This document shows, piece by piece, positions 1-64,000 of a stretch of DNA of 64,000 nucleotides (positions are counted from its first letter, which is position 1; every line of letters begins with the position of its first letter). The notes beneath the pieces are model-generated. The model saw only the letters and a program-made list of their open reading frames with translations. It searched no databases and was not told where the DNA came from. Source of the DNA: Isoetes taiwanensis (lineage: Eukaryota; Streptophyta; Lycopodiopsida; Isoetales; Isoetaceae); the NCBI GenBank assembly GCA_021234155.1, contig JAJEKV010000011.1, positions 13,493,255 to 13,557,254 on the forward strand, read 5' to 3'. The translations under genes were made by a program, and so were the position numbers.

Positions 1-600
1 ACCTGAAAAATTAAATTACAACACTAGAAATAAAGGACTACAAAGAAAAGAACACGTAGGAAATAGAAATATGATGTTTTCAACCGTTTTTTTCCTCAAT
101 AACGACATCGCCGTTTCAAGTGTTGTTTTTGCAAAATTAAAAAAAATCACGCATGGCCTTTTTTTAATTTATAAAACACTACATATGTTATTGAAATTTA
201 GCTATTGTTTTCCTAAAATAAGGACATGTAAAAAGTAATATTATAACATGTAGAAAAAACGTAAATTTCTAATGTGGTTATTTAACTAATGAGATATTGA
301 CACGTGGCATACTTTTTAAATAATAAAACATTATTCTAGCTAATCAAATATGGACACATGGCATACTTTTTAAATAATAAAGCATTATTACTACACGTAG
401 GAAAAATAAAGTATTGTTTATAATATATCTTCTAACAAATCAAATGTTGACACGTGGCACACATTAAAAAAAAAATTATTATAGACCACAATTTAAAAGT
501 TAATATATTATGATTTAAAAGCTAATATGCATTTTAGCAAATAGAATATTAACACGTGGCATACTTTCAAAATTAACAAGGTGCTGCGCACGGAGGGTTG
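1..600. repeat. AT-rich DNA with repeated G-box-like motifs
   Basis: No gene is visible. A block containing ACACGTGGCATAC or a close variant, often followed by TTTTTAAATAATAAA and CATTATT, recurs near 298, 351, 449 and 550. Another copy lies near 10248. The CACGTGGC core equals a plant G-box/ABRE, but the surrounding repetition suggests a degenerate interspersed or tandem repeat rather than a promoter. Confidence 0.5.
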
Positions 601-3600
601 CCCTTCATGGTCAGAGAGTGAAGTGGCTTAAATCATAGTTCAAAGTCATGTTTTGACAGTCAATTTAAATTGCTACTTCTAGACAATAGAATACTTGAAC
701 AATGTACTGAATAGCTACCTCTTGCTCAAGATCAAAAAGCTTGCAGACATCCTATGCCACATCCAAAACACGCCTCTTCTTCTTGGTACCAATGTTATAA
801 ACATGGCCAACTTCTCCTTTGTGAAGAACAACATCAAAGCCTTCAGCAACATCTTCACAGAAAAGATAACTCCTTACATTGCTACATCTCCATGGATCGG
901 AAGAGGTCTGCCCTGTATTGCAAGAAGGATTAGCTTAGGTATCAGCTTCTCAGGAAATTGATTGGGGCCATAAACTGATTCACCAAAGAGGCATAAATCT
1001 GGTTGGGATCACCATTATTTTGCGTAAAAAAGGATCATTATCTCGTCATCTTCGATCCGCCATGTCCGGGCCATATTTAAACAGGCGGATAAGCCACCGG
1101 CTGGATCGACGACCAAACCTCGTGACCGGCGGTTAGATGGTTTGCACCGGCCGCCGCCAACAACAAGGCGTACCGGTTTATAGCCGATAGGGAATTTGGA
1201 GCGCTTTTAGCATATTCCGGATATATACTAGCATATACCCGAACATGCCAAAACCCACATAACCAAGGGATTGCCCCCTAGGGGCAACCCAAAATTGCAA
1301 CAAGATGCCCAACGAATTCATTGAAAAATCTACTTGAAGATGTAATGGAACTACATCACTTGGCATGAAGGATATAGGTCCGGCGATCAACATGTTGAGT
1401 CGGGTATTCACCGTTAAATGTAGTAACAGTTAGTTGCAGTACTTAAGATGTCATAAACGATCTAGGTCCTTTTGATCTGGCATTTTATCTTGCATTTGTT
1501 CGTGAAGATGCTACGATTTTATTGAAACTCAAAAGCTAGAGAACAGAAGGACATATAAAATTCTGAGATGTGCACATCCTGTAAGCCTTGAGAAGCATGT
1601 CATTTATCAAAGATTTAAAATGTCCATCCTCCCATTACCATATTCAGGAATCCACACTACCACTCTAAAATCTTATTTCTTAAAGATAATGCAAAGATGA
1701 AGCTCGAAAAAAGTAATCCGTTACAAGTCCATAATGGTCACACTTAGACAGCTTCTTCCAAACAAGAACAAAGAACAATTAAAAATACCGCGCCATTTTG
1801 GACCATTCAAGAGCAAAATATAGCACTGATTATTGCATTACTCTACAGATGGCTTCAATAAAATTTGCTACATGAGAGAGAAACTGCACTGATCTGCAAT
1901 TGTTAGCATTTGCACTTTGTCATCTCATTTCCAGGTTAAGGAATTAGTTTTTCATTCTAACCACATGTTTGCATGTGGAGATGCCTTTCTTAACGTGATT
2001 ACCTTATATAGTTGGGAAAAAATAATAGTCAGTACATAACTTTGTGCTGCAGAACTTGAATGATGTGAGCAATACAACATACGTCAGACCTTTCTACTTT
2101 CTTTCCTTGCACTACATTTGAGATATCCACACGAAGCAAAACATCTGCACTACATATGGCATATAACCAGATAGCTTATGAACCATGAGGGTCTAGTGGA
2201 CATCTGTCGTTTCCACTTAAGAAGCAGTTCAGTTAATTTGGTTTTATATATTTGATAGCTTTGAAAATATGCAATAAAGCATGATCCTGCTCTAAGCCAA
2301 GTGGCAAAATACACATATCAAGGATCACGGCCATGGCTATAGATCATATGGTAGAAGTGTTCAAGTGAAAGCCTATCAAAGTATACAAATAATCGAATGT
2401 ATTTTACAACTGTAAAATAGAAATTGAAAGGGTTTAGGTCAACAACAAAAGTTGGAACAATTACAATCATAATTATTCCCAAATTTTTGAGCTCAACCGT
2501 GTTTGCACCCACCGAGAACAAGAAAAACAATGTGCATGAGTCCCGCATTTTGAACTTATCTAGCAGATCGGTCTTCAAATTCAAAGACATACGCATAAAA
2601 CACACGATGCTAGGGATTTTTGTATATTGCATATATTCTGAAATGTGAAATACATGTCATCTTTGATATTGTCCCAACATTGTGTATCTCCATTTTCTCT
2701 TCTTAAAAAGGTTGTTATTCATATTGGACGAAAAACACATAACCTACACTCTAACGAAATAAAAATTGCACCTAGCACACATTTCCATTGTATGAAAGCC
2801 TATCTCCAATGCGATGTAATATTAGTATGGGTATTAGCTAGATCTAACAAAGATCCGGAGAAATTAGTGCCCCCTTTCGGACATGCTAAAAAAAAAATTA
2901 CTCTAGAACTGAAAATTAGTAGAAATGGTCATGAAGAAAAGCTCATCGATATAGTGGTGAGACATAACATACAATCGCTTATACTGAGATAATATGGTGG
3001 AAATTGTTGAAGTGCTCATTACCTTGATAATTTGTCGTATAGTATAAAGTCCATAGTAACATTATCAGTTTCATAGCATAACACATAACATTTTATCACA
3101 TTAAACTTCTCCAAATCGTCTTTAGAAAATCAAAAGCATGAGCGTTCAAACCTGTTTGACATAGCTAATAAATCTATCGTTTGTAAATTAGCTCTTAGTC
3201 AATAAACATATTTCGTTGTATCTTTAGCCACTTATGTCGATCGGGCACCATACCGCACTAGTTTTCATCAATGACATTTGCCTGTTTATGCTTAATAACC
3301 CTTCAACATCCTTGAGCAACCAGCAATTCCTATGCACAAGATAAGAGAGCCCATCTGATATTTCATTTGAATCTAGAATCTATTAGGGCATAACCATGCA
3401 AATGAAAATGGACTAGTTTTAAAAGAAGCCTATTATATTTTAAAGCGAGATGCCACTACATTTTTAAAAACCATGAAAGGGTTGAAATATCCATCGGGTT
3501 TAACAAACCTTAAGCAAGAAATGAAGTAATGTCTATTATCCAAGATTCTCCAGATTTATAATAGATTCTTTAACACATGCCCATACCCAAACAAGCTTAA

Positions 3601-3898
3601 TATCGTTGAAATCTTAAAATCAGATCTGAATCTATCATTGCAATAGCATTATGAAATCAAACCTGATAAGGAGCGCCTAGAGCGCCAGCATTTCGTCTTG
3701 TATTGCATCACAATCATAGTAGTTTATGCATCTATGTTTTGTGTGCCCATATGGTTTTATGCTTCCAAAAATCCGAAAAAGCTTCTCCTGATATTATAGA
3801 GAATCGTAAGTCTTGAGGAAATAAACCATTATTCTTTTGTCAAGCATAAGCCTGCTTAGCATAAAACAGTAGAGGTGGATCACACATAAGTATGATAA
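601..3898. other. Intergenic stretch, no supported gene
   Basis: Only short reading frames without recognisable motifs occur here. Positions 1080-1160 are GC-rich with CCGG-rich words. Positions about 1205-1300 carry one copy of a dispersed repeat described separately. The rest is AT-rich sequence in which I see no coding, RNA or transposon signature. Confidence 0.5.
1205..1300. repeat. Dispersed ~90 bp repeat, copy 1
   Basis: The segment has TAGCATATTCC, an AT-rich middle, AACATGCC, AAACCCACATAA and the short palindrome TTGCCCCCTAGGGGCAA, then CCCAAAA. Close relatives lie at about 10076-10172 and 38830-38915. The end has a hairpin of GGGTTGCCCC type. It could be a terminal segment of a transposon family; no target duplication was found. 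Confidence 0.55.
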
Positions 3899-3903
3899 AC
3901 TTA

Positions 3904-4151
3904 TGAAATGAACTCGTGACGTTGCAGGCCAACTCACCACCCAACCACGAGCTCACAGCCAAAAGATAACTGTCCTTGAACTCTCCCCCGAGCATCTATA
4001 TAGCCTGCACGTCCTTTGGCCTTTAAAGGCCCGTGTCCCTCTTTAGCCAAAAGGCCATCTAAATATGCCATGTGTCCCTCTTTAGCCAAAAGGCCCTCTA
4101 AATATGCCATGTCCCTCTTTAGCCAAAAGGCCACGTCCAATGCATATTCCA
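3904..4151 (-). repeat. 3' LTR of the chromovirus
   Basis: This 248 bp repeat is nearly the same as 8768-9019. It holds three near-tandem copies of a ~30 bp unit, CCCTCTTTAGCCAAAAGGCC followed by TAAATATGCCATGT, and ATCTATATAG as a possible TATA region. Read on the minus strand it starts TGGAATATGC and ends TTCATTTCA. Confidence 0.93.
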
Positions 4152-4164
4152 TTTCCCCCCTCTT
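4152..4164 (-). other. Polypurine tract
   Basis: On the minus strand AAGAGGGGGGAAA sits directly before the TG of the 3' LTR. This is the expected place and composition of the plus-strand primer for reverse transcription. Confidence 0.85.
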
Positions 4165-4199
4165 GACATTGCAGCAGTCCTCTGCTGCAAAAGGGGTCT

Positions 4200-4742
4200 T
4201 TAAGTTCCTTTAGCCATCTTAGCATAATCTTTCCTTGGCCCTCTCTTAGGCCGGCTAGTAGTAGCCTGTTCTTGGACATCTTGTTGTCCCTCAGCTTCCT
4301 TTGCCTTCCGGTCCTTATATTCTTGTAGAATATCCGGATAGTCATCTAAAACATTGCCACGTACCCATGAAGCGTCCTCCAAAGGTTTGTCAGCAAACTT
4401 AACCAAGTATTGTCTTGAACCACTAGTGGATTTATCTGCCAAAATTGTTTCCGCTCTAGAACTTCGAATCATCAATCAATTCGCCTCGCTTAACCTCCCA
4501 AGTTGAGGTAACTCCTTACCATGATAAGCCTTTAGGAATGAAACATTCACCACATCATGCATTTTCCAACCTTGAGGCAATCTTAATTGATATGCATTCT
4601 CATTGACCACTTTAATAACTTGAAATGGTCCATGGAAACGGTGCCAACTTAAGATCCTTCTTCTTGCATCTTTCTTAAAGTGACCTTTATGGATCCTCAT
4701 CCATACCCAATCTCCTTCCTTAAAACCACCAAGTTGCCGCAA
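4200..4742 (-). pseudogene. Integrase C-terminus (GPF module) and chromodomain, two frames
   Basis: The upper part (4476-4742) reads GDWVWMRIHKGHFKK, then WHRFHGPFQVIKVVNENAYQ and ends near VVNVSFLKAYHG, the integrase C-terminal module. The lower part (4200-4475) has SRQYLVKFADKPLEDASWV followed by a region ending YPDILQEYKDRK, a chromodomain with the usual (Y)LVK(F/W)...(D/E)xSW(V/E) pattern. In the family this domain guides integration to modified histones. The two parts lie in different frames and are cut off from the main integrase frame upstream by frameshifts near 4740-4803. Confidence 0.85.
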
Positions 4743-4802
4743 CTTAAATGATTTATTTCCAAAAGATGCTTGAGCATCTCGAATAATGAGCTTGAAGCAA
4801 GT

Positions 4803-6899
4803 CTATGAGATCCTTATGCTCAATAACCAAATCATCGGCCAGAAATGAACATCCTCACACACTCGAAAGAGTGGCTCCCGCACAGTGACCATAGACCGCC
4901 CGAAAAGGGTCATCTTAATGGTAGACCGATAGGTATTATTATACACAAATTCAGCAATAGGCAAAATCGCTCCCCAATGACCTTGATGTTCATTGACAAA
5001 CCCCCTTAAGATGGAACAAATAACTTTATTTACCACCTCGGATTGTCCATCAGTTTCTGGGTGAAACGCAGTAGAGAACCTTAACTCTGTCCCCAATTGC
5101 ATAAACAATGCCTTCCAGAATTTACTAGTAAACTTTGTATCACGATCAGATATAATAATCTTTGGCAACCCATGTAGCCTAAATATCTCCTTGATAAAGA
5201 GCGTAGCCGCACTATAAGCTGTCAACTTTTCCGAACAAGGAATAAAATGAGCGTGCTTAGTTAAACAATCAACAATTGTCCAAATGACATTGTTCTTGCG
5301 ATATCTGGGAGGAAGACCAACAATAAAATCCATAGTGATCTGTTCCCACTTTGCCTCAGGAATAGGCAAGGATAAAGGAACACCATGAGGTTTCTTGTTC
5401 GCTTTCTTTATCCGTTGACAAGTAACACAATGCCAAATATGAACCAAAACATCTCTCCGCAATCCAGGCCAAATAAAGTATGGTTCAAGCTTTGCCAAAG
5501 TTGCCCCCACACCACGATGACCCGCAGTAGGTGCATCATGAACTTCTTTAAGAATAAGTGACCGAAAATTCCGCACAATGCATAGCTTTGGACCTTTATA
5601 CAAGAACCCATTAACGATCTTATATCCATATGCATTGCCACTTTGAGCTAACAACCAAATATTCTTATAATCAGGGTCAGAGACATACAATGGTTTCATT
5701 CCCTCCAAATGGTTGGATTGTGCTATAGAAAGAGAACAAACTGCATAACGTCTACTTAAAGCATCAGCTACAACATTCTCTTTACCAGGACGATAATCCA
5801 CTGAGAAATCGTATTGCTGCATAAAAGCAACCCATTTCAACTGCCTTTCCGATAAGGTTTTCTGTGAAACAATGTGCCGAATGCTTTGGTGGTCAGTCAA
5901 AATATGAACTGAGGACCCTATAAGATAGTGTCGCCACACTTTCAAAGCATGAATGACAGCCAGAAATTCCTTATCATAAACACTATATCTACTTTCCGTG
6001 TCAGAAAACTTCCGACTTTCATAAGCAATAGGATGACCATCCTGCATCAAAACCGCGCCCAAAGCCACACCACTTGCATCAACACATAACAAGAAAGGTA
6101 AACCAAACTTTGGCAAACGCAGAACAGGAGGATTAACCATGGCATCCTTTAAAACTTGGAAAGCAAACTGATGAGTATGATTCCATTGGAAAGGAACATC
6201 TTTTCGTAGCAACAAATATAAATCTGAAGCTAAACGAGCAAAATTCTGTACAAACTTCCTATAATAACTGCATAAGCCCAAAAAGGAACGCAATGCAGCA
6301 ACTGAAGTAGGTACTGGCCAATCCACAATTGCTTGAACCTTACTAGGATCAACTTTAAGACCCTCAGCGCAAACAATATGACCCAAATATTCAATTTCCG
6401 ATTGGAAAAAGATACTTTTCTTAGGATTAAGAGTAAGAGACTCCTCCCTCAACCGACGGAAAACCTCCCGCAAATGCAAGTAATGGTCTTCCTCAGACTT
6501 ACTAAAAACTAATATGTCATCAAAGAACACGACAACATAAACGCCATGCACATCTTCAAATATTCGCCCCATTAGCCTCGCAAAAGAAGCTGGCGCATTT
6601 GTAAGTCCAAAGGGCATGACCAAAAACTCATAATGTCCAAAGGTTGTCCTAAACGCAGTCTTATGAACATCTTCAGGCGCAACCTTAAGTTGCCAATACC
6701 CTGACTTAAGATCAAGACGGCTAAAAACTGTGGCACCTTGGAGTTGATCAAACAAATCATCCGCCCTTGGTATAGGAAACCGATTCTTAATGGTTATCTT
6801 ATTCAAAGCGCGATAATCTATACACATGCGCCAGGAATTATCTTTTCTCTTAACCAACAAGACAGGAGCACCAAAAGGTGAAGAACTATGGCGGATCAA
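4803..6899 (-). pseudogene. Pol: reverse transcriptase, RNase H, integrase core
   Basis: A 698-codon open frame. Reverse transcriptase shows MPFGLTNAPASF and the YVVVFFDDILVFS catalytic motif. RNase H shows DASGVALGAVL, YDKEFLAVIHALKVW and LTDHQSIRH. Integrase shows an HHCC zinc domain (HDAPTAGH...CVTCQRIKK) followed by a DDE core with TMDFIVGLP, IISDRDTKFTSKFW and DGQSEVVNK. Its start follows a frameshift at about 6896-6905 that separates it from protease. The frame ends prematurely after the GPF-like SMVTVREPLF segment. The enzyme set copies element RNA into DNA and inserts it; here the domains are intact but not joined in one protein. Confidence 0.93.
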
Positions 6900-7510
6900 T
6901 CCAAATTTTGAAGCAACTCATCAAGCCGGGCCCTAATCTCAACTTGTTGGCCATGCATTCTCCGATAAGGAGCTTGATTAGGAGGTTCTTTCCCAGGAAG
7001 AAGATCAATCCTGTGGTCCTCCAAACGCTGGGGTGGTAAAGTTTGTGGAATTTCATTTGAAAAGACATCATCAAAATAATGCAAAAAACTTGTTTGACGC
7101 TCATTTAATGGGGATACATCTATCTTAGAACGCAAAACCACCAAATACACAAAATGAGTTTTCATTGCCAAACGTTTAAACTGTACAACAGAAACTGTGG
7201 GAATAGGGGAAACAATATCATCCTTCACAAACTTGAAGGTCTTTTTACCCCCTTCCAAGGATAACATAACAATACCCGCTTTCCAATCTATAAGAGGATT
7301 AATAGCCTTATGCCATGGCATGCCGAGAATAATATCCATACCTCCAAGGTCAGAGACCATGAAAGAACGTTTACAGATATATCCCTGCAATTGAAATTCA
7401 ACATCCTTGACCATAAATGAAGAAGGCGGAGGGGCAACATTCAAGAAAGCAGAAGATAATTCTACATCACTTGATAAAGGAATAGAAGTTAATTTTAGTT
7501 CTTTCACCAA
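6896..7510 (-). pseudogene. Aspartic protease region of Pol
   Basis: The frame contains LGGMDIILGMPWHKAINPLI, the second half of a retropepsin (hydrophobic-hydrophobic-GMPW), followed by the linker that normally precedes RT, ending EIRARLDELLQN. The DTG/DSG active-site segment should lie just upstream. Around 7510-7560 the sequence reads a DPGSEFD-like FLFDPGS frame in another phase, which fits a broken active-site loop. A shift near 6900 separates this from RT. Confidence 0.8.
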
Positions 7511-8700
7511 GCGAAAGCGTAAATAAAATCAAACTCACTACCCGGATCGAATAAGACATGTACTTTTTGATCTTGAATAGTAGCCCAAAATCGTAGAGAC
7601 TACTATTCTCAAATGTAATCCATATCCCATTTTTCCCGGACCGTAGCCACCTTTTTCCCTTTTCCATCTCCACGCGAATGTAAGCTACTTTCTTACTTTT
7701 ATCCTCTTTCTTAGTCCCGGACTTAAGAGTAGGTGTAGCTTCCTTTCGTTCCCCCTTTCTTCTTTTTCCAAGTAAGTAGGGCATTCATAAAACTTATGAT
7801 CGGTTGAATAACAAACAAAACACTTATTTTCCCCAAGATAAGCCGCTTCTTGCGCTTTTGATATGATTCCTTTGGCTCTTTGGCCCCAACAGGTTCGTTA
7901 TGCAACGCCTCGGTAGCGGCCGTTTGAATAGCCTGCACTCGGAGCGGATCCTATTGATTTATCACGAAAACCACTCGCCTCTTTCATAGAAACTTTGAGG
8001 CCACGTTGAGCATTAATGGCTTCAGTAAGAGCCAAACCTTCCTCCTCTACTTTCTCTGCCATCTTACAGAGCTCACCAAAAGAAAGATTGGCAACTTGCG
8101 TGTCGAGCTTTGCCCGCATCTACCCACGATGAACCCCACCCATGAGTTTTTCGGACTTCTCAAAGATCATTTTTACTAAGCTGAAGTCCTTTCTTTAAAA
8201 CTCGTGCGGCAAAGGCTCTAACAGTTTCCGTGTTTTGTTGGGTCAACTTATTCCATTCAGCGATAAGGTCTCGTTCCCAATTATGACCCAAAAAACGATT
8301 TTTGATTTGCTTTTCAAATTCAAAAAGTAACAATAGGTTGATCGACCGGGTGGTTCTTCCGATATCCACCACCAAATCCTTTGCAACCCCATCCGGATGA
8401 CGCCAAAGAAAAATATAACGAAAGTGTCTTCGCCATCCTTAGTCTTAGCAAAATATGAATTCAAATCCCGGAGCCACGCGAAAAGTTCATCCGCATCATT
8501 AGTGGCAGCGAATACTTTTGAATTCAATTTTGACGTTGGCACCGTTTTGATGCCACTACGTGGACGCCCCGCAGCTTTGTTGCAATCTACGCCACCTGGC
8601 CAGAGAATCCAGGTTCTTGCAGCCCGCAATTCAAACCTCGGCGGTGCAAGTTTCTCTCTCATGAGCCGAATTATCATGCTCTAACTCAAAAGTTTTTCCT
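7511..8700 (-). pseudogene. Gag, broken into several frames, with CCHC zinc knuckle
   Basis: The Gag core is spread over frames at 8243-8677, 8160-8375 and 7898-8119. Typical words are ADELFAWLRDLNSYF, EFEKQIKNRFLGHNWERD and EWNKLTQQNTETVRAFAARV. A perfect zinc knuckle, CFVCYSTDHKFYEC (C-x2-C-x4-H-x4-C), is read near 7785-7830. Gag packages element RNA into particles. At least three frameshifts make it non-functional here. Confidence 0.85.
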
Positions 8701-8751
8701 TGAGCTCTTCCTCTTCCAAATTAACATTGGCGGGGAACCGCCATCGAAACT

Positions 8752-8767
8752 TGTTGCTCGATACCAT
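8752..8767 (-). other. Primer-binding site, initiator tRNA-Met type
   Basis: Directly inside the 5' LTR the minus strand reads TGGTATCGAGCAAC. This matches the TGGTATCAGAGC primer site of initiator methionine tRNA with one base missing, the usual primer of plant Ty3/gypsy elements. Confidence 0.75.
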
Positions 8768-9019
8768 CGAAATGAACTTCGTGACGCTGCGGGCCAACTC
8801 ACCACCCAACCACGAGCTCACACGACCAAAAAGATAACCGTCCTTGAACTCTCCCCGAGCATCTATATAGCTCACTGACGCCCTTTGGCCTTTAAAGGCC
8901 CGTGTCCCTTTTAGCCAAAAGGCCATCTAAATATGCCATGTGTCCCTCTTTAGCCAAAAGGCCCTCTAAATATGCCATGTCCCTCTTTAGCCAAAAGGCC
9001 ACGTCCAATGCATATTCCA
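8768..9019 (-). repeat. 5' LTR of the chromovirus
   Basis: A 252 bp partner of the repeat at 3904-4151, differing by scattered substitutions and 1-3 bp indels. The target duplication ACTTA follows immediately at 9020-9024. Confidence 0.93.
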
Positions 9020-9486
9020 ACTTATTTGTGGCCATGAGACAGAATAACGAACCTGGAGCATATATTTGCGGATAAACTTGGCCATATCCATTGACATCTA
9101 GCGTATAAGTATTCGATATAATCAAATCTTGCGTGATACAAGTCATCTCTCAGAATGATTGAGTTGTTAAGGTGGAGGACAGCTTAACAATCTAAACTTT
9201 GATTCCATAGGCGTGAATCGTGACCAGCCATCATCTCTAAACCGAAAATCCGGATTGTGTAGCATGCACAAAGGCCACCGGATCATCCTACACCAAATAG
9301 CCAGGCATCGCATATAGACTACAAATCCAGCTAGCTTTTGTATAGGTAATGAGTATATTAGACAAAATAACTAAAGCATTTGAAACTACTACTTGTTGCA
9401 AGTGATTCCTTGCCGCGACAATAGCTTCCCACCCTTGGTCCATGTTGCTAATGCAATTTGTTTAGAACCAAAACCCGACCTCAAGT

Positions 9487-9807
9487 TCAAGAGCATTTTT
9501 GTTCTTCTTTTGTAGAAGCCCAAGATGGCCCAAAAGACGAGAAGCGTAAGGAAAGAAATGCAACAAAGGGGCAAACTGAATCACGTAAAAGAAATGACCG
9601 TGGCAAATGAAAGCCCGCGTAAGGAAACACAGAGTCTAGTTTAGAGCCGTATGGAAGTTTTATCGCTAGATTGCTTCTCCGCTTAGGGAGATCGCATCCT
9701 ATTCCACCATCGGTGCTGGAAAACCCATCCTTACCCTTGTCCTTGCCCAATGCAAAATTTCCGAAAGTCGACTCTTCTTTGTCGCATACACCGCAGAATA
9801 ACGCCAT
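9487..9807 (-). CDS. Uncharacterised 106-codon frame, doubtful
   Basis: An ATG-started frame begins MALFCGVCDKEESTFGNF and continues through a GKDKGKDGFSSTDGG segment. I do not recognise it. It contains one CxxC pair (CGVC) but no complete zinc motif. It is longer than most chance frames nearby but has no neighbour, splice signal or family that would confirm it; it may be a first exon of a lost host gene. Confidence 0.2.
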   Translation of the reverse strand: MALFCGVCDKEESTFGNFALGKDKGKDGFSSTDGGIGCDLPKRRSNLAIKLPYGSKLDSVFPYAGFHLPRSFLLRDSVCPFVAFLSLRFSSFGPSWASTKEEQKCS

Positions 9808-10075
9808 CGCCAGCTCAAGGCAACGTCCGTATGGATCATTCTATGTGAAAGTGTATATGGATGGATGGAGTTCCGATTGGGAGGAAGGTGGATCTTAGGA
9901 CCTATAACAGACTAAAACAAGCTATCTGTTATACTGGAAGAGATCTTCAGGCGATTTACAAGCCGTAAGCGTTTTGGAGCTACAGATTTGAACACCAGTT
10001 AACCGGTTTCGAGAGGGCCTATCCACCAACAGAAATGACCTGGCATTTACCCCCAATATTGGGTTTTTAGCAGTC

Positions 10076-10172
10076 ATTGGCATATTCCAGGTATATATTG
10101 ACATATGCTTGGAATATGCCATAAACCCACTTAAACAAGGGTTTGCCCCCTTAGGGGCAACCCAAAAATGCA
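10076..10172. repeat. Dispersed ~90 bp repeat, copy 2
   Basis: Same order of words as copy 1: GGCATATTCC, GGAATATGCC, AAACCCACTTAAA and the hairpin GGTTTGCCCCCTTAGGGGCAA, then CCCAAAA. Sequence resembling the G-box block of 1-600 follows directly, in a different order from copy 1. Confidence 0.6.
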
Positions 10173-12659
10173 CCATTACAACGCATAGAAAAAACACATT
10201 TCTAATATATCTCCTATCCTAGCTATCCTAGCTAATGATATATTAACACGTGGCATACATTGTTTAAGAAGAAATAAATGTGCGGCTCCGTTTATTAAAC
10301 ATTGGTTATTGCAAAAGCGCAGTTTATTAAACATTGGTTATTGCAGGTTGCAAGAATAGGCCACTAAAACTACAGAAATCATGAAGGCTCATTTTAGAAC
10401 AACTCGATCCATGTTATTGATTCATCAAAGATAAACAAATGGCTACAAATGATTCATCAAAGATAAACAAGAATATTTAATAATAGAATGGCAGAACAGC
10501 TTGTTTGGGCTCTTGAAGACCCTTTACCTATATAATTTTGCCACAAGGAAACCCTAGCTTTCTTTTTCCAGATTTAACAAGCTTCATATCTGCTATAATA
10601 GAGATCCATCTGCTACAACAACATGATTGATTGGGCACATACCATCATCATATTTTCGTCTGCTACTACCTTATCTGAAATCTTATCTGAAATGTGTTTG
10701 CTTCATCGAAGCTTCTATCATTGCCTTGAAACCTATCCCAACTGCACATCCGGAGAGGGTTTTTATTGCCATAGCACAGAATGTATGCAGATTTTCGGCT
10801 TCCATATGCAGATCCAGAAAATTTATATGTTTGATAACTAAAGCCACAGGCCATATTTGAAGCCACTGCCATTCGTCACAATAGAACAAATTGACCATCT
10901 GCCAAGAAAAATTCGGCCATGCCAAGTTAGAACAATTATTTTTGTATCAGATTGTTGTTAGATGAGTTTTTCGGCCAAACCTGGTCATAGAAAGATCTTG
11001 CAAGCCGATCCGACTGTCTTGGCTCTTTTTAGGGCGGCCGCTCAGCGCCACAACGACTATCACAATCCCTGTTTCAAATAAATAGCAAGATCTTGTGATT
11101 GATTTGAAACAAAAAAAATCAAAAGCAACAAGAAAGGTAGAATCTGAGGAAGAGCTACCAGATGCTACGGCCATAGCTGGAGAAAAGTCCAGCGCCAGCG
11201 CCACTACGATTGCTGGAAGCGCCATCGCCATAGCCATGCGCCCATAGCCGCGCGGAAAGTCCGGTGAAGCGCCATCGCCATAGCCATGCGAAGGCCGACC
11301 GTGTTTCTTCAAAATTGTAGTCGCAGAGGCAAAACTAGGTAAAAGGGGCACAAAAGCACAAAACTTAGGCGGAAAAATTACAAGGGTTAAATGTGCCTTT
11401 ACTCTAAGCCAATAAGATTAAAGGAGAGGGATCAAGATCTGTGACGTTGATCTCGGTTGCCTTTAATCTCGACCATTAATTATCAGAGCCAATAAAATCA
11501 TAGGATGTGGATCAAGATCCTTGCCGTTCATCTTTACCGTTGAATAAATGACAAATTACTATGCATGTATAAAAATAAGTTGTTTTTCATCCTAAGGAAA
11601 ATATAGCCCCCCTATTAGTATTTTTATTTTATTTTTTCCCTAGACATTCTAACTCCAACTCTCCATTTAGCTATAATGTACTTGCAATTCAAATGTTGCT
11701 CTCAACTTAATGGCCATGTCGTCATGGGCATTCCCATGCTTACACTCTCAAGGGATGAAAATAATCCCCCTGGTTTTGGTGATTACATCGCATGGTATTC
11801 CTTTCGTGCCGTTTTTTTGCTCAAATCTTTGAGCATGAATATCTCGGCGATTGAGCTCCGTGGTTGGTTCGGATGACTTGTATGAGGGTCGAATAAGATG
11901 GATTAGAGGAGGTCATCCATGCAAACCAAAACCCGCCGAAAGTGCCTATGGATTCATTCAGAGGGTAAGAAATTTCCCTCAAAATGCGTAATTACCGTGG
12001 TACCATTGCATAGTTTGGGCAAATGATTCCATCTATGAGAATTTCTTAATTGGTGATTCACTGGAAGGAATACCATCTTGAAAGAATCATCAAAACTAGG
12101 GTACGATTATTTTCACCCATTTTCAATAGTTGAATTCCATCCACAAGGAGTTAAGAATCCCCCATTGCCCTATCCCTTAGGACTTGAAGTTTCTTAAGTC
12201 ATGTAATGGAACGAAATTCCATTTCCCTGTTTTGATTCACATGGACGACTTCGTGAAGGGAGTTGTTAAATTTCTTGAGTTGTTGAATCTCGTGAGTCCA
12301 AATTGAGAGCTTCTAACTTTCAGAACACTTGAACAAACTAGGAGGAAAGGAAATGAATATGAGAAGGTTATATGCATGTCCAATAATACGGGCGCCATAT
12401 ATAATACAAGGTAAACTTGTGGGCCATGATATGATCAATCCTTGGTCCTTTGTACTTCTAAAACGATTCTCCGGATAACCCTTGAAACATTGTTTATAAA
12501 GTCAGGCCTACAAACCCATAGGAAATAAATGCTAGAGGTATAATGGGATCTTGATGTCGTTACACTTGCAATACAAGCAAAGAGCATGGAAAAGATGATG
12601 TGACCCTCCAATTGGTGACATGGCATGCTAAGTAAGCAAGGTCAAGTTTTGACTAGGCC

Positions 12660-14280
12660 AGGCTCCAACATGCCAAGGTGGCCCAAACATGCCACCTAGG
12701 CTCAAATCTGCCACCTTGGCTCTAACATGCCAAGGTGGCTCAACCATGCCACGTGGCATCCAACATGCCAATATGGCTCAAACATGCCATTTAGGATCCA
12801 ACATGCCAAGGTGGCTCAAACATGCCACCTAGGCTCCAATACGCCAGCTGGGCTCCAACATGCCAAGGTGGCTCAACCATGCCACGTGGGCTCCAATGTG
12901 CCAAGGTGGCTCAAACACGCCTAGGTGGCATGTTGGAGCCTAGGTGGCATGTTTGAGCTACCTTGGCATGTTTGGGCCTAGGTGGCATGTTGGAGCCTAA
13001 GTGAGCCTGCATGGCATGTTTGAGCCTAGGTGGCATGTTTGAGCCACCTAGGTATGTTGGAGCCTAGGTGGCATGTTGGAGCCCACGTGGCATATTTGAG
13101 CCACCTTGGCAAGTTGGAGCATAGGTGGCATGTTGGAGCCCGCATGGCATGTTTGAGCACGTTGGAGCCTAGGTGGCATGTTTGAGCCATTTTGTCACGT
13201 TGGAGCCTAGGTGGCATGTTTGAGCCACCTTGGCATGCTTGAGCCTAGGTGGCATGTTCGAGCCTAGGTGGCATGTTGGAGCCACCTTGGCATGTGGGAG
13301 CCACCTTGGCATGTTTGAGCTTAGGTGGCATGTTTGAGCCACCTTGGCATGTTGGAGCCCACATGGCATGTTGGAGCCCACGTGGCATGTTTGAGCCACC
13401 TTGGCATGTTTGAGCACGTTGGAGCCTAGGTGGCATGTTGGAGCCACCTTGGCATGTTGGAGCCTAGGTGGCATGTTGGAGCCTACGTGGCATGTTGGAG
13501 CCTTGGTGGCATGTTGGAGCCTAGGTGGCATATTTGAGCCACCTTGGCATGCTTGAGCCTAGGTGGCACGTTGGAGCCAACTTGGCATGTTGGAGCCTAT
13601 GTGGCATGTTGGAGCTCACGTGGCATGTTGGAGCCCAGGTGGCATGTTGAAGCCTAGGTGGCATGCTAGGTGGCATGTTGGAGCCCACGTGGCATGCTGG
13701 AGCGTAGGTGGCATGTTGGAGCCTAGGTGGCATGTTGGAGCCACCTTGGCATGTTGGAGCCTAGGTGGCATGTTGGAGCCACCTTGACATGTTGGAGCCT
13801 AGGTGGCATGTTAGAGCTCACGTGGCATGTTGGAGCCGTGTGGCATGCTAGGTCGCATGTTGGAGCCCATGTGGCATGTTGGAGCGTAGGTGGCATGTTG
13901 GAGCCTAGGTGGCATGTGGGAGCTCACGTGGCATATTGGAGCCCAGGTGGCATGTTGGAGTCTAGGTGGCATGTTGGAGCCTAGGTGGCACGTTGGAGCC
14001 AACTTGGCATGTTAGAGCCTATGTGGCATGTTGGAGCTCACGTGGCATGTTGGAGCCTAGGTGGCATGCTAGGTGGCATGTTGGAGCCCACGTGGCATGC
14101 TGGAGCGTAGGTGGCATGTTGGAGCCTAGGTGGCATGTTGGAGCCACCTTGGCATGTTGGAGCCAAGCTCAAACATGTCAATGTGGCTCCATATGCCACG
14201 TAGGCTCCAACATGCCACCTAGGTTCCAACATGCAAAGGTGGCTCATGCATGCCACCTAGGCTCAAGCATGCCACCTAGG
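12660..14280. repeat. 19 bp minisatellite, left block
   Basis: Tandem ~19 bp units such as GGCATGTTGGAGCCTAGGT, GGCATGTTTGAGCCACCTT and GGCATGTTGGAGCCCACGT. The orientation flips at about 12920 and again at about 14165, so the block is a three-part inverted arrangement. The unit is close to self-complementary around CCTAGG and GGTGGCA/TGCCACC, so hairpins are expected. Long frames through it on both strands are a consequence of the repeat, not genes. Confidence 0.93.
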
Positions 14281-14284
14281 CACT

Positions 14285-14420
14285 TCAAGTGGTGACATGG
14301 CATGTCAAGTAAGCAAGGCCAAGTTTTGACTAGGCCAAAAATGAAAAGATGTCCATCTTTGGTCTTTTCATTGGGTGATGTTGGCAAATTTTGGGTGACA
14401 TGGCTAGATGGTGGTGACGT
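14285..14420. repeat. Left arm of inverted repeat around satellite core
   Basis: This segment matches the reverse complement of about 17455-17600 over most of its length, with scattered differences. It begins AGTGGTGACATGGCATG and includes the GATGTCCATCTTTGG segment. Confidence 0.8.
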
Positions 14421-14499
14421 GACTAGGACTTTATGCAAGAAATATGATAACCTTTGAAATTTTTGTAGAGGAGTTTGGCAAGGGATAGAATAGAAGGAT

Positions 14500-15335
14500 C
14501 TAGCACAAGCCCCTTTCCAGTGAAGGGGAGTCTGGATCATCATGTTGCGCAGGGGGATTCGACCCCATCTCCGGGCATGGTCCCCAGAGCATACACAGAG
14601 AACTCCATGCAAAGTTTCGGATGTGTGAGTCTCCGTCTTGGCCGCTGAGATGTAAACCCTAGCAAACCCTAGGGTTTGATAGGGTTTACATTCTGGATGC
14701 TCCGATGACCCGCAGGGCCCGTGATCGGCGTGGAATACCCGTGGCCGGATTACCCTCATGGCACCGGGAGACAGAGCCAAATTTCCTATGCAAAGATACC
14801 TTTGGAGACTCCCTTCACAAGCCCCTTTCCGAAGGGGAGTTCGGAAAGCATGCTTCTTCCAGGGGATTCGACCCTATCTCCTGAATGGTCCCCGAGCATA
14901 CCACAGAGAACTCCATGCAAAGTTTCGATGTGTGAGTCTCCGCCTTGGCGCCGAGATGTAAACCCTAGCAAACCCTAGGGTTTGATAGGGTTTACATTCT
15001 GGGGATGCTCCTCTGAACAAGAGGGCCCGTGGATCCGACGTGGAATACCCGCGGCCGGATTACCCTCATGGCACCGGGAGACAGAGCCAAATTTCCCGCA
15101 AAGATACCTTTTGGGAGACTCCCTTCACAAGCCCCTTTCCAAAGAAGGGGAGTCCGAAAAGCATGCTTTGCCGCAGGGGATTTGACCCCATCTCCGGGCA
15201 TGGTCCCCAGAGCATACACAGAGAACTCCATGCAAAGTTTCGGATGTGTTAGTCTCCGTCTTGACGCTCGAGATGTAAACCCTAGCAAACCCTAGGGTTT
15301 GATAGGGTTTACATTCTGGGGATGCTCCTCTGATC
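14500..15335. repeat. Three ~305 bp tandem units with telobox palindromes
   Basis: Three copies of a unit holding AAGCCCCTTTCC, GGGGATTCGACC, GAGAACTCCATGCAAAG and a near-perfect 42 bp palindrome. The palindromes lie at 14650-14691, 14956-14997 and 15273-15314, about 306-317 bp apart. Each is built from AAACCCTA and its complement. Truncated related sequence reappears near 17385-17420 at the far side of the core. Confidence 0.88.
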
Positions 15336-15339
15336 AAGA

Positions 15340-17335
15340 GGGCCGTGGAACTTGTCCCCTAGGGTAATTTCGGCGTTCCAGATGACATGGAGAGGTCGGA
15401 TCGCCAATCCGGGGCCTCCTCCATGCCCCAAAATCAAAAACGTGGTCTAAACCTGCCGTACCAACTGGCCATCCCAATCAAAAATCGAGGGTCTAAATCT
15501 CACCCGGAAATACCGGGGATTTTCCTGTACGCTCGGGGCCACTTGGCAAGCCAGCTGGCTGAAAACCATGATTTTTTCCCGCCCCATGCATTAATCATGA
15601 ATTTCTGGATCATAAACACAAAGAAAAGCACAGATAAAAATCCGGGTCTCGAAAAAAGGTGAAATCTTGGCAGGATGTGCAGCATGACGCTGCACACGCA
15701 AGAGAAAATGCACTGGCAATAGAAGCACAAGCAGAGGCATGAGACGAGCTTCCGAGCCAACCCCCTTCCGGAGGCCACCGGGTCGATGCGCCCCATCAAG
15801 GCGGTGGAGCTAGCTTTGCTTCTCCGTGGTCACATGTATACCACCTAGCAGTCCTAGTGCGCTATTCTCACTTCGATCTTCTACCCGGGGCCTCGGGGGT
15901 GACCCCAAGTATCTTGTTCTCGCAGGCTAGTCCAAGCCGGGGGGCAGGACGGGCTGGACCCCCACCGGGCCGAACCGGCTCTGCCAATGGACCCGGAACA
16001 TCCCCATTACCTAGGAGACCAAGTTTCGTGGGCAGAAGACCACCCCCTCTCCAAGAAACGCCAAAGTAGGTCGTTTACTACACACTTGTAGTCAATTGGC
16101 ATGGAGGTGGATGCTGAATACCTCCTAGTGAGGGGTAAGTGATTGATCCCCCAGGAAAACTTCGCCGTGGAACTTGTCCCCTAAGGTAATTTTATTGTTC
16201 CGACGACCGGGGCAGGTCGGATCGCCAATCCGGGCCTCCTCCATGCCCCAAAATCGAAAACGTGGTCTAAACCCCCGTCCAAGGCCAACGGTGGCCATCA
16301 CAATAAAAATCGAGGGTCTAAAACTCATCCGGAAATACCGGGATTTTCCTATACTCTCGGGCCACTTGGCAAGCCAGCTGGTTGAAAACCAGGATTTTTC
16401 CCCGCCCCATGCATTAATTATGAATTTCCAGAGCATAAACACAAAGAAAAGCCTGCGATAAAAATTCGGTCTCGAAAAAGGTGAAATCTTGGCGGGATGT
16501 GCGACATGACGCCGCACACGCATAAGAAAAAATGCACCGCAATGGAAGCACAAGCGAGGCATGAGACGAAGCTTAGAGCCAACCCCTTCCCGGAGACCAC
16601 CGCCTGGTAACGCCCTACTAGGTAGTGGAGCTAGCTTTGCTTCTCCGTGGTCACATGTATACCACCTAGCAGTCCTAGTGCTGCTATTCTCACTTCAATC
16701 TTCTACCAGGGCCTCAGGGTGAACCCCAAGTATCTTGTTCTCGCAGGCTAGTCCAAGCTGGGGGCTAAGGACGGGCTGGACCCCCACTCCGGAACCGAGA
16801 ACTGGCTCCGCCAATGGACCCGGAACATCCCCATTACCTAGGGGACCAAGTTTCGTGGGCAGAAGACCACCCCCTCTCCAAGAAACGCCAAAGTAGGTCG
16901 TTTACTACACACTTGTAGTCAATTGGCATGGAGGTGGATGCTGAATACCTCCTAGTGAGGGGTAAGTGATTGATCCCCTGGGAAAACTCGCCGTGGAACT
17001 TGTCCCATAGGGTAATTTCAACGTTCCGGACGACGCGGCGAGGTCGGATCGCCAATCCGGGGCCTCCTCCATGCCCCAAAATCGAAAACGTGTCTAAACC
17101 TTGTCAGGGCCAACGTCGGCCATCCCAATAAAAAATCGAGGGTCTAAAACTCATCCGGAAATACCGGGGAGTTTCCTATACTCTCGGGGCCACTTGGCAA
17201 GCCAGCTGGCTGAAAACCAGGATTTTTCCCTTCCCCATGCATTAATTATGAATTTCCGGAGCATAAACACAAAGAAAAGCACAGATAAAAATCCGGGTCT
17301 CGAAAAAAGGTGAAATCTTGGCAGGATGTGCAAAG
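15340..17335. repeat. Three ~820 bp tandem units
   Basis: The marker CCGTGGAACTTGTCCC occurs near 15344, 16168 and 16990, so the spacing is about 822-824 bp. Units share GGTCGGATCGCCAATCCGG, ATGCCCCAAAATC, CATTAAT(T/C)ATGAATTTC and GGTCACATGTATACCACC. The third unit is cut short near 17335. Short frames in several phases show no conserved protein, so I regard the unit as non-coding. Confidence 0.85.
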
Positions 17336-17454
17336 ATGACGCCATATTTTACGCAAAAAAGAAAATGCACCAGCATATATACCTTTCGAGACTCCCCTTC
17401 ACAAGAAAGGGGCGCCCGTCGAGGTGCCCCGCCCCTGTTTGCAGGCACATCCAA

Positions 17455-17600
17455 GGTCCATGTCACCATCATCTAGCCATGTCACCTAAAACTTGCCAAC
17501 ATCACCCAATGAAAAAGACCAAAGATGGACATCTTTGGTTTTTGGCCTAGTCAAAACTTGACCTTGCTTACTTGGCATGCCATGTCACCACTTGGGGTGC
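17455..17600. repeat. Right arm of inverted repeat around satellite core
   Basis: Reverse-complement partner of 14285-14420, ending CATGCCATGTCACCACTTG where the left arm begins its complement. Confidence 0.8.
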
Positions 17601-17604
17601 CTAG

Positions 17605-19140
17605 GTGGCATGCTTGAGACTAGGTGGCATGCCCCAGCCACCTTGGCATGTTGGAGCCCGCATGGCATGTTGGAGCCACCTTGGCATGTTGGAGCCCACG
17701 TGGCATTATGGAGTCCACGTGGCATGTTTGAGCCACCTTGGCATGTTGGAGCCTAGGTGGCATGTTTGAGCCCACCTTGGCATGTTTGAGCCACCGGCAT
17801 GTTTGAGCCCAAGGTGGCATGTTGGAGCCTAGATGGCATGTTTGAGCCACCTAGGAATGTTGGAGCCTAGGTGGCATGTTGGAGCCCACGTGGCATATTT
17901 GAGCCACCTTGGCAAGTTGGAGCATAGGTGGTATGTTGGAGCCCGCGTGGCATGTTTGAGCACGCGTGGAGCCTAGGTGGCATGTTTGAGCCATTTTGTC
18001 ATGTTGCGGCCCTAGGTGGCATGTTTGAGCCACCTTGGCATGTTTGAGCCTAGGTGGCATGTTGGAGCCACCTTGGCATGTGGGAACCACCTTGGCATGT
18101 TTGAGCCTAGGTGGCATGTTTGAGCCACCTTGGCATGTTGGAGCCCACGTGGCATGTTTGAGCCACCTTGGCATGTTTGAGCACGTTGGAGCCTAGGTGG
18201 CATGTTTGAGCCACCTTGGCATGTTGGAGCCACCTTGGCATATTGGAGCCTAGGTGGCATGTTGGAGACCACGTGGCATGTTTGAGCCACCTTGCCATGT
18301 TAGAGCCTAGGTGGCATGTTGGAGCCCTGTGTGGCATGCTTGAGCCACCTTGGCATGTTGGAGCCCACGTGGCATATTTGAGCCACCTTGGCAAGTTGGA
18401 GCATAGGTGGCATGTTAGAGCCCAGCGTGGCATGTTTGAGCATGTTGGAGCCTAGGTGGCATGTTGGAGCCACCTTGGCACGTGGCATGTTGGAGCCCAC
18501 GTGGCATGTTTGAGCCTAGGTGGCAGGTTAGAGCCACGGTGGCATGTTGGAGCCTAGGTGGCATGTTTGAGCCAACTTGGCATATTTAAGCCTAGGTGGC
18601 ATGTTGTGAGCCACCTTGGCATGTTGGAGGCTAGGTGGCATGGTGGAGCCCACGTGGCATGTTTGAGCCACCTTGGCATGTTTGAGCCTAGGTGGCATGT
18701 TGGAGCCTAGGTGGCATGTTTGAGCCCACCTTGGCATGTTTGAGCCACCGGCATGTTTGAGCCTAGGTGGCATGTTGGGGAGCCTAGGTGGCATGTTTGA
18801 GCCACCTTGGCATGTTTGAGCCTAGGTGGCATGTTGGAGCCACCTTGGCATGTTGGAGTTTAAGTGAGCCTGCATGGCATGTTTGAGCCTATGTGGCATG
18901 TTTGAGCCACCTAGGAATGTTGGAGCCTAGGTGGCATGTCCCACGTGGCATATTTGAGCCACCTTGGCAAGTTGGAGCATAGGTGGCATGTTGGAGCCTG
19001 CGTGGCATGTTTGAGCACGCTTGGAGCCTAGGTGGCATGTTTGAGCCATTTTGTCATGTTGGAGCCTAGGTGGCATGTTGGAGCCACCTTGGCATGTTTG
19101 AGCCTAGGTGGCATGTTAGAGCCACCTTGGCATGTTGGTG
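17605..19140. repeat. 19 bp minisatellite, right block
   Basis: The same ~19 bp unit family as 12660-14280, here mostly in one orientation (GTGGCATGTTGGAGCC). Higher-order runs occur: a segment around 17840-18080 recurs with few changes around 18890-19110, and shorter ones around 18300-18450. This indicates amplification of multi-unit blocks. Confidence 0.93.
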
Positions 19141-19199
19141 CCCACGTTATGCAAAAATAGGTGTTAAGTAATTGAAGTAGTTGAAGTAACTTGTGTTAC

Positions 19200-19725
19200 A
19201 TGGAATACTAGTATAAGAACATGTGATCGCGTGCATCACATGTAGCAAATCAAGTACTACGTCCTACCACTATAAAGACCCGTGATATGGAAGGATAGGA
19301 CATGTAGAGAATCAAGTACTCTTTCCTACTTCTATAAAGACATGTGAGAATAGAAGTATTACACATGTCGTAATTCATGTATTCTTTCCTACAATGCCTT
19401 AGCAAATAAAGTACTCTGTCCTACTACTATAAAGACATGTGACATGGAAGCATATGACATGTAGAGAATCAAGTATTCTTTCCGACTTCTATAAAGACAT
19501 GTGACAATAGAAGTATTACACATGTCGTAATTCATGTATTCTTTCCTACAATGCCTTAGCAAATAAAGTACTCTGTCCTACTACTATAAAGACATGTGAA
19601 TGGAAGTATAGGACATGTAGAGAATCAAATATTCTGTCCTACATCTATAAAGACATGTGACAATAGAATTATTAGACATGTAGAAATTCAAGTACTCTTT
19701 CCTACAGTGGATTGTATTATAAAAT
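19200..19725. repeat. ~156 bp tandem repeat, about three copies
   Basis: The word CATGTAGAGAATCAA starts at 19301, 19458 and 19614, giving a 156-157 bp period. Each unit contains internal sub-repeats of the form CTATAAAGACATGTGA and CTTTCCTAC, so it probably grew from a ~50 bp unit. No coding content. Confidence 0.88.
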
Positions 19726-22700
19726 GACATGTCACAATAGAAGAAACTACAAAACAACAGTGGATGTTTTAGTCCACTGAAAAAAGAACACCATTATCGA
19801 ACAAAACCATACCTTCACAAATCCACATGTAGGATTCTTTGAAAACAGGACATGTAGACCTACCAAAACTGATGTTTTCAACAGTGGACCAAAAACCGGG
19901 GTGAGTGTGCATGTTGGCCTAGGAAATGAAAGTCTTCTCCCCTAAGCCATGCACCAAGTCTTCCTTCCTTCCTTCCTTCCTTCCTAAGCCATGCACCAAG
20001 TCTTTAAAGAGCTCTTCCCATCCAGGTCGCTAAATATCATCAATAACTATCCTTCATTCCTTTTCTTCTCCAATATGTTTTCTACGTCCATGGCCAATTT
20101 TCGTTACCCCGACCCTTACGCGTGACACAGCGTATGCCATTCACTCTCTGGTTGTGATCTTTATTCAGTAGTGTCACCAATCCATCTTCTCCTTTAGGTT
20201 CGTTAACTGTCTTGTGGCTTTTAAGCTGCTATTAATGGCCCCCTATGTTGTTAACCCACATATCGTTGCAGGTTATGATTCAACGTTGTCCTACATCTCA
20301 GAAATGTTAGTTATTACATTTCTCTGTCATGACATTATGCCGCTGTTGTGACATTCTAAATGACTTGGCATCCTCATCTAAGCCATAGTCATGGCCTAAG
20401 TTAGTGAGTGAGCCTTCGTATGAATCGTAAGTTACCTGGAGTCATCAAGGCGCCTGCCTTGTATCTTGTGACCCTTCCTAAATTACCTACGTTTGATATA
20501 TATAACCTAGGGTCGTATCGATGTTCGAGCCCTATATGTTCTAACTTACACTTCCATCTAACCCATGGGGGTCACCTCTGCCTGACCTGGATATGGATCA
20601 GAGATCTAGTCTTAGGTGTCTATGCAAGACACCTTCGAGCTTCTAGCAGGTAACTGCTATTCGCGACCCATCCTAGAATTGTACTATTGTACTATTCAAC
20701 CCCATCATCTCGAGCTTTATTCTATCTCTAGACCCTTCGTCGGTAACTTTGGGGTACACTCGTCTTTCTCTCCCCGTGTCACCACTTAGATTACCTCTCC
20801 AAGATGTTTACATAATATGTACATAGTAAACATATATCCTCATCCCACAATGCTAGAGCTCAGCTCTAACTTGGCTAAAGTGTAACCCTGCTAGTTCCTT
20901 GAAATAAAACCCATTGCCTATATACCTTTATGGTGTGCCTGACTCACAGACTTGCCAAATGGACATTAGCCAACTCTATATTGGAACGGTATGCTGCCTA
21001 CACTTTAATAAGGTCCCTAGGTATTTCAACCATTCCTTTTGTGCCTTATGGTACTTCATCCCCGTACATAAACTATGATCCCCACACGGGATTATGCCAT
21101 AATTCCAAAGGTTACTACCCCAGTTGCAGAGTTTAAAGGCTCCTTCAACTAAATATCCTTCGTGTTTTTATCAACCATGCTTTGTCACAATTAACTTATT
21201 ATGTCAACTTCAACTTTTGGTCCCTTTCAAATATTGTCGCATGTTGGCTCCCTCGTAATGAGACAAGGGCATTGAACCTTCTCGATGTCAAAACCCCTAT
21301 ATTCAAATCTTCATTCGTAACTGCCATATGGTTATCCGATTCCTTACCCCCTTAAGAGTCTCAAAGTCATACCCCCTAAGAGGTGCGTACCTCAAAGCAA
21401 GGGATCCTCTAGCCTCTACTTCGGGGTCTAGAAGTGCTCCCCGTGAGTAGAGTAACTCTTACGATATATGAACTATTGGTCTATATAATCTCACCCTATC
21501 TACTCTATACACCTCGTCTAGGTTTTCATTGGGACTTCGAATTCCTATGTTTTGCCCACTTATCGGTCAGCATAAGGGGATGGTTAGCAAAGTTACCAAA
21601 CTCAGCATAAGGGGATGGTTCATACAATGTGTCATACCCAAAACCCAATAGATACTCTCAGCTTATAATGTTGCATTAATTCATTGGTATCTAGAACCTT
21701 TGAGTAAACCTCTCATTATTTGTTATTCTAACACCATTCCCACCATCCTCGGGATGTTCTGAAATGTAACATCACCTTGTATGCTAGACTTACTCTACCT
21801 ATTTTCCCTGATTTAAACTCCTTTTATATCCCTTAGTATGATGTATCTAAGCTAGTCAACTCCAACCAGTGGGATAACTTGAATGCTTATCTCTGTAGAT
21901 CATACTTAACCCAATATCTTCATATATAAGCATATCATTATGCTTATTCCTTATACATTGTCAAGTAATATTTCACTCGCCTTGTACAAATATTCTACTA
22001 TCTTCCAATATGACATACATCTGGATGTCACAGCCGACATCCTTGATATCCTCACTAGTGTAGTATTTGATACTACTAAATCCTTCCAACATTCACAATC
22101 CCTATCATGTAATTATGTGATATAGTAACATGTATGAGCCAACCCTAAGTCTCAACTTATAGTGATTCGTTGACATAGCCACCTAGCTATATTCATACTT
22201 GCCGCAAATGTATTTCCTCAACTCGTTTATCTTGTACCATATATGTATTGTGGTTTTGACACCACACTTTCTAGACTCTCTATCTCAAGCTCTAGTCACA
22301 AATTCCACAGGGGCAGATGCCACCCTAAGTTCCTAGTGGATATGTTTAACTTCTAGTATAGGAACTTCTATCTTCATTATTTCTGTATCCATATGGATTG
22401 TGAACTAAAAGTTCTATTATACATCCTATCTTTTTCTCGTTATGTTTTACCATTAAATGGTCCTAGTGCGCATAGACCAACATGGAGATACTCCTTGCGA
22501 TACACACACAATACCAAGTCCACAGCATATTCTCCTTGGTGAGATGTTCATTGGGCACCTACCTTGTTCATACTCCAAACTTTGGACTATTCAAAGTGTC
22601 CCTTCAAATGCTTTATATTTGAAACGTTTTTTACACCAACTTTCAAGCTCCTCTTGTCTCACACTTTGTCGTGTGGGCGCATTGCTTGCCTCCCTAATGT

Positions 22701-22885
22701 ATCATTAGTTGGATGTCAACTTTCCTTCATAGTATAGCTTCACCAAAGCTCCAATATACCTTGCAGCTTTCAGACGATTGCACCTTCTGCTAGCAATTGT
22801 CGTCTTCCATTCCAATGATCTTATAGAATGCTTATTCCCGCTTTCGTTCAACTCTATATTGCATGCCCTAGGATGAACGTCAGCC
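19726..22885. other. Gene-poor stretch
   Basis: No gene recognised. There is a short (TTCC)n run at 19963-19984, and a duplicated GCATAAGGGGATGG word around 21570 and 21605. The sequence from about 20280 to 22750 is pyrimidine-rich on the plus strand without long frames. It could be old degenerated transposon DNA, but I cannot assign it. Confidence 0.4.
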
Positions 22886-23074
22886 TCCTTATACGAAATC
22901 CAACTTATGCGTAATTTTATAACCTACAAGAATTTGGCGCCGATGAAGCCGGCGCTGTGCATGTTTCTGGGAGTTGAACCCAGAGATATCCTTTAATATA
23001 GGCCCGCGGTGTAGAAGGAATATTGAGCCTGCAAGATCAGCATTATGTCTGCATCGCTGACATGGGATGGAATG

Positions 23075-23309
23075 GGCTTTTCTTTTTCTTTTTTCTTTTT
23101 TCTTTTTTCTTTTTTCTTTTTTCTTTTTTCTTTTTTCTTTTTTCTTTTTTCTTTTTTCCTTTTTCTTTTTTCTTTTTTCTTTTTTCTTTTTTCTTTTTTC
23201 TTTTTTCTTTTTTCTTTTTTCTTTTTTCTTTTTTCTTTTTCTTTTTCTTTTTTTTTTTTTTTTTTTCTTTTTCTTTTTCTTTTTTCTTTTTTTTTTTTTT
23301 TTCTTTTTC

Positions 23310-23341
<32 letters not shown>

Positions 23342-23535
23342 TTTTTTCTTTTTCTTTTTCTTTTTCTTTTTCTTTTTCTTTTTCTTTTTCTTTTTTTTTT
23401 TTTTTTTTTCTTTTTTTTTTTTTTTTTCTTTTTCTTTTTTCTTTTTCTTTTTCTTTTTTTTTTTTTCTTTTTCTTTTTCTTTTTTCTTTTTTCTTTTTTC
23501 TTTTTTCTTTTTTCTTTTTTCTTTTTTCTTTTTGC
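23075..23535. repeat. T/C microsatellite, (CTTTTTT)n and (CTTTTT)n
   Basis: About 460 bp of almost pure T with C at 7 bp spacing (first and last parts) or 6 bp spacing (middle). Very long frames on both strands encode only Phe/Ser/Leu or Lys/Glu/Arg and are artefacts of composition. The tract abuts the 3' end of a helicase remnant. Confidence 0.97.
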
Positions 23536-23544
23536 ATACTTTAG

Positions 23545-23870
23545 TCATGGTACGACATTTGTTGTAGTATCTGCGTTGTTGCCATCGTCGAGTAGAATTA
23601 ATACATCATCTCTTGTCCGAACTCGGGTGAGTGCTGCATATAGTTGGTCGTGTGCAAAAACCTTAGTTTGTCAGTCGATGACTATTTTGTCAAGAGTTAG
23701 TCCTAAACAACTATTGAATGTTGTTGAATACGCCGGGCGTGTAGAAGAAATCGACTCGAGAGATGGGGTGGATGTTTCCTATATGTTGTGGTTCTCCAAT
23801 AAGAAGTTTGACAGTGACAAATCTATGGTGACAAATCTATTGTGTGTTGAATGTACCATTACTCTGGCAT
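23545..23870 (-). pseudogene. Pif1-like (Helitron-type) helicase C-terminal remnant
   Basis: The minus strand reads NARVMVHSTHNRF, then a diverged SCLGLTLDKIVID, then VFAHDQLYAALTRVRTRDDV. These correspond to the last conserved part of Pif1-family helicases: N-x-R-V-x-V, the GQT-type motif and the VFxHGQLYVALSRVR block. Such helicases occur in Helitron Rep/Hel proteins and as host genes. At least one in-frame stop lies between LDKIVID and QTKVFAHD, and the frame runs out into the T/C microsatellite. No Rep domain or Helitron ends were found, so the source is uncertain. Confidence 0.68.
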
Positions 23871-23875
23871 TATGA

Positions 23876-24650
23876 GTCCTCTATCTTTGTCGAGCGTCTT
23901 CATAATGTGGCAAATTGTATTGGGTTTAAGAAAAAAACTTAAAACTTCATATGTACTCAATGGATAGGAATTTAGAAATGAAATAAAAGGCACTTGTGAT
24001 TGTGGATCTAAGATCTGCGGTCTAGTAGCAAAGCAAGCCGAAGTAAGTTTATGATTCGTAATGATGGTGAATTCAAGCACATCCCTGGTGATCTTAGAGG
24101 TACTTACAACAGACAGATGTGAGGCCGCTATTAGAAATGTGAGTAGAAGAGCATTTACAATATTTACAATATGACTATGGGTAAAAGAATATGGCAATGC
24201 AAAATATGCAAATATCTCAAAATATCTCAAAATATACAAATCGCTGGACTAATATCAAATTCAAAACATTACTGTCTACTCTTTCAGCCCATAATTAACA
24301 CCTATAACGAGGGCACATATAGCAATTCGCATAGGAATCTTTCTGAGGTCAATTCATTCTCAACAGACAGAACGCATCCAAAAGCATCCTTGCTACATTA
24401 GTTAGATCTTGAAAACCTTAAAATTTGCAGTTTTTGAACTTCAATGTTTTGCACGGAAGCACCTGTGATCAACTGGGCAGATTGAAAACTCTAAAAAATT
24501 TTGTTACCGCGTGGCTCTGAAGAGCAAATCGACAAACTTTTCACCGACCCTCTGGGCTCCATTCTTCCCAAATCTGGCTCCCACCTTCAAATCCTCCACA
24601 ATTAATTTACAGTTGAGACTCTAGTCTGAAAAGCAGAGGATTACAAAGGA
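23876..24650. other. Intergenic stretch, no supported gene
   Basis: AT-rich sequence with short frames only. I see no motif or repeat of note. Confidence 0.45.
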
Positions 24651-25005
24651 TTACAAAGGATTTGCAGTCGGGGCGCCCATGAGATCAATATGCCCTGTTC
24701 TGACGTGCTCAGGCCTTAAAACCCACATGAAGAGCTGCTGCTTGCTTTTTAAAATTCCCTTTGTCAGTTGCACAGTATCATCACAATGCTGCCGAAGGAA
24801 ATGTATAAAACAGAGGCTTCGAATTTTGCCTGCAGGCATTCCACACACTTGGAATCGTGTGATCTTAGGCTCCAGCTTCTTTTCCTAGCATTGATCACTG
24901 GAAAAAAAGGTCCTGCCGAGATGGATTTCTCGCCCAATATGGCCCTCATTGCATCAAATGCCTGGGGTTCTAATTCATAGAATGAATTCACCAATACAAT
25001 CTGGA
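24651..25005 (-). pseudogene. UDP-glycosyltransferase fragment
   Basis: The minus strand reads VLVNSFYELEPQAFDAM, GPFFPVINARKRSW, HDSKCVECLQAK and ASVLYISFGSI. After a frameshift it reads QLTKGILKSKQQLFMWVLRPE. This is the linker and start of the C-terminal domain of plant UGTs, which transfer sugar from UDP-sugars to small molecules. The diagnostic PSPG box should follow but is absent, and the N-terminal half is missing. It is a broken gene copy. Confidence 0.85.
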
Positions 25006-25597
25006 GGATTCTAATCAGAGAAATTATGCCATGAAGCTGGCTCGATTTTAGAAGCTGGCTCCAAACCTCAATAACATGCTCTGTTTTTAGTGCAAGATAC
25101 AGATAGATCTGGTTCTAAATTTCTGTAGGAACCCATTTTCATGTCGATTATGATGGTGGGCTACAAATTTAGCAGTTCCATAGAGCATCCTGCTAGCCGG
25201 ATGCAGGCTTCAAATCCGCTCCTATTTTGTCTGAAATCCGAGATCTACAGATTCTAAGAAGCGCAATTCAAACCCTCTGTCCCCAATTCATATGGGTTCT
25301 TTCGAGCATCCGAAAATTCAATATTCCTGGCCTCCAACTATGAAACTCGAATCTGAAGCATAGAATTGGCAGCCTTTGCAGCCACAATCCAAATTGTTTC
25401 CCTGAACTAGATGGCTGAGTTGCTACGTCTATATATTACCTAAGACAATAAGCTCTATATTTTGTGGTGATAAGACTCTGATTTGCCCCAAATTTTTTGG
25501 CAAGCATGAAAGCAGCTAATCCCGATCTATTTTGAACTTAATTCTAAAATCTATGGCCAGAGATAATCTTTCCTTTGCATACTGAATACAGAGACTA

Positions 25598-25948
25598 TTA
25601 GTGAAAAGATACAGAAATTATGACCACCATCACCCATATCATGAAAAAGAGTAGAAGTTTTGACAGCACCGAAATCCTTGAAAATCTTTCACGTCTAGCC
25701 ATGCCACAGTTTGCAAAAAGCTGATTGCACACTGGCTTAGTGGTTTTCTTACAGACTTCTATCTTTGCAGGGCTCCCCTCAGCAACTTTGATTATAACAT
25801 AAGGATCACTGGTGCCAGCAGCATCCTTGGCCGCAAGTTGAACACGTCTTGCCTTAAAAACTCTGACATAGAAATAAGACATTTTCTCACGCAAATCATA
25901 AGTCAAGTCTTTCTGCATCCTTGGCTTTAGCCGCTCCTTCATTTGCAT
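25598..25948 (-). pseudogene. C2-domain fragment, MCTP-like
   Basis: The frame contains TYDLREKMSYFYVRVFKAR, KDAAGTSDPYVIIKVAEG and KKTTKPVCNQLFA. This matches the opening of a C2 domain in plant MCTP/QUIRKY-type proteins (typically YDLVEQM..LYVRVVKA, DPYVEVK, KT..PVWNQ). Those proteins bind membranes and act at plasmodesmata and ER contacts. Only about one C2 domain is visible and the frame then fails, so it is a fragment. The Mutator-like element at 26109 begins 160 bp upstream on this strand, possibly inside former coding or 5' sequence of the same gene. Confidence 0.75.
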
Positions 25949-26108
25949 ACCAAATGTTAAATCGAAGCTCCCCTTTAATGCATGAAACCATATCCCCTTT
26001 TCCCAGAGAATGATTTATAACGGCTTTGCACCCGTACTGTAGATTTGGACCTGTAATGGGTCCACGGCCATGCTCGAAGGGTCCAGCAAAAACTCGACCT
26101 TCTTATTC

Positions 26109-26174
26109 GGAACAAAATATTTTTACCCCGGTTATTGTGATTCCTTCGCAAAATATTCCTTGCCGCAGAATCAC
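26109..26174 (+). repeat. Left terminal inverted repeat of the Mutator-like element
   Basis: Pairs with the complement of 37211-37275 with few mismatches. The outermost six bases (GGAACA against CGTCGA) do not match, so the exact tip is uncertain by a few bases. The placement is fixed mainly by the flanking 10 bp duplication. Confidence 0.88.
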
Positions 26175-27035
26175 CAGGCCGCAACCCCGTTATCCGTGCC
26201 GCCCCCGCTTTTCCGTGACTGCGGCGGTCGCTTTCAAGGGATATATACCTTCCGGTGGTATCACAGCGGTATTCTCCCTTGCGACGGAATCTCCCCCGAG
26301 TTATTCCACGAGACGGAATCACTACGCAAATGTATTCCTCCGGAAGGTATCACGAAGGACGTGATTATTCTGCCAGACGGAATCACAACCATGCTATTCC
26401 GCCAGATGGAATCTCGAGTGTCTGATTCCGTGAGATGGAATCACAACTTACGTATCCCGCCAGGTGGAATCACAACGTGACTATTCCACCGGATGGAATA
26501 ACGACCACGCGATTCACTCCTGTGGAATCACAAATGTCCGATTCTTCGAGACGGAATCACGACGAATATATTCCGCCAGATAGAATCACAACATCATGGC
26601 CATTCCGCCGGATGGAATCACGACCATGGATACAGCCCCGTGGAATCACAACTGCGCGATTCTTCGAGATGGAATCACGACGACTTCATTCCGCCCCGGT
26701 ATCACAACAAAAAGCTATTCCGTGAGACAGAATCACAATTTAGTGATTCCGTCGAATTGAATCAATCCGGAACGATTCTGCCGGATGGAATCAACCCTCC
26801 GTGATTCCGCCAGATGGAATCACTCCTCCATGATCCCGCAGGATAGAATCACTCCCCAGGTGATTCCGATACAGGTGATTCCGACACAGGTGATTCTGCA
26901 GGACGACAGGTGGATGCATCCGGTCCGTTCGCGGAAACCGGTTGACCGGACATTGTGGCGTGTCGTGGAGTTCGGGTCCTACCATGGACGTAAGTGTGCC
27001 GATTCCACCGGACGGAATCACCTGCGTGGAACTCC
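26175..27035. repeat. Palindromic site array A1 (left end)
   Basis: Some 25 or so spaced copies of a 22-23 bp near-palindrome, consensus ATTCC-GCCGGAT-GGAATCAC, separated by 8-12 variable bases. The right half GGAATCAC is the better conserved half here, mirrored at the other end of the element. The array lies just upstream of the transposase gene. Short frames rich in MESRRNH/WNH and GITT are translations of this repeat. Confidence 0.93.
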
Positions 27036-27563
27036 TCGATCACAGCGACCATGAGTCCTCAGCGGAGCTTGTCATGGACCTCGAAGAGAAGATTGAGGAG
27101 GCAAGTCGTGGAACACTTTCCGCCCATCTCTTTGTTGTGGCTAAGCTCTAATTACGCTTCTTGTGGCGGTGCAAGCGTAGATTTGGCAAACAAACCCCGC
27201 AGAAGGGCATTTTGACCACGATGGGGCTGCCCCGACGGTTCTAGAGCACCGTGGTCCCGATCCGATGGAGGAGGCACTCAATTGGTGTGGGTTTCCTATA
27301 TTCCCACCTCACGAGTCCCCGATTTCATTGTTTGGGAGCAAAAAATGGGATGCACCCCGCAACTTCTATATAAGAAGCTCTCAAATGAATAAGGGGCTAT
27401 CAAAACCAGGCAGCAGGACATATCTTTCTCTCAAAAGGTATGCGCTTCTTTAGTTTTGTAGATTACACATGGAAATTAAAGCATGGCTGATTCATCCTCA
27501 ATGGTGGAAAGCATGCAATCGGTGTAGTTTTGGGCCCCAAGACAATTCAGGAACACCCATGTT
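27036..27563. other. Leader region between array A1 and transposase
   Basis: A short frame reads ELLDHSDHESSAELVMDLEE up to about 27151 and could be a broken 5' exon. A possible TATA-like TTCTATATAAGAAG lies at 27364-27377. Otherwise I see no feature. Confidence 0.4.
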
Positions 27564-29838
27564 GTGGAAGATCGACCTCCCTCCTCCGGGGCAAAGGAGG
27601 AGGAGGGTTCAAAGGGGGAGAGTGTTAGAAGGGGATGCCAATGTCATTTCACTTTGAGACAACTCTACCTTCTTCCTAAAACCACTCAAATTACCTACCA
27701 CAAATGGGATCATGTGAACCAAAGAAGGTCAAATTTGCTACGGTAAAAGCTTTAGTCACGAGAAAGGATTGAGGTATAGGCTGGGTTCCGTGGCTCACTG
27801 GATGAAAAGAGAGAATGGATCAAACAAAAGCTATTGCATTACATTGCACCTAGAATGGTGATGAATATCCACCAAGAAAGAGTGAGCTTGAAGAAGGAAC
27901 TACTTGGTTTGGAGGGGCTTTCGAGAGATGACATGTTAAAGATGCATGAAATCTACAACATTGAAAAGGAAGTGACCCGAAATGTTTGGAAGTTGCATGA
28001 AGATGAAGCTACAAGCACTCATATGTGGGTGCAACAACACCTTGACAAAGGTATTCCATTATGAGCAAGGTGACATCTTCCAATTGGGGGTTATGACTCC
28101 CACCCAAAGAGGAGCCTTGTTGAGATTTGGAAAGGATAGGGCATTGTGTCTTGACTCCACCTACAAGACGAACGGGATGAGGTAGGGTTGCCCCTCTTGC
28201 ATTTCAATGCTCATATAAGACTTTAGCTTCCTTGCTAACATTCTTAAGTTGTGTTGCTACTTTACATTAAAGGTACTACCTCTTCACTATCATTGGATTC
28301 GATGAGTACTTCAATGGGATGCCTTTGGCTTGGATTATCACGAACTCCCAGAAGAAAGATGCAATTGCAAGATGGCTAGAAGCCATGAAAGTGTGGGTTG
28401 AACGCCATGACTCAACCTGGAAGCCCTCATGCTTTATCACCGATTCTTGTGATGCCGAAATACATGCAATTAAAAAGGTAACAATGTTTCCACTATGAGC
28501 AATTTTAAGTGGTTCATTTTGCACACTCTATGAGCATGTGGCATCTCTACACTTCAGGTTTACCCTAGCGTCGCTTTGAACCTTTGCATCCGCATGTGAG
28601 AAGAGACTGGTTGAAGTGGTTAGTCAAGAACGTGAAGAACAAGGAGATAAGGAACCAAATGTTTAAGGAATTGGGTGAGATCATGTATGGAATCAAGTGT
28701 CCCCTAGGTAACAATGACTATGGAGAGGATTACAATGAGGTCAAGTTAAAGTAGAAGCTTTGAGAAAGTTGGAAACCCCGAAGGAAAGTATCCTCAGTAT
28801 CCCAGATTGGCCTCCTACATGAGTCGTGAGTGGACTCGCAATATATGTGAATGGGTGTTGGCCACAAGAATGTTCCCCCATTCAAACCAAGAAACCAATG
28901 CTGCAATAGAGGGTTGGCACAAGATACTAAAGATGCGCCTGGGCATCTCCAAATCCTGTCTGAAGGGACGGAGGATGGACCGCTACTACATATGCTTGTC
29001 AATGAAGTTGAGGCACATACAACATACTCAAGGTAATTTGCAAAAGATAACGTGTTTTGTATACTTACGTGTGCACTAACACACCACGTTGTTTCATTTA
29101 CAAGCACACAGGGGGATGAAAGAGGCTGGTTTTGTCATAAACACATCACAAGAGAAAATTATAGAATCGGCTATTCGAGGGGCGAGGGATGATGATGCAC
29201 CTTTGTAGACCTCGAAGGAGGCGAGGCATATGTTCGTACTCTTGATCTCAACCGCCAACCGTATTTTTGTGAGTGGGGCACACAGAATTGGGCGAAGTTG
29301 TGATTGCCCATGGGGTGCCAAAGGTAACCTTTGCAAACACCAAGTTAAGGTTATCCAACTAATGGACAGTTACAGAGAGCAGGACATCTTGAAGGTTCTA
29401 GGTTCCGATTATGGAAATGCAAGTGGTGGCATGGAGCACTTGCGCCCTTGTACACCTGGGGTCCCCCCTGGAGATTCACTTGAAGAGATAGTTAGTCTAG
29501 AGGATGACACTCTCCCTATGAAGAAAGTTGGGTTGACCGTAGAGGAAGCTAGGGCCTCACTAGAATCGTGTGTTGTAAGGGTTATGGGACGGGCCTCCAA
29601 GGATCCCAGCCTCCTCATAGCCACAGAGGCGATGATGAGACAAGTCGACACCAGGCTTGAGAGGATGGACGAAGAGGATGGACCAGACACAACTATATCG
29701 TCTTTGTCAGTGCTGGAGGAAGAGGAGGCATATGGAACGAGCCTTGCAAGGATGAAGCCACTCTTGGAAATAGGGAAGAGGAGGCCAAAGGACAAGAAAC
29801 GGAGTTGGAAGGAAGTTGAGATGGAGAGCCTTGCTTAG
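27564..29838 (+). pseudogene. MULE transposase with DDE core and SWIM zinc finger
   Basis: The gene opens with a FAR1/WRKY-like zinc part (CQCHFTLRQLYLLP...KWDHVNQ). The catalytic core shows RALCLDSTYKTNGM (first Asp), then after an intron of about 28184-28271 YYLFTIIGFDEYFNG, PLAWIITNSQKKDAI and SCFITDSCDAEI (second Asp). After a second intron (about 28480-28557) come RRDWLKWLVKNV and NQETNAAIEGWHKILK (Glu region). A SWIM finger, CDCPWGAKGNLCKH (C-x-C-x8-C-x-H), follows near 29300-29345. A charged tail ends with TAG at 29838. Transposases of this kind cut and paste Mutator elements. Frameshifts near 28045 and 28580, one further downstream, and an in-frame TAG near 29206 inactivate it. Confidence 0.88.
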
Positions 29839-29894
29839 ATGGTTTGTAATATCTTGAGTTTTGCACAAATACTATGGTTTTTAATTTGATGAGT

Positions 29895-30535
29895 TTAGCA
29901 TATGTACAAAATACTATAAGTATAAATACTCTGTGTACAAGTACACAATGTATTAATACTCTATGTATAAGTACTATATTTTGTAAAACTACTCGTATAA
30001 ATACCATGCATACAAAATACTATAAGTATAAATACTCGGTGTACAAATACACAATGTATTAATACTCTATGTATAAGTACTGTAATTTGTAAAACTACTC
30101 GTATAAATACCATGTGTACAAAATACTATAAATATAAATACTCTGTGTACAAATACACAATGTATTAATACTCTATGTATAAGAACACTATTTTGTAAAA
30201 CTACACGTCTGTCCAATGTACAAAATACTATAAGTATAAATACTCTGTGTACAAATACACAATGTATTAATACTCTATGTATAAGTACTTTATTTTGTAA
30301 AACTACTCGTATAAATACCATGCGTACAAAATACTATAAGTATAAATACTCGGTGTATAAATACGCAATATATTAATACTCTATGTTTAAGTACTGTAAT
30401 TTGTAAAACTACTCGTATAAATACCATGTGTACAAAATACTATAAATATAAATACAATGTGTACAAATACACAATGTATTAATACTCTATGTATAAGAAC
30501 TCTATTTTGTAAAACTACACGTCTGTCCAATGGTC
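29895..30535. repeat. AT-rich ~105 bp tandem array, after the transposase
   Basis: About six units sharing TACAAAATACTATAAGTA, ACACAATGTATTAATACTC and TGTAAAACTACTCGTATAA. The word ACAAAATACTATAA recurs roughly every 105 bp from 29907 to 30432. It lies directly behind the transposase stop codon and before palindrome array A2. Repeated MVFIRVVLQN-type frames on the minus strand are only shadows of it. Confidence 0.9.
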
Positions 30536-30559
30536 GAAATAAATCCCTAAAGTCGTCAA

Positions 30560-30760
30560 CTGTCCGGTGGAATCACCAATTGGTGATTCCACCGGATGGA
30601 AACGCCTCCGCCATCATTGCATGCCGCAGGCAATGATGCTCCTTCAAGTCAGATGTCAAGTCAGTTGTCTGCCATTATGAAGGACGGCTAACTGACGTAC
30701 GCAATGTGTGGTGATTCCACTGAACAGAATCACAGGTGGTGATTCCACCCCACAGAATCA
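30560..30760. repeat. Palindromic site array A2
   Basis: A short array with the words GGTGGAATCACCAATTGGTG, ATTCCACCGGATGGAA, GTGATTCCACTGAACAGAAT and GGTGATTCCACCCCACAGAA. It sits about 100 bp upstream of the small gene starting at 30858. Confidence 0.85.
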
Positions 30761-30857
30761 ACCTTGGGCATCGGACCAGCACCATCCTCTTAGTATTCAC
30801 TCATAATTCTCTGGAAGACGCTCCGGTGAGGCGCTTCGATCTTCGTCTGTTCCAGTT

Positions 30858-31390
30858 ATGGCCGACTGCCCCCCAGTAGCCATACTCAACGGGGTCCTAG
30901 TGGTGGACCTCGGTTTTCTGGAGGCCCTCAAAGATTGCAGGCTCGAGAATCTGCATTAGCGCCTCCGGGGTCGAGCATTGGTAGACGTCCTGCCCATTCC
31001 TATCGCCATACCTTCGGGACAGGGTTGTGAATGCATCAGGATTCCTGTGAAGGTTTCCAACGCTTTCACATCCCCGGGCGAGACGCTTTAATGAAGAGTG
31101 GGCAAAGAATCATTTTGCCTACGCTACGGAATTGCCGAAGGAAGAATCTGGCCGGTTCAAAGCCGCTGAAGGTGGAGTGCAAGGATGAGCCGATGATCGG
31201 TGAGTTTGCTTTCCCTGCCCCTCCGCAAGGAGAGACAAGTTTTGGGAGGGTTGACTGGTCTACCAACAAGGTGTGAGTTCATACACTGCTGTTCATTTGA
31301 TGTTCTGTATTGTCGCTGCAACTAATGTTCTTTATTGCTGCTGCATGAACTACGCAGAAAAAACGAGCCCGCCCCAGTTATAGTGCATAG
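30858..31390 (+). pseudogene. Small unknown gene, copy a
   Basis: Starts MADCPPVAILNGVLVVDLGF and is clearly related to copy b on the opposite strand at 32956. Shared words are MADCPP, a VDLGF/IDLRF segment, LEALKDCRLENL against FHSCRLESL, IPIAIPSGQGCECIRIPVKV against VSVAIPRQEGCDCVRVPLRK, and WAKN(H/L)FA. A last exon appears joined across a GT..AG intron (about 31270-31357), adding a basic tail KKRARPSYSA. Two stops (near 30952 and 31088) and frame changes break it. I do not recognise the family. Paired Cys (CEC) and a basic tail would suit a small nuclear protein, but that is inference. Confidence 0.6.
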
Positions 31391-31734
31391 CTCGCGACTA
31401 TCAATGATGGAGAACGGTCCTTTTTTTGGTTTCTGTTCAGACAGTTCTGTTGATTTTTGATTTCCTGGTAGCTACCTTGCGTTGCACGCCTTCTTGTGAA
31501 AATACAGATTTAAGTTAATTGATGTGCAATCTCTTCAGTTGGCTTCAAATTCTATGCATATTGTGAATGTACATATTGTAATTTTTGATGAGTTTTGCAC
31601 AATATGAGTTTCTGATATGATATGTTTTGCATAGATACTCAATGTACAGAATCTAAGGTTGAAGATGAATACTCAATGAAGATGTGTATAGATACCCTGT
31701 TATGGCAGTATTTATGTGAATGGTGGTAAATAAA

Positions 31735-32255
31735 AACTCGACGTATAAATACTCTGCAAAATACTATACGTATACATACTATGAGTAGAAACACACAATC
31801 TGCAAATTACTATAGGTTTGAATACTATCTGTATAAAATACTAAACGTATAAATACCATGTGTAGAAAATATCGTAAGTATAAATACTGTGTATAAATAC
31901 CATGTGTAGAAATACTCTGTGTATAAATCTGCAAATTACTATAGGTTTGAATACTATCTGTATAAAATACTAAACGTATAAATACCATGTGTAGAAAATA
32001 CCGTGAGTATAAATACTCTGTGTATAAATACCATGTGTAGAAAATACCGTAAGTATAAATACTCTGTGTATAAATACCATGTGTAGAAATACTCTGTGTA
32101 TAAATCTGCAAATTACTATAGGTTTAAATACCATGTGTAGCAAATACCACAAGTATAAATACTCTGTGTAAAAAAACTTAATATATTAATACTCTGTGTA
32201 GAAGTACTCGAAGCATGCAGACAATACTCTATGTATAATACTTGAAGTATAAATA
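31735..32255. repeat. AT-rich tandem array between the convergent small genes
   Basis: Tandem units share GTATAAATACCATGTGTAGA, AAATACCGTAAGTATAAATA and CTCTGTGTATAAA, with longer blocks of about 120 bp repeated. It is similar in composition and in the words TATAAATACTCTGTG to 29895-30535. It lies at the shared 3' side of the two inverted small genes. Confidence 0.88.
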
Positions 32256-32449
32256 CTCCCATGTATATCACGTTTATACTGCGTATGGAATCACGTTTAA
32301 TCCTGCGTATGGAATCACAAAAAGAAGCCATAATCTCGAAGCGTCGCACCAAAAAAAAACAGCAGTGTTTAACGGACAGGGTTTAACAGCGAATCTCAGA
32401 CATGTATGGATGCTCAAAAGGAAACTGCCAAAAAGACGGCAGTGTCCGC

Positions 32450-32956
32450 TTCATTCGTTATCAGCAGCTAGCCTGTGGAGGTGTGGGAACGCTTCCTCTG
32501 GATCAAACATGCAATTAGTTACATCCAGCAAAAAAGAAAAATCGTGAAGCAAGAGGCGCAGATGGCTGACCTTGACGCTGGTCCAGTTAGTTCGGCCGGT
32601 TGATGGGTCTTTGTAGCAGGCAACGGGAAACACGAAGTACGCTTACCAGTTGAATGAAGAAATGCAAACAAATTCTTGGCCCAATCACCATCACATTCTT
32701 CGTGACCAGGAATTCTGGAACCCCTAGAAACTTTAACTCGAATTTTCGAGCCATTGGATTTCCTCAAAGGCACCCTCACGCAATCGCAGCCCTCTTGCCT
32801 CGGTATGGCGACGGAAACCGGCGGGACCTCTTGCAGCGACCGACTTCGAAGACGATCCTGCAGGCTCTCGAGCCTGCAGCTGTGGAAATTATCCAAGAAA
32901 CGAAGATCAATCATGAGAAACCCGTCCTCTATAACAATTGGCGGACAGTCCGCCAT
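32450..32956 (-). pseudogene. Small unknown gene, copy b (inverted)
   Basis: An ATG frame from 32956 reads MADCPPIVIEDGFLMIDLRF, then FLDNFHSCRLESLQDRL, VSVAIPRQEGCDCVRV and DWAKNLFAFLHSTG. The first ~100 codons are open, unlike copy a. Homology to copy a continues after a frame change as FVFPVACYKDPSTGRTNW, then TSVK followed by a GT donor at the same place as in copy a (DWSTNK|GT). The frame change or a missed intron (GTAAGC near 32645) leaves its state uncertain. Unknown family; it faces copy a across the AT-rich array. Confidence 0.6.
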
Positions 32957-33189
32957 TCCTACAAGCCGGCAACTGATGTTAGAGCAGGCGAAGAGCAGAC
33001 AAAGAAATTCCTTACCGAACCACAGGAAAGAAGCAGAAATTCCTTACCGAACCACAGGAAACCACAGGAACTATCGCAAGGATATGGCGCCTAACAATCG
33101 GATCGAAGCGCCAGAGCTGGAGCTAAGCACCAAAACCAAAACATATGATTGAATTGGAAGCGCCAGAAGCTTGTCCGTCGGGGCTCTGA

Positions 33190-33455
33190 GAAATTCCCCC
33201 CGACGGAATCACCGACTAGGCTAAATTCGCTTTCAGTCTAGGGGCCAACGTGGCACCCAGACATTCGTCGACGTCGCGTCACTTCAGTTTGGCACGAATC
33301 CATGCAGTGAAGTACTAAATTCGCTGTCAGTGTAGGGGCCAACGTGGCACCCTGGCATTCGTGAACGTCGCGTCAGCTCAGTGTGGCACAAATCCTAGTA
33401 GTAAGGGCTATAGATGGCGGCGGCTTGGTATTTATTACGTACGTCGCTCCACGTC
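33190..33455. repeat. 94 bp tandem duplication upstream of small gene b
   Basis: A unit beginning AAATTCGCT and containing AGGGGCCAACGTGGCACCC and CGTCGCGTCA starts near 33223 and again near 33317. One palindromic site (CCCGACGGAATCACCGAC) precedes it. No coding content. Confidence 0.75.
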
Positions 33456-33695
33456 ACCGACTTGTGATTCCACGGAAAGGAATAACGCAAATGTGATTCC
33501 ACGGTATGGAATAACATACGAGTGATTCCACGGAGTTGAATCACGAAAGTGTGATTCTACGGAATGGACTCACCATGGTGTTGTGATTCCACGGTTTGGA
33601 ATCACCGTGGGGGTGATTCCACGGAGTTGAATCACGAAAGTGTGATTCCACGGAATGGAATCACCGTGATGTGATTCCGCGGAGAGGAATCGAGC
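33455..33695. repeat. Palindromic site array A3
   Basis: Eight or so units of ~30 bp in the form GTGATTCCA-CGGNA-TGGAATCAC, the most regular of the four arrays. Both half-sites are well kept here. It is 5' of small gene b (start 32956) and just beyond the 3' end of the Ulp1 gene. Confidence 0.93.
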
Positions 33696-33846
33696 ATGCA
33701 ACTCAAATTCAAATTCAAAAAAGTTCCCGCTCCAAAATCTTTCAATTTCAAATTCAAAAAACTTCATCAGATCATATACAGTGGTATGGGAATTAAAACC
33801 AGCAAAGCTGGGAATTTTCGTTCTTTGTTCAATAGCAAGGTTGAAA

Positions 33847-36261
33847 TCATGGGCCATTTTTCCTCAGACGGGTAACCAAGCCACCCTCCTCGGTCCAATC
33901 TCCCTGGGGTAGATGAAATGTGCTTTTCCTTTGCTGGACGCAGTCAAATAACTTCTGTAGCATGACAGCAAATGTCGACCTTGTCATGTCGATTTCCCTC
34001 CGCCCAAACCATTTGGATGTGTCAATGATCTGCAAGCAGTGCCAGAAGTTTAGAATGAAACATCACGAAATTAAGTAAAAATTGCATACATAACACTCAT
34101 AGAATGATCTTTCGAGTTGCAAATGTCCAGCAAGAACCTCTTCACAAAACAAATTGTGTATATCCCACAATCCTGGGTGTTCTCTTGCTGGGGCACATTC
34201 AAGGGGACACAGGGGGCATTGTGAAGGCTTGAGGATTCAAAATTCCATCTCTTCATAATGTCTGCTATGAAACTGCGCACAAACATAGCAATCAGGGAAG
34301 GCAAATTCGATAGGAAAGCTGTAAAATTCATCTTACATGGTCGCGAAAGATCTTAAATTGGAGTGCATGGGCCATTGAATCCGTGATGCGAAGACCACGG
34401 TGGCACGGGTTTGAAGCCTCCTGCTTGCCTCTTCGTTGGATACCAATATAAACAGGCTCCGGTGGTTGCCGCAAAACAAGTTTATGAAATCGAATTGCCT
34501 ACCCGTTAACTTCGAAATCGAATTGTATACCTGCCATAACCGGAAGTAGTAGAAACCGACATTTTGCATCCGCCAATTTCGCCTTTGCTAAAAGGTTTGG
34601 GTGGGATTAGATTACTAAAAATTTCATAGGCACCGACCGAACCCTCCAAAGAGTTTTGCAAGAAGAGGCCAAGGCGTCATGGGATGGATGAAAACATGCC
34701 GGCACCTCTTATTCGGGGGATGGCATGAATTAAGGCTCGTGAAGGGCATTCTACAGCCGATGAATGATATTGTCAAACCAAACGAAAAATCAGCTTTGAA
34801 CTTACGTAAGATAGGCACCAACGCATTCCTCGTTGATTCTGCAGTCCACATCGCCTTCTACACCGCACCGCCATGAAAACACGGGCAAAATTGGCATAGA
34901 TCCGAAATTCGATGTCACATTTTTCCCTACTCAATTGCCGTCTTTGCAGATTGTTAGTGGATACTTGAATGTAAAATTACAGGTCCAATTCCCGGAAACA
35001 AGGCCTGCTTTGGTAAGCAAAAACAGAATCAAAAATGTGGCCTCCAGGTCCTATGCATCATGGGAATGTCAATAATTGTCCCCTCCTCTTCCGACGGGCG
35101 GAGGAGGGCCGGAAGACCCTGCCGTTTGAATAGCATCGCTAACCCCAATGTAGCCGGGCGCCTCAAAACAATGTGATTAGGAGCTATGCAATCTTACGCT
35201 TTATTTGCACCCCTCTTTTTCCCAGGTGTTTTCGGCTTCCCTCACGACCGGGACCGGGAGCTTGCATGCTCTTTTGGGAGGGGGGGACGGAAATTCCCCC
35301 TCTGCTTGTGCAGCTTCCATACTGAAATCATCTCGGTCGACCTGTTCCTGCTCTCTAGCCAAAGACATGTCGGCCCTCAACTCTTCAACAGTAACATTGA
35401 ACCTTCTAGCAATGTTATTTCTTATTGCTGCCCTCTTCTGTTCCTCCAAACTCTCCTCCACCATCCGCCTTATCTCCACCTGCTGCATGACCCAAGCAGC
35501 CTTGTTTGCCGGTTTGAGAATCCCATGCTCTATTTGCTCCTCCCCGCCATGGCCGATACTGCGCCGCCCCTTGCCAAAATCCGTCTCAGATTGTGTTGCC
35601 ACAGGTAATCCTCATCTACACTCCGCTGCAGCTTCACCAATTCAAAATCCCTCTTCTTCTTCGCTAACTCAGGGGCATTGGGTTTCCTTCCCCGAATTGC
35701 TGCTGGCAGCTTGTAATCCCCGCTCATGTTGTGCTTGGCTAACCTGTGGATTTCCAAATCCCACTTCTTGGAGTAATTTCGATCACAGTTGTCGAATTGG
35801 CAGTACCACCGACCATCACCCGCATCGAATTTCCAGTTGGGAATATCTGCCATGTTTAAAGGATTCTCCTGGGGCGTTTTCCATGGCATCACCGCATAAA
35901 TCCAGTTAAGCACTCTATGTTTGGCTTCTCCGCATCTTTGCAATCAACATCCTCTTGAGGCACCTTTGAACGTACATTTCATGGGCATCCAACCCCCAAA
36001 TATTTGGAAAAAAAACGAGGAGCTTGAGCAATGAGCTTAGCACGCAACGTAATCCCGAGAATCCGGCTATGCTCCAAAACTCGCCGCTACCGCAAATGTC
36101 CCAAAACCATGAACTGCAAAAGCCTTACCGGGAGGGGAGTCCACCTCCGAATCAATAGGCTCTTCTTGCAAGGGATTGTTCACAGGGAACACAAAAGCCG
36201 AATTTGCATCGGATTCAACCTGGAAGTTCTCGCCCTGCGAGGTTTCAAGACTCTGCGCCAT
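33847..36261 (-). pseudogene. C2H2 zinc-finger and Ulp1-like (C48) protease gene
   Basis: Probable start at 36261 (MAQSLETSQGENFQVESD...). A central frame (35530-35943) has one C2H2 finger, WYCQFDNCDRNYSKKWDLEI with HRLAKH (C-x4-C-x12-H-x4-H). After a frame change near 35580 an acidic, charged segment follows (QVEIRRMVEESLEEQKRAAI). Further down, the C48 protease is recognised by FCGNHRSLFILV (His), DSMAHAL in a shifted frame (Asp) and PQQENTQDCGIYTICFVKRF (Gln and catalytic Cys) near 34150. The end, WFGRREIDMTRSTF, lies near 33990. Ulp1 enzymes cleave SUMO-like conjugates. Frameshifts and unmapped introns prevent a single reading frame. Its partner on the element is the transposase on the other strand. 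Confidence 0.75.
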
Positions 36262-36399
36262 CTGGAAACGGATTGAAGCGACAAAAACACAAGAACAGAC
36301 GCTAGCGGTGAACGGGGCGCCGAAGAACGGAGCGCGAATCGGAGCCGTGAGAAATCGTGATGTTGGACGCTAACTGAAAAGGGGGCGCCGCCGGAATGA

Positions 36400-37210
36400 A
36401 CCTCCGAGAAAACGAATGTTTCGAAAGAGAGAAAGGGAAATTTCGGGGTGATTCCTTCGGATGGGCGCAGTTCATGCAAGGGCTTGACGTGGAGGACGAT
36501 GATACACGGAGCCGGCTTCAATCATGACAAATGTCAGGGTACCGTGTACGGTGATAATTATGAGTCGCCAGAATTCAAAATATCCGTAGGACATAATTAA
36601 AATAGCCAAAATATCCACGACAAAATCGAAAGGTCGTGGATCGCCGCCCATTTGCAAATGATTCCGCCGAATGGAAAATCAAAAAAACTGATTCCGCCCC
36701 CGAATCTTCATGTCGTGATTCCACCCGAGTTGAATATCACGCAATGTGATTCCATCTAGCGTAATCGCTGCTCACGTGATTCCTTCGCTGGAATCGCAAT
36801 TTGGTGATTCCGCGTTGCATCCTACTACGGTTGATTCCGCCGACCGGGAATCAAAAACCGTGATTCCTTCTCCAGGAATCTCTATGTGGTGATTCCGCCA
36901 CGTTGGATAACACAGAATGTGATTCCATCTGGCAGGATCGCGTCATAGTGATTCCTTCTAGTGGAATCTGGATTTGGTTATTCCGCGGCGTGGTATCCTA
37001 AGGTCGTGATTCCTTCTAGTGGAATACAAGAGTTGTGATTCTATCCGAAGGTTTCTACCCGTGGTGATTCCGCCAGAAGGTTTCAGAATCGACGGGCCGA
37101 TATAGACCCGACCGACCGACGGGTGGGATGCGTCCGATGTTTGCGCACGTGGCGTTGTCGATTACGTACGGTTACGGGGTCGCCAGAACGGACCCCGTTT
37201 CGCCGGGCTC
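36400..37210. repeat. Palindromic site array A4 (right end)
   Basis: About 18-20 units at roughly 35-40 bp spacing, for example GTGATTCCTTCTAGTGGAAT, GTGATTCCATCTGGCAGGAT and GTGATTCCGCC. The left half GTGATTCC is the conserved half, the mirror image of array A1, so the arrays extend the terminal inverted repeats to roughly 0.9 kb. The Ulp1 gene starts at its inner edge. Confidence 0.92.
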
Positions 37211-37275
37211 GTGATTCTGCGTCAAGGAATATCTTGCGATGGAATCACAATAACCGGGGTAAAAATATTTCGACG
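37211..37275 (-). repeat. Right terminal inverted repeat of the Mutator-like element
   Basis: Complement of 26109-26174, beginning GTGATTCTGCGTCAAGGAAT and ending GGGGTAAAAATATTT plus CGACG. It is followed by the 10 bp target duplication CTTCTTATTC at 37276-37285. Confidence 0.88.
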
Positions 37276-37285
37276 CTTCTTATTC

Positions 37286-39818
37286 CATACAGAGCTGCTG
37301 ATCGCCCACTTCAATCCGTCTTGAATTTAGAGCTCCCGGAACTTTTTTTCTGATGCCAAATGTAATTTTTTTTAGGTTTTTTTTTGCCTGAAATATTTAT
37401 TTTTGGATTTTTTTTTTGCCTGAAAACTTCTTTTTATTTTTTTTTTGCTATTAATCATATATATATAGGAAGATATAATAGTCCTCGTCCTCATACGCCA
37501 TTATTCCCTACCTTTCCGTGAATCATACCTCGATTCAAACAGCAATAGCCATAAAATGTCGGTTCAACATTATATACCTTCACCACCATTGCCGAAACCT
37601 ACACTTCTAGAGTGATCTCCCTTTCATAAGCTGCGCACTTATAATCCAGTTTCCACATTAGTATACTACCTCTCTAACGTAGTCTATGGCAGATAATCAT
37701 ATACCACTTCTCCCTCACTTGTATGGTGCTATATCTAGTATCCTTCTACATTGAATAGCCATATTTATGCCATAAATCAATGCTCGTAATTATTAAGTCC
37801 AGTGATTCAATGGGACAACAAACATCGTCATACCAATTTTCTCGACTATCGATCCAAAATAAGGATACCCACCATCAACTGACAATAATATTGGACAGTA
37901 CATAAATAGGCCGCAATGAAATTTATTATTACAAAGGTAAATTTGCATGGACTTACTTTGTCACTCAGACTTGTATTCAGGATTTTGATTCTAAAAAGAG
38001 ATGGGATGTGTTGTTAGAAGGTGATGGATACAAGAAGGTGATGGATACAACAATCTCCTCTCTTCTAAATCAGCATTGAAGAAAATTGGCAGGTCCTCAC
38101 ATCTCCGTGTAAAAATTATTACCTAATGTAGTAAACCTTGTTTTTTCCAGGTCTAAATAGAACCCAGCATACTAACTACACACAATACCTCATATCAAAT
38201 TTAAGCTTTGACGGCACCGTCTAGCAAGTTTACCATCAAACACCTATAAAAGCTCTGCTTAACCATCTGCACTCCTTGACACGCAAACAACGCCGGTGCA
38301 ATACCATACTATCCCTCCACTTATACTAACATTCATACTAATAGGAAAAGCACCTTAATCCATTAAGAAACTATATGAAACTATACCTATGAACTCTTGA
38401 GCAACAGCATGGAGCTAAATCAACAAGACTTTTAATCATTTTCTGAGCATCTACATCAGACTTAATCATAAAATAAAGAAAAACCTTCTGTGAGATGCAT
38501 TTTGAGTTGTTCCACACTTCGGTTCCATGCCCCAAAGTCGTTCTTCCAAACTCGTTTTTGCCATAGTACCAGATGGGAGGGATTCAGTCAGATGAGAGGG
38601 ATGGACAACGATCACCAGTTAAGCTAACCTACTCGATCAATCTCATCTATTCTAACCTACTCGATGCAAAATCACATGCAAGCACTCGGCATCCCAGGTC
38701 AGCCTGTTGGAATGCAAGATTGGGGCTTCAGTCTGCCTTGCCAGTTAGCCGATTCAAACAACCACGATCCAGAACACATGTGACCGCCAATTTATATGGA
38801 ACAATAGGTTTGGAGCAGTTACCGACGTATCCTAGTCATATTCTAACATATACCTAGAATATGCCAAAAACCCACATAAGCGAAGGTTTGCCCCCTAGGG
38901 GCGACCCAAAAAGAGTTGGTCGAATCATTATTAACATTAAATAATTGCTTTTTCCTACCCCCCACCATGTTGACATCAACTCCATGTCAACAGGGAAGGG
39001 ATCATGTCAATGGTCAATTACAAAATATCGATTTCCTTTTCCACACAATGCAAAATAGTTTTACATAGTCGAACTTTGAAAGGCTTTGCTTTTCCTTGGT
39101 CGAATTTTGAAGGCTTTGATTCTTTGCCTTTTGGGACGTTTTTCTTGTAGCAAAGCATGAAATAAGCATAATATTATGGTAGCACTGCTAATGGTTTCAT
39201 CCAATTCGAGCTTTGTTTCTCAAACGGACCATGTGTCCCTTAAATGGAGAAGAAAACATGTCTCTTTGAGCAAGTTTTGAAGTGTACAACTCTGATGATT
39301 ACATAGAAGATGATTCCAGTTGACGGTATCTGTTTATTCTGGGCCCTGCTATGGTTTAATAGGAACTACTATATAATGGGTGCCAAAGTAACAGGAAAGA
39401 AAATATTCATTTAAATTCCAATCTACATACACATCAAGATATGATATATTGTCCACCATATACCCAATATGCTAAGCGCTGTTCACATTGGTATTCGATG
39501 TCCAGAAAACAAAGTCTTCTCTCCTGTTATAATTTAGGAAGTGGGGAAACCAATTTGGTCTCCAAACTGAGAGTCCACATCCCGTCCTTAGAGACATCTC
39601 TTTTTAATCTTATTTTCCAAGGTATTATATAATACTATATAATAAATAGTTAATAATAATAGCATGTAGCATATACTGGCTATTTTAACTCCTATGCTAG
39701 CTTCTTGTAGCACATTTCACAGAGCTTAACCACGCCTTTCTTCGTTAATGACTAGCATTGGGAGGTAATGGACTAAGTTTTTGTACAACGTATCATCCTC
39801 CACCATTGGCTCGTTTGG
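37286..39818. other. Intergenic stretch downstream of PUS10
   Basis: No gene. Positions 37340-37450 are T-rich with two GCCTGAAA words in near-tandem order. A third copy of the dispersed repeat lies at 38830-38915. The rest is AT-rich DNA, presumably including the 3' region of PUS10, without clear motifs. Confidence 0.5.
38830..38915. repeat. Dispersed ~90 bp repeat, copy 3
   Basis: Shares CATATTCTAACATATACCT, AGAATATGCC, AAACCCACATAAGCG and GGTTTGCCCCCTAGGGGC, then GACCCAAAA with copies 1 and 2. Confidence 0.55.
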
Positions 39819-42800
39819 TCAAAAGAAGTCCATTTTCACATCGCTCACGTCGAGTTGCAATATATGTGCTTCACAATCTAGGATAGAACCAAGGCTAGAA
39901 ATATGGTAATGCCTGAGATCAGCACTTAATTATCAAATTTTCTATAGAAGGAAACAACAAGTCTTACTTGGGAAAAGTACGGCCTAGGTCCCCATGAACA
40001 AACTCTTTTATATATGTACCTGCCTGCAGAATATACAAACCAATGACAATCAAAGAAGTGACATCAGGGGGCTCATATATCTACCTGGGTGCATAGATGA
40101 AGAAGAAAGTAGTTCTCGGACCCCTGAATGCGTTCACATCTCATCCTGAAGATTACAATTGAACCTTTAGCATGATCGTGATGAACAATTGCATGAAGTA
40201 ATATACAAGAAGAAAGGAACCTAACCAGTGAATCTTCTTGGGTCGAATAAGAGGACTGCGACGATGAAGTACCCTTACAGGGGTCTTTTGTTGAATTTCC
40301 TGTTTGAATTTCAATATGCACTCACTCAGTAAGAAAAGGGAATGTGTCATACTTTGTTTTATTCAGGTTTACAGGCTTCTACTCATCTACAAAATAAAAG
40401 CTCAGTCATAGAAGATGGCTTTTCCTTCCTCTGTGGCGTGTTACACCTGGTAGCCACATGAAAGCATACTGCAGTGCTAGCCACATTCTAAACCTATCAA
40501 CCTTGATGAATATTGACAACAAGTGCTCTCATCTCTGCTTAGCTTTCCCATTTTCTGCACCAAATTGGCTATATGTCACTTTGAACAAGTATTTGAGAGG
40601 AGTTCCTCTCTAACTCTGCTGAAAAAGCTTTATGCCCCCAAGCAGCCCTCTCTCTGGTGCTTTATCCAAGACAGAGAGGTAGCAGCCCACAGGGAGGATT
40701 CAAGGAGGAGAAGGATAACGAACATATCTAATTGTGATCTCATACAGCAAGTTTGAGTCATTGGACCAAATTGCACATTCTTCTAATTCAAATTTTAACT
40801 TTATGGATAGGGTAGGTAAGGAAAGAAATATCAAATAATAAGGACTAAAAGCAACAACATAAATGCTCACCAACTCATTTAAACTTGACAACCTAGTAAA
40901 ATCTGCATCAGACACGGGTCGTGATAACCAGACAACAGCAGTATATTCTTTCTGCAACACGCACATCAAAAGAATGAGAAATAACATCACCTGGAATCCA
41001 ACAACTATTAACACTTTAACTTTACCTGCTTCTCGGCCTCACCTTCTCTCATCAAGGCATACGCATCACTGCCAATCTGACGTAGCCCCCTTGCTTTCAC
41101 CTGTCCCATCCTATGACAACATGAGTACATCCACCAATAATTCTCCATTGAACTAACCAAAATTCTAGCCACTTACCCAGCCTGGTTTACTACTATTTAT
41201 TATTCTTTCGAGTTCCAAGAGATCATTTTTCTCTGGAATGGTACGTGCATTAAGAATTTCTATTATAAACGGCCTGCCATTTCCCAGCATCCGAACCTGT
41301 AAAGCACATGCTTCCAGTCACACAACAGAAACGCAAGAAGTGCAAAATGGTAGATTTTAAATCTTACATCTATATCTTCTCTACCAGCGGCATGAAATTT
41401 GTAGCTGTCACCTTTGCATAGTGGGAAGATAGCATCCCCTAATATTTCCTGTAATGATGACCAAAAAGCAATATCTTTAACAATTGTGTTTCCATGCCCG
41501 AAACCAAACTCAATATTCAGCTATCCAAAAGAAAAGTTACCTGCACAGAACTATCCCCCATGCGTTCATCATCAACTAACCAGCGGCTCTGGCTAATATT
41601 CCGAGAATACTGCCGGAAAAGAAAAAAGAAGACATAGAAATAAAATTTATATTCTAGTCATGAAATTTCCCACAAAGTGTAACATGAGATAAACCAGCCA
41701 AGAAGATAGAAAGCAATTTTTTACATCATCTACATTGGCCGCATCCCTTAGGACATATGAGAACATAATGCCATTTGACAGACCAACCCATGTCCAAGGG
41801 CTTGGTCCGAAACAAGACATATTGAATACATAATGCAGCTGGGGTTCAGCGTTACAATTTTAATATCAACTCATTTCTTTAGTTAACGCAGTTTCTTAAT
41901 ACAATTATTATTATTCATAGGTAATCATATGCATACTTAACAATCTAAACTGGTAAATGTGTGCCTTAATGAGTGTTATAAAATATGGTGGCATAGTACA
42001 CCATTCTCTGGAATTTAAAGCCTTTAGCTTTCCAGCCAATCTGATATTTTTTTATCCAATTGCTTGCCAAGATGGCCATAAAATGAGCACTTTTATAGAA
42101 ATATAGAGAGGAAAAAGAATCTACCCAATGCGGAATGTTTGTTGACGTTGAATGAGAACAAATTTAGCGTATTAAAAAGAAATTCTTCAATTTTACGACT
42201 GGGAGGTAGCATACTTTGTAACTATGTAATTCTTGGTTTGCAGTTAATGTAGTACTACATTAACTGCAAACCAAGCTTGAGCTTCCTTAGGCCCTATTGC
42301 AATTTCCATCTCAAGATTCTTTAACCCTCAAGACAAGCATTAATTTAACTTCATGCCATTCCTAAGTGACTTATGAGCACTAAAGGAAAAGCTTCCATTC
42401 TTGGATTCGTCTAATTAGGACAGCTGTTCTCTGATCTAGGTTCCAAGATAAGCTGGAAAAGGCAGAATCAAGTGAACAAATTGACTAAGAACAGAACTGG
42501 CTAAAGCTGGTGCAAGTACAAACATCCACAAGAAGATGCTAAAAAGATTGTTAACATGGCTTTTGCCACATATTGGCTGATTCAAAAGGACTCGAGTATC
42601 TGGCTCCTTTCGGAAACTACAAGAACAGCCTGATTGCTAATTTTTTGGAAAGATTTGTAACTTCTCATAGATTCTGCGTGAAAACTGCTGAACTACAAGA
42701 ACTTTTTTGTTGTTAGAGTTAGGCCTATCTTTTTTTGATGCAGAACGTTGACTGTTTGACTTTATTGTCCAAATCAATTTTAAATAAACTATGGAACATG

Positions 42801-45800
42801 GTAAGATTCTTTGATGTTTATTTGGGGTTGTTTGATTTAGAGTTTGTCTTAAAATCAAGTTGGCAGGCTGAGCATAAGAAAATATATAGGCCACAGAATT
42901 GAGAAAGATGACACAGTTAAAGCACTTGCCCATGCAGCTTCCAGAAGACAGCTTAGAGCACATAAAACTTTCATAAGCAAGCTAGAGAGTCTTAAGACGG
43001 ATTTCCTTGAAGCAGGAAAGTTGTGATTTATTGGCTGAGAATGGTTTATCCATCACATAGCCACTGGTGTCCTAGTTCAAAGGCACAAAAAGATCTGAAC
43101 CTTAACAAAGTTGAGAAGCTTCAACTCCTTTTGCTGCTCATCAGACAAAACGTAGGGCTACAAAATCAGATTGGAAGGACAGTATGCTCAAAAACTGGTG
43201 GATTGGTGTGGTTTTCGTACCTGTTGATATTTTCCAATACATGAAGTGTATTTCAGGAAGGCCGGTAGTTTGGAGTGGGTAGAGCACTTGGCAAGCAGGA
43301 AGTCCTATGGTCAAGACCCAGCTGATCCCATCCTCAGTTCTGACAAGAAAGCAAAGCTAAGGTGCAAGTGCACCGGAACAGATATGGATGGAAAGGGCTT
43401 TGGTAGTGCACCCATGAAGGAGTGTTCGCAATATAGCTACACCCATCGAGAATACAAGCCAAAGAAAGGTGCATGTCAACTTTTACTCGCTATGTTTCAT
43501 GGCTTTTATGATATCCTATGATACGTGGCAACATCAGGAGCCAGACTTTTAATATTGATATACCAGTCATCTAAAAGGCAGCCATAATTTAGTACAAACT
43601 TTTCTACGTAAAGCCGATATATTTATCTATCCACCCCACCATCCTTCTATTGAGTGTCAAACATTTTAATGATACTATTAGAAAACATTAGGACCCCATT
43701 ATTTGCCTAATGGACATTGATATGGCATCACAGATCCCACTATTGACTGCTGGTACTTAAATGGGATGTAGAAAATTTGGACTGTCTAAAGCAGCAGTGA
43801 CTTGAAAAACAACTCTCAGAACAAGCGTTGCATCTCAGAACTAGGTTATGTTCGTTTATTGTATGGTAAATGACCTGCTTACCTTCTAGTATATTAGCAA
43901 GTTTCTAACAACCATTGAAATTATGGTTATTCAATGACTGCATAGCACTATCTTTCCTTGCAAAATGTAAAATGAGGCAAGAGAAAGATAAAGCTAGAAA
44001 GAAATCGAACCTTGACATATCTACCACCAATATATATGGGAGTTCTGTAGCACATTACACCTAGTTCACATCCAACGTGTACCTAGACAATACCGAACAT
44101 AAGTAACATCAACTCAACATGCTTATGTGCTTAACAGAGGACATCTTCCAATAAGATCACCTTAGATGGCGGGGAAGGAATATGACGCAGAAATGTTCCA
44201 GGTGACATTGATCCTAATGTCCTTTGAACAAATGCTAAAGATTCTCCATTGTCTGGCATACTGCGAGATGCCATAACAGCAGCCAGTCCAGATGGTTCAT
44301 TAGAGTTATTTCGTTCTGCACCACCAAATTTCAACAATCAGAAGAAAAAAGGGCAAAAGGAGATGCAATTTGAAGTTAAAGAGGGTGGGGCTCCCTATCA
44401 GATTCCAACTTGGCAACTAATGATCCTTTAAAAGTACACTTTTAGTAGCTGCAGCCTTAAGCATAAAGCTATCAACGAATGAAATGAAAGACAATGAGAA
44501 AGAATACAGATGTTATCATCAACTCATGATGCGCATGGACTAATTTCAAGTGTATCAAGTTCTTGTATAGCCTGTTCATATCTTTGTGCTTTTGGCATGG
44601 GCTCTTGTAGAAGCTTTAGAATCCTATGAAGTATAATGTCCACTATGTATTTAAGCATTAACGTTACCAGTAAAATATCTTTTCACCTTTGCGCCTGCGC
44701 TTTATGTCAGGACCAGCAAAGGATGAAAGAAACTCCACTTCTAAAGCAGAAGTAGAATGGTGATATATCAAGGCAATACGAAACAATGCATTTGCATCAT
44801 ACTTTGACCCCTGCAAGCACAACATAAAAGAGAAAGAACAAAGATGCAACGCAAGTTAATACTTTCACACTATTTTCACTCATAAACTGCACAAACAGAG
44901 GGTTAACTCACCAGCAGTTTCTCAAGGGGTTCAATTAGCAGCCACTTCACAACCTCTTTCAGTGTAACAAAGTTTTCTCCATCTTTTCCAAGGCTTCCAT
45001 TTTCATAATTACTATGTCGTTGCTTCAAATAGTACCTATATCACATTGGTAGCAGAAGGTAATCAGACAACAATGAAGCAATAATGAAGAACAGACAACA
45101 AACTATTGCATAGGACATCAATTTAAGAAACATCTTTTAGAGAATGGTTTTATATACAAAGTGAATCTTTTGTTTAGGATGACTACTGGGTGCTCCTCAC
45201 ATGTGCATATCATCAAAGGCATTAACATCTCTGGCAGTCGCGAGGGGAGGATCCCAAAGGATCTCTGTATTTAGTGATTCTAACTAGATTATGAATGATG
45301 TTTGCCTGCTTGGCAGTCCTTATCAAAGTTTACTTCTTTCATGTTCTCAAATGTAATGAAAGACTACGAAATGTAAAACTTGGTCATTCGTCGAAATTGT
45401 TGACCCCTAGGCTTTCTTCATTACCATCATGTAATCTGATAAAGTTCGTATGATATTGTGGGATAAAAAAAGCTTACCAAAATGCACGGTCTCGAATTAA
45501 TGTTGAAGGAGGCAGTGAAACCTCCAAACAAAAGCTACTAAATTTATACTCTTGTTGACTTAGTGTGTTCATAATCTGTGCAACTGGTTGATATTCTCTC
45601 TGATTTCCATTCTTTATGATTGCATCAACTTGGCTCTCTGGAGCAGCTTTGAACATGTGTAAAATTCCAAGGCAGGCACTGCAATAACCCGTCCTCCCAT
45701 CACTATCTGTAGGCTCATCATACCCATGGAGACTGCCGACTCCTTCATATGGGCTGTTCCCTTTAAGAAGCTTTATATAATAGTCCTCCCCAAGTGATTT

Positions 45801-46217
45801 AACAAAATCGGATCTGAGTTCACTCAAAATTTGAAGTGGACTGGGGATGTTACTTGAATAAACAAAGCTACGAATGTTTGAGAAACGTAATATACAGATA
45901 GAGCAAACCTGTGAAATTCCCCAGACGTGATCAGCATGTTGAGTGAGTAAAACAAAGTAAAAAACTCAAATTGACTAGTACTTATCGTTGATAATGTGAT
46001 ATGCCAATTCCTTTCAGTTACTAAAATATGCAGCTGCTAAATGTAAAAGCAGCTGCTCTTTGACCATTAGATTCAGAACTGGTGTTTTGGGTGCTATGCT
46101 AGATTTCGAATTTGACATTAGTTTCATGCAGTATTTGGGACTGACCCCTTGTGCTACAAGGTCAACGAGGAGAGCCGGCGGTAACGACAGAAGCAGTTCC
46201 CTAAATGAAGCATCCAT
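39819..46217 (-). CDS. PUS10: tRNA pseudouridine synthase Pus10, 15 exons, 556 aa, intact
   Basis: Pus10 makes pseudouridine 54 (and 55 in archaea) in the tRNA T-loop. Exons by eye: 46146-46217, 45478-45908, 44912-45035, 44687-44810, 44161-44315, 44011-44082, 41541-41609, 41368-41448, 41177-41296, 41026-41100, 40871-40951, 40226-40299, 40085-40145, 39968-40023, 39819-39894. All introns are GT..AG, phases agree, and the 1,671 nt add up to 556 codons plus TGA. The N-terminal zinc/THUMP part has CSIC (Cys26/29) and CSAC (Cys100/103). The catalytic domain has CYRTPIYIGGRYVK, YSRNISQSRWLVDDERMG, then GREDIDVRMLGNGRPF (catalytic Asp near 374), MREGEAEKQ, KTPVRVLHRRSPL and GTYIKEFVHGDLGRTF. Length and order match eukaryotic Pus10 (human 529). 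This is the only intact host gene seen. Confidence 0.95.
42232..42275. repeat. Perfect 44 bp palindrome in a PUS10 intron
   Basis: Two 22 bp arms, starting CTTGGTTTGCAGTTAATG, meet with no loop at 42253/42254 and match at every position. It lies in the 2.4 kb sixth intron of PUS10. It could extrude as a cruciform or be the remnant of a tiny inverted-repeat element. Confidence 0.97.
43255..43335 (+). repeat. tRNA-related SINE head (possible)
   Basis: The sequence TAGTTTGGAGTGGGTAGAGC resembles a tRNA/SINE box A region, and GGTCAAGACCC 35 bp further resembles box B (GGTTCRANNCC). The flanks do not form an acceptor stem, so a working tRNA is unlikely. It sits in PUS10 intron 6, antisense to the gene. 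Confidence 0.45.
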
Positions 46218-46821
46218 CGTCTTCCCTGTACTCCCTTAAACCCTGAGCAGTTGAAGGCCTACCCTATGCTCATATACGCCCTGTATAGTTTATTTAGTCA
46301 CCTTAACCTAGTGCCGATGAATAGCCTAAAAAAAGGGCATTTTTACAATGGATTTTGGTTGAGATTGCATATATGTCAGTAGTAGTTTATGTACTAGGTA
46401 ATCTATGGGGTTGTTGGTTTTACGCCAGAGTGACTTAGACATCAAGGTGCTGCTGTCCATTCTTCATTCAAGAAATGCTTATCTTATTCTCATCCTCATC
46501 TAAGAACTGCATTCTCATCCATTCTTCATCTGAGAAATGCGTTCTCATCCATTCTTCATCCAAGAAATGCATTGATCTTATGCATATTTCTCTTTTTGCT
46601 TGCTCTTTGTGTACATTCTTTCTATTCTTGCTCTGTTTTCTCTTTTTGGTCGGTTTATGTTGTGTTTATGGCTTTTCTATAGATAATGGAACAACATCTA
46701 TATGGCAGCTTCATTTTCTGTAATTTGGATAATAATCATTAGGTACATTAGCAAAATGATTACTTACAAGGTTTTTAGTGGCTTAAATGACTTAAATGCA
46801 AGTTCTGGACAGGGATGGGAG
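46218..46821. other. PUS10 upstream region with short tandem repeat
   Basis: This ~600 bp stretch should hold the PUS10 promoter (gene runs leftward). At about 46456-46575 four units of ~33-36 bp share CCATTCTTCAT and AAGAAATGC/AGAACTGC. A T-rich stretch with TTCTTTCTATTCTTGC follows. No other motif was recognised. Confidence 0.55.
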
Positions 46822-47028
46822 AACAATCACAGCCATCTAGATTGGGCGGTCAGGGTTCTGACGGCGAAACTTTGATCGGCGATATCTCTCTTATCTGGTG
46901 TCAGATTTCGGCGTGCTTGGGCTCGTTGGAAAACTTGCTCCGAGCTCTTTCCGGAGGTGTATAGCATCAGCTGTTTTGCATGTGGCTTGTGGCTGCAAAC
47001 AGCTGATTTCCGGACTGGTTCGGATGTC

Positions 47029-49454
47029 ATGGCTCCTGCCAGACAGGCTGATGGGGGATCGATTGAGCCTCATGGCTTGGGGCTGAAGCCAAGGGGGATG
47101 GCGAGGAGGAAGAATCCTCCAGTAAAGGGGAAGGGCGCGGGTCTCGGCATGCATGAAGAGGCGCGGGCTGTAGGAAGTGCCATGCAATTGGTGGCAGAGA
47201 CGAGGGAGCTCTTGGAATCCCCTTCGGTTGAGAGGTATATGGATTGCTCTTCCTCTCAATATAATTCTGAGACCCCAGTAGATTGTGTTTTGGAGACTCC
47301 GGTCTTGATTCCATCAAGCATGCCCCCTTTGGAAACTGGATCTATGATGCCCTCTTCCCCTGTGCTTGGGAAGGGATCACTTGCTGGTGATGCGCCCTCT
47401 TCTAGGGTGCATGTAGCTGATGTGCCTCCTGGGGTGCCCTTGGATACCTCTCAGGGTGCCGGGTGGCAGCCCCCACTCCTGTGCACCCGGCCTGGCGGAG
47501 CAATGACACTGTTGCTCGCATCTCTCGGCCCATGGAATAAAATAACGGCTAAGGTTAGCCAAATGGCTATTTTGTAGCAGTTTTGCCAAGAAAAATGGCT
47601 AAAGTAAATTGAAAAAATGCCCAAAAAAAAAGAAAATTTTAGCTCAATTTTTTTGCCACCCAAGTGAGTTTTTAGGTTGAATAGCCAAACCTTTACCTCC
47701 AGACATATCCATCAGGACATCGATTAGCTAAACCTAAGATAGAGTGGCCTTGAAAAAATGGATAGATTAGCCCGAGATTCAGCATCAATGTATGTACTAA
47801 CTTTAAGAAATTTCAAATAGAGTTTATATTTTCCTTTTTTTTTCCACTTTCTTTCTTGTTCCAAGTACAAAGTTGAAGCATTACAGGAAAAGGAACAATA
47901 TAGTCCCTTTTTTTTAAGGTTTTGAACACGTTCAGGTATGGTTGTGTCTTGATTTATGTATTTACAATAAATTCAATGTCTTTGCCAAAATACTTGGATA
48001 TTTTACTAGTGTGATGGCTAATATTTGTCTTTCTATTTTGTGAAAGTTTAGCCAAAAGCAAGAAACTGTGATGGAGAGGAACCATTTAGTTTAGCCAAGT
48101 ATTAGAAACTTCTAGCCCCAATTTGAAGGTAGTTTAGCTAAACCTATTTTGGCTACACTAAAATATAGGAATAATAATTTATTCCATTCGGCCGGGGTTT
48201 TCAGATTGGATCAAGCGCAAGGCTCCGGAGTGTAGGACTGCCCGTGTTCAAGAGGCTCTGAAATTTGTGGAGGATCATCACTCTGTTGACCTGCAGGCAG
48301 CTCTTCCAGAGACTCCATGGATATATATTGATCATACCAGGCATGTTCAGACCATTGAGAATCTAGTTTCATTTGCGGTATTGGGCTACTTCACGGGTTA
48401 TATATTAGACACGAGGAGGTTTAGCTCTTGGCTTGCCGGACATCTGAGGCGGATTGGTTTGCTCAGGTATCAGTCTCTGAAATTCCTACCAAATAATTTC
48501 TTCATAATCATGTTTGAGGCTGAGTCTTCCGTGTGGCAATTGGTTAGGCGGGGGGTGGATACTTTGGGTGAATCTTATGTGTTGTATCAGTATTATACTC
48601 CGGCAATGTCCACCAGTTCTTTGACAGCGGTTAAAATCCTGTGTTGGTTCCAGATTCGGGATCTTCCCCCTGATCTGATGGTGCCTGATTTCTTGGTTTC
48701 TATGGTTAATGGCCTGGGTGTATATTTGGCTCATTCTATTGTGCAGGTCCCCAAGATCTGTGTTGCTCTGCCTGCTTTGCAGCCTGTGCCCACTTCTCTT
48801 CCAGTGCAGAGTGGTCCCTGGCATTTTCTCTTCCGATTGAAGCTTTTGAATGGCTCTGAGATCCGACAAATATTTCCATCTATTGTGCTACCATCTGACC
48901 TTGTTGATGATCCTGCTGGTGCTTGTGATGTGGTAGGGGTTGCGGGTGCTTATGCAGGGGCCCGGGATTCCTCTGTTCCCGAGGCAACAGGCAGAGGACT
49001 CCGTGGTGCAGTGAGTGGAGTTGGACGAGGTGGTGTGGTTGGGAGAGGTGGCGTGGGACGAGGCCGAAGCAGGCTTGCTGCTGGCCGCCCATTGGATGGC
49101 GGGGCTAGGGGACGTGGTGGTCCAGGGGAGGGCTCAGATGATTTGGTTGTGGCTAGGTCTGAGGACAGGGCTGTGGGAGGGGCTGGTGATCCTGTTGGGG
49201 ATGTCCCGGTAGCGGTATGTGCTAAGCATGAGGTGGTTGGAGCAGTTCGGTTGGAGGTAGAGACTAGTGTGGCCCATGACTCTATGGAGGTGCCTAGGGG
49301 ACTTCCAACACGTGTTGGAAGTGGAATGTCACGTAGAACGGTTGTGGGTCACTTTGATGTGATTAATCCTCTGGCTCTAGATGATGACTCTGTGGAGTTG
49401 GCTGATGGCCTGGTGGGTAGGCATGTGGGGCTTGACACTTCTCCCCTGGGATGA
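47029..49454 (+). pseudogene. LINE ORF1 (nucleic-acid binding), interrupted
   Basis: Begins MAPARQADGGSIEPHGLG with a basic part (MARRKNPPVKGKG). A frame change near 47480 leads to SNDTVARISRP, where another element is inserted (47531-48187). Beyond it the frame resumes (FSDWIKRKAPECRTARV, EDHHSVDLQAALPETPW) and runs through a DUF4283-like region to a Gly/Arg-rich tail (GRGGVGRGRSR). Plant L1 ORF1 proteins bind element RNA. The stop TGA at 49452-49454 overlaps the ORF2 start as ATGA. Confidence 0.8.
47531..48187. mobile_element. Nested 657 bp DNA element inside LINE ORF1
   Basis: Starts CATGGAATAAAATAACGGC and ends AATAATTTATTCCAT, so short inverted ends (ATGGAATAAA) are visible. A 6 bp direct repeat TCGGCC borders it at 47525-47530 and 48188-48193. 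Removing it with one TCGGCC rejoins ISRP to GFSDWIKRK in one frame, which proves it is an insertion. The interior has many TTAGC(C/T)AAA words and no coding capacity. Superfamily unclear; a 6 bp duplication is unusual. Confidence 0.8.
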
Positions 49455-52400
49455 ATAGGTCGATCCTCCGTTGGAATGTGCGGGGGGTGTGGTCAGTAGT
49501 AAGAGGGCCCGTGTTTCTTTGGCACTTCGGCAGTTGCGTCCTGATATTATTTGCATTCAGGAGCATAAGTGTCACAGGGGCGATATGTCTAGGCTCATGA
49601 ATATGGTTGGTAGGCAGTTTGCCTCTATTGCTTCTTCTTCTGGGCGGACTAGTGGGGGTACTCTTATTGCTTGGAGGATGGATGTGCAGGTCACGTACTC
49701 TGCAGCAGACAGGTTTGGTCGGTGGGCAATAATTAAGTGGTTGGAGGGAGGGCAAGAGTGGGGGATTGTTAATGTTTATGCCCCTAATCAGCCTTCTCAG
49801 CGGGGTGCTTTATGGGCCACAGTCCGGAATAAGTTGCGAGCCCTTGGTGGGTTGCAGGTCGCTTGGTTGCTGTTAGGGGACTTCAATATGGTAGAGCGAG
49901 TAGAGGATCGCTTTGGTTCTGGAACCCAGGTTGTGCATGGGTTTGAGAGGGACCAGTGCCTCGTTTGTTGCAGAATTTGGCCTTGGTTGAGGTCCCTGGG
50001 GACTTGTCTTTCACCTATTGTAATAGGCAGATTGGTGCGGGCCGGGCGTATGTTAGGCATGACCGATGCTATGCTTCCCCATGCGCACTGGATGGTGTGC
50101 CCTCTTTGCGCCGAAGTAACATTTTGTCTACCTCCATTTCTGATCATTACCCTCAGGTTTTGTCCAGTCAGGGTGCGGTTGCCTCTCGGCCCTCTAGGAC
50201 GGTGTTCCGTTTGAACACCTGGCTTCTGGCTGATGCGGATTTCTCGGCCCAGTGCCAGGAGTTGTGGCTTGATACCTTTTCATCTCTGAGGGGTATGTCT
50301 GGTATGATGACTGCGTTGGCCAGGGTGAAGCATTTTGCCAAGGTCTTTGGTAGGCAGCGTGTGAAGCAGGAGCGGTAGGAGTTGCATGGTCTATATCAGA
50401 AGTTGGAGAAGATTCGAGCGCAGCCTTCTGATGGCATTAGGGAGAATGCAGTGTTGCAGCGTATTGTTGCTCTGGAGCATGTTAAAGTGCAGGAGGCGTG
50501 TGTGAAGGCGGCCCTTACCTGGTTGAAGGAGGAGGACACAAGTTCGTCGGTGTTCTTCAGAGCAGCTAGGCAGCGACAATATGCAGCATCTATGGCGTCC
50601 CTTGCTTTTCCTGATGGCCGGACTTTGGAGGATTCCACTGATTTGCAGAGGTATGTGGATGCTCATTTCTCAGGGTTTTTCGCACAGCGCACTCTTCCCT
50701 ATGAGCAGGAGATGCAGGAGCTTGTTTTAGGGGCTGTTAAGCCATCTATTCTGCCTCACCAACGTGAGAGCTTGGAGCAGGAGCTTTCCAGAGAGGATTT
50801 AAAGGAGGCATGTATGTGTATGGCCAAGGATAAATGTCCTGGACTGGATGGCATTCCTGTGGAGTTCTTTCAGACTTATTGGGAGTGGGCTGGTGAGTTT
50901 ATGTACCAGGTGTATCTTGAGTTGCTACAGTCTTCTCAAATGGATAGGATCTTGAATACCGCATGCATTTCCTTGATACCTAAGGTTAAACAGCCTTCTA
51001 CTATTAATGATTGGAGGCCTATCTCTTTATTGTCCTCTGTGTATAAGATTATTGCGAAAGCCCTGGCAGAGGCAGAGAAGTTGAAGCCGGTGTTGACTTC
51101 TTCCATTAGTAAGGTGCAGTCTGGGTTTGTCCCTGGGAGGAACATTTTGACTAATGTTGCCGCAGCTTATGAGGGCCTTTATTGGGCCAGGAGAACAGGT
51201 CAAGGCATTGCCTATCTTAAGCTTGACTTTGCCAAAGCTTACGATAGTGTCCATTGGGAGTTCTTGTCTGCCATGATGTTAGCGTTGGGCTGTGGTCCAC
51301 GCTTTACAGAGACAGTCATGAAGTTGCATAGGTCAGCACGGGCTACGGTGGTGTGTCAGGGTGAACCCTCCACCTTTTTCTCCTTAGGCAGAGGGGTGCG
51401 TCAGGGGTGCCCTTTGGCGCCGTTTTTATTTACGATTGTGGCGGAAGCACTGTCTCAGTTGTTTTTTGCTGCAGTGGAGGAGGGGGTGGTGGATGGGCTT
51501 TGGATGCAGGATGGTAGCCAACAGATTATTAACCAGTTTGCTGATGACACTTTCCTCTTCTTGGTGGCAGAAGAGAGGAATTTGCAGAATGTGAAGGGTT
51601 TGCTGGATACTTTCTCCTTGGCCTCGGGCATTCTTCTGAATTGGGGTAAGTGCTCTGCATTATGGGCCCAGCTGACTCTGCCTCTCTTTTGTTTGGCTCT
51701 ATTCCCTTGGAAGGTACTTCCAGGTAATGTGTGTACTAAGCTGTTGGGTATTCCCTTTGGAGGGGATGTTTCCATGGGGAGGGTGTGGGATGAGATTTTG
51801 CAGGGGTTGCAGAAACACCTCAATTGGTGGAAGGGTAGCAAGTTGTCCATGGCAGGTAGAATCACTATTGCCAAGTCAGTACTTTGTAGCACTCATGTGT
51901 ATACAGCATCTGCGATGTTAACTCCTGAGGGTAAGATACGGGCTTTGGATAAGATTGTTCGAAATTTTGTGTGGGGCGGGGATGATGAAGGGGCAGTTGT
52001 TCAAGTGGCTTGGTGGAAGTGTCTCCGCCCCCGGGAGGATGGGGGCTTGGCCATTCTGGATTTGGCACTGCATAGTAAGGTGTTGGTCTCCAAGTTTGTT
52101 TGGAGCATTCTGCAGGATGGAGCATCTTCTCCTGGTGTGGCACTGTTGTTGCAGTCTCTTCGCCATTGTGTGGCATTTGGGCCGGGTGTGAGCCCTCTCT
52201 GCCGTTGTTGTGGCCTTCATCGTGAGACTGTGGAGCATTGTCTGGTTTTATGCCCTCACTTGCAGGCTGCCTGGGATTGGGTTAGGGCTCTGTTTCAGGT
52301 GAGATTGACTAGCCAGCAGTTGCTGCTTCATGTGTATCCTGGTGCTTGGCCGTTCTTACGGCAGCAAGCCTTGCATCTGTGCGTCGCTTGGTTGGTGTGG

Positions 52401-52592
52401 CTGATTTGGAAGTGGCGGCGGTTGTGGATCTTTCAGGGGATTCAGCAGCCTGCAGCCTCTCTGATTCCTCGACTCAGGTACAAGGTATTTCAAAGCTTTC
52501 TGATGTTCCCGGGATTAGTAGAGCGGAAGTTTGCCATTTGGCGGGACTTTTTGGGTGTTGTAGATGGTGATGGTCAGTTTGTACAGCAGTAG
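49451..52592 (+). pseudogene. LINE ORF2: endonuclease and reverse transcriptase
   Basis: ATG at 49451 overlaps the ORF1 stop (ATGA). The endonuclease shows ILRWNVRG, then after a frameshift near 49485 RPDIICIQEHK, IVNVYAPNQPS, WLLLGDFNMVE and, in another frame, STSISDHYPQ. An in-frame TAG at 50376 precedes a 736-codon frame. That frame holds reverse transcriptase: DKCPGLDGIPVEFFQ, NDWRPISLLSSVYKI, KLDFAKAYDSVHWEF, GVRQGCPLAPFLF and INQFADDTFLFL (F-A-D-D). A C-terminal zinc motif, CRCCGLHRETVEHCL, follows. Such proteins nick DNA and copy the LINE RNA on site. At least two frameshifts and one stop inactivate it. Confidence 0.93.
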
Positions 52593-52751
52593 AGTTGTAG
52601 TTTTTCTGTGAGTTTGTTGTGGAGTGTCGAGGTATCGTTGTCTCTTTGGGGCAGTTCTCCTTCCTCCTCACTTGCTTTGTAACATTACCATTCTTTTAAT
52701 ATATTGATGACACAGTTCTTCAAAAAAAAAAAAAAACAATCACAACCATCT

Positions 52752-53269
52752 TTCAATCTTCTTACTCAAGGAGGGGATTGTGAAGTAGAAGGAGTGCTGC
52801 ATGTGAAGCACATGATATTCTAAACAGGTGCACCCTGAACTACCACAGTCATCGGGTTCATCGATCCTATGACCCAAATTGTATGTTGGGGCCTATGAGC
52901 ACCTCTCGTTTTGCTTATAGTCATTTATGATTGGAGGCGCCTATGATTTTGAAATACGTAATACGATTTTGCCTAAGGTTTTGAGAGAATATGGAACCTC
53001 TATACGGTTTGCCTAAGATTTTAGAATATGAAATACGGGGGCTCGAACCTCTACTAAAATAACTCAATGTCCAAATAAGACTACTTTAACCAATATACCC
53101 AGTGAGCTAATGTGATTATTTTTTATCTTAAATCTATGTTTTCTTTTATAACAACCCACTCAATTGTTTTAGGGATATATGGATTATGGTTTTAGGAATT
53201 GTTATTTTTTATATCCATATTAAATCCCCCTGGAACCCCCTGTTATTTTGCTACATATTCTTGCTGAAT
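52752..53269. other. Short gap with tRNA-derived SINE-like segment
   Basis: Between the LINE and the recombinase gene. Apart from the SINE-like part (separate entry) I note only AT-rich sequence and the similar words GATTTTGCCTAAGGTTTTGA and GTTTGCCTAAGATTTTAGA near 52970 and 53017. Confidence 0.45.
52960..53114 (-). repeat. tRNA-derived SINE-like segment
   Basis: The minus strand reads TTAGCTCACTGGGTA (box A-like, as in TRGCNNAGYNGG) and about 55 bp later GAGGTTCGAGCCCC (box B, GGTTCGANNCC). The stems of a true tRNA do not form, and a non-tRNA body with two similar CTTAGGCAAA words follows. This arrangement is typical of a SINE head. Confidence 0.55.
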
Positions 53270-53806
53270 TGGAGAATGAAGATAGTAGTGAGGAGGAAGA
53301 TAATAATAACACCGATGAATAGCTATCATTAGATGAAGATATGCTTTATGAAGCCTTGTCAGGCGGTGTGGAACGTTCGAAACCTGTTAATGATTGGGCA
53401 CGAAGGAGGTTTGATTCCCGGCATCAACGATTTAAATACGATCTGTCTATTCTAGTTGAAAAGCTATGATATGCTTGCCAAGTTTATAATGATGGTAATA
53501 TTTTTTCCTTTCTTTTTATGTCAATTTTTGTATTTATATGGTGTCAATTTCGACAGATCAAAAAGAAGAACGGTGAAATTTATCCTCCAGGAACGCAAAC
53601 AATCAGTTATTCTTTGTTTAGTGACTGAATTACAGATTTTGTTCTAGTTTTCTTTTGGTATTCTATAAGATAATCACAATTTTATTTGTTTGTAATTTTA
53701 GTTTGTTTGTTTCTTTTAGTTTGTTTGTATTTTTGTTTATGTGCATATAAACAGAATCTGAATGGTTGTTTTTGTTACAAGCTTAGTTCAATATTTCCAG
53801 GTATAT

Positions 53807-54648
53807 GGGTCGCTTCCCACTCGCCATTAAGTTAAGTTAGCTTAACTACTTGGTTACCTCTTAACCTAACCAGAAAAAAATTCTACTTTTCCATTGAGGT
53901 GGTTAAATTAGAACTAACTTAACTAAGCATGAAAATTTGCATTCCCATCAAGCCCAATAAGTTAGAATTAAAAAGTTGAATTAATTTTTGAGATGATGAT
54001 TCACACTAGTAGTTAAAGTGCTAAGTTAGGTTAGCATTAATTAAGCTTGTTTCACACTGCCAGTTAAGAATTTGTGTTAAGTTAAAGAGAGTTTTGTTGG
54101 CAAAAACAATTAATGCCAACTCCCAACAATGCACACTAATTAATATGCATTTAAGGTTAACACAAACGTAGTGCTAGACTTTGCAACTAATTTGTTAGAA
54201 ACAAGGGATCCTTCCATAGTGAAAACCCCGAGCAATTGTTGGAAGAGCTATAAAACAAAATATAACTATACACAAAATATTATGAAGATGCATATTCCTA
54301 GATGTTGAAAGAGGCAACAAGAAATATGCATTTCCATATAAAGTATAAATAACCTAACTATACTGTTAAGCCTTTCTCACTTAAAAGTTAGGTTAAGTTA
54401 GTGCTTAACTGAGTTAAGTGTACCTCTCCTAGGTCATTTAACTTCTAGTTTAAAATAAGGGGTCCAGTTAAAATTTTAATTAAACTTAACTTAACTACTG
54501 TCAGTATGAAAGTGACCTTGTTAAGTTAACCATAGTTAAAATTTAACCAAATCCTAACTTAATGGTAGTAAATTAAGTGCTAGTGTGAAAGCAAGTTTCC
54601 GTTATTTGTCACATTTAACCTAACTTAACCATCAGTGGGAATTGACCC
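53807..54648. mobile_element. 842 bp MITE rich in TTAAGTTAG motifs
   Basis: Ends are inverted repeats of about 28 bp with internal mismatches (left GGGTCGCTTCCCACT, right complement GGGTCAATTCCCACT, both then TTAAGTTA). The flanks are a 3 bp duplication TAT at 53804-53806 and 54649-54651. The interior contains many copies of TTAAGTTAG and its complement at irregular spacing. No coding capacity. It sits within the recombinase gene. Confidence 0.8.
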
Positions 54649-54924
54649 TATGGCGGATTGTATGAAGGGAACAGGAGAACATGATTGGAGAAACTGGGGT
54701 TCGTGAGCCCCCATTTGATATCCTAACTGATCCAATTTTCTACCAGAATCGTGAAGCATTTGTTGATGTAGTGAAAAGGACAAGAAAAAGTGGCAATTAT
54801 AAAAAGGGCTAAGAAGAAGGCTCTCGTAATCAATTTCAATGCAGGAAGGGATATCTTGGATGATATCGATCATCAAATTACTCATTCTACAGGATGCGTA
54901 AAATGACTCGTTTACTACATGCTG

Positions 54925-55245
54925 GGGTAAAAGCATGTTAGGGTGTACCACTTTTGGAACCTGCAAAAGTACATACACTAGGTACTTCAGAACTGGGTAC
55001 TTTCTCATTTTTATTTTCATTAAAACTAGTACAAATATCCAAAATAAAAGTCAAGGACGCATTAATATTCAAAGTTAAGATAAAGATAATGCTACCGGAG
55101 ACCAAAATATATATAAAAGTTCTAGAATGTACCTTTTATTGGGATATTACACAGGTACCCAGTACCCAGTCCTGGGTACCTTTTTAGGTACTTTTTTGGT
55201 CACTAAATAATACTTTTTAAGGGACACCCTAACATGCTTTTACCC
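54925..55245. mobile_element. 321 bp MITE with perfect 22 bp inverted ends
   Basis: Left end GGGTAAAAGCATGTTAGG at 54925-54946; right end is its exact complement at 55224-55245. Flanked by a 4 bp direct repeat GCTG (54921-54924 and 55246-55249). The interior has several GGTAC(C/T) words including TACCCAGTACCCAG. Four-base duplications are known for Sola- and Ginger-type elements, but the family is not determined. It also interrupts the recombinase gene. Confidence 0.85.
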
Positions 55246-56694
55246 GCTGACCAGGTTTGCTATAAGGGCAGTGAAGGAGCTACATGCAATTCAATATTGT
55301 GATTTGACATTTGAAACAAATCATGGTGGTGAGCTGGTTAAATATGTCGAGAGAATTAGTAAGAATAATAATCCAAGTGCTACAAAGTTTGAGGGTAGTC
55401 ATTTCCGACAACCAATTTGGACTTATGAAAGGGATTTTGTGCTAACTTGTAAACAGTATTTTAAGCACTTACCTGCCAAGGAAAGAGATTCTGAGCCACG
55501 CCATTTATTTTTACAACTCTTCCAAAGTTCAGAACTAATGTAAGTTTTATATTTTTGGGTTTATTACATGCAAATGTTACTTTCTAAATTTTATTTATTT
55601 ATTGTGTTTGACTGTTAGGTTTAGTATGTTGTTACTCCAATTGGAGTCAACTTGCTAGAAAAGTGATTGAAAATTATGGCTACTATTGTTAGCCCACAAA
55701 CAGAAATATGTAATAAGAGTGGACAAGTGTCTTTAGTAACTCGTCTTATTGCAGCAGATGCTCCATCACGAGCTGGAATGAGAATAACAGGTCATCAGAG
55801 TTTGCAAGCATACGAGAAGTAAGTCTTTATTTTGCTACGAATTGATTTTTTTTTATGAATTGACATTTTTTCTTATTATAGATATGATCGAGTTCAAGAC
55901 TGTAAAGTGAATGCATGCATGGATATCATTTCAAAACCAAGTGGGACCACTTCGTATAAATATGTGTTTGCGGGTATATTTCTAGATATTAATTTGTTGC
56001 TTGTATCTTCTATATGATTTTATTTTTATATTTATTTCCAGAACAACTTGGAAGAACAAAGATGTTGCAGAAAGTTCAAAAAACCTTCACTGTACTGCTA
56101 TTAATTTGGCTACGAAAGAGCATTCTTCTACCGTAATTTGAGCATCAGAATTGGATTATGCTAACGAAAGTACTATTGATGGTACAGTTTTCCATTAACA
56201 TATATTTTGTATGTATATTTTAGTTTCTAATTTAATTATATTCTTGCAGTTCACGTTGCCAATAAGAAAGATATCATGAAATGCTCAAGAACCAACCTTG
56301 ATGAGATTTCTGAATCTCCATGTTATCAAACATTTTGCTCAAGCATCTAATTTAAATTAATGTTGCTCAAAGTCTTATTGTTGAGATTTCTGCTCCTATT
56401 ATTTGCATGTGTCAAGGTTCTGTTAACAGGGTTAATGTTTCGCCTCTTGAGACAAATACAGATAGTGGAAAGGCTGTTGAAATATGTGATGATTACTATG
56501 ACGACCAGTTCTACCATGAATTGATCAAAAAACATCTTGATAGTGCAAGGGCGATTGGAAAATTCATGGCACCTGTTATCAATAACCAAGGAAGCTTCAC
56601 CAATTGCACGTTCAACTTTGGGTTGGATGTAGCTGAATTAGCTGCTGCCATCATTTCAGCTATGAATAGTAGCAGGCAGTCAATCAATCGGTGA

Positions 56695-59600
56695 AAACAA
56701 TGAAGACTTTTGCTGTGACACTAAAATACCATGATAATATCATCGTATAATGTTGATAACATGCATTGGATAATTTAGATTCTAGACTTTGATACAGATT
56801 TGATGTATATATCTGATTTTTGAATTCAATGTAAATACGATTTATTCTTCAATGATAGGATTCTTTTATTAATAAGTTTCAGATATTAAAATTTTTTGTG
56901 GAGATCAACTGAAATTTTTTGCAACTCTAAGAGTCAGTGGAGATAAAGTTCCATGCTATAATTTACATCAAAATATCCAGTAATTTCCCCCAACCATGCA
57001 TTACCTTGCTATATATGATTAATAGAGGGGAGAGAAAAAAATAGAAGTTTTCAGCCAAAAAAATGAAGTTTTTCGACAAAAGAATTCAAAAAAAAAAAAA
57101 AAAAAAAAACCCAAAAGCCTGAAATATACTAGCCTAGACTAGATATACAGACACTTAAGACTTTAGACTCCATTTGGAATAAAAAGCCTTTGAAATGCAG
57201 CCTTAGATAGGATTAGGTGCACAATCCAATCCAAGCCTTGTGAAGGGTCAAGAAATAAATGGTAAAAAAGATATTTAAGAAATGAAAACTTAAGATAAAT
57301 CAATTGAGATACGTGAACTAAATAAACTAGAGATGAGTGAGCAAAAATTGACCAAAACTGTTTGACAGTATAAAGTACAATGAAAGCCCCAAGACACTTA
57401 AAAAATGAAACCAAGTGAAAAATTACCATAAAAAATTGAGTTGAGTTGGGCAGAATCTTTGTGACAGATACCGAAAGTAAACATGGATGAAAAACTAGAT
57501 ATCATGTAAAATCATGGAACCTAGATAACTTAAGAATCATGGAGATGTAACATCAAGTTTTCATTAATTGGACACTGTCGAAAGAATATTTAAAGACGTA
57601 AAGAAGTAAATCAAGAAAAGTAGAGTAAAGAATAGAATGAGACTTGGGTGAAAAAAAGGAATATCATTAAATGTATGATCATGGACATAAATAGTATCAT
57701 TAGATCAAAAATTTTAAAAGCTAAAGTTGGGATAAACCCACTGTAAACCTCAAAATAGACAAAACAGAATTTATTTTAACCCAACAATAGAGATTGCAGA
57801 ATATCACCAAATAGAAAGTTCATAGCAATAGACTCGTATATCCGCTTAGAGTCGATTCAAACAGAATTAAGCAAGATATTTGCTCCGAAAAAACACCAAG
57901 CAAATGCACCTAGGATTGGATGGTTACTAGGCCTTGTGTTGGTTGTTATTATGCTATATATTTATATTAATAAAAAAAAAATTGGGCCCTTCGGGAACTA
58001 AGGATGGCATGACTTCACGTACCAATTTTACAAACACTTATGCATGTAATAACATTAGAAACACTTGTGCATGTAATCTAATTACAGGAAGAAGCCTAGA
58101 CAGCAAGCCCAAATTTTATAGAGCCATCGGATAACTAGGTGCAGTGGCCAAGCTGTCAGCAATGAAAGTGCCCAAGAATCATTACAACAAAATAAAAGCA
58201 AAAAGAAAAGGGAGGTAGAATAAATGTTTGAAAATAGAAGATATTCTTCTCTATAACCCATAACCCGTTGGGTTCCCGTGGACGTAAAAATTTATCTTAT
58301 CTTATCTTATCTATTGCAAGCATAACATAAAATGGTTTCTCATATTAATCCAGAAGAAATAATCAAATTTTACTGTATTTAAGTTTGTTGTTAAAATAAT
58401 CCTGCTGCTGCTTATATAATGAGTGCCGATTGTATATGATGCTAATGTAGTTTACATTAGCAAAACGCTGCGGCCATCTTTTGAAAAAGTTTCATGAGAT
58501 CATACATTAATGTGCCAGTTAAGTACAACACCCAGAATGTGAAAGAATCACTCTTGCTTAATTTTTGTAACCTATCACAGTCTCAATTCACTTACACTAA
58601 CTTCTGTCGGAGTTGAGCAAGAGGCCATTTTCAACAAGAACTTAACACAGGTAGTAAATCGTTTGGCCTTGAAACTGCAACAGGAAGAACAAGCCTTGTC
58701 CCCCATAATGCGAAATACTGTTTGGCTGTAAAAACAAAAGAAATGTTCTTAGCAGTAAGAATAATGAAGGATAGCTACATCTTATTTAATAGCATCAAAT
58801 CACCAATGCAATGTTTAGTTACCATACAACGATTGCGACAAATTAGTATGACCAGGAAGCAACATAACCATAACCAGGAAGCAACATGGTGCAGCGCTTG
58901 GTTACTGCAACTGAAATAATGTTTGGAATATTAAGATACCTGCATGAAGCTTAACACAAGTAGGATTGCCAGGAAGAAGCCTTTGTTTACTTCTGAAGAC
59001 TTAAACTCGCAACATATAATCTCTTATAAGCAAATAGAGCATTACGACATATAATCCCTAAATAGTGGCCATTCAGCCATTATTACCAACAACAACGATG
59101 CAATTCAACAAATATTCTAAACATAATAAAACTTGCCCATCACTAGCTTACCAGTTCTTCATTTCTGTTCCGTTTTCTGTTCATAGTTCAATCAATAAAA
59201 TGTCCCTTGATTTGAAGTTGATGACCTGTCTGCAAAAGCACAAGAGACGATGAGATATGTTCCCTTCCTGATTTTGCTTAAAGTTACAGAAGATAATTAC
59301 AGAATGCTCCAGATTACCAGAATAGAGGGTTCATAATTCCACTGCAACCACATTATGGCTTCGTTTTAGGCATGGATAGGTGGCCAAGCAGCATTCCGTG
59401 AATCCATGAATCTGACCTGCTTGCAGACGAAACTTAGGGCAGACCATGAGCTGGGCAGCCATGATCAAAGCAGTTACCAGCCACAAGCATGGTCTGAGAG
59501 AACACGACCGCAGACAGGTTTTACCAATTGTCTAAATGTTAGGGTTTTTCCCCTTCCATAAAACTCTAGGCTTCGCCGCAGCGAACAATTTTTTTCTCTC

Positions 59601-60246
59601 CCAAGCTCTTATCACCTTTATGATCCAAATTTCGAAGAAACAATTAGAATAGCCACTTACTATTAGCAGCAATAAAAGGAGGCACAGCTTGACGCAGCCG
59701 TGTAAGGCCTAAGATATCTAGAGACTGCTTATTATGGTTTTCCTGACATGGATTTGCGCGGTTTAAAGCTTCATTTTCCCTATACACGAATTTGAAGAAC
59801 CTCCTTGTCACAGAGCACCTCCTTGTCACGGCTATGGTCACGGGCACCTCCTTGTTTCTTTGCTGGCCTCCTTGGCACAGAGCCAGGCCAGTCTGCCATA
59901 GAACCCTAAACAGAGAACCAAATGAAATGCTTGTTCAGATACGCTTCCACTCTAAATCCGTTTCCACTCTGATCACAAGAACATTAATTTTTTTGCAAGA
60001 ATCCCTGAAATGCTATCCATGAGGCTTGCATGTTCAGCCCCTAAAATAAAAAGAGGGCTTTTGTTGTGAGCCCTTGATATTGGACCATTGAAAAAAAAAA
60101 AGCTAAATCAACGACTAAGAAATGGTGCACTCTAGATGTACGCATTAGTACATCCATTCGAATACGCCATGAAATCTTAGGAAAACCTTTGTGAAAAGCG
60201 TAAAAAAACACAAAAAAAACCCTGTTATTATGCTACATATTCCGGC
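56695..60246. other. Gene-poor stretch
   Basis: No supported gene. A run of about 24 A lies at 57086-57109 and an AATAAAAAAAAAA tract at 57968-57980 that could be the 3' end of an old retroposon. A (TTATC)n run lies at 58291-58311. A possible spliced small frame on the minus strand (about 59644-59847, ending at a GTAAGT donor) has no recognisable motif, and I do not call it a gene. Confidence 0.45.
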
Positions 60247-61331
60247 ATGGGACATGTCGTTTTTTTAAACGCCCCAATTGCCATATTAGCAAAAACAATT
60301 GGCACTATGGCCGGTGTGCATCTCTCCGACCACATTTGGATGAATATCACGGATTTGGGAGGGGTCGTTGCACGATTGTATGAAGAGTTATTGGCAAAAC
60401 TCTCCTTTGAACTTCCTGGTGTAGTTCTTAGTACCATCGGAGTAAAGCAAGGATGCCCCTTATTGCCTACCCTCTTTGGGATTCTCATAAATGAACTTGA
60501 GGAATGGTTGGAGAGACAGGAAGGTGCAGGTATAAAACTTGGTTATTTGATTATCCAATTGTTGTTAGATGCAGATGATAAGGTGCTAATGTTAGAAACT
60601 TCAGAAAGGCTACAAAGCCATTTGGATACCTTAGAAGCCTTTTGTGATATCAAGGGAATAAAGATAAATTTGTCTAAGACAAACGCAATGGTATTTGATA
60701 TTGCTAAGAGGCCAGAGTTCATGCATAAAGGAGAGAGTATTGAGATAGTTAATAATTATAAATGTATCAGTCTAGAATTCAGTTCAAACTATAGATGGAA
60801 AGAATGCATAAAAAAAAGGATTACGAGGGGTAAAAGAGCACTTTATGCCATGATGAATGAATGTCGAAGAGGAGGTATACATGCGTGGACTCTGAAAAAA
60901 ATGCTCTTCAGAACTTTGTCCAAATTATAGTTCTGTATGGATCCAAATATGAGGGCCCTCAATTTCTTTGCAGTTTTGGCATAAGGTAGAGGGTAATGAA
61001 GAATTAGGAGTGAGAAGTCAGACATCATAATTTATTCTTTTTGCAAAAACTAGCATGCTACCATTGGAGCGCGAAGCCCTGTGTTTGGCATTGAGGTATG
61101 CTGCATATGTATAAGAGTTGGACACATTCAGTTTACCACACTTGGCTCTTGGAGACTAAAAAAATGTGTGGTTGGTATAGAAATCTGATTGCATGGGCTG
61201 AGGGTTGGGGCATTGAAGAGAGAAATTGTCTATATACAGATGCGGGCATTAAGGATCTTGTACGAAGCAAGGTTGCTCGAAAAGATATGGCAACAAACGC
61301 ACAAAAATGTATTCCTACAAAACTAAAGTAA
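60247..61331 (+). pseudogene. Reverse-transcriptase fragment of another LINE
   Basis: The frame 60247-60930 has GVKQGCPLLPTLFGILINEL, LLLDADDKVLMLETS (active site D-A-D-D instead of the usual Y/F-A-D-D), TLEAFCDIKGIKINLSKTNA and MNECRRGGIHAWTLKKMLF. Later pieces near 60925-61331 (VLYGSKYEGPQFLC, and CGWYRNLIAWAEGWGIEERN in another frame) look like its C-terminal continuation. Both flanks lack the endonuclease and fingers region. The order and words differ from the LINE at 46839, so it belongs to another family. Confidence 0.8.
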
Positions 61332-61960
61332 ATCCTCTGCTTATGCTGATGGAACAAGAATACTTATAAGCACCTATTCATATATCTCTAAGAAGGATCA
61401 TTGCCAAATTTCATACAAGTTCTCATACATTTAAACATTGGGACATGTAGATGGTATCATTTGTTACGAGAAGAAAGAATCTATAGAGTATATGATTCAG
61501 GACAGGTTGAGGATGAACATTAGGTTTTCATTGAGTGTGAACAATACCAGAACTTAGGAGACCGACATGTAGTGATTAAAGATGCATTTTCCTTGTTACT
61601 ACAATTTATTGTTGATATCGAGCATCATAGATTAGTACTTTTGAGATTATAAATCTTTGCATAGTGTCACTTCTTGACTTTAAGGATATTATGGAGTGTG
61701 AATCAATATATTATTGTTATTATTTTTTTCTGACATCTCTGCAGAAAAAGATGACTTCCAGCCTCCATCATACCTATCACAATATTATCTTTTAATCTCA
61801 CTTGGGTCGTTACAGAAGGAGCAAAGGGAACAAAATCAACACAGGCAGAGCAACCTTTTCATAATTTTTGCGACTCCCCAAATCAATAAGGGAGCAAAGT
61901 TCTATCTTTTCTAGCACAGATACTACCCAATTACAAATTGTTGGACGTCCGTATTTAGAG
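61332..61960. other. Intergenic stretch, no supported gene
   Basis: AT-rich sequence after the RT fragment. Short frames only, with no motif that I can name. Confidence 0.45.
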
Positions 61961-61967
61961 TCCAGGA

Positions 61968-62128
61968 TGTGGTATTTCCAGACTTTTTTAGCGGTATTTT
62001 TGGCCACCCATTATCAGCCAGGTGGTATTTCCGGTCAAAAAAATGGTATTTTCAGCCAAAAAGAGTGGTATTTCCGGTCAAAAAAATGGTTTTTCTTGCC
62101 AAAAAATGGTATTTCTGGCAAAAAACCA
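61968..62128. repeat. Short tandem repeat, GGTATTTCCGGTCAAAAAA type
   Basis: About five to six units of 16-28 bp share TGGTATTT(C/T) and (C/G)(A/C)CAAAAAA, for instance TGGTATTTCCGGTCAAAAAA twice and TGGTATTTTCAGCCAAAAAG. No coding content. Confidence 0.75.
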
Positions 62129-62210
62129 AGCGCAAAACTACGCGGCGGAGCTGAGATCTTTGGTCAGCTCATTCTTGCAGCTTCATGGACCGTTTGAACT
62201 ACTTCAAAAG

Positions 62211-62960
62211 TGTGACGTTCCCCGGAAATATACACCATAAATACGTATATTTCTAGGCCTCGTCACCGTACAAGCCTATCATTATAGCCTTGTACACCAT
62301 AGTAAGTGGAGAAGGAAGCATGGGATCAAGTTATTTAGCCAACCTTAGGCCTAAGGCCATTTCCACATGGCCTCAACCTATTGGGCACCTGCCACATGGA
62401 AGCACCCTATTGGAGCCACGTGGCAGTGACATGGAACCCTAACCTATAAGTACCCTAACCCTAACCCTAGGCCACCTTTTGGCTCCACCTACCTTGTGAC
62501 CTGTTCTTCGCTCAGAACTCCATTTCGAGCACTGTTCATTGCGGCATAGCTCAGATCGGCAGCCACAAGGCAGTACTTCCTCATCAGAAGGAGGAGGAAT
62601 CAATCGACTCATCATCAAGTCATGGAGACCCCATGAGTTGGAGGAAGTCCGTCCGGAGCAGGTATTCATAAGTAGATCATTTGGAACCTAGGATTCCAGA
62701 TGAGCTAGTATCTTATCTTGTTAGTAGAGACTTCCTAGAACCTTCAGTCTAGGTTTGGAACCCAAATCAATGAACCCTAACTGTAAGTTAGATGCATGTG
62801 ATTAGGATTAGATGTATCTTCATTATTGATCATGTTATGTTGATGTATGATGTTGGTTGATCTTATGTTTGCACCTTTTGTGTATTGGGAAGGGGGGTAG
62901 AGACCTAGTGGCTATTATCTAGATGATGCTTCTAGTTTAGACCCTTAGTTCCTATTATTA
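62211..62960 (+). repeat. Possible solo or partial LTR
   Basis: TGTGACGTTCCCCGGAAATA at 62211 resembles the start of many plant Ty3/gypsy LTRs, and CCTATAAGTACCC near 62441 could be a TATA region. I found no second copy, primer site or target duplication in the window, so this is weak. A run ACCCTAACCCTAACCCTAGG at 62453 is part of it. Confidence 0.25.
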
Positions 62961-64000
62961 TGCAGCATGTGCATAGGAAACCACCTGGCTACAGGGGCTA
63001 TGGAATGACTTAGCACTTGTGATGCTCTCCGATTTCCATACGATGCTCCCATCGTATAAAAATACAGGAAATTCCCCTCCCATGGCGACTCCATCACCAC
63101 GGAAAGGCCCTCCGTCTGACTCAAACCACTTGTGATGGCCAAATGTCCAGGTGAAGGACACGGAGGTGTCATTCGTCCCACGCCTTCTATGGGAATCCTA
63201 TATAGCGGAAGCGTACATACACATTAGCACTTTGCAACAATACTAATAAATAATATACCACCACGAATGGTGGCCCATCATCATCAATACAACTAACAAT
63301 AGAATACAAACATAAGAAAGGAAATACACCATAAGTAAGGGCTCTACCCCGAGCTCAGACTCATGGGGGTCGACTGACAGTCAAGGCCTCCGGATAATAG
63401 CAGACAAAAGTATAACATGGTGTTGGCTGGCATAGAACAATGGCTAGGGTAGTCCACACTATTCGCCCCTTCTGTGCACACTTTACAGATAGGCTGAAAC
63501 AGGCTATCGCGTGATTGTAGCCTTCCGGAGATGTAATCTCATGGAATCACCCTATGAGACTACTCCGGGTTACATCTCCCCGGTCTGAGGAGGCAGGTCA
63601 GAGAAGTGTCCCCTCCCCGAACACAATGGATCCCTGGGTGTGCTAGAGGATACGTGCCACTAGGTGCACACACAGCCGTACCCGACTTGAACCCCCCAAA
63701 ATCCATGGGCCACTAGGCGTGTCCATCGAGCCCCGGACGTCCGTATAGGTAGGTTTCCTGCGACCCAGAAGGCCTCGGACCCATACCCGGCCCCAAACGT
63801 GAGGACCAACCATAAGCCTAGCTCACTGTAGGAGATTTGTAGCCATGCTAGGCAAGACCCCACCCCCGTTTCACCATTGTACCCGTTATCTGGTGCTGAA
63901 TCACGGTATAGCATCCATAGCCAGGTGGGCTCTTGTGCACAGACCGCATTTACTAGGTTTTAAGGGTTCTAACTAGGAACATCTCTACTTCTAGATGGCC
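62961..64000. other. Right-end stretch without recognised gene
   Basis: No gene. A hairpin lies at 63527-63579: GGAGATGTAA pairs with TTACATCTCC, and an inner TCTCAT pairs with ATGAGA. The sequence is moderately GC-rich and may be the inside of a retroelement running off the window, but no protein motif was found. Confidence 0.4.

Follow-up and report, generated by a model that had tools for sequence, protein, structure and literature searches.

A Mutator-like element (MULE) lies complete in the 64-kb window of Isoetes taiwanensis DNA, the window being the whole stretch that was analyzed, and on the strength of its sequence it is one copy of a many-copy, cut-and-paste Mutator-like family of a lycophyte, autonomous in type by its gene content, without an unbroken transposase among the copies examined. 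The identity of the element as described below is, for us, practically beyond doubt. The whole explanation that we propose, a lycophyte Mutator-like family with a chromatin or anti-silencing module of its own, is a plausible one to which we give a little less than even credence.

Element Boundaries and Copies in the Genome

Comparison with 15 other copies, which have the same ends, places the element at 26109-37276 of the window on the + strand, a length of 11,168 bp; it starts GGAACAAA and finishes CGACGC (termini GGAACAAA...TTCGACGC). With both ends, a target duplication and a transposase gene present, the initial annotation of a complete Mutator-like element of about 11.2 kb is borne out, and so are the inverted ends of about 65 bp that it described: the terminal inverted repeats (TIRs) at 26115-26181 (+ strand; containing the words GTGATTCC and GAATCAC) and at 37204-37270 (- strand) span 67 nt and are 93% complementary, as in TIR-MULEs. 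An exact direct repeat of 10 bp had been described at the two borders. The 10-nt match, CTTCTTATTC, is present at 26099 and 37276, its sole two occurrences on the + strand of the 64-kb window, and there are none on the opposite strand; the duplication itself, however, is 9 bp and not 10 (TTCTTATTC, at 26100-26108 and 37277-37285), because the tenth base is the element's terminal C, which matches a flanking C by chance. A duplication of 9 bp fits the criterion for the MULE superfamily (about 8-11 bp).

Scoring covered forty left ends, among them that of the window copy. Nineteen other copies were fetched, and both ends are visible in 15 of them; together with the element in the window these make 16, all of which have perfect target duplications of at least 9 bp, while the right end was absent in 4 of 20 copies within the 14 kb examined. 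Pieces of all four genes, in conserved order, are found in 14 of the 19 fetched copies. The other genome copies, which had been suggested as a check, thus uphold the element as first described, and its internal genes form a unit with no sign of separate insertions: the third gene, g3, is found within 8 kb at 62 of the 104 places with a protease gene, the transposase gene is opposite to the protease gene in 37/37 pairings found, always in the same relative orientation, and neighboring g3 genes are convergent in 25 of the 27 pairs listed. As assembled, the copy in the window is broken, with the frames of the transposase, of both g3 genes and of the protease gene all interrupted.

Transposase Gene

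The MULE transposase gene (27483-29838, + strand) consists of four exons (27483-28181, 28273-28477, 28558-29032, and 29112-29838) with GT-AG introns, the exon borders having been read by eye from the sequence. Its description as a SWIM/DDE transposase agrees with the profile matches: the MULE domain PF10551 is found with E 8e-18 (65.2 bits against a cut-off of 27.6, for a query joined from several frames), and SWIM PF04434, a zinc finger common but not universal in MULEs, is found in a single ORF with E 4.6e-4 (20.1 bits against a cut-off of 19.6), the joined query giving 18.3 bits, under the cut-off. The D, D, W-H, and E blocks, which we take to be catalytic, are unbroken in 16, 15, 11, and 18 of 19 copies including the window's, and no copy among these 19 (18 fetched and the window) is open in all four exons as assembled. 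The transposase would be expected to cut at the inverted ends.

The C2H2-Ulp1 Protease Gene and the g3 Pair

On the minus strand, at 33847-36261, is the gene that had been annotated as C2H2 plus an Ulp1-like protease; it combines a C2H2 region, a charged linker and an Ulp1 (C48) SUMO-protease-like domain, with a first exon at 34806-36261 and later exons that include 34097-34272 and 33847-34029. The protease part of this annotation is well matched by Peptidase_C48 (E 4.1e-6 in the window, E 3.4e-9 on joined pieces from other copies), and the C2H2 match is weak and under Pfam's cut-off (E 0.13 in the window, 0.031 in another copy). Among solved structures, the closest to the Ulp1 domain are two chains of Sentrin-specific protease 7 (E 3.5e-5 and 5.1e-5), followed by Ulp2 (E 0.16). 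SENP7 and Ulp2 trim SUMO chains. A protein search with a query joined from parts of the protease gene in the window returned none of 7163 candidates.

The third gene, which the initial annotation noted as a pair of inverted copies, comprises g3a (30858-31390, + strand; exons 30858-31270 and 31358-31390) and g3b (32468-32956, - strand; exons 32571-32956 and 32468-32497, with one frame-breaking indel in the window copy). They are homologous two-exon genes arranged tail to tail, each encoding a basic C-terminal tail, and are 55-58% identical in intact copies. Their divergence (dN 0.35-0.39, dS 1.56-1.85, dN/dS about 0.2) indicates, at the level of sequence, that g3a and g3b are an old pair under constraint. 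The predicted structure of g3 has a mean pLDDT of 35.1, too poor for fold searches, and binding of DNA by g3 is therefore a guess. A sequence search against solved structures gave three chains of Mediator subunit 18 at E 0.65-0.67 only, and we do not believe this to be a relative of g3.

The Ulp1 domain and g3 might be captured passengers that play no part in transposition and persist by hitch-hiking: capture of gene fragments occurs in plant MULEs, and Ulp1 pieces are described as recurring in plant MULEs and CACTA elements (PMC2528002). The protease gene, moreover, has little sign of constraint among copies, and its frames are broken in those examined, none of 19 being open, as assembled, in both long pieces of the first exon. 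The evidence for selection across copies is modest (N/S 0.42 for shared against 0.62 for single changes, Fisher p 0.022), and for the protease gene alone the difference is small (0.60 shared against 0.72 single, the p value belonging to the first comparison). Against capture without function stand the dN/dS between g3a and g3b and the situation in a sister group of the same genome, in which the frames are open and the order and orientation of the protease gene and g3 are conserved. We consider the passenger explanation improbable. A side observation concerns the deletions found in these copies: a CCWGG context accompanies 4 of 19 recurrent and 6 of 47 single deletions, compared with 1.9% of random places, numbers too small to rely on.

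The sister group is about 80% identical in the transposase, 82-84% in g3 and about 70% in the protease gene, and only one g3 gene was found in it. In a more distant group, with transposases at 54-62% identity, scored hits place the protease gene within 20 kb at none of 82 places and g3 at only one of the 82; as far as scored hits go, a related MULE therefore spreads without the module. The sister group, with its one g3 found, and the 54-62% group, in which nothing of the module was found bar that single g3, provide the natural comparisons for the element in the window.

Site Arrays and the Proposed Function

The site arrays listed in the initial annotation are present in the element, and they are of two kinds. 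Dyad sites of the type GTGATTCC-N6-GGAATCAC are found upstream of all four genes: as an array of 29-bp period upstream of the transposase gene (26280-27020), as a short cluster of few words upstream of g3a (30565-30760), and as arrays upstream of g3b (33184-33690) and of the protease gene (36447-37080). The element in the window has GTGATTCC 26 times and GGAATCAC 18 times, against means of 0.25 and 0.28, and at most 2, in 60 dinucleotide shuffles per word, and the dyad words are present in all 16 complete copies (20-33 and 12-18 per copy, respectively). GTGATTCC is also found within both inverted ends, at 26137 and, inverted, at 37241. The second kind, arrays of AATACT on the + strand, lies behind the transposase gene (29904-30532, with a 106-bp period) and between the 3' ends of g3a and g3b (31600-32280). 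AATACT occurs 35 times in the window element and its reverse complement AGTATT twice (shuffle means 3.0 and 2.7); the corresponding counts are 22-58 and 0-3 per copy in 15 of the 16 complete copies, the sixteenth having lost its AATACT arrays along with g3a.

From these features we propose a mechanism in which the C2H2-Ulp1 protein, the small basic-tailed g3 proteins, or both would bind the dyad sites at the genes and the ends, and the Ulp1 domain would strip SUMO from proteins of silencing or repair that assemble at these sites, which would keep the promoters and ends of the element accessible. The AATACT arrays, downstream of the transposase and g3 genes, would serve either as a further binding site or as a boundary. 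Such a chromatin module would work like the VANC/KIU anti-silencing systems, the element not being a member of VANDAL. An anti-silencing role for the extra genes is a tentative reading of our analysis, and one that we hold with some doubt.

The dyad arrays could instead be bound by the transposase, or by an accessory protein, for end pairing and self-regulation; the Ulp1 domain would then act on the transposase complex rather than on chromatin, by taking SUMO off the transposase or off repair proteins. En/Spm, with its subterminal TnpA sites, is a model for such transposase-side binding, and the presence of GTGATTCC in both inverted ends, together with the subterminal position of two of the four sets of dyad sites, is consistent with it; the sites upstream of g3a and g3b, however, lie mid-element, where end pairing has no need of them, and we regard this explanation as rather unlikely. 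For the AATACT arrays, another explanation comes close to an even prospect, namely that no element protein binds them and that they are A+T-rich terminators or boundaries produced by replication slippage. They are found only at gene 3' ends (transposase, g3a, and g3b), and their size varies among the copies. On the other side, the word TATAAATACT / AATACT is conserved across copies and strictly one-way, although the orientation is a weak argument because the units of any tandem array necessarily point the same way.

Comparison with Known Elements

The nearest parallel that we found, and one that the Isoetes element resembles in layout, is the VANDAL group of eudicot MULEs: those of Arabidopsis that encode VANC, and the Ulp1-bearing KIU (Kaonashi) members. 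VANDAL/KIU MULEs are described as having motif arrays, anti-silencing, and an Ulp1 gene on the strand opposite to the transposase (PMC5735166, PMC13317346). Common to both are a MULE transposase accompanied by an Ulp1 gene that points the other way, the presence of several genes in one element, and tandem arrays of short motifs in non-coding parts; the Isoetes element differs in having C2H2 where VANDAL/KIU elements have DUF1985/DUF287, and in its other motifs, its extra inverted gene pair and its lycophyte host. A HMMER search of g3a, g3b, and the protease-gene pieces gave no match to DUF1985 at E up to 10, the program's filters dropping most weak matches. The VANC21 motif YAGTATTAY is absent from both strands of the element, and the VANC6 motif AGTTGT[CA]C is not its array motif; the hexamer AGTATT is common to VANC21 and the AATACT arrays, and with the full motif absent we take this for coincidence. 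A difference in TIRs is uncertain, because one review classes VANDAL/KIU as non-TIR (PMC13317346) and a methods passage elsewhere names TIRs of VANDAL21 (PMC10398659).

According to the same review, non-TIR MULEs captured Ulp1 at the time when monocots and eudicots split, and similar sequences are mentioned from rice (PMC13317346); the capture of Ulp1 in the Isoetes family would then have been independent or older. The lycophyte family would be a case of separate or much earlier origin, in which Ulp1 is joined to a different putative DNA-binding partner, C2H2, and the motifs are others. Should the arrays be what the protein is directed to, comparing the two systems would isolate their common core, SUMO removal at arrayed sites, and make it testable. 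The boldest form of this idea is that an anti-silencing system, guided by sequence and based on a SUMO protease, arose independently in a lineage of lycophyte MULEs, with both kinds of array directing C2H2-Ulp1 and a small cofactor, now duplicated, to the promoters and ends of the element itself; this would be a second origin of the VANC/KIU role, which evolved in eudicots, with SUMO removal as the common chemistry, and we think it rather unlikely.

A small literature search of open-licence papers found no published account of the Isoetes element, and the words "Mutator," "MULE," and "DNA transposon" are absent from the main text of the Isoetes genome paper. Other elements share single features. 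CACTA-ULP of grapevine and rice has an Ulp1-like region in a DNA transposon, but its transposase belongs to the CACTA superfamily and not to MULE (PMC2528002). Spectre of arthropods and Mutyl of ascomycetes are MULEs with a C2H2 domain, and in Mutyl a further ORF, MutB, runs antisense; Ulp1, a g3 pair and site arrays are unmentioned in the passages on them, and no word beginning with "ulp" occurs in the main text (PMC6446971). The element, which the initial annotation thought might be a new lineage, has relatives of its transposase among land plants: a MULE-like protein of the yew Taxus chinensis (KI387_030975) is 28% identical over 76% of the query, and one of the liverwort Riccia sorocarpa (R1sor_023720) is 34% identical over 36% of it; the transposase is therefore part of a wider plant group.

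Ends, boundaries and copies

The inverted ends of the Mutator-like element (MULE), initially annotated at about 65 bp, are borne out at 67 nt with 93% identity. The 10-bp direct repeat CTTCTTATTC read at its borders does occur at exactly two places on the + strand of the window, but the target duplication itself is 9 bp: given the ends common to the copies, GGAACAAA and CGACGC, the duplication is TTCTTATTC and the element occupies positions 26109-37276. Searching the genome with the left 302 bases, with 40 of 558 first-look candidates scored and the count therefore a lower bound, gave at least 40 left ends including the window's own, all 40 at 86-100% identity. We examined 19 of the 39 others, these being the best-scoring ones minus one at a contig start. 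A right end is present within the 14 kb examined in 15 of the 19 and in the window, and all 16 copies with a right end have perfect target duplications of at least 9 bp; where a match of 10 or 11 was printed, the surplus bases belong to the ends of the element. No right end was found within 14 kb for copies c35 (3,997 N), c11, c37 and c41. Copy c33 (L033/L034), 7.9 kb long with perfect 9-bp duplications, has an internal deletion that took g3a, most of g3b and the AATACT arrays, reflecting either deletion after insertion or mobilisation without these parts. Behind copy c13 (L014, about 3867; copy position 13867) lies a second, diverged TIR-like end, AATCACCAAAACCAGGGTAAGGATATTT, perhaps that of a related family.

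Gene content

The proposal that four genes travel as one unit holds in other copies, 14 of the 19 carrying all four in the same order, at least in pieces; the exceptions are c11 (no Ulp1 piece), c25 (no g3b), c37 (no protease gene), c33 (no g3a or most of g3b) and c35 (left end only visible). Four exons with GT-AG borders can be read by eye in the transposase gene, which also encodes a MULE domain (E 8e-18). The long first exon of the protease gene encodes a weak C2H2 match (E 0.031, below cut-off), behind which follow a charged linker and a C48 domain (E 3.4e-9); the nearest solved structures to the latter are two chains of SENP7 (at E 3.5e-5 and 5.1e-5), followed by an Ulp2 chain at E 0.16. 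The short patterns around His, Asp and Cys that are typical of the family survive intact in 9, 10 and 7 of the 19 copies, respectively; for the C2H2 pattern the figure is 7 of 19.

In intact copies the convergent genes g3a and g3b show 55-58% identity; their intron sits at a shared position, and both end in a short, basic exon whose pattern is readable in 11/19 copies for g3a and 15/19 for g3b. Neither matches Pfam at E up to 10. By eye, both contain an acidic stretch ahead of F-A/V-F-P-V that is reminiscent of a SUMO-interacting motif, and a VKVE word in g3a resembles a SUMO site.

A coherent module across the genome

The element belongs to a MULE family whose module is coherent: the protease gene and g3 adjoin, and partly oppose, the transposase; in the window's own branch g3 is doubled as an inverted pair. 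In a genome search with the g3a protein (best 150 of 302 candidates scored) there were at least 160 matches, and the 150 listed, at 40-100% identity, merge into 134 places. Among these listed matches, 25 of the 27 neighbouring pairs within 8 kb are convergent (spacing 1.24-2.0 kb), two are tandem and none divergent, many of them belonging to the window's own family; broken frames can be a source of the low identities among pairs.

A search with the first transposase exon (best 150 of 1703 candidates scored) found g3 within 9 kb of 17/26 listed transposases at 88% identity or above, 25/38 at 73-87%, 0/4 at 63-72% and 1/82 at 54-62%. Within the 73-87% group, 15 of the 25 with g3 have, among listed matches, a single g3 on the opposite strand. 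These 15 include open-framed transposases at about 80% whose g3 is 82-84% identical to g3a and whose protease gene matches at about 70% (for example C1030:7623104, 7626381 and 7628511), indicating a sister group that retains the protease gene and one g3.

For the C2H2-linker part of the protease gene, the best 123 of 1001 candidates were scored, and 135 rows reduced to 104 places, of which 62 have a listed g3 within 8 kb. When the 104 are set against 69 of the listed transposases, namely 67 out of the 68 that reach 63% together with two at 54%, 36 places lie within 13 kb of one. Relative to the protease gene, the transposase is opposite and downstream in 37/37 pairings and g3 downstream in 80/81, a constancy that favours a unit over unrelated insertions. 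No listed protease-gene place falls within 20 kb of any of the 82 transposases at 54-62%; such absences near transposases are provisional because the best candidates alone were scored. This group (for example C1025:18028950 and C1072:3444125) makes up 82 of the 150 listed matches, has many open first exons and is probably a very abundant, perhaps young, MULE family. Two full-length, stop-free but distant relatives of the C2H2-linker protein at 38% (C1064:3773379-3774326 and C1058:6761188-6762135), with no listed g3 or transposase nearby, are either another family or host-domesticated genes.

Site arrays

The window element contains 26 copies of the dyad word GTGATTCC and 18 of GGAATCAC, against shuffle means of 0.25 and 0.28 and a maximum of 2 (60 shuffles each). 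Each of the four genes has a group of these words upstream of it (26280-27020, 30565-30760, 33184-33690 and 36447-37080), mostly with a period of 29 bp, the group ahead of g3a being a short cluster only; two further words stand at 32287 and 32311, and the element ends contain them as well. For AATACT the counts are 35 on one strand and 2 on the opposite one, against shuffle averages of 3.0 and 2.7; the words form two arrays, one behind the transposase (29904-30532) and one between the g3a and g3b 3' ends (31600-32280). The dyad words are present in every one of the 16 complete copies and the AATACT arrays in 15, the exception being the internally deleted c33. The hexamer AGTATT is common to these arrays and the target YAGTATTAY of VANC21, a VANDAL anti-silencing protein; the full YAGTATTAY is absent from the element, and the overlap is probably a coincidence in A+T-rich repeats.

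Age, selection and state of the copies

Coding distances among 18 copies are 1.6-11% (median 5.6%), and g3a differs from g3b by dN 0.35-0.39 and dS 1.56-1.85, with dS close to saturation; these values indicate a g3 pair far older than the copies and held under constraint. With all genes pooled, changes in at least three copies alter the amino acid less often than single ones do (N/S 0.42 versus 0.62; Fisher p 0.022, for the pooled comparison only); by gene, shared versus single values are 0.39 and 0.96 for g3a, 0.31 and 0.48 for g3b, 0.30 and 0.50 for the transposase, and 0.60 and 0.72 for the protease gene.

As assembled, and relative to reference exons, the window copy is broken, with six, three and two frame-breaking indels in transposase exons 1, 3 and 4, three and a stop in g3a, one in g3b, and 10 indels and five stops in the two long first-exon pieces of the protease gene. 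Elsewhere, transposase exon 1 is open in c11, c25 and c43, exon 4 in c13, c15, c19 and c33, g3a in c13, c25, c29 and c43, and g3b in c13, c23 and c41. Among the 19 copies examined there is not one whose four transposase exons are all open, nor one with both long protease-gene pieces open, and the lack of an unbroken transposase among them counts against autonomy.

Part of the frame breaks may be assembly error. PMC8566536 describes a nanopore assembly (flow cell 9.4.1) with Illumina polishing. In the transposase region 19 of 66 distinct small deletions are recurrent, often in scattered copies, and these take a mean of 2.7 steps for 3.4 carriers, compared with 2.1 for 4.2 in informative substitutions. 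Exchange between copies is another explanation for such recurrence. The one-base deletions that recur in scattered copies may be systematic nanopore base-calling errors in methylated repeats, so that frame breaks may overstate decay; if so, they might even mark methylated copies.

Comparison with VANDAL and KIU elements

The nearest printed system is VANDAL, whose VANC proteins, according to PMC5735166 and PMC10398659, bind non-coding tandem motifs and take away silencing marks; some VANC genes, termed KIU, include Ulp1 (PMC13317346). The design is common to the Isoetes family, which however has neither DUF1985 nor the motifs published for VANC21 and VANC6; the Isoetes element has TIRs, on which the published sources differ for VANDAL. 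By analogy, we suggest with moderate confidence that the Isoetes family works like a VANDAL/KIU system without being one itself. The broken copies leave the odds of a VANDAL-like mode of working unchanged, because anatomy, and not any one copy, carries them.

Other features in the window

An ORF on the - strand (25601-26014), some 95 bases away from the insertion site, has a C2 domain (E 4e-5); it resembles part of a multiple-C2 gene, and the element may thus lie within or next to a host gene. At 4806-6917 (-), perhaps reaching 7528 through an ORF at 6896-7528, lies a polyprotein of Gypsy type that includes reverse transcriptase, RNase H and integrase domains, and LINE-like ORFs carrying DUF4283, endonuclease and reverse transcriptase domains are found at 48162-52589 (+).
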